Shown one piece after another: positions 1 to 64,000 of a stretch of DNA of 64,000 nucleotides. The notes under the pieces were generated by a model. It saw nothing but the letters and a program-made list of their open reading frames with translations, was not told where the DNA came from and made no database searches. The first letter of the stretch is position 1, and every line of letters begins with the position of its first letter. The translations under genes and the position numbers were made by a program. Source of the stretch: Verrucomicrobia bacterium Tous-C9LFEB (lineage in GTDB: Bacteria > Verrucomicrobiota > Verrucomicrobiia > Methylacidiphilales > UBA1321). The stretch lies in assembly GCA_002304345.1 (NCBI GenBank), contig NEUU01000005.1, forward strand, positions 62,001 through 126,000, written 5' to 3'.

Positions 1-23
1 CGTTTTGTTTCCTTCAACTGATT

Positions 24-380
24 ATGGCCTCGCTCCCCCGCACCTTGGTGGTTGTCAGTTCCGATCCCCGCACCAGCGCCCGCCCGGCCGAGGGTATCCG
101 CATTGCGGCGGGTGTCGGTGCGTGGAAAAAGACAATCGTCACGCTGCTCCTGCGCGGTCCCGCCGGGTACAGCCTCGGGGAATACGTCGATGAACTCGTC
201 CACGAGGATTGCTACACACGCTATCTGCCGATCGTCGCGGAAGCAGGGCCGCCGATTTATCTGGCCGACGACTTTACAGACCTCGACGCGCTCGAAGGTT
301 CTCCGTTCAAATACCAGCGTGTGTCCGAGGCCGAGATCGTCAAGCTTTACGCCGAGAACGACTATTTCATCCAGATGTAA
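24..380 (+). CDS. DsrE-like small protein (putative)
   Basis: The 118-aa product begins with a hydrophobic strand (LVVVSSDP), a helix ending in AAGVGAWKK and a second strand (VTLLLRGPAGY). It then has an acidic segment and another strand near PPIYL. This order resembles the DsrE/TusD sulfur-relay fold, whose members carry persulfides or act in small complexes. The usual catalytic cysteine is not obvious; the single cysteine lies in HEDCYTRY, at about the position where DsrE proteins often have theirs. The next gene starts 4 bp downstream, so the two are probably co-translated. The frame stays open to the window edge, so an upstream start cannot be excluded. The family is inferred from pattern only. 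Confidence 0.55.
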   Translation: MASLPRTLVVVSSDPRTSARPAEGIRIAAGVGAWKKTIVTLLLRGPAGYSLGEYVDELVHEDCYTRYLPIVAEAGPPIYLADDFTDLDALEGSPFKYQRVSEAEIVKLYAENDYFIQM

Positions 381-384
381 GCCC

Positions 385-582
385 ATGAAAAACTTGCTCC
401 ACATCCGTTTGACCGAGTCATCTACTCCGGAAGCACAGGCGATCATCGCTGCGCAGAAAAAGGACCCCGCCGTTTCGGTCGAGATTATGCAGCTCACGAG
501 CGAAAACGCTCCCGCCGTACTCGAAAAGATTTTCGCCACCGAATCGATCTGCGTCTGGCCTGCTCCCAGACAAACTGCGTAA
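385..582 (+). CDS. Small protein coupled to the DsrE-like gene
   Basis: This 65-aa protein begins MKNLLHIRLTES and has one predicted strand-helix-strand unit with a possible edge strand, SICVW, near the end. It starts 4 bp after the preceding stop, the spacing expected of a translationally coupled pair. Its size and the LLHI opening recall DsrH/TusB subunits, which pair with DsrE/DsrF subunits, but the similarity is weak. An ATG further upstream would only add sequence that overlaps the preceding gene in another frame. Function is unknown. Confidence 0.5.
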   Translation: MKNLLHIRLTESSTPEAQAIIAAQKKDPAVSVEIMQLTSENAPAVLEKIFATESICVWPAPRQTA

Positions 583-673
583 CAATTAGTCTGGTAGCGG
601 ATTAGGTTCGCCAAGCGGGCGAAGCTTGAGTATACATACTGTTGGTCGGTTTAACCCTTAACCCCCTGTTCTT

Positions 674-2164
674 ATGCCCACGCCCTACGAAAAGCTCATC
701 GCCCGCTCGCGTGAAATCGCCCTGATCAGCAGCACTGGCAGTGTCATCGGCTGGGATCAGGAAACCTATCTGCCCGCCAAGGGCGTGGCGTATCGCGCGG
801 AACAGCTTTCTTATCTCGCCGGTCATGCGCATCAGCTGGGCACCGCTCCCGAGATAGGCGACTGGTTGCTCGCCTGCGAAACCGAGCAATCGGGCTGGCC
901 CGATGAGGACGAACGCCGCGGCAACGTCCGCGAATGGCGTCGCGATTACGACCGCGCGACGAAGACGCCGCCCGATCTCGTGACGGAAATGGCCCGCGTT
1001 TCCGCTCTCGCCCGCGAAGCGTGGACCGAGGCGCGCAAGAAATCGGACTTCCCCACTTTTCTACCGTGGCTCGAAAAAATCATCGCCCTCTCCAAGCGGC
1101 AGGCCGATTGCTGGGGTTGGGAAAAGACGCCGTACAACGCGCTGCTCAATGCCTACGAGCCCGGTTCGAACGCGGCCGATCTGAAAGTTTTGTTTGCCGA
1201 CTTGCGCCAAACCCTCGTCGATCTGTTGCCTGCCGCGCAGCAGAAAACGCAGAAAATCAATCCCGCCAAATTGCACGGTCATTATCCGGTCGAAGCGCAA
1301 CAACGCTTCAACCACAAGGTCGCCACCGCGATGGGCTTTGATTTCGATGCAGGCCGCATCGACACCACCACGCACCCCTTTTGCAGCGGCATGGGCCCGA
1401 GTGATTGCCGACTCACCACGCGTTACGACGAGACCGATTTCACGTCGTCGCTTTTTGGCATCATGCACGAGGCCGGTCACGGTCTGTACGAGCAGGGGCT
1501 GCGGGACGAAGCCTATGGCACGCCGCTGGGCGAATCGGTTTCGCTCGGCATTCACGAATCGCAGTCGCGCCTGTGGGAAAATCAGGTGGGCCGCAGCCGC
1601 GTCTTCTGGGAGCATTGGTATCCGCTGGCCCGTGAGGTCTTCACCCATTTGAAGTATGTCACACTCGACGAATTCTGGATGATCATCAACCGTGTGGAGC
1701 CCACCTTCATCCGCACCGAATCGGACGAGGTCACCTACAATCTCCACATCATCCTCCGCTTTGAACTCGAACAGGCCTTGATCGACGGCACGCTCAAACC
1801 CGCCGATGTCCCCGGCGCGTGGAATGCCCGCTTCAAGGAACTCTTCGGGCTCGACGTCCCGAGCGACGCCAGCGGGTGCCTGCAGGATATTCACTGGAGC
1901 ATGGGCGGCTTCGGTTATTTCCCGACGTACACCCTCGGCAACCTGAATGCCGCGCAGCTGTACCGCGCCGCGCTTGCGAAAAATAGCGGGCTCGAATCTG
2001 AAATCGCGCGCGGCCAGTACGACAACCTGCTGAGCTGGCTCCGCGCGAACGTCCACACGCATGGCCGTCGTTACCTGCCGAAGGATCTCATGCGCCACGC
2101 CACCGGCGAACCGACCAATGCAAAATATTTCGGCGAGTATTTGAAGGCGAAATTCACCTCTTGA
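674..2164 (+). CDS. Carboxypeptidase M32 (carboxypeptidase Taq family)
   Basis: This 496-aa protein matches the length of M32 zinc carboxypeptidases (about 500 aa), cytoplasmic enzymes that remove C-terminal residues from peptides. The zinc motif HEAGH lies at residues 265-269, with the catalytic glutamate at 266. Just upstream is HPFCSG followed by DCRLTTRYDE, matching the family's HPF and DxRxTTRY substrate-binding signatures. Downstream, ESQSRLWEN supplies the likely third zinc ligand region. No signal peptide is visible. The gene stands alone, with a palindromic intergenic repeat just after it. The assignment is secure from the motifs. Confidence 0.93.
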   Translation: MPTPYEKLIARSREIALISSTGSVIGWDQETYLPAKGVAYRAEQLSYLAGHAHQLGTAPEIGDWLLACETEQSGWPDEDERRGNVREWRRDYDRATKTPPDLVTEMARVSALAREAWTEARKKSDFPTFLPWLEKIIALSKRQADCWGWEKTPYNALLNAYEPGSNAADLKVLFADLRQTLVDLLPAAQQKTQKINPAKLHGHYPVEAQQRFNHKVATAMGFDFDAGRIDTTTHPFCSGMGPSDCRLTTRYDETDFTSSLFGIMHEAGHGLYEQGLRDEAYGTPLGESVSLGIHESQSRLWENQVGRSRVFWEHWYPLAREVFTHLKYVTLDEFWMIINRVEPTFIRTESDEVTYNLHIILRFELEQALIDGTLKPADVPGAWNARFKELFGLDVPSDASGCLQDIHWSMGGFGYFPTYTLGNLNAAQLYRAALAKNSGLESEIARGQYDNLLSWLRANVHTHGRRYLPKDLMRHATGEPTNAKYFGEYLKAKFTS

Positions 2165-2188
2165 TAAGTGGTGCGATTTCACGGTTTT

Positions 2189-2240
2189 CTGTAGGGCGTT
2201 TCGGTGAAACGCCATGGCGACTCACCGAGTCGCCCTACAG
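2189..2240. repeat. Class A intergenic repeat: nested double hairpin
   Basis: The outer arms CTGTAG and CTACAG enclose two adjacent perfect hairpins, GGCGTTT/AAACGCC and GGCGACT/AGTCGCC. Closely related copies lie at 58489-58540 and, more diverged, at 7555-7604. All are in noncoding DNA next to gene 3' ends. This is the layout of REP/BIME-like elements; a transcription or mRNA-end role is possible but unproven. Confidence 0.75.
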
Positions 2241-2354
2241 GCCGAGTTCCTGATTGAAATCAATGCTTGCTCGCAAATCCCCAAGAAGTCGCCGCGATCA
2301 TTTATTTTGAATCCCTAAGAAACCACGAACGTCATACGTTATACTCTTAATCCT

Positions 2355-3062
2355 ATGAAAATCGTTGCCGCCTTGTTTCTCCTCTCGGTCCTCGCGCTTC
2401 CGCTCCACGCCGAAACCAAGCCCGATCTGCGCACCATTACCGTGACGGGTCAGGGCGAGATCAAGGCCGTGCCCGATCTGGCCATTTTCAATATCTCCCT
2501 GAACTCCCGCAACAAGGTCGCCGCCGTCGCGGTCGATCAGGTCAACACCAGCGCGCAAGCCCTCGTCGCGTTGCTGACCAAAAATGGCATCGAGAAAAAG
2601 GACATCACCACCACGAGCGGCGGCGTCTATCCGAACTACGACAACGACGTCGCGGGCAAGATCGTGACCTACACCGCCAACTATTCCGTTTCTGTCACGT
2701 TCCGCGATATTTCTAAATCCGCCAAGGTTATGGCGCAGGTCAGCACCGTTCCCGGCATCGCCAATGTCAACGGTCCCAGCTTCGGCTTTGCCGAACCGCT
2801 CCAGTTCGAGAACGCCGCGCTGACCAAGGCGGTTGAGAACGCCAAATCGAAAGCGCTCGCGCTCGCGAAGGTCGGCGGTCTCGTGCTGAAAGAACCGATC
2901 ACCATTCGTACCAGTGATGCCTCCGCGCCCCGGCCTGTGATGATGATGGCGATGCGCGGTGGCATGGATGCTGAGGCAAAAGTCGCCCACGCCCCCATGG
3001 AGCCCGGCGAACAGACCATCAACGCCTCGGTCGAAGTCACCTACGCCGCCGCGTTGCCGTAA
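2355..3062 (+). CDS. SIMPL domain-containing secreted protein (DUF541)
   Basis: The 235-aa precursor has a clear signal peptide (MKIVAALFLLSVLALPLHA), so it acts in the periplasm or envelope. The mature part carries the SIMPL/DUF541 signatures: RTITVTGQGEIKAVPDLA at the start, a helix with LVALLTKNGI, then KKDITTTSGGVYPNY and YTANYSVSVTFRD. The later helix AVENAKSKALALAKVGGL also fits. Family members are periplasmic proteins often linked to oxidative stress or envelope integrity, and their biochemical role is poorly defined. It is followed on the same strand by lemA after about 170 bp, and no shared promoter is apparent. Confidence 0.88.
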   Translation: MKIVAALFLLSVLALPLHAETKPDLRTITVTGQGEIKAVPDLAIFNISLNSRNKVAAVAVDQVNTSAQALVALLTKNGIEKKDITTTSGGVYPNYDNDVAGKIVTYTANYSVSVTFRDISKSAKVMAQVSTVPGIANVNGPSFGFAEPLQFENAALTKAVENAKSKALALAKVGGLVLKEPITIRTSDASAPRPVMMMAMRGGMDAEAKVAHAPMEPGEQTINASVEVTYAAALP

Positions 3063-3234
3063 AACGGACGTTTCTCGCAGAGCACACCCAGACGCCACGG
3101 CCTTTAAAACCTTTGCGCCTTGGCGTGCACTGCGAGAAATTTTGAGAGGCGTTTTACAAACGTGACGTCCAATTGTAATTGCATCGGGCTCCAAATCGCC
3201 CAATCTGGATTGCAGCTCAACCAAGGACCACACT

Positions 3235-3837
3235 ATGACCATCCTCCTCGTTCTCCTCGGACTCATTGCTCTTGTCGCGCTGGCCATCGTCTTCGTTGTC
3301 ATCGGCGCATATAATAACCTCGTCTCCCTGCGCAACCGCTTCAAGAACGCCTTCGCGCAGATCGACGTCCAGCTCAAGCGCCGCTACGACCTCATCCCGA
3401 ATCTCGTCGAGACCGCCAAGGGCTACCTCAAGCACGAGAGCAGCACGCTGGAGGCCGTCATCGCCGCCCGCAGCGCCGCCGTTTCGGCCAGCACGCGCGC
3501 CGCGCAAAATCCCGGCGACGCTGCCGCGATGAAGCAACTCTCCGGCGCGGAAGCTGCCCTCACCAGCGGACTTGGTCGCTTGCTCGCCGTGTCGGAAGCC
3601 TACCCCGACCTCAAGGCCAACCAGAACATGATGCAGCTCACTGAGGAACTCACCTCCACGGAAAACAAGGTCGCCTTTGCTCGTCAGGCGTACAACGACG
3701 CCGTCATGATCTACAACACCGCGCGCGAAACCTTCCCCACGGTGCTCATCGCCAATCTCTTCAACTTCGCCGCGGCGGAGCTCTTCGCCATCGAGAAGCC
3801 CGAGGAAAAGGAAGCGCCGAAAGTTTCGTTCTCGTAA
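3235..3837 (+). CDS. lemA: LemA family protein
   Basis: The 200-aa protein has one N-terminal membrane segment (residues about 2-22, ILLVLLGLIALVALAIVFVV). It then shows the LemA core: YNNLVSLRNRFKNAFAQIDVQLKRRYDLIPNLVETAKGY is the conserved block around residues 24-62. It continues with a helical bundle and the late TARETFPTVLIANLFNF motif. LemA proteins are membrane-anchored helical proteins of unclear function. They commonly neighbour M48 (HtpX-like) proteases, and one follows here, so a joint envelope role is inferred. Confidence 0.93.
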   Translation: MTILLVLLGLIALVALAIVFVVIGAYNNLVSLRNRFKNAFAQIDVQLKRRYDLIPNLVETAKGYLKHESSTLEAVIAARSAAVSASTRAAQNPGDAAAMKQLSGAEAALTSGLGRLLAVSEAYPDLKANQNMMQLTEELTSTENKVAFARQAYNDAVMIYNTARETFPTVLIANLFNFAAAELFAIEKPEEKEAPKVSFS

Positions 3838-3868
3838 AGGGAAGGATCGCAAGATTCAAGACAGGGGC

Positions 3869-3987
3869 TACACACCCCGGCGCTGCGCGCCACCCCTCTT
3901 ATTAGAGGGGACTCCTGCTAGTGGAACTTTCAGATGCGTAAGTCCCCTCTATCAAGAGGGGTGCCCCGGAGGGGCGGGGGGTGTGGG
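3869..3987. repeat. Class B intergenic repeat: long imperfect palindrome
   Basis: The segment begins with ACACCCCGGCGC and ends with a near-complementary GGGGCGGGGGGTGTG. Inner arms CACCCCTCTTATTAGAGGGG and CCCCTCTATCAAGAGGGG also pair. A very similar full copy occurs at 60418-60535, and a right-half copy at 51826-51893. It sits between lemA and the M48 protease gene and codes for nothing apparent. Confidence 0.75.
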
Positions 3988-4038
3988 TTTTATAATCACT
4001 CCAGTTCAAACAAATCTAAAAGGTAATCGCTAGCCACC

Positions 4039-6009
4039 ATGGACTTCTTTGAGCGACAGGAAATCGCCCGGCGCAACACGCGCTGGCTGGTCGTCTACTT
4101 CATCCTGGCCGTGATTGGCACGGTCATTGCCGTTCACTTTGCCGTCACGCTCGCTTTTTCCTACGGGGAATCGAATTCCCGGAACGGGGTTGATTTGTCA
4201 CCGATGTGGGATCCGCAATGTTTCCTCGGCGTCTTCCTCGGCACGCTCGCTGTCGTGACCATCGGCAGCACCTACAAGATCGCGCAACTGGCCGGGGGCG
4301 GCAGCGTCGTCGCGGAAATGCTCGGCGGTCGGCCCGTGGCGGCGAACACCACCGAGCCCGGCGAGCGTCGGCTCCTCCATGTCGTGGAGGAAATGGCCAT
4401 CGCCTCCGGCACGCCGATGCCGCTCGTGTATGTCCTGCCGAACGAAGGCACGATCAACGCTTTTGCGGCGGGCCATTCCACCAGCGACATGGCCGTTGCC
4501 GTGACGCGCGGCGCGTTGCAATCCCTCAACCGCGATGAACTGCAGGGCGTCATCGGTCACGAATTCAGCCATATTTTGAATGGCGACATGAAGCTCAACC
4601 TGCGCCTCATGGGCATCGTCTTTGGCATCCTCTGCATCGCGCTGATTGGCCGCATGCTCATGCGCGTGCGTTCGTCCGGAAAGAAAGGCAACCCGCTGCC
4701 GCTGCTCGGACTCCTCCTTTTTCTCATCGGCTATATCGGTGTTTTCTTCGGCAAACTCATCAAGAGCGCGGTGAGTCGTCAGCGTGAATTCCTGGCCGAT
4801 GCCGCCTCGGTCCAATTCACGCGCAACCCTTCCGGTCTCGCCAACGCGCTGAAAAAAGTCGGCTCGCGCAGTTCCACCATCAGCGACGCGAATGCCGAGG
4901 ATGCCAGCCATCTCTTCTTCGCCAATGGTCTCGGCGATCTCGGCTTTGAATGGATGTCGACCCACCCGCCGCTCGAGGAACGCATCCGCGAGCTTGATCC
5001 CCAGTGGGACGGCAAATTCCTTTCCGCCACCCGCACAGAGCTTGAAGTGATGGCTGATCTCGCGACGAAAAAGAAACCCGCACCTCCGCTGCCCGCGGAG
5101 CTGACGAACGCCCTCGGGCTCGGCATTCTCGCTTCCGCGGCGGAAGCCCCTCCTGCCGTCACTCCGCCCCTCGTGGCAGTTCCCGCGACTTCGCCGGTTA
5201 GCTCCAGCGTGACCAACTCCGTCGGCGCACCCACCGCGCGACATCTCGCTTACGCCGAGGATCTCCTTGCTCATTTACCGGAATCGCTCACCGTGGCCGC
5301 CCGCGAACCGCTCAGCGCGACCGCGCTTTTGTATGGTCTCGTGCTGAGCCCGGACGAAACGATCCGTACCCGCCAACTCCGCTTGCTCGAGAATGATCCC
5401 GTCGTTCACGCCGAACTGCAGAATCTCCAGTCTGGCCTCGCCGCGCTCGATGTGCGCGGACGTCTGCCGCTCGTCACGCTCGCCATGACTGCGCTGCGCC
5501 ATCTCTCCGCCACGCAATACGACGTCTTCACCCGCACCCTGCAATCGCTCATCGAGGAGGACGGCCAGATCGACCTCTTTGAATACCTCTTGCAAAAAAC
5601 CGTCCAGCATCGGCTCGACCCGCAGTTCCATCCCGTTGCCAAGCGGCCAGTGCAGTATTATGTCGTCAAGCCAGTGTTGCCCGACTGTCTCGTCCTGCTT
5701 TCCGCGCTGGCCAACTTTGGTCACGCCGATCCCGTCCAGACCCAGCGCGCGTTCTTGCGCGGCGCGCAGGAGTTACCCTTCGCGGCGGGGGAGATTCGCC
5801 TGCTCGAGCCGAAGGAGTGCGGCATTGGCCCCATCGACGACGCGCTCAATCGCCTGAACCAGACCACGCCCCAAATCAAAAAACTGGTCCTCGGCGCCTG
5901 CGCGGAAACCGTCGCAGACGACGGCGCCATTCATCCCAACGAAGCCGAATTGCTCCGCGCCATGGCCGACACGCTCGATTGCCCCCTGCCGCCGTTTTTG
6001 ACGGTGTGA
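4039..6009 (+). CDS. M48 family membrane metalloprotease with long C-terminal extension
   Basis: This 656-aa HtpX/Ste24-like zinc protease has N-terminal membrane helices (about residues 15-40 and 55-75). The zinc motif HEFSH is at residues 174-178, further membrane helices lie around 190-250, and the third ligand is probably E250 in QREFLADA. It is expected to degrade or process membrane proteins. HtpX is normally under 300 aa. Here about 330 extra residues follow: a Pro/Ala-rich linker (around 370-395), then an all-helical region. The C-terminal 60 residues (KKLVLGACAETVADDGAIHPNEAELLRAMADTL, in part) resemble a TerB-like helical bundle. It follows lemA and probably works with it. Confidence 0.9.
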   Translation: MDFFERQEIARRNTRWLVVYFILAVIGTVIAVHFAVTLAFSYGESNSRNGVDLSPMWDPQCFLGVFLGTLAVVTIGSTYKIAQLAGGGSVVAEMLGGRPVAANTTEPGERRLLHVVEEMAIASGTPMPLVYVLPNEGTINAFAAGHSTSDMAVAVTRGALQSLNRDELQGVIGHEFSHILNGDMKLNLRLMGIVFGILCIALIGRMLMRVRSSGKKGNPLPLLGLLLFLIGYIGVFFGKLIKSAVSRQREFLADAASVQFTRNPSGLANALKKVGSRSSTISDANAEDASHLFFANGLGDLGFEWMSTHPPLEERIRELDPQWDGKFLSATRTELEVMADLATKKKPAPPLPAELTNALGLGILASAAEAPPAVTPPLVAVPATSPVSSSVTNSVGAPTARHLAYAEDLLAHLPESLTVAAREPLSATALLYGLVLSPDETIRTRQLRLLENDPVVHAELQNLQSGLAALDVRGRLPLVTLAMTALRHLSATQYDVFTRTLQSLIEEDGQIDLFEYLLQKTVQHRLDPQFHPVAKRPVQYYVVKPVLPDCLVLLSALANFGHADPVQTQRAFLRGAQELPFAAGEIRLLEPKECGIGPIDDALNRLNQTTPQIKKLVLGACAETVADDGAIHPNEAELLRAMADTLDCPLPPFLTV

Positions 6010-6024
6010 GTGAGAGGGGAGGGG

Positions 6025-6050
6025 AAGTCCGCAGATTTCACAGATTGTTT
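6025..6050. repeat. Class D repeat fragment upstream of aspartate kinase
   Basis: The stretch AAGTCCGCAGATTTCACAG lies between the M48 protease stop and the aspartate kinase start. Related copies occur at 62685-62710, and inverted at 62752-62780. It creates an artificial in-frame N-terminal extension of the kinase reading frame, which is why the downstream ATG at 6142 is preferred as the start. Confidence 0.6.
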
Positions 6051-6141
6051 AAAGGCCAAGAAACCGGCCTCTTTCCCCTCCGAAATTGGCACTCTTTCCC
6101 CGCTTGCACCCCGCGCCGCTTCTGCTAAAAAGGGCGTTCCC

Positions 6142-7368
6142 ATGTCTCTCATCGTCCAGAAATACGGCGGAACGTCGGTCGGTAATCCCGAGCGCATCCG
6201 CAATGTCGCCAATCGCGTCGCCCGTTGGCACAAAGAAGGCCACCACGTTGTCGTGGTCGTTTCCGCCATGTCCGGCGTCACCGACAGCCTCATCAAACTT
6301 GCCAAGGAAGTCACCACCGAACCCGCCGAACGCGAAATGGACATGCTCCTCGCCACCGGCGAGCAGACCACGATCGCGTTGACCGCCATGGCGTTGCATG
6401 GTCTCGGCATTCCCGCTGTCTCCCTTACCGGGGCGCAGGCGGGCATTGTCACCGATGGTGTCCACACCAAGGCCAAGATCGCCAATATCACTCCGAAGAA
6501 AGTCCACGACCACCTCAACGCCGGCAATGTCGTCATTGTCGCCGGCTTCCAGGGGCAGGACGATCAGGGGGCCATCACCACGCTCGGCCGTGGGGGTTCC
6601 GACCTGACCGCCATTGCGCTCGCCGCCGCAGTGAAGGCCGACGTCTGCCAGATTTACACCGATGTCGACGGCGTTTACACCGCCGACCCGCGCCTCGTGC
6701 CGAACGCGACCAAGATCCAGGAAATCTCGTACGACGAGATGCTGGAAATGGCCAGCCTCGGCGCGAAAGTCATGCAGGCTCGCTCCGTCGAGTTCGCCAA
6801 GAAATTCAAAGTCGTGTTCGAGGTTCGTTCCAGCTTCAATGACAACCCCGGCACCATCGTTAAACAGGAAACCAAGAATATGGAAAATGTCGTCGTCCGT
6901 GGCGTGAGCCTCGAAAAGAACCAGGCTAAAATTACGATTGCGGGAGTGCCCGATCAACCCGGCATCGCCGCGCAGATCTTCACCGCGCTCGCCGAAGCCA
7001 GCCTGAACATCGACATGATCGTGCAGAACGTTTCCGCGCAAGGGTCGACCGACATCACCTTCACGCTCAACAAGGACGATCTCGGCAAGGCCCGCAAGTT
7101 GATCGAGCCCATCGTCGCCAAGATCGGCGCTAAGGGTTTCACGGCGCTCGAAGGCATCAGCAAGCTCTCCGTCGTCGGCATCGGCATGCGTTCGCATGGC
7201 GGCGTCGCGGCCAAGCTGTTCCGCGCTCTCTCCGAAGCGAAGGTGAACATCCTCATGATCTCCACCAGCGAGATCAAGATCTCCGTCACCATCGACGAGG
7301 CGCTTGGCCAGAAGGCCACCCAAACCGTCCACGACGCGTTTGGCTTGAATATCGCCAAGCCCGCGTAA
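6142..7368 (+). CDS. lysC: Aspartate kinase
   Basis: This 408-aa enzyme phosphorylates aspartate in the first step of the lysine, threonine, methionine and diaminopimelate pathway. The start at 6142 gives MSLIVQKYGGTSVG, the family N-terminus with the KYGGTSV phosphate-binding motif at residues 7-13. The kinase domain continues with VVSAMSGVTDSL, TGEQTTIALTAMAL, GRGGSDLTAIALA and YTDVDGVYTADPR. Two ACT domains follow from about residue 265 (ITIAGVPDQPGIAAQIF and LSVVGIGMRSHGGVAAKLF), the usual site of lysine/threonine feedback. The longer frame from 6010 reads through repeat DNA and is rejected. No lysine riboswitch was recognised upstream. Confidence 0.95.
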   Translation: MSLIVQKYGGTSVGNPERIRNVANRVARWHKEGHHVVVVVSAMSGVTDSLIKLAKEVTTEPAEREMDMLLATGEQTTIALTAMALHGLGIPAVSLTGAQAGIVTDGVHTKAKIANITPKKVHDHLNAGNVVIVAGFQGQDDQGAITTLGRGGSDLTAIALAAAVKADVCQIYTDVDGVYTADPRLVPNATKIQEISYDEMLEMASLGAKVMQARSVEFAKKFKVVFEVRSSFNDNPGTIVKQETKNMENVVVRGVSLEKNQAKITIAGVPDQPGIAAQIFTALAEASLNIDMIVQNVSAQGSTDITFTLNKDDLGKARKLIEPIVAKIGAKGFTALEGISKLSVVGIGMRSHGGVAAKLFRALSEAKVNILMISTSEIKISVTIDEALGQKATQTVHDAFGLNIAKPA

Positions 7369-7401
7369 CCAGCCTGAGGCTGGACCCGGTAACGCTTCGC
7401 C
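7369..7401. repeat. Class E repeat hairpin directly after the lysC stop codon
   Basis: CCAGCC-TGA-GGCTGG forms a perfect 6-bp stem that begins at the base after the stop codon, followed by ACCCGGTAACGCTTCGCC. The same block follows the ftsY stop at 51730 and, in variant form, the tmRNA 3' end (58585-58599). There is no T-run, so it is not a classical terminator. It may be a 3'-end protecting or processing hairpin. Confidence 0.65.
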
Positions 7402-7420
7402 ATAGGTTGCCTCCCTAATC

Positions 7421-7450
7421 CGTCATCCTGAGCAAAGCGAAGGATCGGGT
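7421..7450. repeat. Class C dispersed repeat
   Basis: CGTCATCCTGAGCAAAGCG followed by AAGGATCGGGT is a member of a short repeat that recurs at 53107-53134 and, inverted, at 52999-53025. Its arms (ATCCT/AGGAT) are complementary. It lies in the 301-bp noncoding gap between the convergent lysC and glycosidase genes. That gap holds only class E, C and A repeats and no gene. Confidence 0.6.
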
Positions 7451-7554
7451 GGAAGGGGCGGGTTGTTATGGGTTTGCCCTGCGAACGCTTCGCTTCTCAT
7501 GACGACACATCCTAGTGGAGCATGTCTGATGAAATGAGGGTTGCGAGTGCCTTG

Positions 7555-7604
7555 CTGTAGGGTGCCATTGTATTGCGCCGCGGCGCGATGCAATCGCGCC
7601 CTAC
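7555..7604. repeat. Class A repeat, diverged copy
   Basis: The segment opens CTGTAGGGTG and closes CGCGCCCTAC, with an inner palindrome GCGCCGCGGCGC. It has the same outer arms as the copies at 2189-2240 and 58489-58540, but the inner hairpins are rearranged. It sits just beyond the 3' end of the glycosidase gene. Confidence 0.5.
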
Positions 7605-7669
7605 GAAAAGAGATTCGGCTCACACAACCCAGCACATTACGAGACATGATCCACTAGAATCGTTGAAAA

Positions 7670-10636
7670 TCATTTGGCGGGGGTGAGTTTGCCATAGAGC
7701 GACGGATCTTTATCGCCGCCGATGCCGCTGGACCATTCGATATAGCCGATGCGGTCCGTCCCGTCGTTGTCATTCACGAGGAGCGACAGGAAGAGGGTTT
7801 TCCCGTCTTTCCATACGAGTGGATAGAGTTCACTCCACTCGATGCGCGCCTTGTAGCGCAGACGACCATCGGCGAGTTTTTCCACGGCAGCGGAGCCGAA
7901 TTGCACCGGTTGATTGCCCGGGGTCCACTTCGCCGGTAGATCGCCCCCGAGGCTGGGCGCGACATGTTTCCAGAGAATCGGGCCTTCCTTTGTCAGGGCG
8001 ATGGAAAACTCCATGATTCCCGGAGCCATGCCGTTTTCCTCCGTATCGATGGCGAATTGCACGCTGTCGCCGGACCAGTACTCGCCTCGTTTGCTTTCTT
8101 GGGAGTGCTTCGCATCGCCCGTCACATCGACCACGAGATCAAGTCCGTTCGGTGTGGCTGCCGTGATGAATCGGGCCGAATAGCCGGTGGGTTGCGTAGC
8201 GCCATTGAAGCCGACGAATTTCCACGGCGTCTCGTTCCAGCGCAGTGTGGATTCGTTCAGCAGCGGGCCCGGCGCTGAGGCAAAGAGCGGCGTTGTCTGG
8301 TATGTGCCGACAAGACCGGTGTGCTCCTTTTTCATGCGCCGTTCGCGTTCCTCCTTCGAAAGAATGAGGTTGTCCGATGCGGGCAACGACTTGAGAACAT
8401 CGGGCTTCGCATCCACGATCCAATAGGCGCGGGCGGGCTGCACTTGCAGTGCGGAAGTATTCACGGTACGTCCTTCCCAATCGATCACGCGGGTGGTGGG
8501 TCCAACGACTTTGGCCAGACCGGCATCGAGCGGGGCGGGTTTTGCCGACTGGGTCCAAACGCAGACGAGGGGCTTGCCGCCATTGTCGAACCAGGCTGCC
8601 TTCTGGTCGTTGGGAAGTTCAAATTCTCCGCGATAGGTGAGCTTGCCATTCACTTGGTCGAGCAACGTGCGCATGACCATGGCCGCGAGGCGGGGCTCGA
8701 TCTGCGGGAAGTGACGGAAGAGGCCGGCGGGCTGGATGTTGTAGCGTTCCTCGCGCGAGAAGGGGATGACCTCCATCTCATTTTTGTTCTGGTTATTGAT
8801 CATGCTGTAGAACGCGGTTTGCGCGACACCGTGTTTCAACTGCAGGAAATGATCGTAGAGCATGCGCAGGGCGAGTTCATTCTCCGTTGGGACCTTGCCT
8901 TTGTGGCCGAGGGAATCGATGAGGATGGAGTGACATTCGGTGCTCGACCACGGTTTCGACTGCACACCGAACTTCTTATCGAGCGCGTAGAAATCGTCCG
9001 GAATCTGCATCTGTCCGTGAATGCCGAGCCGGTCGTAATACGCGCCACCACCGAGCCGCAACACCTCGCGGTAAAAAGGCAGGTAACGGTGCGCCATGCC
9101 GCCGATGAAGACGACCGAATCGGGCTGCACCGACTTCACCGTTTCGTAGCCGGCCTTGAGCAACTCAACGTACTTCTCAGGCTTCTCGCGCCAGAAAACA
9201 CTGAAGCCCGGCAGGTGCGGTTCGTTCCACATTTCCCATGCCTTGATGTCCTGCTTGTAACGCGTGACGATGGCACGCACCGCGTTGCTCCAATCCGTCA
9301 TCTCCTTCGGCGCGTAGGCGGCGTAACCGGGAACGCAGATATCCATCTTCGTATCCTCGGGGTGTGGCGAGGCCCATTTCGGTGTGTTCACAATCACCGC
9401 CTGAATGTCGAAGCCGTTCCTGCGGAACATGGAGATATACTCGTCGTATTTCTCCCACTGGAACTTGCCCCGCTCCGGTTCCAGCAACAATTGCGCGGAG
9501 AGCTTGTCCGCCCATTCCCAACCATTGCCGCCCCAGTGAAACCAGAAGCGGACGAATTGGAAGCCGATCAGGTTGGCAATGGCGGCGTCCTCGTTCGGCT
9601 TTTCGCAGTGAAAACCGAATTGCACGGGCCGATCCTTGGCGGGGCGGGGAGCACCCGCGGTGACGGCGATGGTGAAACGGTCTCGCTGGAACGTGCGGGT
9701 GTGCTCGCGGTTGGATTGCGATTTCACGAGCCACGGTTCGGTCAACGTTTTGGGTTTGGTTTCCCCCTTCTCGCGGTAGGTGAAAATCACTTCGTAAAAG
9801 CCGGGCTGCTCCGGTTTCCACGACCAGCCATCCTTGAGGAGCGTGTCGCGGGTGACGTTTGATTCGGCCACTGTCGCGCCGAGGGAGTCCGTCACCTTGC
9901 CGCTCAAACTTTCCAGCCATTCCGGCACGGTGCCGGTGGCAACCTTGAAACGAACCGTGTCGCCGATTTTCCACCAACTGTACGTGGCCTCGCCGCGCAA
10001 GGTGAAACGAATGGTGCGCACCTTCGTCGCATCCTCGGCGAGGCGCACATCGTCATAGGCGAGGTTGCCTGTGGGCGTGATTGCGGCGGGCGCGCCGAGC
10101 ACGGCCAGATTCACGCGATAGTGCGTGGTACCGGCGGGCATTTCCTCGCGCGGAGCGGAGAGGGTGACTTCGGTCCATTGACCCGCCGTGCCGCCGTTGG
10201 TTTTCGCTTCAGCTTTGCCGAGAAAAGAACCGTCTGCCTTGTGCCACGTCAGAAAGACCCAGGGCGAACCACCGGCATAACCGGAGCTCTTGCGCACCTT
10301 CACGCGGAGAATCAACGTCTCGCATTCCGGGGTCAAGGCATACGCGCTTGAGGTCCAGCCTGTCGAACCTTTCACCGTTGGATTTACGAAGACTGCTTTC
10401 TCGCCGAGCGCGGCATCGCCGGTCAGGATGCCGTGCTCCGGTGCTTGATCTCGCGGCAAGCTCCAAGTGGAAAATTCCCACGACACCGGGGCCACGCCTT
10501 GGTCTGGGGCCGTGGCGGGACGGGTTTCCTCGAAGCTCCCGTTTTTCACGGCCACATCGGCGGCTGATGCCATGAAAAAAGAGAGCGAGAGCAGCAGGGT
10601 GGTGAGGGCGAGAGAGAGCGGGCGAAGGGGAATCAC
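7670..10636 (-). CDS. Secreted GH39-like glycoside hydrolase with CBM9/DOMON-like C-terminal domain
   Basis: The 988-aa precursor has a signal peptide (ends near FFMASA, residue 25). Residues about 28-200 look like a jelly-roll carbohydrate-binding module (VKNGSFEETRP; YDDVRLAED). A beta-sandwich region follows, then a clan GH-A (beta/alpha)8 barrel (about 330-640). The acid/base glutamate is probably E472 in WEMWNEPHLPG and the nucleophile probably E567 in SSTECHS. That spacing fits GH39-like xylosidases or related families. The last about 190 residues resemble a CBM9/DOMON-type domain (YWSGDSVQFAIDTEENG). The protein probably attacks a plant or algal polysaccharide in the periplasm or outside the cell; the substrate is unknown. 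An AraC regulator on the same strand upstream may control it. Confidence 0.82.
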   Translation of the reverse strand: MIPLRPLSLALTTLLLSLSFFMASAADVAVKNGSFEETRPATAPDQGVAPVSWEFSTWSLPRDQAPEHGILTGDAALGEKAVFVNPTVKGSTGWTSSAYALTPECETLILRVKVRKSSGYAGGSPWVFLTWHKADGSFLGKAEAKTNGGTAGQWTEVTLSAPREEMPAGTTHYRVNLAVLGAPAAITPTGNLAYDDVRLAEDATKVRTIRFTLRGEATYSWWKIGDTVRFKVATGTVPEWLESLSGKVTDSLGATVAESNVTRDTLLKDGWSWKPEQPGFYEVIFTYREKGETKPKTLTEPWLVKSQSNREHTRTFQRDRFTIAVTAGAPRPAKDRPVQFGFHCEKPNEDAAIANLIGFQFVRFWFHWGGNGWEWADKLSAQLLLEPERGKFQWEKYDEYISMFRRNGFDIQAVIVNTPKWASPHPEDTKMDICVPGYAAYAPKEMTDWSNAVRAIVTRYKQDIKAWEMWNEPHLPGFSVFWREKPEKYVELLKAGYETVKSVQPDSVVFIGGMAHRYLPFYREVLRLGGGAYYDRLGIHGQMQIPDDFYALDKKFGVQSKPWSSTECHSILIDSLGHKGKVPTENELALRMLYDHFLQLKHGVAQTAFYSMINNQNKNEMEVIPFSREERYNIQPAGLFRHFPQIEPRLAAMVMRTLLDQVNGKLTYRGEFELPNDQKAAWFDNGGKPLVCVWTQSAKPAPLDAGLAKVVGPTTRVIDWEGRTVNTSALQVQPARAYWIVDAKPDVLKSLPASDNLILSKEERERRMKKEHTGLVGTYQTTPLFASAPGPLLNESTLRWNETPWKFVGFNGATQPTGYSARFITAATPNGLDLVVDVTGDAKHSQESKRGEYWSGDSVQFAIDTEENGMAPGIMEFSIALTKEGPILWKHVAPSLGGDLPAKWTPGNQPVQFGSAAVEKLADGRLRYKARIEWSELYPLVWKDGKTLFLSLLVNDNDGTDRIGYIEWSSGIGGDKDPSLYGKLTPAK

Positions 10637-10914
10637 AGGGCTCCGGGGCGAGGGGTTTGTTGTTTATCTATTATAAACTATTTTTAGAGTTTGTTCAGCC
10701 GAAACTCTACTTTTGCAATCTAAGGGTAAATCTAAAGAAGGACAAGTGCAAATTCGTCTGTCAAATAGGAGTCTATTGTTTGTATAATGCAAACAAATGG
10801 GGCATCAAGGCCGCTGAGTGTAGCGATCGTGTGCCGGTAGGAGAAGGCTCGGCGAGGGAGCTTGGGTGATGACCGCCCTTGTTGAGGGAGAGGCGCGCTA
10901 CAACAAGACAGTTG

Positions 10915-11829
10915 CTAGCGCTTCTTCTTTTTAGCGCGCGAGATTTTCACCGGTGCTGGGGCTGGCGGATTGCGTAAAGCGCGAGGAGGTTGTCCGAACT
11001 TTTTTTTCACCCAGAGCGAAAAGTGCGAGAGGCTTTTAAAGCCGAGATCGTAGGCGATTGATTTCGAGCTGCGCCGGGATTCCAGAAGGGCGACGCGGGC
11101 GCTATGTTCCTTCTTCCGTTCCCAATATTCATTCGGCGTCTTGCCGAGCGTGGAGAAGAACAGCTTGTTGAGATGGCTGACGCAGAGGCCGACTTTTTTG
11201 GCCAACTCGCGTTCCCGCAGCGGTTGATTGAGCGGGCGCGTTTCCAGGATGTGCACCGCCTGTCGCACTCGCGGATCGAGCTGCCCGATGGTGTGGGGAA
11301 TCAGGCCCTGTTCCTCCATCGCATCGGCATAGCTCAGAATCCAGCCGCAGAGCAGGCGCTGAATTTCAAAGTGATTGCGCAGCGAACCCGAGCGTGTGGG
11401 GAGCTCATTTTGCACACCGGGAAATTCCCGCCCCACCATCCGCGCCATGCGCTCCGCGATCCGGGTCAACTTGGGAAGGTTGGCCACCGGGATGGCGTGG
11501 GATCGTGTGCGATCGAAGAGCGCTTCACCTGTGGGCCACTCCGCGACAAAACGCACGGAGAGGATTTCGGCATCGGGACTGAACTGCTGGCGTCCATTTT
11601 CTTTGCACGGAAAAATCCAGTAACCACTGGTGTACGTCTCTTTGCGTGAGTCAAAGATCAGGGTGACCGTGCCCCGCCGCAGCAGCCACGCGGGGCTGGG
11701 CGTGCCCCAATAACGGTTCAATCCGGGGCGAGGGGGGCCTTCATACACCCAGGTCAACTGGGCTCGCAGGTCGTTCCAATTTTGCACAGGCTCGCTGGGG
11801 GGCGAGAGGAAGGGGGAATGATTGACCAC
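10915..11829 (-). CDS. AraC family transcriptional regulator
   Basis: This 304-aa protein has a C-terminal double helix-turn-helix of the AraC/XylS type (about residues 190-285): LRERELAKKVGLCVSHLNKLFFSTLGKTPNEYWERKKEHSARVALLESRR is followed by SIAYDLGFKSLSHFSLWVKKKFG, the conserved second recognition unit. The N-terminal half looks like a cupin-type sensor (TVTLIFDSRKETYTSGYW). The tail is strongly basic (SRAKKKKR). The start is GTG at 11829; no ATG offers a better one nearby. The gene is divergent from a PEP-CTERM pair and lies upstream of the GH39-like gene on its own strand, so either could be its target. The ligand is probably a sugar, by context only. Confidence 0.88.
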   Translation of the reverse strand: MVNHSPFLSPPSEPVQNWNDLRAQLTWVYEGPPRPGLNRYWGTPSPAWLLRRGTVTLIFDSRKETYTSGYWIFPCKENGRQQFSPDAEILSVRFVAEWPTGEALFDRTRSHAIPVANLPKLTRIAERMARMVGREFPGVQNELPTRSGSLRNHFEIQRLLCGWILSYADAMEEQGLIPHTIGQLDPRVRQAVHILETRPLNQPLRERELAKKVGLCVSHLNKLFFSTLGKTPNEYWERKKEHSARVALLESRRSSKSIAYDLGFKSLSHFSLWVKKKFGQPPRALRNPPAPAPVKISRAKKKKR

Positions 11830-11932
11830 AAGTAAATTATATAACTAATTGAGGATTTAAGCACGTCAATCCTCGAGAGCACCGAGCGGCAGATTGTGTA
11901 AATTAATAGAAGAATAGTGCAACTAGCCGCAA

Positions 11933-11961
11933 TTGTTACCAATAAACCACAAGGCTACATT
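11933..11961 (+). promoter_or_regulatory. Candidate sigma-70-type promoter for the PEP-CTERM pair
   Basis: TTGTTA and TACATT are separated by exactly 17 bp, each matching 4 of 6 consensus positions. The -10 box ends 31 bp before the ATG at 11993. The surrounding region is AT-rich compared with its neighbours. This is a hand-found candidate without experimental support. Confidence 0.3.
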
Positions 11962-11992
11962 GAGTTAGAGAAAATCTCCCCCTAAAGACACT

Positions 11993-12943
11993 ATGAAAAA
12001 AGTACTCTTCTCGATGGTGACGGCGATCCTGGCCCTGTTCACGGGAACGGTGGGGGCTCAGACGACGTTGGTGAGCGATAACTTTGAAAGCCTGATCAAC
12101 GGGGGAGCGCGCGATGCCAATGGAAAATATTCCACCGGTTCGACCGCCTCGACATGGTGGTATCTCTCAGCCACGGGACCGAGTGCTGCCGTGACGAACA
12201 CCTATACCGGCTCGGCCACCGTGGGAAATTTTTCCGGCAACTGGCTGCAGACAAATTACAACTATAACGGTTCCAGTGTGGCTGGAGGAACGGCGGGTGG
12301 AACCTATAACTGGGCCGTGTCACCTTTTGCGGCGACCACACTCGCCACGGTCGGTTCTTCCTTGGCGGTGCAGTTTGATTTCCGCTATTACACCTCGACG
12401 ACCGGTGGATGGGATCGATCGCCGCAGTTTGGTTTCTTTAAAAGCTCCGGTGGTCAGATCAGCGGGGATAGTACCACGGCTTTGTCCTTGGTCTCGGGTG
12501 GATACGGAGTCAACACGAGCTACACCACCTCCGGCACCATCACTTCGACGGCCATGTTGTTTGAAAGCACGGGTTGGTTTGCTTCCGGGGAAAGTACCCT
12601 GGCTAGCATCAACAGTACGGCCAATCCGGCGTTGCTGCCGGTCTCGGAATTTGCCATGCCTTACACCGAGAATTATAAACTCGTGCTCACCGTGGTGGCC
12701 ACGGGACTGCAACTGCAACTCTACCTCGATGATGTGCTGACGCTCACCACGATCGATACCACTGTCTCCAACTACACCTTCGACGAATTTGCCATTCGCG
12801 CCCGTGCCACGGGCCAGATCGACAATTTTAGCATCGTCACCGCCGTCCCCGAACCGGAGACCTACGCGTTGATGGTCATGGCGGTTGGTGTACTGATGAT
12901 TTCCATACGCCGTCGTGCGTTGCGGGTTAGGATGACAACGTAG
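11993..12943 (+). CDS. PEP-CTERM sorting domain protein, 316 aa
   Basis: The protein has an N-terminal signal peptide (MKKVLFSMVTAILALFTGTVGAQ) and a Ser/Thr/Gly-rich beta-sandwich body (residues about 25-285). The C-terminal sorting signal comprises VPEPETYALM, a hydrophobic helix and the basic end RRRALRVR. Such proteins are exported, cut and anchored by an exosortase (EpsH/XrtX type), usually in exopolysaccharide-producing Gram-negatives. The body resembles a lectin-like domain (LVSDNFESL near the start; YKLVLTVVATGLQLQLYLDDVL near the end), so glycan binding is plausible. A second PEP-CTERM gene follows 33 bp later. No exosortase gene is in this window. No Shine-Dalgarno is obvious. Confidence 0.85.
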   Translation: MKKVLFSMVTAILALFTGTVGAQTTLVSDNFESLINGGARDANGKYSTGSTASTWWYLSATGPSAAVTNTYTGSATVGNFSGNWLQTNYNYNGSSVAGGTAGGTYNWAVSPFAATTLATVGSSLAVQFDFRYYTSTTGGWDRSPQFGFFKSSGGQISGDSTTALSLVSGGYGVNTSYTTSGTITSTAMLFESTGWFASGESTLASINSTANPALLPVSEFAMPYTENYKLVLTVVATGLQLQLYLDDVLTLTTIDTTVSNYTFDEFAIRARATGQIDNFSIVTAVPEPETYALMVMAVGVLMISIRRRALRVRMTT

Positions 12944-12976
12944 GACTGCGGACAATCGAAAGACAACCACGAAACA

Positions 12977-13717
12977 ATGAAAACTACCCTCTTTCCAATC
13001 ATGGCGCTCGCTATTCTGGGAGCTTGTACCGGGATGACCCATGCCGCCACTCTCGTCACCTATACCTTTCCCTCCGGCGCGGCGACGCCCACGACGGTGG
13101 ATTCTTCCGTCACGGCCTCATCCGTGTCGCTCGGAACGACCAGTGCGGGAAATTTTGGATTTTCTTCGATTGCCAGCAATTTCTATTCGCGACTGCAATC
13201 TCCCCCTCCCAACCCGACCTACCAACTGCCGACAACTTTGGCGGGTGCGACGACGGGTCAGACTTATATTGAATTCACTTTGACGCCGCAAGCGGCCCAG
13301 ACGCTCAACCTGTCCAATCTCAAGGTGGACTTGTCGGCGCAAAACACATCGGGCGCGGCAGCCTATTATGATTACACCTTCTATGCCGATCTGCAGGTGA
13401 CGATTAACGGGGTGATGAGCGACTTGGGCAGCGTCAGCTACACGGCCTTGGCGGGAGCGGGTGACACGGTCTATCCCGCCTCCAACAAAACGTTCGATCT
13501 GAGCTCCAGTACGTTTCAAGGGGTGACCGACCCGATCACTTTCCGGCTTCTGGTCTATCGCGATCCGGCGTCGACCAGCAATTACTACGAAACGATCCGG
13601 CTGGATAACATCAGCGTGAATACCGTTCCGGAGCCGACCAGTATCGCCCTCATGATCCTGGGTTGTGGACTGTTGCTTGTTTCCCAGCGTCAGCGCGCCC
13701 TGCGGCTGGATTCCTGA
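12977..13717 (+). CDS. PEP-CTERM sorting domain protein, 246 aa
   Basis: This exported protein has a signal peptide (MKTTLFPIMALAILGACTGMTHA). A beta-rich body follows, with few charged residues (TLNLSNLKVDLSAQNTSG; YETIRLDNISVNT). The C-terminal anchor reads VPEPTSIALMILGCGLLLVSQRQRALRLDS. The body does not obviously resemble the neighbouring PEP-CTERM protein beyond the shared sorting signal, and its ligand is unknown. The gene lies 33 bp after the first PEP-CTERM gene and is closed by a strong terminator at 13753, so the two form a bicistronic unit. The divergent AraC regulator may control them. Confidence 0.85.
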   Translation: MKTTLFPIMALAILGACTGMTHAATLVTYTFPSGAATPTTVDSSVTASSVSLGTTSAGNFGFSSIASNFYSRLQSPPPNPTYQLPTTLAGATTGQTYIEFTLTPQAAQTLNLSNLKVDLSAQNTSGAAAYYDYTFYADLQVTINGVMSDLGSVSYTALAGAGDTVYPASNKTFDLSSSTFQGVTDPITFRLLVYRDPASTSNYYETIRLDNISVNTVPEPTSIALMILGCGLLLVSQRQRALRLDS

Positions 13718-13752
13718 TGGGGTTCTTTTTCAAGACACGAGATACTTTGCAA

Positions 13753-13778
13753 GGCGGTACTTCGGTACCGCCTTTTTT
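13753..13778 (+). terminator. Rho-independent terminator after the PEP-CTERM pair
   Basis: The perfect 8-bp stem GGCGGTAC/GTACCGCC is capped by a stable TTCG tetraloop and followed by six T residues. It begins 36 bp after the stop codon at 13717. This is the clearest intrinsic terminator in the window. Confidence 0.9.
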
Positions 13779-13832
13779 GCGCAGTCAGGCTGAAGTGAGC
13801 GCGGCGATTTTCGTTTCCATACTGGGTGGTGC

Positions 13833-15059
13833 ATGATACAAAACGGTTCGAGGCTATTAAGCTCGCTGATACCTACTATGATCGCCGATACTAAGCGTTT
13901 CCGCATTCTTGCTCTTGATGGTGGACAACGGGGAGTCCTGATGGCGCGCATGCTGATGCGGTTGCATGAGCGGCTACCGGGTTTTCTGGACCGGGTCGAT
14001 CTCTTTGCCGGAACCTCGGCGGGAGCGATGACGGCGGCCATTGCGCTGACAAGTCCCTCGTGGAAAACGGGGCTGCAACGCGCGCATGATTTTTGGAGCG
14101 ACGCGAAATTCGCGAAGATTAATCCCCTGCAGAATATCCTGTCCCTCACGGGGAAATTTCCGCTGACGTCGAATGCCGCCATGCTCGAGCAACTTGAGAT
14201 TCATCTGGGGGATATCACCCTCGAGAAACTCTCGCGTAAATTCGTCATCCCCGCTTTCCAATTGGACAACGGCGCGAAAGACCCGGTTTTTCGCAACTGG
14301 ACGCCGCGATTGTTTCATAATCTGCCGCTCGAAGGCTCCGGCTCCAACGAGCTGTTGCGCGATGTGGTCATGCGCTCGGGTTCCGCGCCCATTGTCTCAC
14401 CCGCCTATCAGGGTTACGTCGATGGTGGACTTTACGCGAATAATCCGAGCCTGTGCGCGCTCGCTTTGGCGAAGGATTACACCGGCCTGCCCGTGGAGCA
14501 GATCGAGATTTTTTCTGTCGGCATGGGGCAGAATCCGATCTACCTGAACAAGGCGACGGACAACCTCGGCTACATGGACTGGTTCCTCGATAGTGGCCAC
14601 GCCATGGCGATGCTCAATGCCGTGGCCGAGTCCAATTTGAAGGCGATCAGTTACCAATGTGGCCGTTTGCTGGAGAGCGGTTTTTATCGTCTGGACCCGC
14701 GTCTGCCGCGGGCCTTCTACCGCAAGAATGAAAAGCAAGTGCGCGACGATATGACGGCATGGGAACGCATCGCAGCCGAGGTGAATTTGATATCGGCGGA
14801 GACATGGCTGATCAATCATGGCTGGCAAAAGCCGGTGAAAGCGAAGCCGGTGGCCAAGGCTTCGCCCAAGGTCAAAGCCAAAGCGAAGTCCACTCCGCCG
14901 CCTGTGCGTCAGTCCAAAGTCAAACCCGTGCGCCGTTCCGCCGCACCGACCAAGCCGAAACCGAGGGCTGCCAAGGTCGTGAAAGTCGTGGCGGCCGAAG
15001 TTCCGGTGGCTCCGCCCGAGATCGTGGCAGTCACGTCGGAAGCACCCATCAAGGAGTAG
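13833..15059 (+). CDS. Patatin-like phospholipase with Lys/Pro/Ala-rich tail
   Basis: This 408-aa protein has the patatin fold: the oxyanion loop LALDGGQRGV, the nucleophile serine S62 in GTSAG, and the catalytic aspartate D197 in VDGGLYANNPS. Family enzymes hydrolyse acyl esters of lipids with a Ser-Asp dyad. After residue about 330 comes a basic low-complexity tail of some 80 residues (KPVKAKPVAKASPKVKAKAK and similar), unusual for the family and possibly nucleic-acid or membrane-surface binding. An alternative start at 13878 (MIADTKRFRILALDGG) would remove 15 poorly conserved residues and is equally plausible. A STAS gene starts 4 bp after the stop, suggesting co-translation. Confidence 0.85.
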   Translation: MIQNGSRLLSSLIPTMIADTKRFRILALDGGQRGVLMARMLMRLHERLPGFLDRVDLFAGTSAGAMTAAIALTSPSWKTGLQRAHDFWSDAKFAKINPLQNILSLTGKFPLTSNAAMLEQLEIHLGDITLEKLSRKFVIPAFQLDNGAKDPVFRNWTPRLFHNLPLEGSGSNELLRDVVMRSGSAPIVSPAYQGYVDGGLYANNPSLCALALAKDYTGLPVEQIEIFSVGMGQNPIYLNKATDNLGYMDWFLDSGHAMAMLNAVAESNLKAISYQCGRLLESGFYRLDPRLPRAFYRKNEKQVRDDMTAWERIAAEVNLISAETWLINHGWQKPVKAKPVAKASPKVKAKAKSTPPPVRQSKVKPVRRSAAPTKPKPRAAKVVKVVAAEVPVAPPEIVAVTSEAPIKE

Positions 15060-15063
15060 TATT

Positions 15064-15390
15064 GTGATTACCGTTGCTATTGAAAAAAGTGGCCATGTCG
15101 TTATCGTCGTGGTCAAAGGCCGATTGGATGCGAGCACGAGCGCAGAACTGGAGAAAAAGCTGGCGGAAGCGGGTGGCGCGGCGAAGAAGCCGTTGGTCCT
15201 CGATTTTCAGGAGCTGGAATATATCAGCAGCGCCGGTTTGCGCGTCCTGATTTCCCTCTGCCAGTCGAAGCAGAAGGCCGTTATCTGCTCCATGCCGGAG
15301 CTTGTTGCCGAAGTGTTCGACATCTCCGGCTTGAGTTCGATGTTCGAGCGCTACGCTGATCGCTCCACTGCGATCAAGGCGCTGGCGTAG
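15064..15390 (+). CDS. STAS domain anti-sigma factor antagonist-like protein
   Basis: This 108-aa single-domain protein has the STAS fold. VVIVVVKGRLDASTSAELEKKL opens it, and LVLDFQELEYISSAGLRVLISLC follows. The phosphorylatable serine is expected at S55 or S56 in ISSAGLR. Relatives such as SpoIIAA/RsbV switch partner proteins according to serine phosphorylation. No kinase or phosphatase partner lies nearby. The start is GTG, 4 bp after the patatin gene, so the two probably share an mRNA. Its 3' end overlaps the convergent MFS gene by 17 bp. Confidence 0.88.
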   Translation: MITVAIEKSGHVVIVVVKGRLDASTSAELEKKLAEAGGAAKKPLVLDFQELEYISSAGLRVLISLCQSKQKAVICSMPELVAEVFDISGLSSMFERYADRSTAIKALA

Positions 15391-16822
15391 TCGTATTCGA
15401 TTTCGCGGGCCGCAGGCAGGTGAAAGCGGAGGCGATGGCGGCGATCAACGCCAACACCACGGCTCCGCTCATTGCCGCGGAAAAACCGATGGCCATGGCG
15501 AGCCGGTTTTCCTCGGGTGTTTCGGGAAGCCCCTTGAAATGGGAGCGGGCGACGGTATAGGCAAGGGAGCCCAGCACACTGATGCCCAACAGCATTCCAA
15601 TATTCTTGAATACGTTGTAGGTGCTGGCCGTCACGCTGCGCAATTCGCGCGTGGCCAGTCCCATTACGTAGCTCGAGTTCGGGGGGAAGAATAACCCGAT
15701 CGACAGTCCCAGCAGGGAAAAGACCACTGTGATGTGCAGGACCGAACTGGTTGCATTCAGCATGGCCATCAGCAGGCAACTCCCGCTGAGCAATCCGGCG
15801 GCGAGGGCGCTCAGGCGTTCCGGTCCCATGCGGTCTGCGATGAGACCGGAAATCGGAGCGGCCAACAGCATGATCAGGCCCGGCACCGTCATCACCAATC
15901 CCACCTTGCCGGGGGGCAGGTCGTGGACGCGTTGCAGGAAGAAGGGGCCGAGAATCGTCAGACAGCCGAGGATCATCATCACCGCGATGACACTGATCAT
16001 GGCCAGGATCACATGGAAATCGCCGAAGACCGCACCAGGAATAATCGGCGCACGCGCGCGTTTTTCTTGCCGGATAAAGAGCCAGGTAAAGAGGACGCCA
16101 CCGCTGAGATAGAGGAGACCTTCCTCGCTGCTCCATCCCTCGAGATCAATGCGGTTGAGGCCGTGATTGATTCCTACCAGCGCGAGCGTGATGAAGAGCA
16201 GTCCGAACCAGTCGAACGGCGCGGATTTTTCCGCTTCGTTAATGGGCGGATCGTGCGGGAGATAATGCCAGCCGAAAAAGAGGGCGATCACGCACAGCGG
16301 CACATTGATGAGAAAGATCGAACTCCAACCCCACGCCTGCGTCATGAATCCGCCGACAGGGGGACCGACGATGGATGCCACCGAGGCGCTCGCCCCGAGT
16401 AAACCCATGGCCATGCCTCGACGATCGGGAGGCAAATGTTCGGCTACCAACACGTAACCTGTCGCCAGTAGAGCGGCCGCGCCCACGGATTGCAAAATGC
16501 GCGCTGCGACCAAGACATCGAGCGTGCGGGAGAGACCGCAAATGAGAGAGCCGATGCCAAACAGCAGAAATCCGCTGAGAAACAGTCGTTTGGCCCCGAA
16601 CATGGAACCGAGTTTTCCCACCAGTGGCAGACTGGCGGACATGAATAGAATATAGGAGACCATCACTTGCGAGGTCGTCGTGATGGGCACTTGGAGGTCG
16701 CGGGCCAGATCGGGCAGTGCGATGGAAACGATGCTGCCATCCAACGAACTGACGAACGCCGCGAAGGCCACGCTGGCGATCAACCACCGTTGGCGTTTGG
16801 GATCTTCGAGATAGGTTTCCAT
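15374..16822 (-). CDS. MFS transporter, DHA2 (EmrB/QacA-type) drug efflux family
   Basis: This 482-aa inner-membrane protein has about 14 hydrophobic helices. Its DHA2 signatures are FVSSLDGSIVSIALPDLARDL in TM1, the motif-A loop GKLGSMFGAKRLFLSG, and the motif-C-like GPPVGGFMTQAWGWSSIFLINVP. It should export drugs or a natural product by proton antiport. The chosen ATG (METYLEDPKRQ) fits the family; the longer frame begins with TTG and adds 26 basic, atypical residues. It lies just before the NRPS operon and on the opposite strand, so export of the peptide product is possible but not shown. Confidence 0.9.
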   Translation of the reverse strand: METYLEDPKRQRWLIASVAFAAFVSSLDGSIVSIALPDLARDLQVPITTTSQVMVSYILFMSASLPLVGKLGSMFGAKRLFLSGFLLFGIGSLICGLSRTLDVLVAARILQSVGAAALLATGYVLVAEHLPPDRRGMAMGLLGASASVASIVGPPVGGFMTQAWGWSSIFLINVPLCVIALFFGWHYLPHDPPINEAEKSAPFDWFGLLFITLALVGINHGLNRIDLEGWSSEEGLLYLSGGVLFTWLFIRQEKRARAPIIPGAVFGDFHVILAMISVIAVMMILGCLTILGPFFLQRVHDLPPGKVGLVMTVPGLIMLLAAPISGLIADRMGPERLSALAAGLLSGSCLLMAMLNATSSVLHITVVFSLLGLSIGLFFPPNSSYVMGLATRELRSVTASTYNVFKNIGMLLGISVLGSLAYTVARSHFKGLPETPEENRLAMAIGFSAAMSGAVVLALIAAIASAFTCLRPAKSNTTTPAP

Positions 16823-17084
16823 AAAAGGAGTTAGCAAAAGCTCGAGGGTCGGGCGTCTACAAGGCGGCTGATGATGTGGCCGGGGCCGCAAAGAACGCAA
16901 GGTGGAATCAGATGCTTCACAGAATCAACGAGTTAATTATTGGATAAATTGGATGGTGAAAGAGACGTATTAAATTTGGTGTTGACTATCAAGCTCTCAG
17001 AATAATACTCATCGCATAAGTTTACAACTTAGTATTAACCTTCCAACTAATAATATAGCAACGCTTTAAACGGAGATCAGGACT

Positions 17085-17318
17085 ATGAGTGACAATGGTA
17101 ACGGGGCTTTACGCGACACGATTCTCGAACTTGGCTCAGGGCTTTGGGAAGGACTGCAACCCAAGCGCGAGAGCATGGCGATTCTGCAGAAACATTTCCT
17201 GTTGGCACAGGCGGAGATGCTCAAAGGCTTTGCCAAAGTCGTTGAACTCGAGCTTGAAAATCTCGACAAGCCAGCGAAAAAAGCGGCCGCACGCCGCGAG
17301 AAAATTTCAGTTAAATAG
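17085..17318 (+). CDS. Small helical protein A of the NRPS operon
   Basis: This 77-aa, probably all-helical protein has an acidic middle and a basic tail (KPAKKAAARREK). It is the first gene of the NRPS operon, with a recognisable purine-rich site (GGAGATCAGG) just before the ATG and a long AT-rich leader (16901-17084) that may hold the promoter. Residues 39-61 align without gaps with residues 48-70 of the second small protein (18868-19119): both read LxAQxExL, then E, L, and end LD. The two are therefore probably paralogues bracketing mbtH and the ArsA-like ATPase. No known family was recognised. A partner of the ATPase is inferred. Confidence 0.72.
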   Translation: MSDNGNGALRDTILELGSGLWEGLQPKRESMAILQKHFLLAQAEMLKGFAKVVELELENLDKPAKKAAARREKISVK

Positions 17319-17339
17319 TCCATCCCACCGTGGGATGGA
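17319..17339 (+). other. Stem-loop between small protein A and mbtH
   Basis: TCCATCCCA and TGGGATGGA form a perfect 9-bp stem with a 3-nt loop, beginning at the base after the stop codon at 17316-17318. No T-run follows, so it is probably not a complete terminator. It could set the ratio of the abundant small protein to the rest of the operon by pausing transcription or protecting the mRNA end. Confidence 0.6.
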
Positions 17340-17402
17340 AGGAGTCCGAAAGGATTCGCAGTTAACACGTAGGAACAACCCTGGGACGGGAGATCGATAC
17401 TC

Positions 17403-17633
17403 ATGTCTGAAAGTGCCGACAACAAGCGTTACCGCGTCGTGATCAATCACGAGGAACAATACTCCATCTGGGTGGAAGGTCAGCCTCTGCCTCTGGGCTG
17501 GAGCGCGGAAGGTAAGGAAGGTTCGAAGGAAGAATGCCTCGCGTATATCAAGACCGTTTGGGTCGATATGCGTCCTTTGAGTCTTCGTCAAGCCATGGCT
17601 CGCGAATCCGCCCCGACTGTTCCTGCGGTGTAA
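17403..17633 (+). CDS. MbtH family protein
   Basis: This 76-aa protein shows the MbtH signature almost in full: NHEEQYSIW at 15-23, LPLGW at 29-33, ECLAYIKTVWVDMRPLSLR at 44-62, with the three conserved tryptophans at 23, 33 and 53. MbtH proteins bind NRPS adenylation domains and are needed for their solubility or activity. Its place two genes upstream of a four-module NRPS fits. A GGGAG ribosome site lies about 10 bp before the ATG. The usual proline after the first Trp is replaced by valine. Confidence 0.96.
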   Translation: MSESADNKRYRVVINHEEQYSIWVEGQPLPLGWSAEGKEGSKEECLAYIKTVWVDMRPLSLRQAMARESAPTVPAV

Positions 17634-17681
17634 GTTCATCACGTTTCCCAATCCCCTCGACGATTTTAGATCCCCCCCATT

Positions 17682-18866
17682 ATGCCCCGAATTATTCTCC
17701 ATTCCGGTAAAGGCGGCGTCGGCAAGACGACCACCTCTGCCGCCACGGCTCTCGCTTGTGCCAAGTACGGTCACCGCACGATTGTCTTATCCTTTGACCT
17801 CGCGCACAGCCTGTCGGATTCCTTCGACATCGACCGCGACCTCTTTGACCAGAACAAGGGAATGCCCTTCAACGTCGCACCGAAGCTCGATATTCAAGAG
17901 ATCGACGTGCAGGAAGAACTCGAGCGTCACTGGGGCGACGTCTATAAATACTTCGCCATGTTGCTGACCTCCTCCGGCGTCAAGGACGTCGTGGCCGAGG
18001 AAGTGGCCGTCATTCCCGGCATGGAAGATGTCATCTGCCTCCTGTATCTCAATCAGTACGTGAAGGAAGGCAATTACGATGTGATCGTGGTGGACTGTCC
18101 GCCCACGAGCGAGTCGATCCGTTTTGTCAGCATGACCTCCACTCTCGAGTGGTACATGGGCAAGCGCTTCGGCATGGATCGCAATCTCCTCAAGCTTGCG
18201 CGGCCCCTCGCCAAACTCGCCGATTACGGTGCGTTGCCGGAGGACAGCTATTTCGAAGCGATCAAGAATCTTTTCCACCGTATCGAGGGTGTGGAGACGA
18301 TTCTCATCAATCCCGAAATCACCACGGTGCGTCTCGTCACCAACGCCGAGAAAATGGTGGTGCGTGAAACGCAACGCGCGTTCATGTACTTCAGCATGTA
18401 CGGCCTGACCACGGACGGCGTGGTGGTGAACCGTCTGTTGCCGCAGGGCGACGAGTACTTCAAGCAATGGGTCGCCACGCAGACCAAGCACCTCGGGGAA
18501 ATTGAGGAATATTTCAACCCGGTGCCCGTCACCAAGGTGCCGCTTTTCCGCGACCAAGTGATCGGTCTCAAACGGCTCGAAGAAGTCGGCCAAGTGCTCT
18601 TCGGTAAAAAAGATCCCGCCGAAATTCGCGTGAAAGGTTCCACGTTCCAATTTGAGAAGAAGGGCGCGAAGTATGTGTTGCGACTTCCCATGCCGTTCGT
18701 GAACAAGGAAGCCATCGATCTTTCCCGCCAGCATGACGACCTCTTTATCCGCATCGGCAGCTTTAAGCGGCACGTACCACTCCCCCGTGCCGTGGCCCGG
18801 CTCTCTACAGAGGGCGCCGAGATGAAAAATGGGGAACTGCATGTAACCTTCGCCAAGGAGAAATAA
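17682..18866 (+). CDS. ArsA/Get3-type ATPase with HSP20-like C-terminal domain
   Basis: This 394-aa deviant-Walker P-loop ATPase has GKGGVGKT at residues 9-16, the switch-I-like SFDLAHSLSDSFD around 37-49, and DVIVVDCPPT as the switch-II/Walker B region near 131. The last about 85 residues form a beta-rich HSP20-like unit (FEKKGAKYVLRLPMPF; DDLFIRIGSFKRHVPLPRAVA), as in the ArsA_HSP20 group. It has one nucleotide-binding domain and lacks the arsenite cysteines of ArsA and the zinc CxxC of Get3, so arsenic export is unlikely. Get3 homologues chaperone helical membrane segments; here the two small helical neighbours could be clients or cofactors. The gene ends 1 bp before the second small gene, whose ribosome site lies within it. 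Confidence 0.9.
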   Translation: MPRIILHSGKGGVGKTTTSAATALACAKYGHRTIVLSFDLAHSLSDSFDIDRDLFDQNKGMPFNVAPKLDIQEIDVQEELERHWGDVYKYFAMLLTSSGVKDVVAEEVAVIPGMEDVICLLYLNQYVKEGNYDVIVVDCPPTSESIRFVSMTSTLEWYMGKRFGMDRNLLKLARPLAKLADYGALPEDSYFEAIKNLFHRIEGVETILINPEITTVRLVTNAEKMVVRETQRAFMYFSMYGLTTDGVVVNRLLPQGDEYFKQWVATQTKHLGEIEEYFNPVPVTKVPLFRDQVIGLKRLEEVGQVLFGKKDPAEIRVKGSTFQFEKKGAKYVLRLPMPFVNKEAIDLSRQHDDLFIRIGSFKRHVPLPRAVARLSTEGAEMKNGELHVTFAKEK

Positions 18867-18867
18867 G

Positions 18868-19119
18868 ATGGCCACCGCTGAAAAAAAGGCTCCCACGCCT
18901 GAAGAGATCAAGACGTATTGCAAGGAAGCCTCGGAAAAGCTCGCCTCCCACCTTAAGGAAGGCGTCAAAGTCAGTTCGGAAATCGGTCACATCATTCACC
19001 GGAATGTCCTGACCGCGCAGAAGGAATTGCTCGAACACCACATCGGTCGTCTCGAGGCGCATCTCAAGAAATTGGATGCGGAATTGGAATCGGAAGCGCC
19101 GCGCGCGAAAAAGCGCTAA
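18868..19119 (+). CDS. Small helical protein B of the NRPS operon
   Basis: This 83-aa, charge-rich, predicted all-helical protein has a basic C-terminus (RAKKR). It resembles small protein A (17085-17318): residues 48-70 share LxAQxExL, E and terminal LxxLD at the same spacing, and the ungapped match extends to about 11 identities in 34 positions. A GGAG site inside the end of the ATPase gene precedes the ATG, and the gap to the ATPase stop is 1 bp, so translation is coupled. No transmembrane segment or signal peptide is present. No known family was recognised. Confidence 0.75.
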   Translation: MATAEKKAPTPEEIKTYCKEASEKLASHLKEGVKVSSEIGHIIHRNVLTAQKELLEHHIGRLEAHLKKLDAELESEAPRAKKR

Positions 19120-19243
19120 GCCTCCGAAAGCCAGTCATTTCTCCGCCCGGTTTCCCTCGCCTTGATTTTCCTCTTCCACTCCGGTGGGGGAGGAAATCCG
19201 GGCGAGGGCGGGCCGCGCGTCTCTCCTCCCTCCCTCCTCCATC

Positions 19244-22200
19244 ATGCGTTTATCCATCGGCCAGGAAGCGCTCTATTTTGAGCATCAGGCCAACCCGCAT
19301 TCCTTTGCGCTCAATGAGAGCACGCTGATGCGGTTGCGCTCGGAGCTCAACGTGGAGGCCTTGCACCGGGCCATCCAGCGACTGGTCGACCGGCACGAGA
19401 ATCTCCGGGTCAATTACCGCCTCACCGCCTCTGGGGTGGAAGCGATGGTGCATCCGCAAGTTCGCGTCGATTTTCAAGCCATCGACGCCAGCGCCGGGGG
19501 CGAGACTGCTGTCGCGGCGGCGTTGGTTGCGATCCAAAACCAGCGACTTGACCTCGAGCGCGATCCCTTGTTCCTCGTGCGGCTGTGGAGCCTCTCGCCG
19601 ACGGATCATCGTTTGCTGTTTCTCTATCACCATATCGTCGTGGACGGTTGGTCCCACTGGATGCTTTTGGAAGAATTGCGGATGTGCTATCGCGCGGAGT
19701 GTGGGGGCGAGCCCGCCCAGCTTCCGCCCATCGAAGAACATTTCGAAAACTACGTTCGCGCTCAGGAAGAATTTCTCGCCAGCCCACGCGCTGCCACGTT
19801 GGCATCCTATTGGGAGAAGAAGCTGGCCGATGCCCCGGTCCGTCTAAACCTGCCGACCGATCATCCCCGGAGCGAGACCAGAGACGACCGTGGAGACAGC
19901 GTGGGCGTCACCTTGGCACCGGAACTCTACACGGCACTGAGCGAGTTGGCCACCAGTCGCCGCACCAGTCTCTACACACTTCTGCTGGCGGCCTACCAAG
20001 CGCTTTTGCATCGCTACACCGGCCAGACGGATATTCTCGTCACCTCTCCGGTCCATGGGAGAAATGACAAACGCTGGAACTCCCTCGTGGGCTATTTCGT
20101 CAACCAGATCGTTCTGCGCGGACAGCCCACGGCAGCGATGTCGTTTGAGGATTTCTGGGCGCAATTGCGCACCACTGTTTTTGGAGCGTACAAGAACGCC
20201 GCTTATCCCTTTCCATTGGTAGTTCGGCAGGCGGCGCAACAGCAGGAGACGCGCTCCTCCATGGCGCATGTTTCCTTCGTCTACCAAAAGAGTCAGTACC
20301 GCGACGATGATTTGTTGCTCGTCTATCCCGGAGCTTCAACCGACGATCACGTCGATTTTGCGGGATTGGATGCCTCGGCCCTCACGCCTCCGCAAAAACC
20401 CTGTCAGTCCGAAATCGGATTGATTGTGGCTGAGGCGCGCCAATCGTTGCGGCTGCAATTCACCTACCAGACGGCACTTTTTGAAGCGGCAACGATTCGC
20501 CGTTTTGCCGCGCATTTTCAGGAAGTGCTCACAGCGATTGTCCGCGATCCCTCGCAAGGCATCGGACAGCTTGGAGAACTCGCCGGGGTGCCTGTCATTC
20601 ACCGTCAGGAACTCCTGCCGCCGCGGCCTCCTCTGCCTGTTGAAAGTACCATCGTGGAAAAAGTAGCCGCGATCCGCGCACGCTACCCGGACCACGTCGC
20701 CATCGAGTGCGATGGCATGACGGTGACGTATGCTGAGCTTGACGTTCGCAGTACTCAACTGGCCCGTCGTTTGCAGGGTCTCGGGGTTCGGCGCGATGAG
20801 GTGGTGGGGCTGCTTCTGGAACGCTCGCCAGAGGCGATTATCTCTCTGCTCGCGATTCAAAAAGCGGGCGCGGCCTATCTTCCGCTTTCGCCGGACTATC
20901 CGCAGGACCGGTTGGAATATCTCGTGCGAGATGCCGGTGTGCAGGTCGTGCTGACCGCTCCACCCGACCGCCGCGAAATCGACTCGCCCGTGCAGTGGCT
21001 GGATGTCACGACATTGACCGAATTCTCGCTGCCCGAGTCCGCTGAAGCGCCGCTGATTGACCCACTGCCGGCACAGGCAGCCTACCTGATCTACACTTCC
21101 GGTTCCACCGGCAAGCCCAAGGGCGTGATCGTTTCGCAAGGCAATATCGCCACGCTCGCCCAATCTTTCGCTTTGTTGTTCCGGCTCAAGCCTGAGTCGC
21201 GGATGATGCAATTCGCATCGCTGACCTTTGACGCCTCCTGTGCGGAAATTTTTCCCGCACTCGTGACAGGTGCACGCCTCGTGATTCCCGCGCGCCATCA
21301 GTTGCTGCCCGGGAGGGAGACGGTTGATTTGATGGAGCGTAGCCAGGTGACGCACCTTGTGGCCACCCCATCCGGCCTCTCGTTGTTGCCTCCCCGCGAC
21401 TTGCCGGCGCTGGAGATGATCATCCTCGGTGGTGAGGTAATCTCACCTGCCTTGCAGCAGCAGTGGCGCAAGCGTTGCCGCTTGATCAACGGCTATGGTC
21501 CCACGGAAGCCACGGTGGCTGTCACCTCTTCCGAGGAATGGGAGGAAGATGAACTACCACCGATTGGCCGTGAAATGGAGGGCACGGAAGCCTACGTGCT
21601 CGACACATCGTTGCAGCCTGTGCCCAAAGGTGTGAGCGGCGAGATTTACATCGGCGGAGCGGGCGTGGCACGGGGGTATCGCAATCGGCCGGATTTCACC
21701 GCCGAGCGCTTCATCCCCGATGGCTTCAGCGGTCGTCCCGGCGCACGCCTCTATCGCACGGGCGATCTCGGCCGTTGGCGGGAAGATGACCAGCTCGAGT
21801 TTCTCGGTCGCATCGATCAGCAGGTGAAGATTCACGGTCACCGCATGGAGCCCGGAGAAATCGAGGCGCTCCTGCTGGAGCACCCGGCCGTGACGGCCGC
21901 TGCCGTATTGGCGCGGAAAAATCAGCGCGATGAAATGGAACTGGTGGCTTTTGTCACGGCCTCGCGTCCAGAGGATTTTCGTGCCTATCTCGCGGCCCAC
22001 CTGCCGGTCTACATGGTGCCGGCTGCCATTGCGGTTCTCGACGTAATGCCGCTCACGATCGGGGGTAAGATCGACCGCCAGAAGTTACAGGTTCTGCCAG
22101 TGGCGACAGCGCCGACCACCGCCCGTGTTCCTCTCGAAACGGCGATGGAAAAAGAGATTGGCGCTGTCTGGTCGGAGCTGTTGCAGGTCGATGGAGTCGG

Positions 22201-25200
22201 ACGGTACGATCATTTCTTTGCCTTGGGCGGGCATTCCCTCCTGGCCATCCGCGTGATCGGACGATTGCACGAGTCGCTCTCGTTCGAAATCTCCCGCGGT
22301 CTCCAGCTCTTTCTTTCACATCCCGTGCTGGAAGATTTTGCCCGTCGTTTGGAATCGATTTGTAGCGGGGAGGTGGCTTCCAACCGGAAAAATGAATCCA
22401 TTCCCACTGTGGAAAACGGATCGCGCTATCCACTTTCCTTCGCCCAGGAACAGCTCTGGTTCGTTAACCAGCTTGATCCGGGAAACACGGCCTACAATAT
22501 CCCGCTCGTGCTGCGCTTGCGGGGAAATCTCGACGCCGATGCGCTGGCGCGTGCGGTTGATGCGCTCGCGCAACGCCATTCATCCCTGCGCACGTGTTTC
22601 CAAGCGAGTGACGCCGAACTGCAGCAGCAGATTGTCGACCTGCATCTCCCTCTTGAAAAAATTGCGTTGGCCGGAGAAACCGTCGAGGCACGACTCGTCG
22701 AAGCGACGGCCCATCTGCGCGCGATCCTGCAGCGACCATTCGATCTGCGTTCCGCTCCGCTGCATCGGGTGATGCTTTATTCGCTGGCGCCGGATGATCA
22801 TCTTTTGCTGACAGAATTCCATCACATCATTGCCGATGGCTGGTCGTTTGGGATTTATCAACGCGAACTCGCCGCGCTCTATGCGGATTTTGCCGCAGGC
22901 CGGGAGTCCTCACTGCCATCCCTGCCGATTCAATATGGCGACTTCGCCGTCTGGCAGCGTGACCGTCTTTCCGGCGAACGGTTGCAACAGCTCAATGATT
23001 ACTGGCTGAAGCAGCTTGCACACACCACGCCAACGGAATTGCCGTGGGATCAAGCCCGACCTGCCGTGCAGACGTTCCAAGGCGCAACGCACCGCAGCCG
23101 AATCGAACCGGCATTGCTGGCGCGCTTGAAGCATCTTGCCCGCGAGGAAAATGCCAGTCTCTATATGGCCTTGCTCGCGGCGTTCAACGTTCTGTTGCAT
23201 CGCTACAGCGGGCAGGAGGACATCCTCGTTGGCTCGCCACACGCCAACCGCCTGCGGCCCGAAGTGGAAGGGCTGATCGGCGCTTTTGCCAATGTGCTGG
23301 TCTTGCGCTCGCATCCGACGCCGGACGAATCCTATCGCCGCTTGCTGACCGCGACGCGGGATATGGCCAATGCCGCGTTCGCGCATCAGGAATTGCCGTT
23401 TGAAAAGTTGGTCAATCAACTCGGCCTCGAACGCGACCTGAGCCGTAATCCACTCATTCAAGTGGTGTTTGCCCTGCAGAATGCCGGCGGAAATGAGGCC
23501 TCGTGGCCGGGACTGACCGCGCAGGAGTTTGACGTGCCCGTTGACTCCACCCGCGTCGATCTGGAATGTCACGTGCGCGAGTTGGACAACGCGGCGGAAA
23601 TTCTATTCGTCTACAACACGGCCTTGTTTGCCCCGGCTACGATCGAACGCTTCTCCCGCTACTGGCTCACCTTGATGGAATCCATTGTGGCCGATCCCGA
23701 CCGGGCCATCGGTCAACTGGCCATGATGGAGGACGCCGAGCGACAATGTGTGCTCGACTGGTCGTGTGGAGTAAAGGTGCGCGAATGCGCGGGCACGGGC
23801 CAGACACTGACCGCGCTGATGGAGCGTGCCGTGCTCGAGTATCCTCTCGAGACAGCGGTGGAGTGGGACGGCGTCGCGATGAGTTATCAGGACTTGCATG
23901 TCGAGGCCAATAAGCTGGCGCGTCATCTCGTCGAGGTGCACGGTGTCAAACCGGAACGCCGCGTGGGCGTGCTCATGGGGCGCTCGCTGGATGCGGTGAT
24001 GGCATTTCTGGCCATTCAAAAAGCGGGGGGTGTCTATGTGCCGCTCGATCCGGATTATCCGGTCTCGCGTTTGGAATTTCTGATTGCGGACGCCGGACTC
24101 GATTTGATTTTGACTGGAGAAAAGAGCGCGCCCGAATTAACCGTTTCCTCCCGCGTGACCTGTCTCACGATGCGCGAAGCGCGTATCCGGTGCGCGGACG
24201 AAACGGGCATGCCACTTCCGCCCCGTTGCCAGGGCGACCACGCCGCGTACATGATTTATACCTCGGGCACGACGGGACAGCCGAAGGGGGTCGTCATTCC
24301 CCATGTCGGCATTGTCAACACGGTGCTGGCAATGGTGCGTGATTGTGGGCTCAAGCCCGGCATGCGCTTTTACCAATTCTGCTCGCTCAGTTTCGATCCT
24401 TCGCTGGTGGAGATCGCGGGATCACTTGCTTCGGGAGCCACGTTGGTAATTGGCCGCAAGGACGAGACGGCGCCGGGCGAACCGCTCTGGCGTTTTCTCA
24501 GCCAACAGCGCGTCACGCATTTACAAATCACCCCCTCGGCGCTCGCCTTTGTGCCGTGCCGGAAATGGCCGGAGCTGAGATTGGTGATCACGGGCGGAGA
24601 AAATCTCCCGCAAACCCTGGCACTACGCTGGCGCGAACACGCACGGGTGATCAATGCCTATGGCCCCACCGAAACCTCTGTCTGTGCGACCCTCACCGAT
24701 GCATGGAAAAGTGCCACGCCTCCGATCGGTTTCCCGCTGCCCAACGCGCAGGTGTACCTTCTCGATGCGACGTTGCAGCCAGTTCCGGCGGGCGTGCGCG
24801 GTGAAGTCTGCGTTGGCGGTGTGGGAGTGGCCCGCGGGTATCATCAGCGGCCCGAATTGACGGCGGAACGTTTTATTCCCGATCCGTTTTCCACCCAACC
24901 CGGTGCGCGTCTCTACCGCACGGGCGATCAGGGCCGTTGGCTCGCGGACGGGCAGATCGAATTTCTCGGCCGCATTGACACCCAGGTGAAGCTGCGCGGT
25001 TTCCGCATTGAGCTTGGCGAAATCGAGACGATCTTGCTTGAGCAACCGGAAGTGCAGGACGCCGCCGTAGTGATCTCTGCCAACGCCCGCTCGGAAAGTC
25101 TGGTGGGCTTCATCGTGGCGGAAGATGTGGCTGGGAAAGAGCAACTGCCGGAGCAATGTCTGCGGCAATTGCGCGCGCTGCTGCCGGCGCATTTTGTGCC

Positions 25201-28200
25201 CAATGCACTTTATCTGCTGGAGACGTTGCCAAGTACCCCGAATGGCAAGGTGGATCGTGCGCAACTTGCACGACTGGCGGCGACGCGCACGGCAGTGAAA
25301 TCATTTTCCGCGCCCACGACGCCGATGGAGCAGCGGGTCGCCGCGATCTGGAGCGAAGCGTTGGGGGTCGAGCGCGTGGGCCGCGAGGACAGCTTCTTCG
25401 CGTTGGGTGGTCACTCGCTACTCGCCACCCGCGTGCTGGCTCGCTTGCAGGAGGCCATGTCGCTGGATGTAGCTTCGGCGCTGAAGAATTTTTTCCGGTA
25501 TCCCACGCTCTCGGAATTTTGCGCCGCGTTGGAAACAGGCGTGGAGATGGTGGACGATATTCCCTGCGAGCCCGGCAGGACCACCGCGCCGCTCTCCTTC
25601 GCGCAACAACGATTGTGGTTCCTGCATCAACTTTTCCCGCTCGACGTCTCGTACAACGTGCCGATTCAGTTCCGTCTGCGCGGCGCGATTTCGCAAGAGG
25701 CACTGACGGCGGCGGTGCAGGAATTGATCGACCGTCACAGTATCCTCCGCACTCGTTTTCGTCCCGACGGACGGGGTGGCGCGATGCAGGAAATTTCACC
25801 TTCGATGCGGGCCCGCATCGAAATGCAGACTTTCGCCAAGAACGGCTTCACCGACGCGGGCGAGTGGGCGAACCATCATGCCTCCGCGTTCATTCAGGCA
25901 CCTTTCGATCTCGAGAAAGGTCCGCTGTTTCGCATGCAATGCCTGCATCTCGGCGAAGGGGAGTACCGTTTCGTCTGCTGCCTGCATCACATCATTTTTG
26001 ACGGCTGGTCGGCTCCGATCTTCATCAACGAACTCTTTGATAATCTCGATCTGAAGCTTGGACTCAAACCGGTCACGCGTCCTCCACTGCCCGTGCAATA
26101 CGCCGACTTTGCCGCGTGGGAACGACAACCCGCCCAGGAATCGCGCTGGCTCTCGGCGCTCGAATACTGGCGGCATCAATTGCGTGATCTTCCCGCGCTC
26201 GAGTTGCCCGGGGATCACCCGCGTCAGGCGGCGCCAAGTGGCCGCGCCGGTCGCCTCTTCTTTGAGATTCCGGCGGAGTTGTTGGCGAAGCTCGAGACTT
26301 TAACCCGCCAGTCCGAAGCGACTCCCTACATGGGATTTTTGGCGGCGTTCCAATTCCTGCTCGGGCGCTGGAGCGGTCAGGATGATTTTTCGGTCGGCAC
26401 TGCGGTGGCCAATCGCAACCAGAAGGAATTGCAAAATCTGGTCGGCTTCTTTGTGAACAGCCTCGTGTTGCGGGCCGATTTGCGGGGGGCGGTATCCTTC
26501 ACGGAACTTCTGACTCGCGTCCGCGCCACGGCGCGCGATGCCTTCGCGCATCAGGAAATGCCTTTCGAGCGATTGGTGGAGGAGTTGCATCCGAGCCGGG
26601 AACTGTTCAATCCCCTCTTCCAAGTGGTCTGTGTCTTGCAGCAGCCCCAGCAGGTGCATTACGAGCGCGCGCATTTTCTCGCGGACTGGGTCGCTCCGGA
26701 AGTGCCGTTGGCACGTGTCGATATTGAACTGCATCTGTTTGCGCACGACGACGGCTTTTCCGGTGGACTGGTCTATGATCGTGCCTTGTTCGAACCCGAG
26801 ACGATCGAACAATTGGCGGCGCAATATGTCCGCTTGCTGGAAAAAATTGTTTCCGATCCGAACCGGCCTCTGCGGGAATTCGATTTGCGCACTGAGAAGG
26901 AAGTTCGCAACGGAAGTCCGATGCCCCTCGCGGAGACGGAACCGGCCTCCACCGACTTTACCCAGCGCTTCTCCCTCGTCGCAGCCATTCACCCGGATCG
27001 CGTGGCGCTTGAAGAAAAAGAGCGTTGTCTGACGTATGCCGAACTCGATGCGCTGACCGACCGCGTGGCGCAGCGCTTGCAGCAACGCGGCGTGGGGCCT
27101 GAGACCATTGTCGGCGTAATGATGGATCGCAGCATCGAAGTGGTGGCCGCCATGCTCGCGATCATGAAAGCAGGCGGAGCTTATGTGCCACTCGACCGGA
27201 ATTATCCGCCCGATCGGCTCGCCTTCATCGTGCGCGACATCGACCTGCAGTACATCGTGACAGAGGGTCACTCGTTGCCGGTGGAAGGGCGGATGATGGA
27301 ATGGCTCGACTGGTCCTCGCTCGCGCAGCCCGACGGTGGGATGGAATTGGACACACGTTTCGCGGCGGCGGTGCTGCATCCGCAGCAGGCCGCTTACCTG
27401 ATTTATACTTCCGGTTCCACCGGAATGCCCAAGGGCGTCGTGGCGACACAGGCAAGTCTGTGCGCCTCCATGGCCGCGCAGACGGAGGCCTACCAGATGG
27501 GGCCGGAATCGCGCATGCTGCAAAATGCCTCTCTCAATTTTGATGCGTCGGTGCTGGAAATCTTCAGCCCGCTTTGGGCGGGGGCGCGGCTGGTTATCCC
27601 GGAAAAGAATGCACGTATTCCCGGTCCGGAAATGATCCGAACCTTGCGCCGGCATGCCGTGACTCACTTGGTGATTACGCCATCGGCGCTGGTTTCGCTT
27701 CCCGAAGCGGAGTTGCCGGAACTCCAGGTCATCGTGTGCGGTGGGGAAGCGTTGCCGCAGTCGGTCATCACCACATGGAAGCCGGGTCGTTTGCTGATCA
27801 ACGGTTACGGTCCTACGGAAACGGCCGTTTGCGTATCGGTCGCCTCCGAATGGGAAACGAATCGTCGCGCGCCGATCGGTCGTCCGCTGCCTACCACACA
27901 GCTTTATCTTCTCGACGAGGAATTGCGACCGGTGCCGGTTGGAGCACGTGGCGAGTTATACATCGGCGGTGCTCATGTCACACGTGGCTACCTGAATCGT
28001 CCCGATGTCACCGCCGAGCACTTTATTCCCGATCCCTTCAGTGATGAGCCGGGCGCGCGCCTGTACCGTAGCGGCGATCTGGGACGTTGGCGCGCAGATG
28101 GGCAGATTGATTTTCTGGGTCGCCGCGATGATCAGGTCAAGGTGCGCGGATTTCGTATTGAACTCGGCGAGATCGAGGCCGCCTTGCACGAACATCCGAG

Positions 28201-31200
28201 CGTCAAGGAAGCCATCGTGCTCTTGCGCGACAATGCGCGGCAGGAACGCGAAATCGCCGCCTATGTCGTGGCAAAACCCGATGGCGAGCGGTTGCAATCC
28301 GAGCGCGTGGGCGCGTGGCGGCAGTTGTACGATGACGTCATCGACAAGACGAGCCAAGCTGCTGATCCGGAACTCGATATTGTCGGCTGGAACAGCAGCT
28401 ATGACGGTCGTCCGCTGCCCGCCCTCGAGATGCGTGAATGGCGCGACCGCACCGTCGCGCAGATTCTCGCCTTGCAACCGCGGCGCGTGCTGGAAATCGG
28501 TTGCGGCACGGGTCTGCTGCTTTTGCCCACCGCTCCGCATGTCGATGCCTACTGGGGTGTCGATTTTTCTGCCGCCTCACTGAAACGCGTGGGAGCATCC
28601 GTCGAGCGCAAGGGCTGGAAGCACGTCCACTTGCTGAACCGTCGTGCGGACGAACTGGAAGATCTCACGGCGGAACGCTTCGATCTCGTCGTCATCAATT
28701 CCGTCATTCAATATTTTCCGAGCAACGACTACATGCTCAAGGTGCTCGAGCGGGTCATTGCCATGCTGCCCGACGGCGCGCGTTTGTTCCTCGGCGACGT
28801 GCGTAATCTCGAGCTGCTTTCCACCATGCAGGCTTCGGTGGAATGGAGTCATGCGGCGGACGATTGCACGCGCGAGGAACTGGCGCGTCGTGTGCGTCGC
28901 AAGGTGGAGGCCGAGACGGAGCTGTCCTTTAGTCCTGGCTGGATGCTGGCCCTGCCGGAACAGATCGCACGCATTCGCTCCGTCGATTTGCGCTGGCGTC
29001 GCATGCCCTTCGCCAATGAACTTTCCAAGTTCCGCTACGATGCGGTCCTGCAGATTGGTCCCACCACGGGCAGTCCTGTGCGGTCATGGGAAACACTGGA
29101 GGTCGTCGCTCCTGTGACGAGTCAGGATCTCGCGCAGGACTTGGAAATCGCCGCTTGGGTGGAAGATCGTAGCGAATGGGGAGCCGCCGCGCGGACCGTG
29201 GGCGAATTCCGCAAGCTGTTCGCGGCACACGCGCGTTCGCTGCAGCCGGACGATCTTGCGATTATCACCGGCACGCGTTCGCATGAAGCCGCCCGTGAGT
29301 TGACGAACAATCCGCTTCGGGCGCATATCACGCGGCAAGCGCAGGCCGATTTACGCCGCTACTTGGAAGAGCGTTTGCCCGCGCACATGATCCCGTCGAC
29401 GCTTTGCGTGCTCGATCATTTTCCCGCGAACCGCAGTGGCAAGGTGGATCGCGCCATGCTGCGCCAGATCGAGGAGGACCGCCACGATGGCACGGTGATC
29501 GAACCGCCCGCCACGGAAATGGAACGCCTCGTCGCCAAGGTGTGGTCGGAGCTTTTGCAAATCGAAGCGATCGGTCGTCACGATAATTTCTTTTCACTCG
29601 GCGGCCACTCCTTGCTCGCGATGCGTGTCATTGGCCGCTTGCAGGATTTGATCGAAGTCGACGTCTCGACGGTGCTGCAGAGTTTCTTCGCCCGGCCCAC
29701 GCTTGCTGAGTTTGCCCGCGAGCTGGAGCCCACTGCGCAGACCCGCGCCGTGTCGCGCATTCTTCCCGGCACAGCATCGGGCGACATCCCGCTGTCGTAT
29801 GCGCAGCAACGGTTGTGGTTCCTGGAAAAATTATTTCCCGGACAGACCGCTTATCAATCGCCCTTCGGTTTGCGCATGACGGGTTCTATTCCCGCTGACC
29901 TTGTCCGGCAAGCCTTGCAAGCGGTGCTGGATCGCCATAGTGCGTTGCGGACCATTTTTGCGACGCGACAAGGCCGCGCCGTGCAACTCGTGCAGGAGAA
30001 CGTGGTCCTGCCCTTTTCCGTCGAGAGCTGGAATGGGCAAGGCGACGCGCAAGCGTGGTTGCAAGCGCAGGCGAATGTGTTCATCCGCAAGCCGATCAAT
30101 CTCGAGTGCGATCCGCTGATCAAGGCGAAGTGGTTCCAGCTCCGCGAAGGCGAGCAGGTGTTGCTTTGCTCGATCCATCACATCGCTTTCGATGGGTGGT
30201 CAGCGCCGATTTTATTGAACGAGTTTTTAAGCAATCTCGATGGTCTTCTCAGCGGGTCATTACCGTCGCGTCCGCCGCTGGCCATTCAATACAGCGACTA
30301 CGCTGCCTGGGAGCGGTCACCAGTACAGGAAGCGCGCTGGGGCGAGTCGGCGGCCCATTGGCGCGAAGCGCTCGCTGGTTGCGAACCGTTGCGATTGCCG
30401 CAGGAAGGCGAACCTGCCGGGGAAGCCGGACAGGTGAAAATTAAAATTTCCCGCGAGGTGTCCACGGCTCTCCGTGAGTTGGGTCAGCGGCAGGGCGCTT
30501 CGCTTTTCATGACCTTGCTTGCCGGGTTCGATGTGCTCTTATCCCGCTGGAGCGGGCAGGAACGGTTTATCCTCGGCACTGGGATTGCCAATCGGCACCA
30601 GAAAGAGTTGCAGGAACTGGTCGGCTTTTTCGTGAACAGTCTGGCGTTGCCCGCAGATCTGTCCGGCCAGCCAACGTTCAACGAATTGCTCACCCGCACG
30701 CGCGACACGGTGCGCACCGCTTTTGCGCATCAGGAAATTCCCTTCGAACGGCTCGTGCAGGAATTGCAACCGGAACGCACGCTGCGCAATCCGCTCTTCC
30801 AGGTGGTCTTCCTGTTGCAGGACGCGCCGCCTGATCGCTGGCCGATCTCCCATTTCCAGATCGAACCGTACGCGCTCGAATGGACGACCACACGCATGGA
30901 TCTGGAGTTGCATCTGAGCGACGCGGAAGAGGGGATTCACGGCGTCATGTATTACGACCGCTCGCTCTTTTCCGCTGGTACAATGGAACGCGTGGCGCAT
31001 CAATTGGAGCGGATTTTGCAACAGGTCGCCGTTGCCCCGGACCAACCGCTTTCGGAGATCCGGCTCCTCGACGATCAGGAGCGTCAGCGCCTCCTCCAAC
31101 AGGGCAGTCAGACTGAAACGGCCACCAACGCCCGCTCGATTCTGGAAGTGTGGAATGAGACGATTCGACTTCACTCCGATCATGTCAGCGTGCATTGCGG

Positions 31201-34200
31201 CGAACGCATTCTCACCTATGCGGAATTCGATGCGCAGGCCAATCGACTCGCCCGGCTTCTCCGCGCTAAGGGGGTGCGGCCCGAATCGCGCGTGGCGCTT
31301 TTGATGGGGCGTCGACCGGAAACCATCGTGGCGATGATCGCCGTGCTCAAGGCAGGCGGCGCTTACGTGCCGCTCGATCCGGAGCACCCGGCGGAACGCT
31401 TGCAATGGATGATCGATGACGCCGCGCCGTTGTTCGTTCTGACGGATGGTGCTTACTTCGAGATGGATCACCTCGTGCTGGATTGGGACGAGGCGATGCG
31501 CGAGGCCGCCGCGCTCGATGCCACGCCGTTGCCGGTGGCGGCGCGGGGCGATAATCTCGCTTACCTGATTTATACATCTGGTTCCACCGGCTTGCCCAAG
31601 GGTGTGGCGATCACACACGGCAATCTCGGTCACGCCGCGGAAGCCTTGGCGAAGGCCTACGCGGTGCGACCTGATTCGAGCGTCATGCAACTGGCCACGT
31701 TCACGTTCGATGCCTCGGTGGCCGAACTCTTCATGGCCTTCGCGGTCGGGGCCCGGCTGTTGATGCCCGCCACGAAGGATGAGTTGGTGGGCCAATCGCT
31801 CTGGCAGTTGCTGAAAAAAGAGCAGGTCTCCCATCTGCAAATCACGCCGTCCGCGCTCGCCTTGCTGCCCGTGCAGCCCTGGCCGGGATTGGAAACCCTG
31901 ATTGTCGTCGGCGAAGCGTTTCCGAAAGAACTCGCCGAGACATGGCGCGCGCATGCGCGATTGATCAATGGCTATGGTCCGACCGAGGGCACCATCTGCG
32001 CGACCTGCGCCACCGAATGGATGGTCCATACGCCGCCGCCGATCGGTCGTCCGATCGAACGCGTGACGGTTTACCTTCTCGACAATGCGATGCAACCGGT
32101 GCCTGTCGGTGCGCCGGGTGAAATCTATATTGGCGGCGCAGGCGTCGCGCGCGGGTATTGGGAGCGGGTGGAATTGACTGCGGCGCGTTTTGTGCCGGAC
32201 CCGTTCCATCCGCAGGAGGGAGCCCGACTGTATCGCACCGGCGATCGCGGTCGCTGGCGCGCGGATGGACAAGTGGAATTCCTCGGCCGCGTGGACGATC
32301 AGGTGAAGATTCGCGGGCAGCGCATCGAGTTGGGCGAAATTACAGCCGCGCTGTTGTCTCACTCCGGCGTGCGCGAAGCCGCCGTGCGCGTGGTGGAAGG
32401 CGAAGGCCGCGAAGCCATCTTGGCCGGTTACGTTGTGGCGGCAGAAGACGGCGAAGCCTTGAGCCACGGCCACGTCGCTGACTGGCAGCGCTTGTACGAT
32501 GGACTGATGACGCAGCCGCACGCGGAAGCCACTTCGACTTTCAATATCAATGGGTGGAATAGTCTCTACACGGGTGGACCGCTTCCGGCGGAAACCATGC
32601 GCGTCTGGCAGCAGTCGATCACCCGGCAGATTCTGGCGTTGCAACCGCGCCGCGTTCTCGAGATTGGTTGCGGCAGCGGCTTGATGCTTTTCCCCGTCGC
32701 GCCGCATTGCGAAAGCTACTGGGGCACCGACCTCTCGCAAGCCACGTTGCAGCGGCTTGAGCGCGTCGTGCAGGAGCAGGGACTCAAGCAGGTCAAACTC
32801 TGGCATCGTCCCGCCGACCAGTGGGATGATTTTGTCGGGACGAGTGTCGATACCGTGGTGTTGAACTCGGTTGTGCAATATTTCCCCACGCTCGATTACC
32901 TGCGGCAAGTACTCGTGCAAGCCTTGCGCGTGGTGGCGCCGGGCGGACGCATTTTCCTTGGCGACGTGCGGCATCTCGAATTGCTGGAAGCTTTGTATGC
33001 CTCCGTGGAATTGGCTCGCGCCGGGGAGAATACCAGTCGCGAGGAATTGCGCCGTCGCGTCGCGGCGCGTCTGGAACGCGAGGAAGAGCTGGCGATCAGT
33101 CCCGCCTTCTTCCGCAACTTGACGGAGTTCAGCTCGCGCCTGACGCGGATCGAAATCCGTCCGCGTGGTGGCGTTGCCAACGAACTTTCCCAATTCCGTT
33201 ACGATGTTGTCCTGCATGTGGACGATGCGGCGGAAGCGATGGAACCCTTCGGTTGGTCTGCCGAGGTGGAGAAAGCGCTCGTCCGTGACTGGCAGACACT
33301 GCAGTGGATTCGCGATGAATTGATCGCGCCGGACGCGCGGACTGCGGGCGAATGGCGCTCCAGAATCGATCAGTTGCCGGAGCGTTTCACAGCGGAAGAG
33401 CGGTCGGCCTTGCTCGCGGAAAAAACGGTGGAAGGCCGCGCGTTCTCCAATCATCCGCTGCATCACCGCTCGCGCGAGCAACTCGTCGTTGCCTTGCGCA
33501 CCCACTTGCGCCGCACTCTGCCCTCGGTCATGGTGCCGTCGCATCTTCTGGTGTTGGACCGGATGCCGCTCACGGTGGGCGGGAAAATTGATTTACGCCG
33601 GCTTCCCGTACCGATGACCCAGGCGAGCTGCGCGGATCGCGTCCCGGTGCAGCCGCGTCATCCGATGGAAGATCTCGTCGCCTCGGCCTACGCGGAAGTG
33701 CTCGGTTTGGAACGCGTCGGTCCGACCGATAATTTCTTCGAGCTCGGCGGTCATTCGTTGCTCGCATACAGCCTCATGGAAAAACTGCGACAGCGCACGG
33801 GGCGCGAACTTTCGCTGACCCGTTTCTTCACCGGTCCTACGGTGGAACAGGTCGCGGCGAATTTGCTCGAACAGACGCGCGAGATGGCGTGGTCCCCCTT
33901 GGTGCCGATTCAGACCTCGGGGCAGGAGCCGCCTTTCTTTTGCGTGGCACCGATTTTGGGCACGGTTTTTCCGTACTTCGAGCTGGCGCGTCAGCTCGGC
34001 CCCAATCAGCCGTTCTACGGATTGCAGCCGCGTGGGCTCGACGGCAAACAGACTCCGCATGATTCCATCGAAGCGATGGCGCGGGAATTCGCCGAGGCAA
34101 TTCGTTCTGTGCAGCCGCAGGGTCCGTACCGGATCGGCGGCTGGTCATTCGGTTCGCCGGTTGCGTTTGAAACGGCGCGTCAACTTGAAGCAATGGGGCA

Positions 34201-34783
34201 AACCGTGTCGGTGGTCATCAGCCTCGACGGTGCCTTGCCCACGCCGCGACAAATCATGCCGCGGAGCAGTCTGGCCAAAGGCGTGTGGTGGGGAATGACC
34301 GCCCTGTTCCGTCAGACGCTTCCCTATCTTGGCGATTACCTGTATCTCGCCGCGCAGTCGTCGCGGCTGCTGCGTCCGGAATCCGCTGCTTCGCGTCAGC
34401 CGTGGTCCTTCACCGCCTGGATCGGCGAACGGTTGGGTCGTCTCGCGGGTGCGCCGGTCGTGTCCAAACAATCGCGCTTGCTGCTCGTCGAGCAACCGCT
34501 GTGGCGTGGCATGTTTGCGGTTTTTCGCGCCAATCTTCGCGCCTTGCGGGGCTATCACCCGCAGCCGATTCACGCGCCTGTGATCCTGTTCTATAGCGAG
34601 GCCAGTCCCGTGGGCCGTCAGCCGTTGGATACTTGGCGCGGAATGTCGCCCGGGATTGAAGAAGTGCCTGCCTCGGGCGAGCATATGACCATGCTGCGTT
34701 CGCCGCATGTGGAAGGTCTCGCCAAAGTGCTGCACCAGAAATTTGATGCGGCCGTTACAGTCCGCTCCACGACCGGGTCGTGA
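19244..34783 (+). CDS. Four-module nonribosomal peptide synthetase, C-A-T x2, C-A(nMT)-T x2, TE
   Basis: This is a 5,179-aa NRPS, numbered from the ATG at 19244. Module 1: C (HHxxxDG at 129), A (YTSGSTGKPKG at 617), T (Ser 998). Module 2: C (1193), A (1672), T (Ser 2058). Module 3: C (2248), A (2721), N-methyltransferase inserted in A (VLEIGCGTG at 3082), T (Ser 3456). Module 4: C (3645), A (4110), N-methyltransferase (VLEIGCGSG at 4471), T (Ser 4838). The end is a type I thioesterase (GWSFG, Ser 4968). All C motifs and T serines look intact, and there are no epimerase domains. It predicts a tetrapeptide with residues 3 and 4 N-methylated. The N-terminal C domain suggests N-acylation or upstream loading. 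A GTG start at 19184 would add 20 residues; neither start has a good ribosome site. Confidence 0.95.
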   Translation: MRLSIGQEALYFEHQANPHSFALNESTLMRLRSELNVEALHRAIQRLVDRHENLRVNYRLTASGVEAMVHPQVRVDFQAIDASAGGETAVAAALVAIQNQRLDLERDPLFLVRLWSLSPTDHRLLFLYHHIVVDGWSHWMLLEELRMCYRAECGGEPAQLPPIEEHFENYVRAQEEFLASPRAATLASYWEKKLADAPVRLNLPTDHPRSETRDDRGDSVGVTLAPELYTALSELATSRRTSLYTLLLAAYQALLHRYTGQTDILVTSPVHGRNDKRWNSLVGYFVNQIVLRGQPTAAMSFEDFWAQLRTTVFGAYKNAAYPFPLVVRQAAQQQETRSSMAHVSFVYQKSQYRDDDLLLVYPGASTDDHVDFAGLDASALTPPQKPCQSEIGLIVAEARQSLRLQFTYQTALFEAATIRRFAAHFQEVLTAIVRDPSQGIGQLGELAGVPVIHRQELLPPRPPLPVESTIVEKVAAIRARYPDHVAIECDGMTVTYAELDVRSTQLARRLQGLGVRRDEVVGLLLERSPEAIISLLAIQKAGAAYLPLSPDYPQDRLEYLVRDAGVQVVLTAPPDRREIDSPVQWLDVTTLTEFSLPESAEAPLIDPLPAQAAYLIYTSGSTGKPKGVIVSQGNIATLAQSFALLFRLKPESRMMQFASLTFDASCAEIFPALVTGARLVIPARHQLLPGRETVDLMERSQVTHLVATPSGLSLLPPRDLPALEMIILGGEVISPALQQQWRKRCRLINGYGPTEATVAVTSSEEWEEDELPPIGREMEGTEAYVLDTSLQPVPKGVSGEIYIGGAGVARGYRNRPDFTAERFIPDGFSGRPGARLYRTGDLGRWREDDQLEFLGRIDQQVKIHGHRMEPGEIEALLLEHPAVTAAAVLARKNQRDEMELVAFVTASRPEDFRAYLAAHLPVYMVPAAIAVLDVMPLTIGGKIDRQKLQVLPVATAPTTARVPLETAMEKEIGAVWSELLQVDGVGRYDHFFALGGHSLLAIRVIGRLHESLSFEISRGLQLFLSHPVLEDFARRLESICSGEVASNRKNESIPTVENGSRYPLSFAQEQLWFVNQLDPGNTAYNIPLVLRLRGNLDADALARAVDALAQRHSSLRTCFQASDAELQQQIVDLHLPLEKIALAGETVEARLVEATAHLRAILQRPFDLRSAPLHRVMLYSLAPDDHLLLTEFHHIIADGWSFGIYQRELAALYADFAAGRESSLPSLPIQYGDFAVWQRDRLSGERLQQLNDYWLKQLAHTTPTELPWDQARPAVQTFQGATHRSRIEPALLARLKHLAREENASLYMALLAAFNVLLHRYSGQEDILVGSPHANRLRPEVEGLIGAFANVLVLRSHPTPDESYRRLLTATRDMANAAFAHQELPFEKLVNQLGLERDLSRNPLIQVVFALQNAGGNEASWPGLTAQEFDVPVDSTRVDLECHVRELDNAAEILFVYNTALFAPATIERFSRYWLTLMESIVADPDRAIGQLAMMEDAERQCVLDWSCGVKVRECAGTGQTLTALMERAVLEYPLETAVEWDGVAMSYQDLHVEANKLARHLVEVHGVKPERRVGVLMGRSLDAVMAFLAIQKAGGVYVPLDPDYPVSRLEFLIADAGLDLILTGEKSAPELTVSSRVTCLTMREARIRCADETGMPLPPRCQGDHAAYMIYTSGTTGQPKGVVIPHVGIVNTVLAMVRDCGLKPGMRFYQFCSLSFDPSLVEIAGSLASGATLVIGRKDETAPGEPLWRFLSQQRVTHLQITPSALAFVPCRKWPELRLVITGGENLPQTLALRWREHARVINAYGPTETSVCATLTDAWKSATPPIGFPLPNAQVYLLDATLQPVPAGVRGEVCVGGVGVARGYHQRPELTAERFIPDPFSTQPGARLYRTGDQGRWLADGQIEFLGRIDTQVKLRGFRIELGEIETILLEQPEVQDAAVVISANARSESLVGFIVAEDVAGKEQLPEQCLRQLRALLPAHFVPNALYLLETLPSTPNGKVDRAQLARLAATRTAVKSFSAPTTPMEQRVAAIWSEALGVERVGREDSFFALGGHSLLATRVLARLQEAMSLDVASALKNFFRYPTLSEFCAALETGVEMVDDIPCEPGRTTAPLSFAQQRLWFLHQLFPLDVSYNVPIQFRLRGAISQEALTAAVQELIDRHSILRTRFRPDGRGGAMQEISPSMRARIEMQTFAKNGFTDAGEWANHHASAFIQAPFDLEKGPLFRMQCLHLGEGEYRFVCCLHHIIFDGWSAPIFINELFDNLDLKLGLKPVTRPPLPVQYADFAAWERQPAQESRWLSALEYWRHQLRDLPALELPGDHPRQAAPSGRAGRLFFEIPAELLAKLETLTRQSEATPYMGFLAAFQFLLGRWSGQDDFSVGTAVANRNQKELQNLVGFFVNSLVLRADLRGAVSFTELLTRVRATARDAFAHQEMPFERLVEELHPSRELFNPLFQVVCVLQQPQQVHYERAHFLADWVAPEVPLARVDIELHLFAHDDGFSGGLVYDRALFEPETIEQLAAQYVRLLEKIVSDPNRPLREFDLRTEKEVRNGSPMPLAETEPASTDFTQRFSLVAAIHPDRVALEEKERCLTYAELDALTDRVAQRLQQRGVGPETIVGVMMDRSIEVVAAMLAIMKAGGAYVPLDRNYPPDRLAFIVRDIDLQYIVTEGHSLPVEGRMMEWLDWSSLAQPDGGMELDTRFAAAVLHPQQAAYLIYTSGSTGMPKGVVATQASLCASMAAQTEAYQMGPESRMLQNASLNFDASVLEIFSPLWAGARLVIPEKNARIPGPEMIRTLRRHAVTHLVITPSALVSLPEAELPELQVIVCGGEALPQSVITTWKPGRLLINGYGPTETAVCVSVASEWETNRRAPIGRPLPTTQLYLLDEELRPVPVGARGELYIGGAHVTRGYLNRPDVTAEHFIPDPFSDEPGARLYRSGDLGRWRADGQIDFLGRRDDQVKVRGFRIELGEIEAALHEHPSVKEAIVLLRDNARQEREIAAYVVAKPDGERLQSERVGAWRQLYDDVIDKTSQAADPELDIVGWNSSYDGRPLPALEMREWRDRTVAQILALQPRRVLEIGCGTGLLLLPTAPHVDAYWGVDFSAASLKRVGASVERKGWKHVHLLNRRADELEDLTAERFDLVVINSVIQYFPSNDYMLKVLERVIAMLPDGARLFLGDVRNLELLSTMQASVEWSHAADDCTREELARRVRRKVEAETELSFSPGWMLALPEQIARIRSVDLRWRRMPFANELSKFRYDAVLQIGPTTGSPVRSWETLEVVAPVTSQDLAQDLEIAAWVEDRSEWGAAARTVGEFRKLFAAHARSLQPDDLAIITGTRSHEAARELTNNPLRAHITRQAQADLRRYLEERLPAHMIPSTLCVLDHFPANRSGKVDRAMLRQIEEDRHDGTVIEPPATEMERLVAKVWSELLQIEAIGRHDNFFSLGGHSLLAMRVIGRLQDLIEVDVSTVLQSFFARPTLAEFARELEPTAQTRAVSRILPGTASGDIPLSYAQQRLWFLEKLFPGQTAYQSPFGLRMTGSIPADLVRQALQAVLDRHSALRTIFATRQGRAVQLVQENVVLPFSVESWNGQGDAQAWLQAQANVFIRKPINLECDPLIKAKWFQLREGEQVLLCSIHHIAFDGWSAPILLNEFLSNLDGLLSGSLPSRPPLAIQYSDYAAWERSPVQEARWGESAAHWREALAGCEPLRLPQEGEPAGEAGQVKIKISREVSTALRELGQRQGASLFMTLLAGFDVLLSRWSGQERFILGTGIANRHQKELQELVGFFVNSLALPADLSGQPTFNELLTRTRDTVRTAFAHQEIPFERLVQELQPERTLRNPLFQVVFLLQDAPPDRWPISHFQIEPYALEWTTTRMDLELHLSDAEEGIHGVMYYDRSLFSAGTMERVAHQLERILQQVAVAPDQPLSEIRLLDDQERQRLLQQGSQTETATNARSILEVWNETIRLHSDHVSVHCGERILTYAEFDAQANRLARLLRAKGVRPESRVALLMGRRPETIVAMIAVLKAGGAYVPLDPEHPAERLQWMIDDAAPLFVLTDGAYFEMDHLVLDWDEAMREAAALDATPLPVAARGDNLAYLIYTSGSTGLPKGVAITHGNLGHAAEALAKAYAVRPDSSVMQLATFTFDASVAELFMAFAVGARLLMPATKDELVGQSLWQLLKKEQVSHLQITPSALALLPVQPWPGLETLIVVGEAFPKELAETWRAHARLINGYGPTEGTICATCATEWMVHTPPPIGRPIERVTVYLLDNAMQPVPVGAPGEIYIGGAGVARGYWERVELTAARFVPDPFHPQEGARLYRTGDRGRWRADGQVEFLGRVDDQVKIRGQRIELGEITAALLSHSGVREAAVRVVEGEGREAILAGYVVAAEDGEALSHGHVADWQRLYDGLMTQPHAEATSTFNINGWNSLYTGGPLPAETMRVWQQSITRQILALQPRRVLEIGCGSGLMLFPVAPHCESYWGTDLSQATLQRLERVVQEQGLKQVKLWHRPADQWDDFVGTSVDTVVLNSVVQYFPTLDYLRQVLVQALRVVAPGGRIFLGDVRHLELLEALYASVELARAGENTSREELRRRVAARLEREEELAISPAFFRNLTEFSSRLTRIEIRPRGGVANELSQFRYDVVLHVDDAAEAMEPFGWSAEVEKALVRDWQTLQWIRDELIAPDARTAGEWRSRIDQLPERFTAEERSALLAEKTVEGRAFSNHPLHHRSREQLVVALRTHLRRTLPSVMVPSHLLVLDRMPLTVGGKIDLRRLPVPMTQASCADRVPVQPRHPMEDLVASAYAEVLGLERVGPTDNFFELGGHSLLAYSLMEKLRQRTGRELSLTRFFTGPTVEQVAANLLEQTREMAWSPLVPIQTSGQEPPFFCVAPILGTVFPYFELARQLGPNQPFYGLQPRGLDGKQTPHDSIEAMAREFAEAIRSVQPQGPYRIGGWSFGSPVAFETARQLEAMGQTVSVVISLDGALPTPRQIMPRSSLAKGVWWGMTALFRQTLPYLGDYLYLAAQSSRLLRPESAASRQPWSFTAWIGERLGRLAGAPVVSKQSRLLLVEQPLWRGMFAVFRANLRALRGYHPQPIHAPVILFYSEASPVGRQPLDTWRGMSPGIEEVPASGEHMTMLRSPHVEGLAKVLHQKFDAAVTVRSTTGS

Positions 34784-35456
34784 CGGTCCAGTCCAGTCCT
34801 TCCACCGCCAGCGCGGCGGAGTAGTCGGGCGGGCTGGGGAGATCACTCACGCGCCAACGCGTCACTTCTGCCGGAGCGAAGCGCGTGGCGAGCAGGGCCG
34901 AGGTGCAACCCGGTTCCAGCGATACATCGAACTCCGCCAGCGGGAGCGAAAGGCCGTCCCCGCGCGCTTTCAGCCAGGCCTCTTTGCGCGTCCAGATTCG
35001 AAAGAACGCAGGGGTTTGTTCTGCAGCGGGAAGTTGAAACAGGGTGGTCGATTCGCTCTTGGAAAAGAAACGTGCTGCGAGCGTGGCGAGATCGGGCAGG
35101 GGTTTGATTTGCTCCACATCGACGCCCACTTCGTAATCGTGGCTGATCGCCACCAGCGCGAGATCTCCGGAGTGCGAGAGATTGAAATGCACACCGCAGT
35201 GCGGCGGTTCCAGTCGCGGTTTTTCCCAGCCGTTTTGCTGAATCATGATGTCAGCAGGAGCAAGCGAAACATGTTGTGCCAGCAAAGATCGCAACGCCGC
35301 GTGACTGATGCTGTAGCGTTGACGGTCCCGCTCGAAATGAAAGGCGTCCGCTTTCGTGCGTTCGGCGGTGGAGAGGAGCGCGCGGCAGTCTTCAATCTGC
35401 GCGAGGTGCTCGGTCCAGGCGATGGACCAGACTTCCACCGTGCCGGGCTTAGTCAT
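34755..35456 (-). CDS. Sfp-type 4'-phosphopantetheinyl transferase
   Basis: This 233-aa enzyme transfers phosphopantetheine from CoA to T-domain serines. The magnesium motif GVDVE is at 111-115 (D113, E115), followed by FFRIWTRKEAWLKARGDG at 151-168 with catalytic E159. The N-terminal NLSHSGDLALVAIS is also typical. It presumably activates the adjacent NRPS, whose 3' end it overlaps by 29 bp in convergent orientation. Its start codon lies within the last codons of the LacI gene (8-bp overlap), so its translation is coupled to that regulator. The length is normal for the Sfp group. Confidence 0.95.
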   Translation of the reverse strand: MTKPGTVEVWSIAWTEHLAQIEDCRALLSTAERTKADAFHFERDRQRYSISHAALRSLLAQHVSLAPADIMIQQNGWEKPRLEPPHCGVHFNLSHSGDLALVAISHDYEVGVDVEQIKPLPDLATLAARFFSKSESTTLFQLPAAEQTPAFFRIWTRKEAWLKARGDGLSLPLAEFDVSLEPGCTSALLATRFAPAEVTRWRVSDLPSPPDYSAALAVEGLDWTVTTRSWSGL

Positions 35457-36468
35457 GAACCGCCGCCGTCGAGTGCCGCACGATGAGCGGGATCGGCAGC
35501 GGGGTTGTCGTGTAGGCCTCTGCGGAATCCGACTCGTCTTTCTTTTCGTCGATCTGGCGCAGGAGCAATTTCAAGCCTTCCGCGCCGCACGCGTAGAGCG
35601 GACTTTGCATCACCGTGAGCGCGGGCTCGGACAGGGAGAGTGTCGTGGCGCTTTCAAACGCGATGACGGACAGATCGCGCGGAATGGAGAGGCCCATGTT
35701 CTTGCTCTCGGAGATGAAACCGGCGGCGAGGTTATCGTTGCTGATGACCACTCCCGTGGGCCGTTCGTGCGGCGAGAGGAGTTGCAGCGCAGCGGAGCGG
35801 CCCGAGTCGGTCAGGTCATTGCTGAACTGCACGTGCTTGGCGTTCTCGGTCAATCCGGCCTTGCGCATGGCTTCCATGTAGCCGCTGTGGATTTCGTGAT
35901 GGCTGCGATCGGTGATATCAAAGGAGACCAGCGCGATGCGGCGATGACCGAGCGCGAGGAGATACTCCGTCGCGTCCATGCCGCCTTGATACGCATTCGT
36001 GAGAATCTGGCGCACGCCGTCGTCCTGCAGCTTGCGGCCCACCACCACGTGCGGTTGACCAAGCTGATGCAGGTCCGAGGGTGGCAGATAGGCTTCATTC
36101 TGCGAGATGAGCAGGCAGCCGACCGCGCTTTTTTGAGCCACGAGTTGGCGCAGTTCGCGGCAGGAGCATTGCTGGTTGTCGAACGGATGAATCGTCAGAT
36201 CGTACTTCAGGCGGAAGGCCATGTCGGCGATGCCGCTGAGGATGACGGAGACGTAGCCGCTCTTGAAAACGCCCGGATATGACGGGACGAGAATGAGGAT
36301 GTTGTTGCGATCCGCCGCGGACCAACGCGGCTGGAATTTCATTTCATCCATCGCGAGCCGGATGCGTTGCGCGGTCTCGGGTTTAACGCCGGGGCGGCCA
36401 TTGAGCACGCGGGAAACGGTGGCGGGGGAAGTGCCGCAAGCTTGGGCGATGTCGTAGATGGAAGGCAT
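35449..36468 (-). CDS. LacI family transcriptional regulator
   Basis: This 339-aa regulator starts at 36468 (MPSIYDIAQACGTSPATVSRVLNGRPGV, the canonical LacI helix-turn-helix). A longer frame from 36537 adds 23 residues with no family support. The remainder is a periplasmic-binding-protein-like sensor (ILILVPSYPGVF; ALVSFDITDRSHHEIHSGYMEAM; GVVISNDNLAAGF), usually binding a sugar. A 12-bp palindrome typical of LacI operators lies in the divergent region at 36561, next to the glycosidase gene. The 3' end overlaps the phosphopantetheinyl transferase start. Repression of the glycosidase in the absence of a sugar is inferred. Confidence 0.93.
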   Translation of the reverse strand: MPSIYDIAQACGTSPATVSRVLNGRPGVKPETAQRIRLAMDEMKFQPRWSAADRNNILILVPSYPGVFKSGYVSVILSGIADMAFRLKYDLTIHPFDNQQCSCRELRQLVAQKSAVGCLLISQNEAYLPPSDLHQLGQPHVVVGRKLQDDGVRQILTNAYQGGMDATEYLLALGHRRIALVSFDITDRSHHEIHSGYMEAMRKAGLTENAKHVQFSNDLTDSGRSAALQLLSPHERPTGVVISNDNLAAGFISESKNMGLSIPRDLSVIAFESATTLSLSEPALTVMQSPLYACGAEGLKLLLRQIDEKKDESDSAEAYTTTPLPIPLIVRHSTAAVHD

Positions 36469-36549
36469 GGAAGTGAAAGGAAGGAAGCTTTTCGGCTTGC
36501 GGGAACGATACCGGGGGAAGCCACAAAAGAGAAACAAATTAAATTAATA

Positions 36550-36578
36550 TTGAAATTATATGAAACGTTTCACATAGT
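36550..36578 (+). promoter_or_regulatory. Promoter with embedded LacI-type operator for the GH51-like gene
   Basis: TTGAAA (36550-36555) and CATAGT (36573-36578) are spaced by 17 bp. The perfect palindrome TGAAACGTTTCA (36561-36572) fills the spacer, where a bound repressor would block RNA polymerase. The central CG and flanking sequence match the LacI/GalR operator style. The predicted start of transcription falls at about 36585, the A of the ATG, so the mRNA would be leaderless. All of this is by eye. Confidence 0.6.
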
Positions 36579-36584
36579 ACCAGA

Positions 36585-38168
36585 ATGCGCCCAGTCTCTT
36601 TTCGCTCCCTCAATTTGTGGCTTCTTTTCCTCTCCTCCGCACTGGGGCTTCGCCTCGTTACCGCAGCCGATAAAGCCCCGCAACCGGGCGACGAATATCG
36701 CGGGGTCAATGTCAAGGAAAGCGCCTGGCGCTCTGGCGCGCCGGGAGCAGTTGTGCCCGCCAGTGTGCGCATCGATGAAACCGTCGTGATCAAACCGTTC
36801 AGCAAGCAGCTCTTCGGTTACAACTTTGACTGGGAGGGCAACAGTCACATTCTACCCGATCCGAAGACCGGCGGCATCGATCCCCGCGCGGCCGAACTTC
36901 TGCAGGGCGTACCGTTTCCGCTCAACCGTTTCGCGGGTGGAGAGTCGCAACGTTTTGCCTGGAAGGGGACCATCGGACCGGTGGATCAACGTCCCGAACA
37001 GCTGTTGTGGAAATGGGCCAAGCCGCACCGCGTCCTGCCAGGTTTGCTCGAAACCTGGCAGTGGATTCATCGCCTCGATCCGAAGGCGGAACTGACCTGG
37101 GTGCCGAACCTCGATCAGGAACTGGACAGCAACTACGCCGAGCTCGCCGCGTTTCTCACCGGTCAACCGGACCGCGTGCCGCACGAAGTGAAGGCGTGGG
37201 CGCAACGTCGCATCGATCTCGGCGTGAAGGACCCGATCCCGGTCGCGATCTGGGAAATCGGTAATGAGATGGACATCGTCGGCCAGCCGCGCTGGACCAT
37301 TGCCCGTTACCTCGCGGCTTGTAAAAAAGCGATTCGCGAAATCCGTACCGTCGACAAACACGGCAAGATCGCCGTCACCGCTGCTTCCGCGCCGTGGAAT
37401 CCCGGTTACGCCGTGCCCGGCCAGCCGTGGCAGCACTGGCATCGCGAGCTGTTGCGCGAACTCGGACCGCAGCTCGACTATATTGTTTTTCATCCTTATT
37501 ACAGTGGCTATCCGACCGCCATGATGGAGCGTTGTCTCGACGAGATCCGCGACGATATCAAGAAAATCACTGGCTCGGATCGCATCAAGCTCTACATCTC
37601 CGAACATGCCCGTTGGCCCGATCTGGAAAAGAAGAAGCACTATCAATCGCACAGTCTGGAAGGGTGTCTCGCCGCGTCGCAATTTCTGTTACGCTGCTTG
37701 AACCGGCCCGATGTCGGTCCGGCGAATTATCACAGCTTCAGCTCGTTCCCGTGGGGCATGATCTACCGCGATAAAAACTCGGGCCAGTTGTACACCACCG
37801 GCCTCGCGGATTTGTTCCGCCTCTATGGCAAGATCCCCGGTGGTGACGTGGTTCAAGTGGCGCTCGACGGTGCAATGACAGACCCGACGAAGGACGACCT
37901 TTCGCTCACCGCTGGAGCCGTGCGCGACGGCAAGACCCTCTATGTGGCCATCACGAACATGGGCCCGGCGCGCGCTGTGGCACTCTCGACGAAACGTCCC
38001 GCTAAAGTGACCGAAGCATGGATCTTCACCGGGGCGGGACCCGATGCGTACAATCGTTATGGGCAACAAGAAATCACGCTCGCGCCGTGGACCGCGCTCA
38101 AAAAGGGAATCACGGTCGACAAACTCGACGTTCCCTCCGGGGCGCTTCTGTTATTGAAACTGGAGTAG
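36585..38168 (+). CDS. Secreted GH51-like glycoside hydrolase (alpha-L-arabinofuranosidase-like)
   Basis: The 527-aa precursor has a signal peptide (hydrophobic LNLWLLFLSSALGLRLVTAA). It continues with a clan GH-A barrel: FNRFAGGES-like LNRFAGGESQRF, the acid/base glutamate E228 in WEIGNEMD, YIVFHPYYSG, and the nucleophile E340 in YISEHARW. The order and the NRFAGG/GNE/SEH motifs fit GH51-type arabinofuranosidases or close relatives. The last about 100 residues look like the family's beta-sandwich (LYVAITNMGPARAVAL; VPSGALLLLKLE). It probably cleaves side chains of plant polysaccharides in the periplasm. Control by the divergent LacI regulator is likely. The exact substrate is uncertain. Confidence 0.78.
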   Translation: MRPVSFRSLNLWLLFLSSALGLRLVTAADKAPQPGDEYRGVNVKESAWRSGAPGAVVPASVRIDETVVIKPFSKQLFGYNFDWEGNSHILPDPKTGGIDPRAAELLQGVPFPLNRFAGGESQRFAWKGTIGPVDQRPEQLLWKWAKPHRVLPGLLETWQWIHRLDPKAELTWVPNLDQELDSNYAELAAFLTGQPDRVPHEVKAWAQRRIDLGVKDPIPVAIWEIGNEMDIVGQPRWTIARYLAACKKAIREIRTVDKHGKIAVTAASAPWNPGYAVPGQPWQHWHRELLRELGPQLDYIVFHPYYSGYPTAMMERCLDEIRDDIKKITGSDRIKLYISEHARWPDLEKKKHYQSHSLEGCLAASQFLLRCLNRPDVGPANYHSFSSFPWGMIYRDKNSGQLYTTGLADLFRLYGKIPGGDVVQVALDGAMTDPTKDDLSLTAGAVRDGKTLYVAITNMGPARAVALSTKRPAKVTEAWIFTGAGPDAYNRYGQQEITLAPWTALKKGITVDKLDVPSGALLLLKLE

Positions 38169-38234
38169 TCGTCGGGATAACGCCGTCTCGCACATTTCGA
38201 TTCCGTCACGGCGCGGAACCGGTATCGTGTCCGC

Positions 38235-38678
38235 ATGACTGATGGATCGACTGGCGCGGACCACTGGATCGTCACCCGTCGCCGGGTGGCGGCCGGAATG
38301 GCTCTGTTCTATTTTACCAATTCCGCGCTGATTGCGCCCGGTGGCTGGCCTGTGCTCGGCGAAGTCGCCTTCGCGCTCGTCACCATCGGCTTGTGGTTCA
38401 CCCCGTGGCTATGGGCGCGTGCCTGGTGGCTCTGGTGGCCCAGTTATCTGCTCTCCACGCTCATCAGCGTTGGTCTTGTGAAAGTGATCGTCGCTGCGTG
38501 GGTCATGCAATTCACGCATCCCGATGCGCCGCTTTTCAACTGGCCGATGGGGCTGCTCTATCTTTTTCTCAGTGCCAGTGTCTTCGGACTTTTTTGCGTC
38601 TGGCAAACCAGCGCGCTCTTTGTTCACCGGGTACAGCCGTGGTTTCGCCGCCTGCGGGCGCGTGGACGAAAAAAGTAA
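38235..38678 (+). CDS. Hypothetical membrane protein, 147 aa
   Basis: The protein has three to four predicted membrane helices (roughly residues 18-35, 40-60, 65-90 and 100-125). It is rich in Trp (LWFTPWLWARAWWLWWPSYLL) and has a strongly basic C-terminus (FRRLRARGRKK), which should be cytoplasmic. No family was recognised. It lies 66 bp after the glycosidase and 66 bp before another small membrane protein on the same strand, and may belong to an operon that ends with the metallophosphoesterase. Confidence 0.65.
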   Translation: MTDGSTGADHWIVTRRRVAAGMALFYFTNSALIAPGGWPVLGEVAFALVTIGLWFTPWLWARAWWLWWPSYLLSTLISVGLVKVIVAAWVMQFTHPDAPLFNWPMGLLYLFLSASVFGLFCVWQTSALFVHRVQPWFRRLRARGRKK

Positions 38679-38744
38679 TTTCTGTGAGGTGGACTTGCGC
38701 GAGGGCTCAAGCTGGGGAATCTTGAACCATCTCATCGAGACGCC

Positions 38745-38927
38745 ATGATTATGTCCCACGTGTATCCGAAACTTCTGGGGTTTTACGAGCGGCACCGCTT
38801 TCTGATGATTCTTGCTGGCGTGGTCGCGGTCTATCTTGTCGTCGCGTGGACCACTGGCCTGTGCACGGTCTGCGGGGTGATTTCCCGCGTGGCCGGAGCT
38901 TCGGGTGCGGCGAGTTGTGCTCCATGA
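38745..38927 (+). CDS. Hypothetical small membrane protein, 60 aa
   Basis: The product has one membrane helix (FLMILAGVVAVYLVVAWTTG) followed by a CTVC motif and a Gly/Ala-rich end. An in-frame ATG at 38751 is an equally good start. The CxxC could bind a metal or form a disulfide but no family was recognised. It sits between two other membrane-protein genes on the same strand. Confidence 0.5.
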   Translation: MIMSHVYPKLLGFYERHRFLMILAGVVAVYLVVAWTTGLCTVCGVISRVAGASGAASCAP

Positions 38928-38991
38928 GCGCGTTCCTTCCGCGTGCGCGAGACTTGAAGTTTGGCCGTGGCGTGCCACTTTGACAGCGTCC

Positions 38992-40143
38992 ATGCGCAAT
39001 ACTTTCGTTTACTTTCTCAGTCTCATTCTGGGTTGCTACACACTCGCGAATTTCTATGTGATCTGGCGAAGCTGGGTCATGCTGCCCGGCATCGGGGTTT
39101 GGCGTTGGCTGATTGCCTTGGTGATTATTTTTCTGGCCATGGCCTATCCGCTGTCGCGCATCGCGGAATATCACCGGATGGCGTGGTTCAGCTCCGTCAG
39201 CGTATGGCTGGGGGTTTTCTGGATTGCGGCCATTCTCTACTTCTTTTTGATTTTTCTCGGTCTGCATTTTTTCGACGCCCTGGTGTGGATCTTTGCCAAA
39301 GACGCCTGTGCCGATCGGTGGTTTGCGTGCCGGCCTCAGGTTTGGACCGGAGTGGTTGTGTTTGTTGCCGGACTGCTGGCGTATGGCGCTTGGAATGCGA
39401 GCCATCCCCGCGTGGTGCGCATGGAATGGGCTTTCCCGCGCCTGCCGGTCGCGGCAACGTCACTGAAGGTCGTCGCGCTTTCCGATCTTCACTGCGGCGT
39501 GATCATCGGCCGCGAGCGGGTGCAAAAAATCGTCACGATGATCAACGCGGAAAAGCCGGATGTGATTCTGCTGGCGGGCGATGTCATCGACGGAGACCTG
39601 GCTCCGGTGCAGGAACGGAAAATCGGCGAGGTGTTGCAGCAATTGCACGCCACGTACGGCGTCTATGCGGTGACGGGCAATCATGAATTCTTTGGCGGCG
39701 TGCAGCCATCGGTCGATTATCTCGAAGCGCATGGCATTCGCGTACTGCGCGATGAAGTGGTGCCGGTGGGCAATGCTTTCTTTCTGGTGGGCCGCGAGGA
39801 CATCAGCGTGGTCCGCTACAAGCCGGAAGGGCGGGCTTCCCTCTCGAACTTGCTGGGCCGGACCGATCGTTCCCTCCCGATCTTTGTGATGGATCACCAA
39901 CCCGTGGCGCTCGACGAAGCGGAGCAGGCGGGGGCGGACGCGCAACTCTCCGGTCACACCCACGATGGTCAGTTCTGGCCGGTCAACTACATCCCCAAGT
40001 CACTCTTCAAGCTGAGCTACGGCTACAAAAAGTTCGGTCCCCTCAACGCGTATGTTTCGTGCGGAGTGGGGACGTGGGGGCCGCCGGTGCGGATTGGGAA
40101 TCACCCCGAGATTGTCGTCTTCACGCTCAAGCCCGCCAAGTGA
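38992..40143 (+). CDS. Membrane-anchored metallophosphoesterase (YkuE/YaeI-like)
   Basis: The 383-aa protein starts at ATG 38992 ([18 protein letters not shown]). An upstream GTG in frame would add 29 unlikely residues. Four hydrophobic helices fill residues 1-140. The calcineurin-like domain follows with all metal motifs: [10 protein letters not shown] (DxH), [10 protein letters not shown] (GDxxD), VTGNHEFF (GNHE), and later DHQP and SGHTHDGQ (GHxH). Family members cleave phosphodiesters or phosphoanhydrides such as UDP-sugars or lipid headgroups; the substrate is unknown. The 3' end overlaps the convergent RND pump gene by 43 bp. Confidence 0.9.
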
Positions 40144-43100
40144 CGGCGGCGGAGCATCAGGAAGATCGCGGGCGTGACGATCAGGATGTGGAGCAAGCTG
40201 CTGATCATACCGCCGATGACCGGCACGGCGATGGGGCGCATGATTTCAATGCCGGTGCGTTCACCGGAGAAAATCGGAATCATGATCACCGCCAAGCTCG
40301 CCACGACGGTGCTCACCGTCATCACTTTGGGGCGGAGACGTAATTCCGCGCCTTCGATCACAGCCGCTTTCAAATCATCGGCGTTGAAGGCGTCGCCGCG
40401 CTCCTGCATTTTATTTCGCACCGCTTCCTCGAGATAGATCACCATCACCACACCGGTTTGCACCGCCGTGCCGAACAACGCGATGTAACCGACCCACACG
40501 GCCACGCTGAAATTATACCCGAGCAGATATTGCAGGAAGATGCCGCCCGTGAGCGCAAACGGCACGGCGAGGAGCACGTGCGCTGCTTCGAGGGCGGAAT
40601 TGTACGTGATATAGAGCAGGATGAAGATGATGAAAATCACGGCAGGCAGCACGAGCTTGAGCGTCTTCTCCGCGCGAATCAAATTCTCGTATTGGCCGCC
40701 CCACGCGATGTAGTAGCCCGGCGGGAGCTTGAGTTTGTCCGCGAGCACCCGCTTCGCTTCCACCACGAAACCGCCCAGATCGCGGTCGCGCACGTTCGTC
40801 TGCACGAAGACGCGGAGCATGCCGTTCTCGCTCGAAATCATCGCCGGTCCCATCACGAGCCGGATGTCGCACACTTGCGAGAGCGGCACATGCTGGCCGT
40901 TCATTGAGGCCACGAGGACGTTGCGCAGCGCGTCCGGCGTGTCGCGCAATTCGCGGGCGTAGCGCACGCGGATCGGAAAGCGGCGACGGCCCTCGATCGT
41001 GGTGGTGAGTGTTTTGCCGCCGACGGCGGTTTCAATCGTGTTCAGGATTTCATCGACAGGCACGCCGTAACGTGCGGCGTCGTCGCGTCGCACTTCCATT
41101 TCGAGGTAAGGCGCGCCCGTGACGCGCTCGCCGTAGACATCCGCTGCGCCGGGGATCTGGCGCAATTCGGCTTCCACTTCGAGCGCCAGTTTTTCCAGCG
41201 TCTTCAAATCGCTGCCGAAAAGTTTTACTGCCACCTGACCGCGAATGCCGGTGTTCAACATCAGTACGCGATTCTCAATCGGCTGGAGAAAAGCCGGTTG
41301 AAAGCCGGTGTACTGCATCACCGCGTTGAGCATCTCCTGTCGCAGCTTGTCCATCGTCATGCCCTTGCGCCATTGGTCGGTGGGCTTTAACATGATCGTG
41401 GTTTCAATCATCGAGATCGGCGCGGGATCGGTCGCGCTCTCGGCGCGGCCCAGTTTGCCCGCCACGCTCAGCACTTCAGGAAACGCGGAGAGCGCCTTGT
41501 CCTGCGCGGCCATCACGCGATTCACCTCCGGCAGCGATGCTCCCGGCAGCGTGGTCGGCATGAACAACAACGCGCGTTCGTTCAGGGGTGGCATGAATTC
41601 GTAACCGATGCGCGAAGCGAGAGCGAGGGCGGAGAGCAGGACGACCGCCGCTGCCGTGATGACGATCCAGCGATGTTCCAGAGCCCAGCGCAGCACCGGC
41701 TTGTAGAGGGCGAGCAAGACACGCATGACGATGTTGTCATTCTCGTCATGGATTTTCCCGCGTACGAAAAACGAGGCGAGCACCGGAATCAACGTCACCG
41801 CGAGCAGCGTTGCGCCCGCCATCGCGAAGGTCTTGGTGAATGCGAGCGGGTGGAACAATTTGCCTTCCTGACCGGTCAACGCGAACACGGGAATAAATGC
41901 GAGGATGATAATCGCCATCGCGAAGAAAATCGGACGCGCGACGAGATTTGTCGCCCGCAACACGATCTGCGCCATGTCCTGCGGATAGCGCAGGCCGGGG
42001 ACTTTGCCCTCCTGCACATTGTGCGCCTCGCGCATGACCGCCTCCGTCACGACCACGCCCGCATCGACCAACACGCCGATGGCAATCGCGATGCCGGAGA
42101 GCGACATGATGTTCGACGTGATGCCGAACTGCCGCATTAAAATGAATGAAATCAGAATCGAGAGCGGCAACGGCACCGTCACAATCACGATACTGCGGAA
42201 GTGAGCGAGGAAGATGATGTGCGCGAGCGTCACGAGAATCATTTCCTCGATCAACGTGATGCGCAGTGTATTCACCGCTCGCTCGATCAGCTCGCTGCGG
42301 TCGTAGAACGATTTGATTTCCACTCCCGGCGGCAGACCGGGTGAAAGCTCGGTGATCTTCTCTTTCACCGACTTGATCACGTCGACCGTCGACGCGCCGT
42401 AGCGCATGACGATGATGCCACCCACCACTTCGCGACCGCCCAGATCGAGCGCCCCGCGCCGCGTGTCGGGACCGAGCTGCACATTCGCCACCTGCGAGAG
42501 GAAAATCGGTTGACCCTGAAAATAGCCGACCTGCGTGCGCTTGAGATCGTCCAGATTTTGCACCAGTCCGAGACCGCGCAGAGTGTACTCGCGGCCGGAC
42601 ACTTCGATATTGCCGCCGCCCACATTGCGGTTGCTGCCTTGCACGGCATTGATCACCGTCGTCAGCGTCAGATTGAACGCGTGCAATTTTTCCGGATCGA
42701 TATCGATCTGGTATTGCCGCACGAACCCGCCGAGGCTCGCCACTTCCGCCACGCCGGGAACGGAATTCAACTGATAGCGAATGTACCAATCCTGCAGCGC
42801 GCGCAATTCGCCGAGATCAAGCGCGTGGCCTTTCTCGCGGGCCTGCGTGTCGTCGAGATAATATTGATACACCCAGCCGAGGCCGGTGGCGTCCGGTCCG
42901 AGCACCGGAATTACGCCCTCGGGCAATTTGAACGGCAGTGAGTTCAGCCGCTCGAGAATGCGGGTGCGGGCAAAGTAGACATCCACGCTGTCCTCGAAAA
43001 TCACCGTGAGCATGCCGAAGCCGAAAGCCGATTGCGCGCGCACGACTTTCACGCCGGTGAGACCTTGCAGGCTCGCGGAGAGGGGATAGGTGATTTGATC

Positions 43101-43286
43101 CTCCACCTCCTGTGCCGAGCGGCCTGGCCACTCCGCGAGCACGATCACCTGATTTTCGCTCAGATCGGGAATGGCATCGATCGGCGTGCGGTAGATCGAA
43201 TAAATCCCCCAGCCAGCAATGAAGAAATAAGCGGCCAGAACCAGAAAACGGTTCTTCAGGCACCACGAGATGAGGGAATTAATCAT
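40101..43286 (-). CDS. Heavy-metal efflux RND pump (CusA/CzcA family)
   Basis: The 1,061-aa inner-membrane pump has the HME-RND layout: TM1 near residue 12, a large periplasmic loop, six TMs (about 330-550), a second loop and the final TMs. Signature segments include [31 protein letters not shown], and the TM4 motif [20 protein letters not shown] with its intramembrane acidic residue. The [18 protein letters not shown] segment also fits. The WVYQYYL and AIAIG motifs favour the CusA (Cu/Ag) branch. It is the last gene of a three-gene operon with an adaptor and a DUF2490 protein; no TolC-type channel is encoded. The metal is inferred. Confidence 0.92.
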
Positions 43287-43299
43287 GACAGCGTGAGGC

Positions 43300-44658
43300 T
43301 TAGTGTTGATGACCGGCAGGGGTCGGAGTCAATGTCGGTGCGGGAGCGCTATCGCCGCTGCTGCTTGCGCCGCCCTGCAATTGGGCTTCCGCATCGATCA
43401 GGAATGCGCCGCCCGTCACCACATTTTCTCCAGCCTTCACGCCGGAACTGATCGCGGCGAAGAGCTGGCTGCTGTCGGTCGTCTTGCCTTCGCCGCCGAT
43501 CTGCACATCGCGCGGTTCATAGCGATCGGCGCTCGCCTGCACGTAGACAATCTTGCGGCGGCCCGTATCGATCACTGCCGAGGAGGGGACGGTCACTGGT
43601 GCCGTGCCGAGCTTGATCTCCAGCGTACCCGTCGCGGAGAGTTGCGGCAGTAATTCGTGTTTGGAATTCTCCACCACGAAGCGGGCGCGGATGGTGCGTT
43701 TCTCCGGGATGATGCGGCGATCGATGAAGACCAGCTTGCCCGTGAAGATTTGTCCGGGACGCGCTTTGGAGACGAGTTGAATCCGCTGTCCGAGCTTGAG
43801 AGCGGCATAGTCCTGCTCGAAGACCTCCGCATTGAACCACACATCACTCAGGTCCGTGATGTGCAGCAGCACTGTCTCCGGCGTGAACCGCTCTCCCGTG
43901 TGCGGGATGTCACCCACGATGGAGCCATTGATCGGCGACCGGACGATAAACGTGCGACGGATTTGTTTTTTCTCCACCAATGCCTTCAGCGCCGCGTCGT
44001 CGAAACCCGCTTGGCGCAAGCGATCCGCCGCCGCTTCGATTTTCGCGCTCAGTAAATCCCGTTCGTAAAAGGTAGAGAGATACCGTTCGCGCAGCGCGGT
44101 GAGATACGCTTCCTGGTCGGCGATGGCGGTTTCGGAATAGACCTCAAAGAGCGGTTCCCCTTTTTTCAATTCGGTCGTATTGAAATTCACGAGCACCTTC
44201 TCGATGCGTCCACCGTAGTACCACGTGAAGTCCACGTGACGGTCGGAGATATACTGGATCTCGCCGAAGATCTGGATCGTGCGTGTGAGTTCGCGCGGCA
44301 CTGCGGGCTCGATCTTGATGCTGCTCACCGAGCTGCGCGCCGCATCGACCGTGACATGTTCCATCGGAGTCAGTGAAGTCGCGGCGATGGCGGGTGTGGC
44401 GGTTGTCGTCATTGGCTCAGGCGCCGTCTCGGCGGACTTCGCATCGGACGCCGATGGTGTCGTGGTCAGTAGCGGGGTGAGTGTCATCCCGCAGATCGGG
44501 CAATTGCCCGGACCCTTGTGCCGCACCTGCGGATGCATCGAGCACGTGTAGATCTGGTCTTTTGAATCGGCTCCGTCTTTTTTCGCTGAGCAGGCGGCAG
44601 CGATTGCGAGCAACGCGACCAGTAGGAAGAAGGGAAGAAGCGCTTTGAATGGTTTCAT
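43300..44658 (-). CDS. Efflux RND periplasmic adaptor (CusB-like) with metal-binding N-terminal domain
   Basis: The 452-aa lipoprotein precursor has a lipobox at about residue 23 (LAIAAAC). A heavy-metal-binding domain follows ([22 protein letters not shown], in part, with Cys/His/Met ligands), then a membrane-fusion core. That core has [18 protein letters not shown], the lipoyl/hairpin half ([21 protein letters not shown]) and the barrel [18 protein letters not shown]. It links the inner-membrane pump to an outer-membrane channel. It starts 13 bp before the pump gene on the same strand, so the two are cotranscribed. The His-rich end (PAGHQH) may also bind metal. Confidence 0.92.
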
Positions 44659-44677
44659 AAAGTAAATCGAGTTCGGG

Positions 44678-45370
44678 TTAAAAAGACACCTTCACATTCA
44701 TGCCCACTACGGGCGACACCATCGAATTGCCATCCGGCATCCACGTGTCGTCGCGCATGCCGAAGAGCTCCACGCTCACGGCTTTGTTGAAGGGATAGAG
44801 CAGGCCGACCGTGAACCGGTTCTCCGCGATGTCTCCTTCGCGCAGGTTCAGAAAATATTCATTCGAGACGAACGGCGTGATCTTCAGCGGCAGGAAGGGC
44901 TTGCGGTACTCGGCCCGCACCAGATGCCGGAACGTATAAATCTCACCCTCGCTATCTCCGATGCCGCCCTGGAATTGTTGGCGCGAGCTGAAGTACCAAT
45001 CCTTCAGCGGAATTTTCACCGTCATCGACGCCCAGCCTTGATTCGCCCGGTCGATTGTATCGTTGCCCATCTCGTCCACCCCGTACGTCTCATCCCGTTC
45101 GTAGCCGATGGCGAAATCGTAGCGCGGCGAGTAATGCCAGATCAGTTGCGGCATGATCTCATAGTGCAGAAACGTCGGCTTCGTATCCTGAAACCACTGC
45201 TCGCTCTCCACCATCACTTCCAACCCGTAATCCAGCCGCTGGCTGACACTGTCTACGATGCGACCCATCAGCGGACCCTGGGTTTCGCCCGCTTTCGCGG
45301 AAAAGGGGATCGCTGCCGGGCCACCCAGCAGAATTGCGACCAACAGAATGCGAATACGTGCAATCATCAT
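44678..45370 (-). CDS. DUF2490-like outer membrane beta-barrel protein
   Basis: The 230-aa precursor has a signal peptide (ending about AKAG, residue 28). A string of amphipathic beta strands with aromatic belts follows (YEIMPQLIWHYSPRYDFAIGYERDE; FRHLVRAEYRKPFLPLKI; FVSNEYFLNLRE), ending in F, a beta-barrel signature. The pattern resembles DUF2490 proteins, putative outer-membrane barrels of unknown role. It is the first gene of the metal-efflux operon and precedes the adaptor by 19 bp, where one would expect a TolC-like channel. It is too small to replace TolC by itself. The function is unknown. Confidence 0.7.
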   Translation of the reverse strand: MMIARIRILLVAILLGGPAAIPFSAKAGETQGPLMGRIVDSVSQRLDYGLEVMVESEQWFQDTKPTFLHYEIMPQLIWHYSPRYDFAIGYERDETYGVDEMGNDTIDRANQGWASMTVKIPLKDWYFSSRQQFQGGIGDSEGEIYTFRHLVRAEYRKPFLPLKITPFVSNEYFLNLREGDIAENRFTVGLLYPFNKAVSVELFGMRDDTWMPDGNSMVSPVVGMNVKVSF

Positions 45371-45583
45371 GGAAGCCCCTGACGTTCTGTTTCTTGTAAC
45401 ACAAGACCCTCTTCCATCCCAAGACTTCTCTTATGATACACCGCAAATTGCAAAAACCCTTTCTGCTAGCGCAGGGGCAGTAGCTGGCGGCACAGCGTAC
45501 CGCTGCTTAATTCAGGCCAAGCCCCCTATTGAGCCGCCTTGCTTGCCTTTGGCAGAGACTTCCTCTATGCTGACCGTTCCCTT

Positions 45584-48343
45584 ATGACTTCCGCCGAGAT
45601 CCGCCAGAGCTTTTTAGACTTTTTCAAGGAACAACAGCACACCATCGTGCCGTCGTCGAGCCTGCTGCCCGACTCGCCTAACCTGTTGTTCACCAACGCC
45701 GGGATGAACCAATTCGTCCCCATTTTCCTCGGCAATTCCCCCTGTCCCTACACCCCTGGCCGCGCCGCGGACACGCAGAAATGCATTCGCGCCGGTGGCA
45801 AGCACAACGATCTCGAGGACGTCGGTTTCGACACCTACCACCACACTTTTTTCGAGATGCTCGGCAATTGGTCCTTCGGCAACTACTTCAAGCAGGAAGC
45901 CATTGCCTGGGCGTGGGAGCTGGTCGTCAACCGCTGGAAGTTCCCCGCCAACCGCGTGTACGCCACCGTGTACAAGCCCGATCCGAGCAAGGGCGACCCC
46001 GCCGAGTTCGACCAGGAAGCGTATGACGCGTGGGCCAAGATTTTCAAAGCCGCTGGGCTCGATCCCGCCGTCCACATCAAGAACGGCAACAAGAAGGACA
46101 ATTTCTGGATGATGGGCGAAACCGGCCCGTGCGGTCCGTGCTCCGAGCTTCACATCGACCTGACGCCGAAGGGCGACACCAAGGGTTCGCTCGTCAACGC
46201 CGGCGACGCGCGTTGCATCGAGATCTGGAATCTCGTGTTCATTCAGTTCAACGCGAACGCGGATGGCACCTTCACCCCGCTCCCGGCCAAGCACGTCGAC
46301 ACCGGCATGGGCTTCGAGCGCGTGACGTCGATCATGCAATGCACGAAGGGCTTCACCACCTTCGAGGCGAACATCAGCAATTACGAGACCGACATTTTCC
46401 GGCCGATCTTCGACGCGATTGAAAAGCTCACCGGCAAGAAATACGCCTCCACATTGCCCGCGCCCGGCGCGATCCAGCTCAGCGAGCAGGAAAAGGTCGA
46501 CGTCGCGTTCCGCGTCATCGCCGATCACATCCGCACGCTCAGTTTTTCCATTGCCGACGGCATCATCCCCAGCAACGAAGGCCGCGGCTATGTCTTGCGC
46601 CGCATCCTGCGCCGCGCGGTCCGTTACGGTCGCAATCTCGGCCTGCACGAGCCCTTCCTCTTCAAGCTGGTGGAAGTACTCGTCGACACGATGAGCTCCA
46701 TTTTCCCCGAGATCAAAACCCGCCGCGCGGTCGTGGAAAAAACGATTCATGGCGAAGAAGAGAGCTTCATCAAGACGCTCGAACACGGCATCGCCCTTTT
46801 TGAGGAGGCCGCCAAGCGCGCTATCAAATTAACAGCGTCAACTTCTTCGATCATTTCGGGCGACGACGCCTTCAAGCTGTACGACACCTACGGTTTCCCG
46901 CTTGATTTGACGCAGCTCATGGCGCGCGAACGCGGACTCGCGGTCGATGGCGACGGCTTCGACAAATTGATGGAAGTCCAGCGCGCCCGTTCACAGGCCG
47001 CGCAGAAACGCGAAGTCATCACCGTCAGCATCGACAGCGGCGGCAAGGCCACCGAGTTCGTCGGTTACGACAAGCTCGAGCTGCAGGCCAACGTCGTGGC
47101 CGTCGATAGCGACGTTCTCATCGCGGAGAAGAGTCCCTTCTACGCCACTCTTGGCGGTCAGGTCGGAGACACCGGTCATGTGGAATTTTTCGGCAATACG
47201 TTTGCCGTCGTCGACACGCAGAAATCGCCCGAAGGTGCGATCCTGCACAAGCTCGACAAGTCGGCCGCCATTCCGAAGGACGCCCCCGTTGTCCTCAAGG
47301 TCGACACCGTCCGCCGCGCGCGCATCGAGGCGCACCACTCCGGCACGCACCTCATGCACTGGGCGTTGCGCAAGGTGCTCGGCACCAGCGTCGGCCAGAA
47401 GGGTTCCTATGTCGGACCGGATCGCCTGCGTTTCGATTTCTCTTATTCCGAAGCGATGACGCCGGATCAGATCGCGGAAGTCGAACGCCTCGTCAATGAA
47501 CGCGTGGACGCGAACGACACCGTGAAGTGGGAAGAGCGCCCCTACAAGGAAGTGAAGGGCGACGCCAGCATCATGCAATTTTTCGGCGACAAATACGGCG
47601 AGTCCGTGCGCGTAGTTTCCATCGGCGATTACTCCAAGGAACTCTGCGGCGGTACGCACGTGCGCGAGACCGGCAAGATTGGTTTCTTCAAGCTCCTCTC
47701 CGAAGGCGCGATCGCGGCGGGTATCCGTCGTATCGAAGCCGTCACGGGCCGCGCGCTCATCGATCACGTGCATGGCGAACTGCGCAAGCAGGAGGAGCGT
47801 CACTCGCTCCTGAAAAAGCGCCGCATCGATCTCGCCATGCTCAAGTCCTTTGAGGATTCCGCCTCGCCGCTCGCGGCGTGGAAATCGTTCTCCGCGCGCC
47901 AGAGCGAACTCGAAAAACTCGAGAGCGACGTGCGCGAATGGGAAAAGCAACAGGCCAAGGACCAGGCCGCCAACTGGCAGAAGGATGCCTCCGCTCAAGC
48001 TGCGGAACTCATCGCAGCCGCCAAGGAAAAGAACGGCGTGCCGTATCTCGCCCTCGCGCTCAATGAAGGGCCCGGCGCGTATCTTCCCGTGCTGGTCGAC
48101 GCGATCAAGGCGCAGTGGCAGGGCGTGCTCGTTCTCGGTCGTCGCGATGGCGAAAAGGCCGCGCTCATCGCCAGCGTGGCACCCGCTTTCACGAAAAAAG
48201 TTCAGGCTGGCAAGTTGATCCAGGCCATCGCCCCCATCATCGGCGGCAAGGGCGGCGGTCGTCCCGAGCTCGCGCAGGGTGGCGGCACGCATCCGGAAAA
48301 GCTGGCCGAAGCCCTCGCCAAAGTGGAGGGATTGATTGGGTAA
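45584..48343 (+). CDS. alaS: Alanine-tRNA ligase
   Basis: The 919-aa enzyme charges tRNA-Ala. The start at 45584 gives MTSAEIRQSFLDFF, the family N-terminus; the longer frame adds 15 non-family residues. Visible signatures are LFTNAGMNQFVPIF, KCIRAGGKHNDLEDVG, EMLGNWSFG and TGPCGPCSE in the catalytic core. The editing domain has HHSGTHLMH and CGGTHVRETG, and the C-terminal DHHA1 domain has GGKGGGRPELAQGGG. The length is slightly above the usual 870-880 aa. It is divergent from the metal-efflux operon. No T-box leader was recognised. Confidence 0.97.
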   Translation: MTSAEIRQSFLDFFKEQQHTIVPSSSLLPDSPNLLFTNAGMNQFVPIFLGNSPCPYTPGRAADTQKCIRAGGKHNDLEDVGFDTYHHTFFEMLGNWSFGNYFKQEAIAWAWELVVNRWKFPANRVYATVYKPDPSKGDPAEFDQEAYDAWAKIFKAAGLDPAVHIKNGNKKDNFWMMGETGPCGPCSELHIDLTPKGDTKGSLVNAGDARCIEIWNLVFIQFNANADGTFTPLPAKHVDTGMGFERVTSIMQCTKGFTTFEANISNYETDIFRPIFDAIEKLTGKKYASTLPAPGAIQLSEQEKVDVAFRVIADHIRTLSFSIADGIIPSNEGRGYVLRRILRRAVRYGRNLGLHEPFLFKLVEVLVDTMSSIFPEIKTRRAVVEKTIHGEEESFIKTLEHGIALFEEAAKRAIKLTASTSSIISGDDAFKLYDTYGFPLDLTQLMARERGLAVDGDGFDKLMEVQRARSQAAQKREVITVSIDSGGKATEFVGYDKLELQANVVAVDSDVLIAEKSPFYATLGGQVGDTGHVEFFGNTFAVVDTQKSPEGAILHKLDKSAAIPKDAPVVLKVDTVRRARIEAHHSGTHLMHWALRKVLGTSVGQKGSYVGPDRLRFDFSYSEAMTPDQIAEVERLVNERVDANDTVKWEERPYKEVKGDASIMQFFGDKYGESVRVVSIGDYSKELCGGTHVRETGKIGFFKLLSEGAIAAGIRRIEAVTGRALIDHVHGELRKQEERHSLLKKRRIDLAMLKSFEDSASPLAAWKSFSARQSELEKLESDVREWEKQQAKDQAANWQKDASAQAAELIAAAKEKNGVPYLALALNEGPGAYLPVLVDAIKAQWQGVLVLGRRDGEKAALIASVAPAFTKKVQAGKLIQAIAPIIGGKGGGRPELAQGGGTHPEKLAEALAKVEGLIG

Positions 48344-48433
48344 CGAAAGCGGCCTATGCTTTCGGACCTGACGCCGCCGCGTTTCTGACGAGTCGTGGCG
48401 GACGTTGGTCGATCTCCCGACGAATTGACTGCC

Positions 48434-49675
48434 ATGAAAAAGAAGAAGCCTCTCGCTCCCGTTTCCAAGACCACGCGCGGATTTAATTCCATTCCCGAGG
48501 TGTTGGCCGACCTCAAGCGCGGTCGCATGATCATTGTCGTCGACGATGAAGACCGCGAGAACGAAGGCGATCTCATCATGGCCGCCAGCAAGGCCACGCC
48601 GAAGGCGATCAATTTCATGACCAAGTTTGGCCGCGGCCTCGTCTGCGCCCCGGTCACGCAGGAACGCGCCAAGCAGCTCGGTTTGAATCGCATGGTCGCG
48701 GAAAATCGCGAGAGCTTCAAAACCGACTTCACCGTTTCCGTCGACGGCGCGCCCAAGCACGGCGTCACCACGGGTATCAGCGCGTCCGATCGCGCCAAGG
48801 CAATCCAACTCTGCGCCAGTTCCAAGACCGATCCCACCGATCTCGTTCAGCCCGGTCACATTTTCCCGCTGCAAGCCAAGCCCGGCGGCGTGCTCCAGCG
48901 CGCGGGTCATACGGAAGCGGCGGTCGACCTCGCCCGCCTCGCGGGACTCGATCCCTCCGGCGTGCTCTGCGAAATTCTGAATGAAGACGGTACCATGGCC
49001 CGCGTGCCGGATCTCCACAAATTCCGCAAGCAGCACAAGCTGAAGATGTGCACCATCCTCGACCTCATCGAGTACCGCCGTCGCAGTGAGAAGTTGATTG
49101 AGCTCGAGCAGCGCGTGAAATTGCCCACCGATTATGGCGATTTCGACCTCTGCATGTACCACTCCAACGTGGACGGTCAGCACCACTTCGCGCTCGTCAA
49201 GGGCGACATCGCCGGGGACAAGCCCGTCCTCGTGCGCGTCCACAGCGAATGCTTTACCGGCGACATCTTCGGCTCGCAGCGTTGCGACTGCGGTCCGCAA
49301 CTCCACGCCGCCTTGCGCGCGATTGAAAAAGCGGGCGCGGGCGTGCTCGTCTACATGCGGCAGGAAGGTCGCGGCATCGGCATCGTCGCGAAGATTCACG
49401 CCTACAAGCTGCAGGAAAAGGGACTCGATACCGTCGAAGCGAATTTGAAGCTCGGTTTCGGTTCCGATCTCCGCGAGTACGGTCACGGCGCGCAAATCTT
49501 GTTCGACCTTGGCGTGCGCAAGATTCGCCTCCTCACGAACAACCCGAAGAAGGTTGTCGGTCTCGCCGGGTACGGACTCAAGATCACCGAAACCGTGCCG
49601 ATTCGCGTCGCGCCGAATGCGCACAACCAGAAATATCTCAGCACGAAAAAACTCAAGATGGGGCACCTCTTGTAG
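48434..49675 (+). CDS. ribBA: Bifunctional DHBP synthase / GTP cyclohydrolase II
   Basis: The 413-aa fusion supplies both precursors of riboflavin. The N-terminal half (about 1-210) is 3,4-dihydroxy-2-butanone 4-phosphate synthase: [44 protein letters not shown]. The C-terminal half is GTP cyclohydrolase II with the zinc cysteines in [17 protein letters not shown], the catalytic loop [17 protein letters not shown] and [10 protein letters not shown]. The start at 48434 ([10 protein letters not shown]) is preferred over an upstream GTG. It opens the + strand run alaS-ribBA-ribH-nusB-ftsY-ribD. No FMN riboswitch was recognised in its 90-bp leader. Confidence 0.96.
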
Positions 49676-49764
49676 AGGAAAATCCGAATTTCGAATCTTC
49701 CCACTGTCCCATCCTCTCCCCCTGCCTTTCACCGAAAACCTCGAACCTCGAACTGAAAACTCTC

Positions 49765-50202
49765 ATGTCTTACCACATTGGCATCGTCGTCAGCCGCTTC
49801 AACGAGGAATACACCGAAGCGTTGCTCCAGTCCGCGCTGAAGGAACTCACCAAGCAGGCCGTGTCCGTTGTGCGCGTTCCCGGGGCGTATGAAATTCCGC
49901 TTCAGGTCCAACGCCTTGCCAAGTCGAAGAAGTTCGACGTCGTGATCGCCCTCGGCGTCATCTGGCAGGGCCAGACCTCGCACGCGGCGGAGATCGGTCG
50001 CGCCGTCACCGACGCTCTCATGCGCATCACGCTCGATACGGGCGTGCCGATCATTCATCAGGTGCTTGGACTCAAGACCGACGCCGAAGCGCGCGCCCGT
50101 TGCATGGGCAAAAAATTAAACCGCGGCATTGAGGCCGCTCACGCCGCCATTGAAATGGCGGGCGTCAATCAATCGAAAATCACGTTCCAGAAGGGAAGCT
50201 AA
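49765..50202 (+). CDS. ribH: 6,7-dimethyl-8-ribityllumazine synthase
   Basis: This 145-aa protein catalyses the penultimate step of riboflavin synthesis and usually forms a 60-mer shell or decamer. Motifs: IGIVVSRFNEEYTEALL, VPGAYEIPL, ALGVIWQGQTSHAAEI, and GVPIIHQVLGLKTDAEA with RC and the helix AAIEMA. The usual catalytic histidine falls in the TSHAAEI segment. It lies 89 bp after ribBA. The stop codon is immediately followed by an inverted-repeat element that runs up to the nusB start. Confidence 0.95.
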   Translation: MSYHIGIVVSRFNEEYTEALLQSALKELTKQAVSVVRVPGAYEIPLQVQRLAKSKKFDVVIALGVIWQGQTSHAAEIGRAVTDALMRITLDTGVPIIHQVLGLKTDAEARARCMGKKLNRGIEAAHAAIEMAGVNQSKITFQKGS

Positions 50203-50419
50203 GCAGGTTGCTGCAAAAGTCCCGTGGCGACGACGCTGTCAATTGCGGTGTACGCGGCGCGGAGAGAATGAGGAGAATATTGAAATGCACTATTTGACGA
50301 ATGAACGACAAAGCCAGGCACCGCAAGAGACAGCGGCCCGAAGGGTTGCCTTGCTATCGGATGCCAGTTTAAAACTAACCGTCTGCAACGTCGCCCGCGC
50401 GATTTCTGCAGCGGCCTGC
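50203..50419. mobile_element. 217-bp inverted-repeat element between ribH and nusB
   Basis: The ends GCAGGTTGCTGCAAAAGT and, in reverse complement, GCAGGCCGCTGCAGAAAT match at about 15 of 18 positions, with weaker pairing further in around GGCGACG. The element is flanked by TAA on both sides; the left TAA is the ribH stop codon. It contains no convincing gene. It may be a small nonautonomous transposable element or a structured leader RNA of nusB. Confidence 0.45.
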
Positions 50420-50423
50420 TAAT

Positions 50424-50867
50424 ATGGGAGTCCGCCGAGCCGGGCGCGAATGCGCCGTTCAATTTTTGTATCAACTCGATCTTTGTCCCGAGAAAAACTG
50501 GGAGAAGGTGTTGCTCGCCCATTGGAAACTGAGCGAGCCGTCCAAGTCCACCCAGGATTTTGCCGAGGGACTCATCCGTGGCGTCATGGGAAAGCTTCCC
50601 GAGCTGGACGCGAAGATCAAGACCCTCGCCGACAACTGGGACTTCAACCGCCTCGCTGCCGTCGATCGCAATATCCTGCGCCTCGCGATTTACGAGATGC
50701 TCTACCGCGAGGAAATTCCTCCCGTTGTCTCCATCAACGAAGCCATTGAAATCGCCAAGCGTTTCAGCACCGAGGAATCCGGCAAATTCGTCAACGGCCT
50801 CCTCGATCGCGTGAAGAAGGAACTTCTCCGTCCCGCACGCCACGCCTCCGGCGGTAACGAATCCTGA
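50424..50867 (+). CDS. nusB: Transcription antitermination factor NusB
   Basis: This 147-aa all-helical RNA-binding protein acts with NusE/S10 at boxA sites in ribosomal RNA operons. It begins RRAGRECAVQFLYQLDL, the NusB N-terminal arginine-rich helix. It continues with FAEGLIRGVMGKLPELDAKIK, the core DRNILRLAIYEMLYREEIPPVVSINEAIEIAKRF and GKFVNGLLDRV. The ATG lies 4 bp after the right end of an inverted-repeat element, so no normal ribosome site is present. It sits 16 bp before ftsY. Confidence 0.95.
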   Translation: MGVRRAGRECAVQFLYQLDLCPEKNWEKVLLAHWKLSEPSKSTQDFAEGLIRGVMGKLPELDAKIKTLADNWDFNRLAAVDRNILRLAIYEMLYREEIPPVVSINEAIEIAKRFSTEESGKFVNGLLDRVKKELLRPARHASGGNES

Positions 50868-50883
50868 TCGCTTTCTTCCATCC

Positions 50884-51729
50884 ATGAGCTTCTGGCGTAA
50901 ACTCGTCACCAAATTCGTTCCGAAGTTCGGCGAGCGCGTCGACTGGGAAGCGCTCCTGCTGGAGGCCGATCTCGGCCTGCCGCTCACGCTCAAGATCGTC
51001 GCGCAGCTCGAAGAGCAGGGGGTCGAACGTGATTTCGAAAAAGGCCAGCAATGGCTCCGCACCTACTTAAAGGAACTGCTCAAGCCCACCCCGCAGCCGA
51101 AAATCACCGACAAGCCTGAGGTTGTTCTCATGATCGGCGTCAACGGCAGCGGCAAGACCACCACCACCGCCAAGCTCGCGCACAGCGCGCACAAGCACGG
51201 CCGGAAAGTCATGTTCGGCGCGGCGGATACTTTCCGCGCGGCGGCGGTCGATCAATTGCAAGTCTGGGCCGATCGCCTCCACGTTCCGGTGATCAGTGGC
51301 AAGCACGGTGCTGATCCCGCCAGCGTCGCGTACCAGTCGATTGACGCCGCGCATGCGCAAGGCATCGATCTCCTCATCGTCGACACCGCCGGTCGTCAGG
51401 CGAATAAAAACAATCTCCTGCAGGAACTCGCCAAGGTGAAACGTGCGTTGCAAAAACGCGCCGCCAACGCCCCGCACCATAGCTGGCTCGTGGTCGATGC
51501 TACCACGGGCAATAACATCATCAATCAGGCCCGCGAATTTCATCAGGCCGTCGGCCTCACCGGTCTCATCATGACCAAGCTCGACGGCTCCGCCAAGGGG
51601 GGCATGGTCGCCGCGGTTCGCGAGGAAATCGGTCTGCCGACGCTCTACCTCGGTCGCGGCGAAAAGCCCGAAGACCTCGAGCCGTTTGATGCCGCGAAGT
51701 TCGTCGACGAATTCTTCCAGGCAGCGTGA
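50884..51729 (+). CDS. ftsY: Signal recognition particle receptor FtsY
   Basis: This 281-aa SRP GTPase docks ribosomes with nascent membrane proteins at the translocon. N and G domains are present: MSFWRKLVTKF opening, GVNGSGKTTTTAKLA (P-loop, about 85-95), ADTFRAAAVDQL, DTAGR, and TKLDGSAKGG. The acidic A domain of the E. coli protein is absent; membrane binding probably uses the N-terminal amphipathic helix. It follows nusB after 16 bp. A class E hairpin begins right after its stop codon. Confidence 0.95.
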   Translation: MSFWRKLVTKFVPKFGERVDWEALLLEADLGLPLTLKIVAQLEEQGVERDFEKGQQWLRTYLKELLKPTPQPKITDKPEVVLMIGVNGSGKTTTTAKLAHSAHKHGRKVMFGAADTFRAAAVDQLQVWADRLHVPVISGKHGADPASVAYQSIDAAHAQGIDLLIVDTAGRQANKNNLLQELAKVKRALQKRAANAPHHSWLVVDATTGNNIINQAREFHQAVGLTGLIMTKLDGSAKGGMVAAVREEIGLPTLYLGRGEKPEDLEPFDAAKFVDEFFQAA

Positions 51730-51790
51730 CCAGCGTGACGCTGGACCCTGTAACGGCAGGGCTGAGCCCTGCGCGCCAGTAACGCTTCGC
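51730..51790. repeat. Class E repeat hairpins after the ftsY stop codon
   Basis: CCAGCGTGACGCTGG (51730-51744) begins at the base after the stop codon and is followed by ACCCTGTAACG. A second hairpin GCAGGGCTGAGCCCTGC (51756-51772) and CGCTTCGCCCG come next. The layout matches the region after lysC (7369). No T-run is present. Confidence 0.65.
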
Positions 51791-51825
51791 CCGATCTGGA
51801 GCTCTGGTGTAGCCGAAGCTCTAAG

Positions 51826-51893
51826 ATAGAGATGAATTTCAAATGCCGAAATCCTCTCTATCAAGAGGGGTGGCGCGGAGCGCCGGGGTGTGT
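51826..51893. repeat. Class B repeat, right-half copy
   Basis: The stretch ends TATCAAGAGGGGTGGCGCGG and AGCGCCGGGGTGTGT, nearly identical to the right arm of the copy at 60418-60535. The left arm is degenerate (GATAGAGATGAATTTC). It lies just upstream of ribD. Confidence 0.6.
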
Positions 51894-51905
51894 TAATAAA
51901 CAATC

Positions 51906-52934
51906 ATGTCTGCTGCCACCACCCGCGATCTCCTCTTCATGTCGCGTGCGCTCGAACTCGCGCAACGTGGCATTGGCTTGACCAATCCCAACCCACGAGT
52001 CGGAGCGGTCATCGTGCGCGCGGGTAAAATCATTGGTGAAGGCTATCACCAAAAAGCCGGACAACCGCATGCCGAGATCAACGCGATTGCCGACGCCAAA
52101 AAGCGCGGTGAGAAAATTTCCGGCGCGACGATTTACGTCACGCTCGAACCCTGCTGCACGCACGGTCGCACTCCGCCCTGCACCGACGCAATCAAGCGCG
52201 AAAAGTTGAAGCGCGTCGTCATCGGCGCGGTCGATCCCAATCCGCATCATGCCGGGCATGGACTCACGATCCTGCGCCGCGCAGGGATCTCCGTCACAAG
52301 CGGTGTTCTCGCGAAAGAATCAGCGGAACTCAATCGCGATTTCAACCACTGGATCACCACCGGCACACCGTGGGTTGTCGCCAAGATTGCCATGAGTCTC
52401 GATGGCCGCATCATGCCGCGCGAAGGGCGTTGGCTCACGGGACCGAAAGCGCGTCGCGTGGCGCACGAACTCCGCTGGCAGTCCGATGCGATTCTCGTCG
52501 GCGCGGAAACGGTTCGCGTCGATAATCCGCAACTCACCGTTCGACTCCCCGGTCGCAAAGGGAAGGTGCAACCGTGGCGCGTGGTGCTGACCCGCAGCGG
52601 CAAGCTCCCTCGCACGGCGCAGCTTTTCACCGACGAATTCAAAGAGCGCACGCTCGTCTTTCAAAGCACGCCCCTCAAACGGGTGCTGCAACAACTCGGC
52701 AAGCGAGGCGTGACGAATGTCCTGCTTGAAGGCGGTGGCAAACTCCTCGGCTCTGCGTTTGCGGCGGGCGTCGTCAATGAAATCGCCTTCTTTATTGCTC
52801 CGCAGATTGTCGGGCAAGGGCCTCAGGCCATCGTCCTGCCGCAGGGAAAAAAATGGGAAGCATCGATCCTCCCCGGTACTTTGACCGTCGAAAAAGTCGG
52901 CGTCGATTGCTTGGTGCGCGGCCGGGTGAAATAA
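51906..52934 (+). CDS. ribD: Bifunctional riboflavin deaminase/reductase
   Basis: This 342-aa enzyme carries out the two steps after GTP cyclohydrolase II. The deaminase domain (about 1-145) has the zinc motif HAEINAI with LEPCCTHGRTPPC. The reductase domain (about 150-342) has WVVAKIAMSLDGRI, ADAILVG-like SDAILVGAETVRVDNPQLTVR, and LLEGGGKLLGSAF. It is separated from ftsY by 176 bp of repeat DNA and so probably has its own promoter. Riboflavin synthase (ribE) is not in the window. Confidence 0.95.
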   Translation: MSAATTRDLLFMSRALELAQRGIGLTNPNPRVGAVIVRAGKIIGEGYHQKAGQPHAEINAIADAKKRGEKISGATIYVTLEPCCTHGRTPPCTDAIKREKLKRVVIGAVDPNPHHAGHGLTILRRAGISVTSGVLAKESAELNRDFNHWITTGTPWVVAKIAMSLDGRIMPREGRWLTGPKARRVAHELRWQSDAILVGAETVRVDNPQLTVRLPGRKGKVQPWRVVLTRSGKLPRTAQLFTDEFKERTLVFQSTPLKRVLQQLGKRGVTNVLLEGGGKLLGSAFAAGVVNEIAFFIAPQIVGQGPQAIVLPQGKKWEASILPGTLTVEKVGVDCLVRGRVK

Positions 52935-52998
52935 AGGCCACACACCCCGACACGTGAGAAGATTCGATTTACACAGTCTGATCTGTGAGGAAGTAAAC

Positions 52999-53137
52999 CG
53001 ATCCTTCGACAGGCTCAGGATGACGTGGAATGAAGGTAATGTCGTAGGGCCATCTTCACATCACACCAGAACTCCTCGCGATCATTTGAGATTGCCCCCC
53101 TCAACCCGTCATCCTGAGCTTGTCGAAGGATCGGTTG
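52999..53137. repeat. Pair of inverted class C repeats downstream of ribD
   Basis: CGATCCTTCGACAGGCTCAG followed by GATGACG (52999-53025) and the reverse-oriented copy CCGTCATCCTGAGCTTGTCG followed by AAGGATCGG (53106-53134) face each other across about 80 bp. Read as RNA they could form a long hairpin at the convergent 3' ends of ribD and xseA. The 231-bp gap holds only these, a fragment (ACACACCCCG) of the class B repeat at 52940, and no gene. Confidence 0.6.
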
Positions 53138-53165
53138 GGAGGGTTTTAAATGTACGGTGATCTGC

Positions 53166-54482
53166 TTACGTCTTTTCGGATCGCTCGATCTTCACACTCA
53201 ACTCACCCTTCGCCAAGCGCACGACCGCACTTTTCCCCACCAGCTTCGCATTCGCCTCGCGGATGATCTTGCCCTTCTCATCCAGCACAAGCGCGTAACC
53301 GCGCTGCAACGTCGCGGTGGGTCCCAGCGCGCGCAACCGCGCCTCCCATTGCGTGAGCTGTTCCTTGCGGTGTGTGATTGTCTGGCGCGGATCGACCGCC
53401 GACCAGCGCAGCAGCACTTTGTCGAGTTGATGCCGCCGATCCTCCACATTGCGGCGCAGGTTCGAGCGGAGCAAATCCGTGAGATCATCCACGCGCTGTT
53501 GCATCTGCTCGATTACGCGACGCGGTTCGCGAAAGACGTAGCTTTGGCGCAATTGTTCCCACCGGGCGCGACGTTCGCGCAGCATCCCCTGCACGGCCCG
53601 ATCCATCCGCTGGCGCAGCGCCGCAATTTCGTCTCGCCACTCCTGCCATTCGCGCGAGATCAGCTCGGCCGCAGCAGACGGTGTCGGCGCGCGCAAGTCG
53701 GCGACGAAATCCGCAATCGTGAAATCCGTTTCGTGGCCCACCGCTGAAATCGTCGGCAGCTCCGATGCTGCAATCGCGCGCGCCACGGTTTCCGTGTTGA
53801 ACTGCCAGAGATCTTCCAGACTGCCACCGCCGCGCGCCACCACGATCACTTCCACATTTTGCTCGCGGTTGAACGCCGCAATCGCTTCCGCGATTTCCGC
53901 CGCCGCGCCGTCGCCCTGCACGCGCACGCCATGGACGAGAATGCGAATGCCCGGCGCGCGTCGCTTCAGGATCTTGGTGAAGTCCTGCAACACGGCGCCC
54001 TGCAGCGACGTCACAATGCCAATCGTCTCCGGAAAAAAGGGCAACGCGCGTTTGCGGTCCGATTCGAAAAGTCCCTCCGCCGCGAGCTTACGCTTCAACG
54101 CCTCGAATTGTTCCTGCAGCGAGCCCTGCCCGCGTGGGCGCAGTTGCAGCACCTGAATCTGATATTGGCCGCGCGCCTCATAAACCGTGATCCGGCCCCG
54201 CGCCAACACGGCGAGTCCATCCTTCAGCGCGAAGCCCACGCGCGAGGCATCGCCCCGGAACATCACCGCGCTCAGCGTCGCGGTCGGGTCCTTTAGCGTG
54301 AAATAGAGATGGCCCGAACCCGGATTGCGGAAATTTGAAATCTCGCCCGTCACCCATACCTCGCCGACATTCTCCTCGAGAATTTCGCGGATGTATCCCG
54401 TGAGATCCGCGACCGTGTACGCGCTCTCCGCCGTTGAGCCGGGAGAGGCCGGTGTGTCGTCAGCGGTGAGGGAGAAGTCCAT
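53166..54482 (-). CDS. xseA: Exodeoxyribonuclease VII large subunit
   Basis: The 438-aa large subunit of ExoVII degrades single-stranded DNA in both directions. It starts with an OB-fold (YTVADLTGYIREILEENVGEVWVTGEISNF, in part; GHLYFTLKD), followed by FPETIGIVTSLQGAVLQDF, the catalytic GGGSLEDLWQFN and VGHETDFTIADFVADLRAPTPSAAAEL. A coiled coil follows and the end is GYALVLDEKGKIIREA. The ATG at 54482 is preferred; the frame opens 11 codons earlier. The small subunit xseB is not adjacent. Just upstream is an AT-rich inverted repeat. Confidence 0.94.
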   Translation of the reverse strand: MDFSLTADDTPASPGSTAESAYTVADLTGYIREILEENVGEVWVTGEISNFRNPGSGHLYFTLKDPTATLSAVMFRGDASRVGFALKDGLAVLARGRITVYEARGQYQIQVLQLRPRGQGSLQEQFEALKRKLAAEGLFESDRKRALPFFPETIGIVTSLQGAVLQDFTKILKRRAPGIRILVHGVRVQGDGAAAEIAEAIAAFNREQNVEVIVVARGGGSLEDLWQFNTETVARAIAASELPTISAVGHETDFTIADFVADLRAPTPSAAAELISREWQEWRDEIAALRQRMDRAVQGMLRERRARWEQLRQSYVFREPRRVIEQMQQRVDDLTDLLRSNLRRNVEDRRHQLDKVLLRWSAVDPRQTITHRKEQLTQWEARLRALGPTATLQRGYALVLDEKGKIIREANAKLVGKSAVVRLAKGELSVKIERSEKT

Positions 54483-54505
54483 AGGTGAAGTCAAATTGCA
54501 AAGGT

Positions 54506-54642
54506 CAAAAGTCAAAACGACAATTCAAAACTCAAATATAAAACGTTCAGTGAGGATGGCAACCTCTCGTCTGATTGCGGACACTCTCACGAAATTGGTG
54601 ATGGTAAAACTTTTGAATTTTAAACTGTCGTTTTGACTTTTG
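54506..54642. repeat. Inverted repeat upstream of xseA
   Basis: The 17-bp arms CAAAAGTCAAAACGACA (54506-54522) and TGTCGTTTTGACTTTTG (54626-54642) are exact complements around about 100 bp. The 180-bp AT-rich spacer between xseA and the YmdB-like gene holds no gene. It may carry the xseA promoter and, for the upstream transcript, a hairpin. Confidence 0.6.
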
Positions 54643-54662
54643 AGATTTGAAATTTGATTTCC

Positions 54663-55463
54663 CTACGCATTTTCGTAGGGACTATTCATCTTCCACTGGA
54701 TGCGCTCGATCTTCGTCGCGTGACCGGTGTTCTCATCGATCTCCACATACACGCCATCGGCTTGCAGGCCGCGTCGCGCGATGTAGAAACGGCCCGGCAG
54801 GAGCGTGCGGTATTTCAAAAGAACGCTGTCGATATCGCGACCGATCACCGACTCGTGCGGTCCGGTGAAACCCGCGTCCGTCAGGTAGGCCGTGCCGCCG
54901 GGGAAGATTTGATCATCGGCGGTTTGCACGTGGGTATGCGTGCCCACCACGAGTGACACCTTGCCATCGAGCGCGCGGCCCATCGCGATTTTTTCCGAGG
55001 TCGCCTCGCAATGGAAATCGACCAGGATGCACTGCGTTTCCGTCCGCAGCTTCGAGACTTCCTGTTCCACGATCAGAAAGGGGTTGTCCGTTTGCGGTCC
55101 CATGAACGTGCGGCCCAGCGCATTGATCACGCCGAGTTTTTTGCCGTTGCCGCTGACCACGACGGAGCCGCATCCGGGCGTTCCCGGCGGGTAATTAATG
55201 GGGCGCAGCAGGCGCGGTTCGGTATCGAAGTAGGCGTTGATTTCCTTCTGGTCCCACGTGTGATCGCCCAGCGTCACCACGTCGGCCCCGGCCCGCATCA
55301 GGTCGATGCTCAGCTTCGGGGTGATGCCGTTGCCGCCGGCCGAATTTTCGCCGTTCACGACGAAGAAGTCGGGGGAGTACTGCTGTTTCAGGGCGGGAAT
55401 GGCGGCATGCACGACGTCGCGGCCCGGTTCACCCACGACATCACCGAGAAAAATCACTTTCAT
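54663..55463 (-). CDS. YmdB-type metallophosphoesterase (TIGR00282 family)
   Basis: This 266-aa cytoplasmic phosphodiesterase family is typified by Bacillus YmdB, which acts on cyclic nucleotides and affects biofilm choice. It opens KVIFLGDVVGEPGRDVV and has VNGENSAGGNG, GADVVTLGDHTWDQKEI, ILVDFHCEATSEKIAMG and LVVGTHTHVQTADD, which hold the metal ligands. It ends with the DAGFTGPHESVIGRD motif. The ATG at 55463 (MKVIFLGDVVG) is clearly the start. The last strand includes LLPGRFYIARRGLQADGV. It lies upstream of xseA on the same strand. Confidence 0.92.
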   Translation of the reverse strand: MKVIFLGDVVGEPGRDVVHAAIPALKQQYSPDFFVVNGENSAGGNGITPKLSIDLMRAGADVVTLGDHTWDQKEINAYFDTEPRLLRPINYPPGTPGCGSVVVSGNGKKLGVINALGRTFMGPQTDNPFLIVEQEVSKLRTETQCILVDFHCEATSEKIAMGRALDGKVSLVVGTHTHVQTADDQIFPGGTAYLTDAGFTGPHESVIGRDIDSVLLKYRTLLPGRFYIARRGLQADGVYVEIDENTGHATKIERIQWKMNSPYENA

Positions 55464-55586
55464 TACGGCGTCCACACTGTGGCATGGAGGAACAGGCGGC
55501 AATCTCGAATTTCACCGATGAATCGCGGTCGAAAATTCGCCCATTTCAAATTTGAGATTTGCCGGGATCTCCGTACAGTCGACCTC

Positions 55587-56921
55587 ATGGAATGGCGGCG
55601 CGCACTGGCGGTGGGGTTCTGGTTGATCATGGCAGGAATCGGATTTGTCCAGGAAACGCCGCCCGAGACCCCGGCCATCACGGCCGAAAAAGTTAATCAA
55701 GCGCTACAGGCCGAACTCTTTCCCGCCACCGGCTCCGTCTGGGAAGAAGACGCCGACACCGTGGCCCAGCGATTGCAATGGCCCCGGGAATCCAAGACCA
55801 CTACGCAAGGCAGTTACCGCCTCTACGCCAAGGAGACCGTCCGCCTGCTCGGAGCCCGTCCCTACTCCTGCGCGCTCTATGCCGAGGAGGGCAAGCCCAC
55901 GCAGCTCTCCCTTGTTTTTGCCAACAAGGGGGATTACGGAAATCTCTACAATCTCACGTCGGAGGTGAGCAACGATGGCCGCCGCTCCCGTAGCGACGTG
56001 CAAAAGCAGGAGCGCGAACAGAAACGAGCGCTCAAGGACGAGGTGCGCAATTTCGATATCGCCTTGAAGGCCGATGCCGATGCGATTGAAAAAGCCCTCA
56101 CCGAGGTCCTCGGTCCCGCCAACGACAAGGCCACCTTTGGCCAATCGCGCGACATGCGCGAGCGCGTCACCCGCTGGAACTGGAACGGCACCGCCATCCT
56201 CCTCGCCACGCCGCGCGGCGAGTATGTCGTCGTCCGCATCATGCCCGCCGCCACCGCCGATGCAGGCGGCCGCGTCGCCCGGCTCTCCGATTCCGATCTG
56301 CGCCAGATGCTCCTCAAGCGCGTGGAGAAACGCGACAACGGCGACGTCGTGATCACCGACATCCCCATGGTCGACCAAGGGCCCAAAGGCTTTTGCGTTC
56401 CCGCCACGTGGGAACGTTACCTGCGCTACCTCAATATTCCTGCCGATATGTACGTCCTCGCCATGGCTGGCGGCACCAGCCTCGGCGGCGGCTCCTATAT
56501 CACCCTCATGGCGCAAAATGTCGACGACCTCTGCCGTCAGTACGGACGCCGCACCGAAGGCATCAGCAGCGCCATCGACATTCGCAACCTCTCCAAATAC
56601 ATCGACGAAGGACTCCCCATCATGTGGGCCTGCTTCGCCATGGATCCTGTCGAAGTCAGCATCATCAAGCGCACCCGCGAACGCCGCAACGTCACCGACT
56701 GGGCGCAATGGAAGAAATCGCTCGAGCCGATACGCTCCGAAGCGAGGTCCATCCAGACCGACCTCCACAGCGGCCACCTCCGCATGATCATCGGCTACAA
56801 CGCCACCACCAAGGAAATCGCCATCTCCGATTCCTGGGGCGAACGCGCCGCCGAACGCTGGATGACGGTGGAAGAAGCCGCCGCCACCTCACAAGGTTTT
56901 CTCACCATCATCAAATGGTGA
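55587..56921 (+). CDS. C39-like cysteine peptidase family protein
   Basis: The 444-aa protein has an N-terminal hydrophobic segment (LAVGFWLIMAGIGF) suggesting export or anchoring. The middle is unrecognised, rich in charged helices (SDVQKQEREQKRALKDEVRNF). A papain-like C39-type domain lies at the C-terminus: Q264 and C270 in DQGPKGFCVPATWERYL, then H397 in GHLRMIIGYN and D415 in ISDSWGERAAERW. The Q-C-H-D order matches the C39/peptidase_C39_2 group. The start at 55587 (MEWRRALAV) excludes a long overlapping antisense extension. The substrate is unknown; it is not next to a bacteriocin transporter. Confidence 0.75.
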   Translation: MEWRRALAVGFWLIMAGIGFVQETPPETPAITAEKVNQALQAELFPATGSVWEEDADTVAQRLQWPRESKTTTQGSYRLYAKETVRLLGARPYSCALYAEEGKPTQLSLVFANKGDYGNLYNLTSEVSNDGRRSRSDVQKQEREQKRALKDEVRNFDIALKADADAIEKALTEVLGPANDKATFGQSRDMRERVTRWNWNGTAILLATPRGEYVVVRIMPAATADAGGRVARLSDSDLRQMLLKRVEKRDNGDVVITDIPMVDQGPKGFCVPATWERYLRYLNIPADMYVLAMAGGTSLGGGSYITLMAQNVDDLCRQYGRRTEGISSAIDIRNLSKYIDEGLPIMWACFAMDPVEVSIIKRTRERRNVTDWAQWKKSLEPIRSEARSIQTDLHSGHLRMIIGYNATTKEIAISDSWGERAAERWMTVEEAAATSQGFLTIIKW

Positions 56922-57107
56922 ACTTGTCGCCAGAAGGCGCTTTTCTTAAAAGTTCCTCTGCTGCAATCAATAACAGAAAGAGTCTATTTAGCGCCTGAAT
57001 CATTATTAGAATGGCTAAGTACTTGGCTAATTCATTAATGAACAAATCTTTAAGACTAAGAACTTTCCTTTCCGCAAAACTGGCGGATAGTATCCGTTGG
57101 AATACGT

Positions 57108-58076
57108 ATGGACAACTCCTCCAAAAAAGAGACGATGATGTTTGTTGCCTTGCCGGGAACCGACCCGTACGCCGAGGTACCCAAGAAGCAAGTCAAGGAC
57201 CAGCTCGACAAAGGACTGCTCAAGCAGTCCGCGCTCATTTGGAGCCAGAAGCACAATAGCTGGAAACAGGCCCGCCACATCACGCAGTTGATCGCTTCCA
57301 AACTGCAACCGCGTCCCGCCCAAGCCCCACTCGCCGGGACGGCACAACCGCGAGTCAATGTCCAACCGGTCGCTGCCGCGCAACCCAAAGCGCAGACCGT
57401 CAAACCCGCCGCGCCGATCAAAGTCGCCTCCGTCCCGAAAAACGCCGGAGCCAAGCCCGCAGCGTCCCACGCGGCCCCGGCCGCTGCCGCCAAGCCTGCC
57501 ACCCCGGCTGCTTCGCACGATCTCCATCTCGAAGGCGAAGGCGCGCACCGCACCCCCATGTGGCTCAAAGCCGTTTGCGCCGCGCTCGTCGTCATCATTC
57601 TCGGCCTCATGGCCCTGAACTGGTACTACGTCGACCACGCCATCAAAGCGAATCTGGCGGAAGACAACACCCCCTTCAAGGAAGTCCCCCTCTACGCACA
57701 CCTCGGTGGTTTCTTCCAAGCCAGTAACCTCATCATTCACCTCCGGCCCACGGACACCGTGACGCGCGAGAACTTCCTCCAGTACCTCTCCGCCATCGCC
57801 AACGCCACGCCCGATCGCCCCATGAGCACGCGCGCCTTCGACGTCGTCAGCCTCTCCAGCGGTTGGTCCGCCGATTACCACATGTCCGGTCGCAACTGGC
57901 GCCGTCTGGCCAAGCCCGACCTCAGCGACGACGACCGCCGCGCCATCCTGCTCGAAAGCGTCTACATCGCCGGTGGCGAAAAGCTCATTCCCCGCAGCAA
58001 TCTCGACGCCAGCGGTCAACTCGCCCTCGAAACGAAACGCTGGAACGACTTCGTCAGCACCTTCGTCAAGAAATAG
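57108..58076 (+). CDS. Membrane protein with N-terminal GYF_2-like domain
   Basis: The 322-aa protein begins with a GYF_2-like module (VALPGTDPYAEVPKKQVKDQLDKGLLKQSALIWSQKHNSWKQ, in part, residues 14-55), which in related proteins binds partners. It has a long Ala/Pro/Lys-rich linker (70-145), one membrane helix (VCAALVVIILGLMALNWYYV, about 158-180) and a folded C-terminal domain (EVPLYAHLGGFFQASN; LESVYIAGGEKLIPRSN). Topology is probably N-in with the C-domain outside. No enzyme motif was seen. The first codon follows a region with little coding signal. Function is unknown. Confidence 0.65.
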   Translation: MDNSSKKETMMFVALPGTDPYAEVPKKQVKDQLDKGLLKQSALIWSQKHNSWKQARHITQLIASKLQPRPAQAPLAGTAQPRVNVQPVAAAQPKAQTVKPAAPIKVASVPKNAGAKPAASHAAPAAAAKPATPAASHDLHLEGEGAHRTPMWLKAVCAALVVIILGLMALNWYYVDHAIKANLAEDNTPFKEVPLYAHLGGFFQASNLIIHLRPTDTVTRENFLQYLSAIANATPDRPMSTRAFDVVSLSSGWSADYHMSGRNWRRLAKPDLSDDDRRAILLESVYIAGGEKLIPRSNLDASGQLALETKRWNDFVSTFVKK

Positions 58077-58155
58077 CGCGGATCGCGCCAGCCTAGTTTC
58101 GCAAAGGAACTCCGATTGGAGCCGCTCGCGATGAGAGCGGCAGGCGCAAGCCCAG

Positions 58156-58429
58156 TAGAGCCTTTTCCATTTAAATTGTCGCAAATTTGCGCGATCAAAT
58201 CAGGCCGGAGGCGAAGCGTGCGAGGGAGTGTATCCGCAGCGATACTCGACCGAGTTCGCGACAAACTCCGGCCTGATTCGAACCGCAACCCTTTGGACCA
58301 CGGTTCTTTTGGGCGGGCACTTCGTTGTGCGCTCGTCACAGATATACTGGATATATGCTCCTCGCTTACGCCTCGTTCCTGCCCAAAATCCCTCGTGGAT
58401 TTGCGACAATATAAATGGAAAAGGCTCTA
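58156..58429. mobile_element. MITE-like element, 270 bp, with 31-bp terminal inverted repeats and TA flanks
   Basis: The left end GAGCCTTTTCCATTTAAATT and onward to GTCGCAAAT is matched in reverse complement at the right end with about one mismatch over 29-31 bp. Each end is flanked by TA, so a TA target duplication as made by IS630/Tc1-mariner-type transposases is likely. The interior of about 210 bp has no gene and contains smaller partial palindromes. It sits 79 bp after the GYF-like protein gene. Confidence 0.7.
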
Positions 58430-58488
58430 GACAGTGGGCCCTATCAAGGGAATTGCTAACGTGCATTGAGTTCATTCCAGAACTCATA

Positions 58489-58540
58489 CTGTAGGGCGCT
58501 TCGGTGAAGCGCCGCGGCGGCTCGCGGAGCCGCCCTATGG
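58489..58540. repeat. Class A repeat copy near tmRNA
   Basis: CTGTAGGGCGCTTCGGTGAA, then GCGCC and GGCGGCTCGCGGAGCCGCCC, ending with CTATGG, repeats the double-hairpin layout seen at 2189-2240, with compensatory base changes in the stems (GGCGCTT/AAGCGCC). Confidence 0.75.
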
Positions 58541-58551
58541 AAAACCTCCCG

Positions 58552-58573
58552 AAAAAACGGAGCCGAACACTCC
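58552..58573 (-). terminator. Probable terminator of the tmRNA transcript
   Basis: Read on the minus strand, GGAG-TGTTCGG-CTCC-G is followed by TTTTTT. The stem is short (4-5 bp) but ends in a T-run, and lies 24 bp beyond the tmRNA 3' end. Confidence 0.5.
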
Positions 58574-58584
58574 ATCAACTGGGT

Positions 58585-58599
58585 CCAGTGTTACACTGG
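58585..58599 (-). repeat. Class E repeat hairpin at the tmRNA 3' end
   Basis: On the minus strand CCAGTG-TAA-CACTGG is followed by ACCCAGT. This is the same design as CCAGCGTGACGCTGGACCC after ftsY and CCAGCCTGAGGCTGGACCC after lysC. It overlaps the last bases of the tmRNA gene by design or by insertion. Confidence 0.6.
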
Positions 58600-58957
58600 G
58601 TGGAGGCGGGGGGAGTCGAACCCCCGTCCAAAAACCAGGCCCTGACCGCGTCTACAAGTTTGTTTGGGCGTTAGATTTTCGAGAAGGCGGTTGTGGTCCA
58701 ACTCACCCGCCTTCCTTAGCCTCCACGTTAGTTCGTCATATCAGGTCGGTGACTCACCTGACATACCGTCCGGCTAATGTCGCCGTTGTCCCTTAGCCGA
58801 AATCAGGGCAACGACGTCTGCAGGCCTTATTTAGGCTGCGAGAGCCAACTCTTCGTTAGCATTTATTGTTTGAGCAGGCTTTTTTACGAGGAAGACCCAC
58901 TCAATCCTCGACTTGCGGCGGGCATCACCGAGCTTCTGTCGAAACCAATGCGCCCCC
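58598..58957 (-). ncRNA. ssrA: Transfer-messenger RNA (tmRNA)
   Basis: The RNA reads from GGGGGCGCATTGGTTTCGAC at 58957 to GGGGGTTCGACTCCCCCCGC and CTCCACC near 58598. The 5' GGGGGCG pairs with the 3' CGCCTCC as the tRNA-like acceptor stem, and the T-loop GTTCGACTCCC is canonical. The tag reading frame ends GAG TTG GCT CTC GCA GCC TAA. The likely tag is AQTINANEELALAA, ending in the usual ALAA degron. The acceptor is followed by ACCCA, so the exact CCA is not templated. tmRNA rescues stalled ribosomes together with SmpB. A class E hairpin and a terminator follow. Confidence 0.92.
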
Positions 58958-59000
58958 TTACTTCCTACAAGTTACCATGAAAGCGGACTCTGGCAAGCGG

Positions 59001-60395
59001 TCACTCTTCCGCTGTTTGCGGGCCCTTGATCTTCTCCCGTGCCTTCTCGATGAAATAATTGCACGCCTCCGGGCAGAGCAGGGGAAGTTCGCCCGTGGCG
59101 GCGGTGATCCGTGCCGGGTTCGGACCCCAGAGTCGCTGCTTCAGACAACTGCGGGCGCAAACGGTGGTGGTCAATTCCTCGAGGGCTGCCGCAGGCAGAG
59201 CGCGGACAATGCGGTAACGTCCCGTCTGGCGGTCGGCGGTTTCGAGATAGGGGATGACGGGGAGCTTTCCCTGTTCCCACAGATGCCAGTTCGCGAGTGC
59301 GGCGGGATAGAGAAATTGCAGGGCGAGTGCGACGTTGGCTTCGCTGGCTAGGGGAAAGCGCCAGCCGCGCGGCAGATTCGGCGCGGCTTTCAGCGGACGG
59401 AATTCGCCCTGCGCGTTGGTGCGGAGCAATTCGCGCCACGCGACCCAGTCGGCGATCACCCGTAGAGATGAGGCTTCAACCGCGACATCGTTGCGGTGGC
59501 GCAGTTCGTGATTTTCGCTGATTACCACTTGTCCGACGCGGCGCAGCGGGAAGCCGATAATCGAAGCGGGAGATGATTCCGCCGTGGTGGTGATCGCATG
59601 ATCGGCGTTGAATTTCTCCACCTGTGCCAGGACCACATCAGCCATCATCGGTTCCGTGCCGATGGCAGTGGCGTACCAGAGACGGCGACCATTTTCGTTG
59701 TGTGGATTCTGCACACCCTGCACGCGCACATTCTCGGTGATGCCGAGCAGCACGGGAATGTCCTCGAAGGAATGGAGTCCGTCCGAGATAAAATACGGAA
59801 CCACAATCACATCGCGGCAATTCGTGTGCGAGCGCCAGTCCTTCACGAACGGCTTTTGCTCCATGAGCACCATCTGGCAATCGGCGTAGAGACCGCGCGC
59901 GCGGATTTCCTCGACGCGTTGCTGGATGATCTTCGTGGAATTATCATTGAGCGAGGTGCCGTGTCCGCAGATCAGCAGGCAGGCCGACTTACGCGGATTC
60001 TCGATGGGAACTCCCGCCTTCGCGACGACCTCCGCCGCGCGATGCAGCAGCGTTTCCGTCATCACCGGATGCAGTCCGACCGGATCGCAGTAGAAGAGTT
60101 CGCGTCCCTCCGCCATGCGCGTGATCGGACCGCTGAGGCCGAACTCGCGCGGAATGACTTGTTCCGTGAAATAGCCGGAGCTGATGAAATTCGGCACCAG
60201 ATAAACGCGCTTGGCGTTGACGCTACGCAATGTCTGGCGGAAGTTCGGTTCCTCTTTCCAGAAACATTCCACCACCTCGGAGAAGAGGTCGCGTTGGCGA
60301 ATCGTCTCGGCATGCTGATACGTCGGCGCGCTCGAATCGGCGTTGAGCGTCGAGCCGTGACCGATCAGGACAAGGGCGGCGGGGGAGGAATTCAT
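59001..60395 (-). CDS. CbiX-type chelatase-like protein fused to a DR2241-like iron-sulfur domain
   Basis: The 464-aa protein has two tandem CbiX-like halves. The first has LVLIGHGSTLNADSSAP and VYLVPNFISSGYFTEQVIP; the second has LLICGHGTSLNDNSTKI and DVIVVPYFISDGLHSFEDIP. CbiX enzymes insert metal into sirohydrochlorin-type rings. The C-terminal part (about 290-464) resembles the Deinococcus DR2241 domain, with cysteines in TVCARSCLKQRLWG and LLCPEACNYF that could hold a 4Fe-4S cluster. The histidines in GHGS, HGT and HS are candidates for metal contact. No cobalamin or siroheme genes lie nearby, so the substrate is unknown. It follows the tmRNA gene on the same (minus) strand. Confidence 0.82.
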   Translation of the reverse strand: MNSSPAALVLIGHGSTLNADSSAPTYQHAETIRQRDLFSEVVECFWKEEPNFRQTLRSVNAKRVYLVPNFISSGYFTEQVIPREFGLSGPITRMAEGRELFYCDPVGLHPVMTETLLHRAAEVVAKAGVPIENPRKSACLLICGHGTSLNDNSTKIIQQRVEEIRARGLYADCQMVLMEQKPFVKDWRSHTNCRDVIVVPYFISDGLHSFEDIPVLLGITENVRVQGVQNPHNENGRRLWYATAIGTEPMMADVVLAQVEKFNADHAITTTAESSPASIIGFPLRRVGQVVISENHELRHRNDVAVEASSLRVIADWVAWRELLRTNAQGEFRPLKAAPNLPRGWRFPLASEANVALALQFLYPAALANWHLWEQGKLPVIPYLETADRQTGRYRIVRALPAAALEELTTTVCARSCLKQRLWGPNPARITAATGELPLLCPEACNYFIEKAREKIKGPQTAEE

Positions 60396-60417
60396 AACGT
60401 AACAGCAATCCGAAGAT

Positions 60418-60535
60418 CACACACCCCGGCGCTACGCGCCACCCCTCTTATTAGAGGGGACTTCTGCTGGCGTGACTTACAGTTGCCGGAATCCCCTCTA
60501 TCAAGAGGGGTGGCGCGCAGCGCCGGGGTGTGTGT
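60418..60535. repeat. Class B repeat, best full copy
   Basis: The left arm CACACACCCCGGCGCTACGC with GCCACCCCTCTTATTAGAGG and the right arm CCTCTATCAAGAGGGGTGGC with GCGCAGCGCCGGGGTGTGTG form a long imperfect palindrome around a short middle. A similar copy is at 3869-3987. It lies between two convergent or tandem minus-strand genes and codes for nothing apparent. Confidence 0.75.
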
Positions 60536-60577
60536 GGCTTGGCTCATAGCTCTCGAAAACCTAATGGAAAAACAGTT

Positions 60578-61489
60578 CTACTCAAATCGCGCATTTTTCG
60601 AAGGCATGGTGGGCGGCAGGGGAGAACTCAGTGTGGCGGAAGGACCGATCGAAAGCGGCAGCCCCAGTTCCGTTTCGACCGCGTTCTCGAATTGATACTC
60701 ATTGAGCGACTCCGAAACGATTTTGCCGTCCTTGCCGACCAGGACGACAACAGGCAGCGCGAAGACGCCCCACTCCTTGACCACACCGCCGTCAAAGCAT
60801 TGACCATCGAAATGTTGCGGCCAGGGGATTTTCTTGGTGGCGACGAATTTGTCGAGCGCGAGTTTATCCGGTTCCAAGCTGACGCCGAGAATCTCGAGCC
60901 CCTTGTCGTGATACTTTTGGTAAAGGGCGATCAGGGGCGCGATGGGCTCCACATACGGCGTGAATTGGCTATCCCAGAAGACCACGAGAACGGCTTTGCC
61001 CCGCCAATCGGAGAGTTTGATCTGGCGTCCGTTGAGATACTGGGCGGTGATGTCCGGGGCCATGTCGCCAGCATCGAGTTCGAGCAGCAGTCCGAGCGAG
61101 CTGGAGACCAGGAAGCGGCCCTTGGCGTCTGCGAGTGATTGGCTGGGAACCTTGTTGAGCGCGGCGTTTTTCGTTTTTCCGGCCTTGTCGCGTGCCTGAA
61201 TGCGGACGGGATTTCTCTCCTGGATCAGGCGGTTGATCTTGGAGAGTTCCATCCCTTCCACCGATTGGCCGTCGACCTGAAGGATCACATCTCCGCCCCG
61301 CAATCCCGCTTTCTCGGCGGGGCTATCTTTGTAGATGAAACGAATCTTGCATCCGCTCCGGGTCTGAATCAGCGTCGCGCCGATGACGAGTGGATCGCGT
61401 TTGACCGGCGCGGGCTCTTCGCTCTGCAGCATGACAAGCGGCACCAGCATCAAAGAGAGCGTGAGGAGAATTCCCAAAGGGCGGTGCAT
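60578..61489 (-). CDS. Periplasmic PDZ-thioredoxin-like protein lacking the CxxC
   Basis: The 303-aa precursor has a signal peptide (LGILLTLSLMLVPLVMLQS). A PDZ domain follows (about 45-110, IRFIYKDSPAEKAGLRGGDVILQVDG), then a TlpA/AhpC-like thioredoxin fold from about 145. The fold shows the characteristic WRGKAVLVVFWD, LEILGVSLEPDKLALDKFV and the cis-proline segment GVFALPVVVLVGKDGKIV. The active-site CxxC position reads FTPY (in DSQFTPYVEP), so it cannot do thiol exchange. It is probably a binding or scaffolding protein. Length and order fit fusions found in Planctomycetes and Verrucomicrobia. Confidence 0.82.
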   Translation of the reverse strand: MHRPLGILLTLSLMLVPLVMLQSEEPAPVKRDPLVIGATLIQTRSGCKIRFIYKDSPAEKAGLRGGDVILQVDGQSVEGMELSKINRLIQERNPVRIQARDKAGKTKNAALNKVPSQSLADAKGRFLVSSSLGLLLELDAGDMAPDITAQYLNGRQIKLSDWRGKAVLVVFWDSQFTPYVEPIAPLIALYQKYHDKGLEILGVSLEPDKLALDKFVATKKIPWPQHFDGQCFDGGVVKEWGVFALPVVVLVGKDGKIVSESLNEYQFENAVETELGLPLSIGPSATLSSPLPPTMPSKNARFE

Positions 61490-61805
61490 GCGTGAGGAGA
61501 GGTTAGAGGCTGGACGGGAGACGGCGCACGAAAAAAACGCGTCGACAAAGCGCTACAATAATCGACCGACTCTGTTGGCGTGGGTGGGTTGTCGCCATGG
61601 ATTTTAATTCCCAATGGACGTTCCTCACGAGAAATAACTCATGCATGCGTGCATTTAAGCACAAATCCCGAAAAGGCGTTTGCGCTAGATTGGCTACGTT
61701 TGTTAGGTGCACGAAAAAAAAGTGCCTTGAAAGGGAACTCCCGGCCATTATTTCAATCGATCCTGGCGCAGGGGAAGAAAGTCAAAGGTCATTTTTTGTC
61801 GATAC
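61490..61805. other. 316-bp noncoding gap
   Basis: The region between the PDZ-thioredoxin gene and the endonuclease/exonuclease/phosphatase gene contains no supported gene, repeat copy or terminator. The short open frames have no motif. A purine-rich stretch with a run of nine A residues lies around 61717-61725. It may hold the promoter for the PDZ-thioredoxin gene. Confidence 0.4.
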
Positions 61806-62738
61806 TTATTTCATCAAAATCACCATCTCCACCGGCAAGTGATCGCTCACGCCTTTTATCGGCAGGACGCGCGCGGCGGGGTCGCCGAGACCGAAGGTGA
61901 AGAAGTGATCGAAGGAGACCGGCGGGAGCGGACTATGCTTTGAACCGGGGATGGTAATGCGGTCCATGTAGGAAGCGTTGGCGAAACCCCACGTGTAGCC
62001 GTCCTTCGAGAATGCGCGTAGTGTCTGCTCGTCTTTGAATCGTTCGTCGTCGAGCGAGGTGTTGAAGTCGCCGCCGACCAGCACGCCGATGTGTTCGTAG
62101 GCCTTGCCGTAGATCGCGCGCATTTTCTTGATGTGGCCGCGCAGGATTTTCGAGGACTCCTCGCGCATGGCGGCGTTGTCATCCTGATCGCGGTCCGCGC
62201 CCCGATGATTACTCTTGAGGTGGACCGAGTAGACGAGCAGCAGGGAGCTCTTCGTGGGCATTTCGATAGCGGCGAACGCGAAACCGCGCGGCAGCGGATA
62301 TTTCGTGCGACCGTCCGCATTCCATGTCTGGGCCCAACCGGAAATGACAGGCAGCTTTGTGGCGATGGCGACATTCTGCGGCGGCGCGCCCTCTGCTGCA
62401 GGACCGAAATCGCTCACCACGGCGGGCTTCAATCCCGGAACGACCGAGGAGAGTTCTTCCACTGCTTGCCACGAGGCCACTTCCTGACAGAGGAAAATAT
62501 CCGGCGCGATCTGCTGGAGTGCGGATTGCGCGCGCTTCATTTGCACCTGTTTTTCTTCCAGCGCCGCCGTCGGGAACCGACCGGGAAACCAGCAGAGATT
62601 CCACGTCACGGCTTTGACGTTGTCGGCCGAGACGTTCAACAAGGAGAACAGGAAGAGTCCGCCGATGAGAAAAAAAGAAGTCCGCAGATTTCGCAGATTG
62701 ACGCTGATTAAGGAGGAAGAAAAAGAGAGGGAATTCAT
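61806..62738 (-). CDS. Secreted endonuclease/exonuclease/phosphatase family protein
   Basis: The 310-aa protein has the EEP fold: VKAVTWNLCWFPG at the start, APDIFLCQEVASW (catalytic Glu), YSVHLKSNHRG, VGGDFNTSLDDERF (GDFN) and the C-terminal SDHLPVEMVI (SDH). It also has a hydrophobic export signal (FFLIGGLFLFSLLNVSA, about residues 22-38). Residues 10-21 (ISVNLRNLRTSF) are encoded by a class D repeat, so the annotated start may be an insertion artefact, with the true signal beginning nearer residue 22. Family members cleave nucleic acids or phospho-lipids/sugars; the substrate is unknown. Confidence 0.82.
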   Translation of the reverse strand: MNSLSFSSSLISVNLRNLRTSFFLIGGLFLFSLLNVSADNVKAVTWNLCWFPGRFPTAALEEKQVQMKRAQSALQQIAPDIFLCQEVASWQAVEELSSVVPGLKPAVVSDFGPAAEGAPPQNVAIATKLPVISGWAQTWNADGRTKYPLPRGFAFAAIEMPTKSSLLLVYSVHLKSNHRGADRDQDDNAAMREESSKILRGHIKKMRAIYGKAYEHIGVLVGGDFNTSLDDERFKDEQTLRAFSKDGYTWGFANASYMDRITIPGSKHSPLPPVSFDHFFTFGLGDPAARVLPIKGVSDHLPVEMVILMK

Positions 62739-62788
62739 GGTCTTAAAATAATCTGTGAAATCGGCGTCATCTGCGGACTTTCCCCTTT
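62685..62788. repeat. Pair of class D repeats in inverted orientation
   Basis: AAGTCCGCAGATTTCGCAGA at 62685 and, in the other orientation, ATCTGTGAAATCGGCGTCAT then CTGCGGACTTTC ending at 62788 share the same core. They bracket the start of the EEP gene and the 59-bp gap before the permease gene. A third copy is at 6025-6050. Confidence 0.6.
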
Positions 62789-62797
62789 CGGTTTCGC

Positions 62798-64000
62798 TTA
62801 CGCGCGGAAGAGTCGTCCCATCTTTTGGCCCAGTAATTTCGAAGCGAGGATCAATCCCGCCGCGAGCACCGCCATGGCGAGCACACCGAGCGCACAGGCG
62901 ACGGACGGCGCGGTCGGTGTGATGCGGCCCATCACGGCGTAGATCGCTTTGGTCAGCGGATAAAATTGCGTTTCGAGCGTGAGGATCATGCCGTTACTCA
63001 CATCGAGCATGGCGAAGATGAAGGTGAGCAACGCGCCTGCGATCAGATTCGCGCCGATGAGGGGAAGCGTGATCCGCCACATCGTGCGCAACGGACCCGC
63101 GCCGAGATTTGCGGAGGCTTCCTCCAACGTCACGGAAGTTTGCTGCAAGCCCGCATAGCCCGCGCGCACCATGAATGGAATGCGGTGGACGGCGTAGGCG
63201 ATGACAAGCACCAAGGTCGGATTCTTGCGCGGATCAAACGCATCGAGCCACGCCTGATTGAACCATTTCGTCGTACCCGTGCCGAGCCACTCGCTCCACA
63301 GGGGGCCGAGCGGCGCTTTGCTGAACGTGACAAAGTACGCGAACGCGAGCACCAATCCCGGCAACGCGAGCGGCAGCATGGCCAGCACATCGAGCAGCGT
63401 GCGGCCCACAAATTTCTCGCGGACGAGCAGCCACGCAATCACCATGCCGAGGAATACGTCGACCACGGCGGAGCTGGTCGCATAGACGAGGGAGTTGCGG
63501 ATGCTGGTGACGGTGATCTTCAGGTTGAAGATTTCGCTGTAGAACTCCGGCGACCATTCCGTCGGCAGGATGGTCATGAACCAGCGCGCGGCGAACGATT
63601 GGATCACCACGCCAATGTGCGGCAGCAGTGAGATGAAAATCAGCAAACCGACCGCGCCCGCCGCGAGCAGTCCCTTCGTGCCGCGCAGGGTAGTGACCTC
63701 CAGTTGCGAAGACGAACGGCCCATCATGGCGTAGTCGCCTTCACCGAGTTTCTTGCCGAGTACGAAGAGCAACGAGACCACAACGAGCGTCAGCACCACG
63801 AGCGCATAGCCGACCGGATTATCGATTTGTGTGACGAGGTTGAAGATCTGCGTCGGCACTGTCGCTTGGAAGTCGAACATCAACGGCACACCGAGATCAG
63901 TGAAGGCGGCCACAAACACGAGAGAGGAACCGGCGAAGATGCCGGGCATGGCAAGCGGCAGGGTGATCGTGCGGAAGGTGTGGAAACCGCCCGCGCCGAG
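62798..64000 (-). CDS. ABC transporter permease, dual-domain FbpB/iron type (5' end outside window)
   Basis: The inner-membrane permease is cut by the window edge: the coding frame stays open upstream through the conserved EAA-loop sequence GAGGFHTFRTITLPLAMPGIF. A second EAA loop, LGAGPLRTMWRITLPLIGANL, lies near residue 280 of the visible part. The two loops show a fused double-permease. About ten hydrophobic helices are visible. Relatives (FbpB/AfuB, also phosphonate-type) import ferric iron or aminoethylphosphonate with a periplasmic binding protein and an ATPase; neither is in the window. The stop is at 62798. Confidence 0.9.
   Translation of the reverse strand, partial: LGAGGFHTFRTITLPLAMPGIFAGSSLVFVAAFTDLGVPLMFDFQATVPTQIFNLVTQIDNPVGYALVVLTLVVVSLLFVLGKKLGEGDYAMMGRSSSQLEVTTLRGTKGLLAAGAVGLLIFISLLPHIGVVIQSFAARWFMTILPTEWSPEFYSEIFNLKITVTSIRNSLVYATSSAVVDVFLGMVIAWLLVREKFVGRTLLDVLAMLPLALPGLVLAFAYFVTFSKAPLGPLWSEWLGTGTTKWFNQAWLDAFDPRKNPTLVLVIAYAVHRIPFMVRAGYAGLQQTSVTLEEASANLGAGPLRTMWRITLPLIGANLIAGALLTFIFAMLDVSNGMILTLETQFYPLTKAIYAVMGRITPTAPSVACALGVLAMAVLAAGLILASKLLGQKMGRLFRA

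What the first reader, a model, noticed from the sequence alone, without database searches (positions are those of the whole stretch)
19244..34783. NRPS predicts a tetrapeptide with two adjacent N-methyl residues and possibly an N-acyl cap
Seen: four intact C-A-T sets, nMT inserted in the third and fourth A domains, terminal TE, no E domain, and a C domain at the very N-terminus. Established: nMT in A gives N-methylated residues; an N-terminal C domain often acylates the first residue. Inference: acyl-X1-X2-(NMe)X3-(NMe)X4, linear or cyclised by the TE. No acyl ligase is in the window.
Basis: partly seen in the sequence, partly recalled or inferred. Interest (0 to 1): 0.65.

Follow-up and report, generated by a model that had tools for sequence, protein, structure and literature searches.

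The report
Lone synthetase for a methylated lipotetrapeptide
A bacterium and its sister species carry a single giant enzyme that most likely builds an acyl-capped four-residue peptide with two adjacent N-methylated residues; its entry domain is of the kind fed by fatty-acid or polyketide carriers although neither genome has a dedicated loader, and its first module is strikingly divergent between the two species.

Summary
In detail: one NRPS of about 5,180 residues (ATG 19244 to stop 34783), C-A-T-C-A-T-C-A(nMT)-T-C-A(nMT)-T-TE, no E domain, C at residue 1, core motifs intact. It is the only NRPS in the genome, with an MbtH gene (17403-17633) and an Sfp-type PPTase (34755-35456, minus) that the finding did not mention. 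A sister species has a full syntenic orthologue. Grouping with classical acyl-CoA starters is not formally excluded (p = 0.21). Either way C1 is an acyl-accepting entry domain, so the N-acyl cap is favoured. Unusually, neither genome has a FAAL, PKS or spare ACP: the acyl chain must come from the housekeeping AcpP or CoA pool. New: module 1 (C1-A1-T1) is divergent between the species (four-fold sites 59% different against 30% elsewhere; different A1 pocket), pointing to module exchange, so X1 probably differs. Residue identities and product are not shown. A new member of a known kind with two oddities.

The parts
15374..16900 (-). MFS transporter, candidate exporter
   Evidence: Pfam MFS_1 E 5e-60; 89% identical in sister species. 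Membership of the cluster is by position only.
17403..17633 (+). MbtH-like protein, A-domain partner
   Evidence: PF03621 71.6 bits, only copy in both genomes
17682..18866 (+). ArsA-family ATPase with HSP20-like domain; role in the pathway unknown
   Evidence: Pfam ArsA_ATPase E 3e-88; close homologue only in the two NRPS-bearing genomes of those searched
18868..19119 (+). 83-residue protein of unknown family between ArsA and NRPS
   Evidence: ORF conserved in sister species, no Pfam hit
19244..34783 (+). NRPS, C-A-T-C-A-T-C-A(nMT)-T-C-A(nMT)-T-TE
   Evidence: full orthologue in sister species
19244..20593 (+). C1, acyl-accepting entry condensation domain
20624..22093 (+). A1, pocket DAAVIGGVAK (sister species DVAVIGAIIK)
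   Evidence: final K is the A10 lysine, read by eye
22157..22351 (+). T1
19334..22708 (+). Module-1 stretch with strongly raised synonymous divergence between the two species; candidate exchanged block (maximum-likelihood segment about 19526-23140)
22424..23746 (+). C2, LCL type
23819..25273 (+). A2, pocket DPVQIGAVCK, same in sister species
25331..25531 (+). T2
25580..26902 (+). C3, LCL type
26930..29467 (+). A3, pocket DALVVGGVCK, interrupted by nMT3
28424..29173 (+). nMT3, N-methyltransferase between A8 and A9
29528..29722 (+). T3
29780..31096 (+). C4, LCL type
31133..33610 (+). A4, pocket DAAQIVGICK, interrupted by nMT4
32591..33319 (+). nMT4
33677..33859 (+). T4
33899..34753 (+). Type I thioesterase, release domain
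34755..35456 (-). Sfp-type 4'-phosphopantetheinyl transferase, converges on the NRPS 3' end
   Evidence: PF01648 69 bits and PF22624; the other PF01648 hit in each genome is an AcpS-size protein elsewhere

Best explanation
A self-contained assembly line for a short acylated peptide. The PPTase activates the four T domains and MbtH assists the A domains. C1 transfers an acyl group from an acyl-carrier protein, most likely the housekeeping AcpP, in trans (or from acyl-CoA) onto residue 1. C2-C4 join L-residues 2-4. nMT3 and nMT4 methylate the amino nitrogens of residues 3 and 4 before condensation. The TE releases acyl-X1-X2-(NMe)X3-(NMe)X4, as a free acid or cyclised through a nucleophile on the chain or a side chain. 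Shown: the genes, the domain order, intact motifs, the C-domain groupings, conservation of the whole line in a sister species, the lack of a dedicated acyl loader in both genomes, and the raised divergence of module 1. Inferred: acylation, its donor, N-methylation in the product, mode of release, and that residue 1 differs between the two species.
For: Domain order and motifs. C1 within the acyl-carrier-fed clade, 100 SH-aLRT in 195 rows and 100/99 in the careful 56-row tree; C1+LCL rejected, AU p 0.005. In that clade, nearly all members with upstream DNA at hand follow a FAAL, PKS or ACP (none seen for L053 and L083, L049 and L075 unclear). No other NRPS C domain, no upstream carrier or docking stretch. 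Only AcpP besides the four T domains, and only FabF-size KS, in both genomes. C2-C4 in the LCL clade. nMT3 like 5wmm. PPTase and MbtH present. Low dN/dS in modules 2-4 (0.01-0.19) says the enzyme is kept working.
Against: C1 is on a long branch (1.3-1.4 changes per site) and has lost the HQD of motif C6 (window KNAAYPF); its function may have drifted. Classical starter kinship is not excluded (AU p 0.21). No product is known. The assembly is 89.7% complete (sister 96%), so a loader could be missed, though both would have to miss it.
Confidence: 0.62

Rival explanations
1. Classical lipoinitiation: C1 is a diverged acyl-CoA starter domain (as in CDA, rhizomide) taking acyl-CoA from fatty-acid metabolism.
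For: N-terminal position, no loader gene; AU test does not exclude the grouping (p 0.207).
Against: Free trees put it with the acyl-carrier-fed clade at 100/99; PDB scores favour LCL-clade domains over starters (169 against 51 and 42 bits); no ordinary FadD-type ligase was recognised in either genome.
Confidence: 0.2
2. C1 is silent and the product is a tetrapeptide with a free N-terminus.
For: No loader; long branch; HQD lost.
Against: HHxxxDG kept in both species; C1 residues 78% identical despite near-saturated synonymous sites, so it is under purifying selection.
Confidence: 0.1
3. C1 receives a peptide or polyketide from an assembly line encoded elsewhere and missing from the assembly.
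For: The clade is typical of such hand-over; genome incomplete.
Against: No other NRPS C domain and only FabF-size KS in both genomes; no docking stretch on C1.
Confidence: 0.06
4. The module-1 divergence is an assembly artefact or ordinary fast evolution rather than exchange (this concerns the exchange claim only, not the product).
For: Both genomes are multi-contig assemblies; only two copies are known, so direction cannot be set.
Against: Both frames open over 5,200 codons; four-fold sites differ 59% in the block against 30% outside, best-segment 2dlnL 128 against at most 21.7 in 40 permutations; synonymous, not only residue, change is raised.
Confidence: 0.15

Closest known systems
FAAL-ACP or PKS-fed condensation domains of cyanobacterial and Chloroflexi lipopeptide/hybrid lines (e.g. 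Nostoc ATCC 53789 PKS-NRPS locus, L022; Halotia ligase-dioxygenase-FcoT-ACP-NRPS locus, L024)
   Same: C1 shares their clade and the LSxGQxALxF opening
   Different: Only 34-38% identical; here no FAAL, PKS or dedicated ACP anywhere in the genome
Classical C-starter lipopeptide synthetases (CDA, rhizomide RzmA)
   Same: N-terminal C domain, acyl donor from metabolism, no ligase needed in the cluster
   Different: Those C domains form another clade with strong support, though the AU test does not exclude kinship
A domains interrupted by N-methyltransferase between A8 and A9 (5wmm)
   Same: Insertion point and methyltransferase similarity
   Different: Two such modules in a row at the end of the line
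Natural NRPS recombination (PMC8097286)
   Same: Block of raised divergence inside an otherwise orthologous synthetase, changing the A pocket
   Different: That paper finds mostly A-core swaps and calls a C-A or T-C-A-T exchange an exception; here nearly the whole C-A-T is involved

Membership tests
Modular type I NRPS | Repeated C-A-T modules with intact HHxxxDG, A-motifs and LGGHS | tested here: met
N-methylating NRPS | nMT between A8 and A9 with SAM-binding motif | tested here: met
   activity not testable here
Acyl-carrier-fed (FAAL/PKS hybrid-type) C domain | Phylogenetic place | tested here: met
   100/99, 100
Acyl-carrier-fed (FAAL/PKS hybrid-type) C domain | FAAL, PKS or ACP directly upstream | tested here: not met
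   none in window or either genome
Classical C-starter (acyl-CoA) | Phylogenetic place with CDA/RzmA starters | tested here: inconclusive
   free trees against, AU p 0.207
LCL condensation domain (for C1) | Phylogenetic place with peptidyl-fed domains | tested here: not met
   AU p 0.005
LCL condensation domain (for C2-C4) | Phylogenetic place with peptidyl-fed domains | tested here: met
Lipopeptide synthetase | N-acylated product | not testable with these tools
   needs chemistry

The most novel reading that the evidence does not exclude
C1 is an acyl-carrier-type condensation domain that has lost its dedicated loader and now draws directly on the housekeeping fatty-acid AcpP, and the line diversifies by exchanging its whole entry module (C1-A1-T1) between species, changing the acylated residue while the methylated C-terminal half stays fixed.
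Probability: 0.35. Interest if true: 0.6.

Novelty: new member of a known kind. Interest (0 to 1): 0.42.

Why it matters
If true, it shows an entry domain of the FAAL/PKS-fed type working straight from primary metabolism, which would mean that genome mining for lipopeptides by their acyl ligases misses such lines. The paired species give a natural whole-module exchange, rarer in the literature than A-core swaps, with boundaries useful for engineering. The line is compact (one enzyme, with PPTase and MbtH alongside), so it can be tested in one laboratory host.

Tried and rejected
Pfam scans of the flanks: the plus-strand ORFs at 34707-36282 had no hits and overlap the PPTase and a LacI-type regulator on the other strand. 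A-domain residue prediction: pockets read with EntF as a positive control (its known code came out right), but none of the four codes matches one I know, so no residues are named. A search for close relatives of the line found none outside the genus: module 1 at most about 40% identical in 286 genomes of the class, C1 at most 38% in the named genomes, module 4 at most 44-47% in 388 genomes of the phylum. Host naming: 'of' needs a genome handle, so the attempt failed; from the shape of the kin tables I suspect Verrucomicrobiota, untested. Literature: no described match among the papers found. An E. coli colibactin region was fetched as a possible starter reference and then left unused.

Full report
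What is there. The frame 19184-34783 (+) is open for 5,199 codons. Pfam gives C-A-T-C-A-T-C-A(nMT)-T-C-A(nMT)-T-TE and no epimerisation domain. The ATG at 19244 is the likely start: upstream codons vary as non-coding DNA between sister species, and the C1 domain starts at once. Catalytic motifs are intact by eye. The nMT domains sit between A8 and A9; nMT3 matches the methyltransferase of 5wmm, which I know as an A domain interrupted by an N-methyltransferase (identity from memory). Two accessory genes extend the finding: MbtH at 17403-17633 and an Sfp-type phosphopantetheinyl transferase at 34755-35456 on the minus strand.

Genome setting. It is the only NRPS in the assembly (89.7% complete), and a same-genus species (96% complete) has a full, syntenic orthologue of 5,217 codons. 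Both genomes lack FAAL-type ligases, modular PKS and spare carriers: the own genome has an acetyl-CoA synthetase, an OleC-like enzyme and an Aas-like acyltransferase/acyl-ACP synthetase, the sister two further ANL hits of matching sizes; both have two FabF-size KS hits and one AcpP-like carrier besides the four T domains. The names given to these ANL enzymes are my reading of their sequences.

Subtyping C1. C domains were taken from the window, the sister species, 79 named-genome loci, class relatives and plasmid records. Rows were labelled by what feeds them: FAAL-ACP/PKS (acyl) or an A-T module (peptidyl). In a 195-row tree C1 lies in a 40-row set with 28 acyl-fed and no peptidyl-fed rows (SH-aLRT 100); in a careful 56-row tree the acyl set including C1 has 100/99. 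Forcing C1 with peptidyl-fed rows is rejected (p 0.005); forcing it with CDA, RzmA, EntF and two plasmid starter-like rows is not (p 0.207). The loci were found with patterns seeded by acyl-fed domains, so these are over-sampled; peptidyl-fed ones entered through the second pattern and through inner modules.

Module 1. Residue identity to the sister orthologue is 58-83% over module 1 and mostly 78-99% after it. Synonymous divergence is 1.1-2.2 or saturated from about codon 131 to 1170 and 0.2-1.1, mostly under 0.75, after it. Four-fold sites differ at 59% in codons 61-1175 and 26-37% after it (Fisher p 1.5e-27, which treats sites as independent); a two-breakpoint scan puts the block at codons 115-1319 (2dlnL 128; 40 permutations reach 21.7 at most). 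Outside the genus no module is closer than about 40%, so the two module-1 copies are still each other's nearest kin: exchange with an unsampled relative fits best, direction unknown. The A1 pocket differs (DAAVIGGVAK against DVAVIGAIIK); A2-A4 pockets are identical.

Mechanism and limits. The combined reading is acyl-X1-X2-(NMe)X3-(NMe)X4 made by one enzyme with its own PPTase and MbtH. Acyl transfer by C1 is inferred from phylogeny, the donor from the absence of alternatives, N-methylation from domain identity. Release as acid or ring is open: with an acylated N-terminus, ring closure would need another nucleophile. Comparison with the literature: antiSMASH and NaPDoS recognise starter and (NaPDoS2) hybrid C subtypes (PMC10212144); corallorazine C1 is a starter that is proposed to use an ACP-bound acyl but accepts octanoyl-CoA in vitro (PMC11342130), a warning that donor type cannot be read from phylogeny alone.

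Noticed in passing
window 17682-18866 and 18868-19119: ArsA-type ATPase and an 83-residue protein lie between MbtH and the NRPS; a close ArsA homologue was found only in the two NRPS-bearing genomes among those searched, so they may belong to the pathway.
   Followed up: partly
window about 28154-30103 and 32444-33223 (codons 2991-3640 and 4421-4680 of the frame): Synonymous divergence to the sister species is unusually low (0.22-0.36) around nMT3-T3-C4 start and nMT4, which may mark a second, recent exchange or gene conversion.
   Followed up: no
window 11993-15059: Two PEP-CTERM proteins and a patatin-like phospholipase upstream; the patatin could supply fatty acids but nothing links it to the NRPS.
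   Followed up: no
window 40101-45370: RND efflux pump (AcrB-type), CusB/HlyD-like adaptor with heavy-metal-binding domain and a DUF2490 protein, a likely metal efflux set.
   Followed up: no
L031 (own genome contig C36): OleC-like AMP-forming enzyme next to a 352-residue protein; no matching hit in the sister genome.
   Followed up: no
L019, L020 (other genus of the same family): A different split NRPS set with KS-like, C, A and TE genes in two same-family genomes, unlike the window's line in architecture.
   Followed up: no
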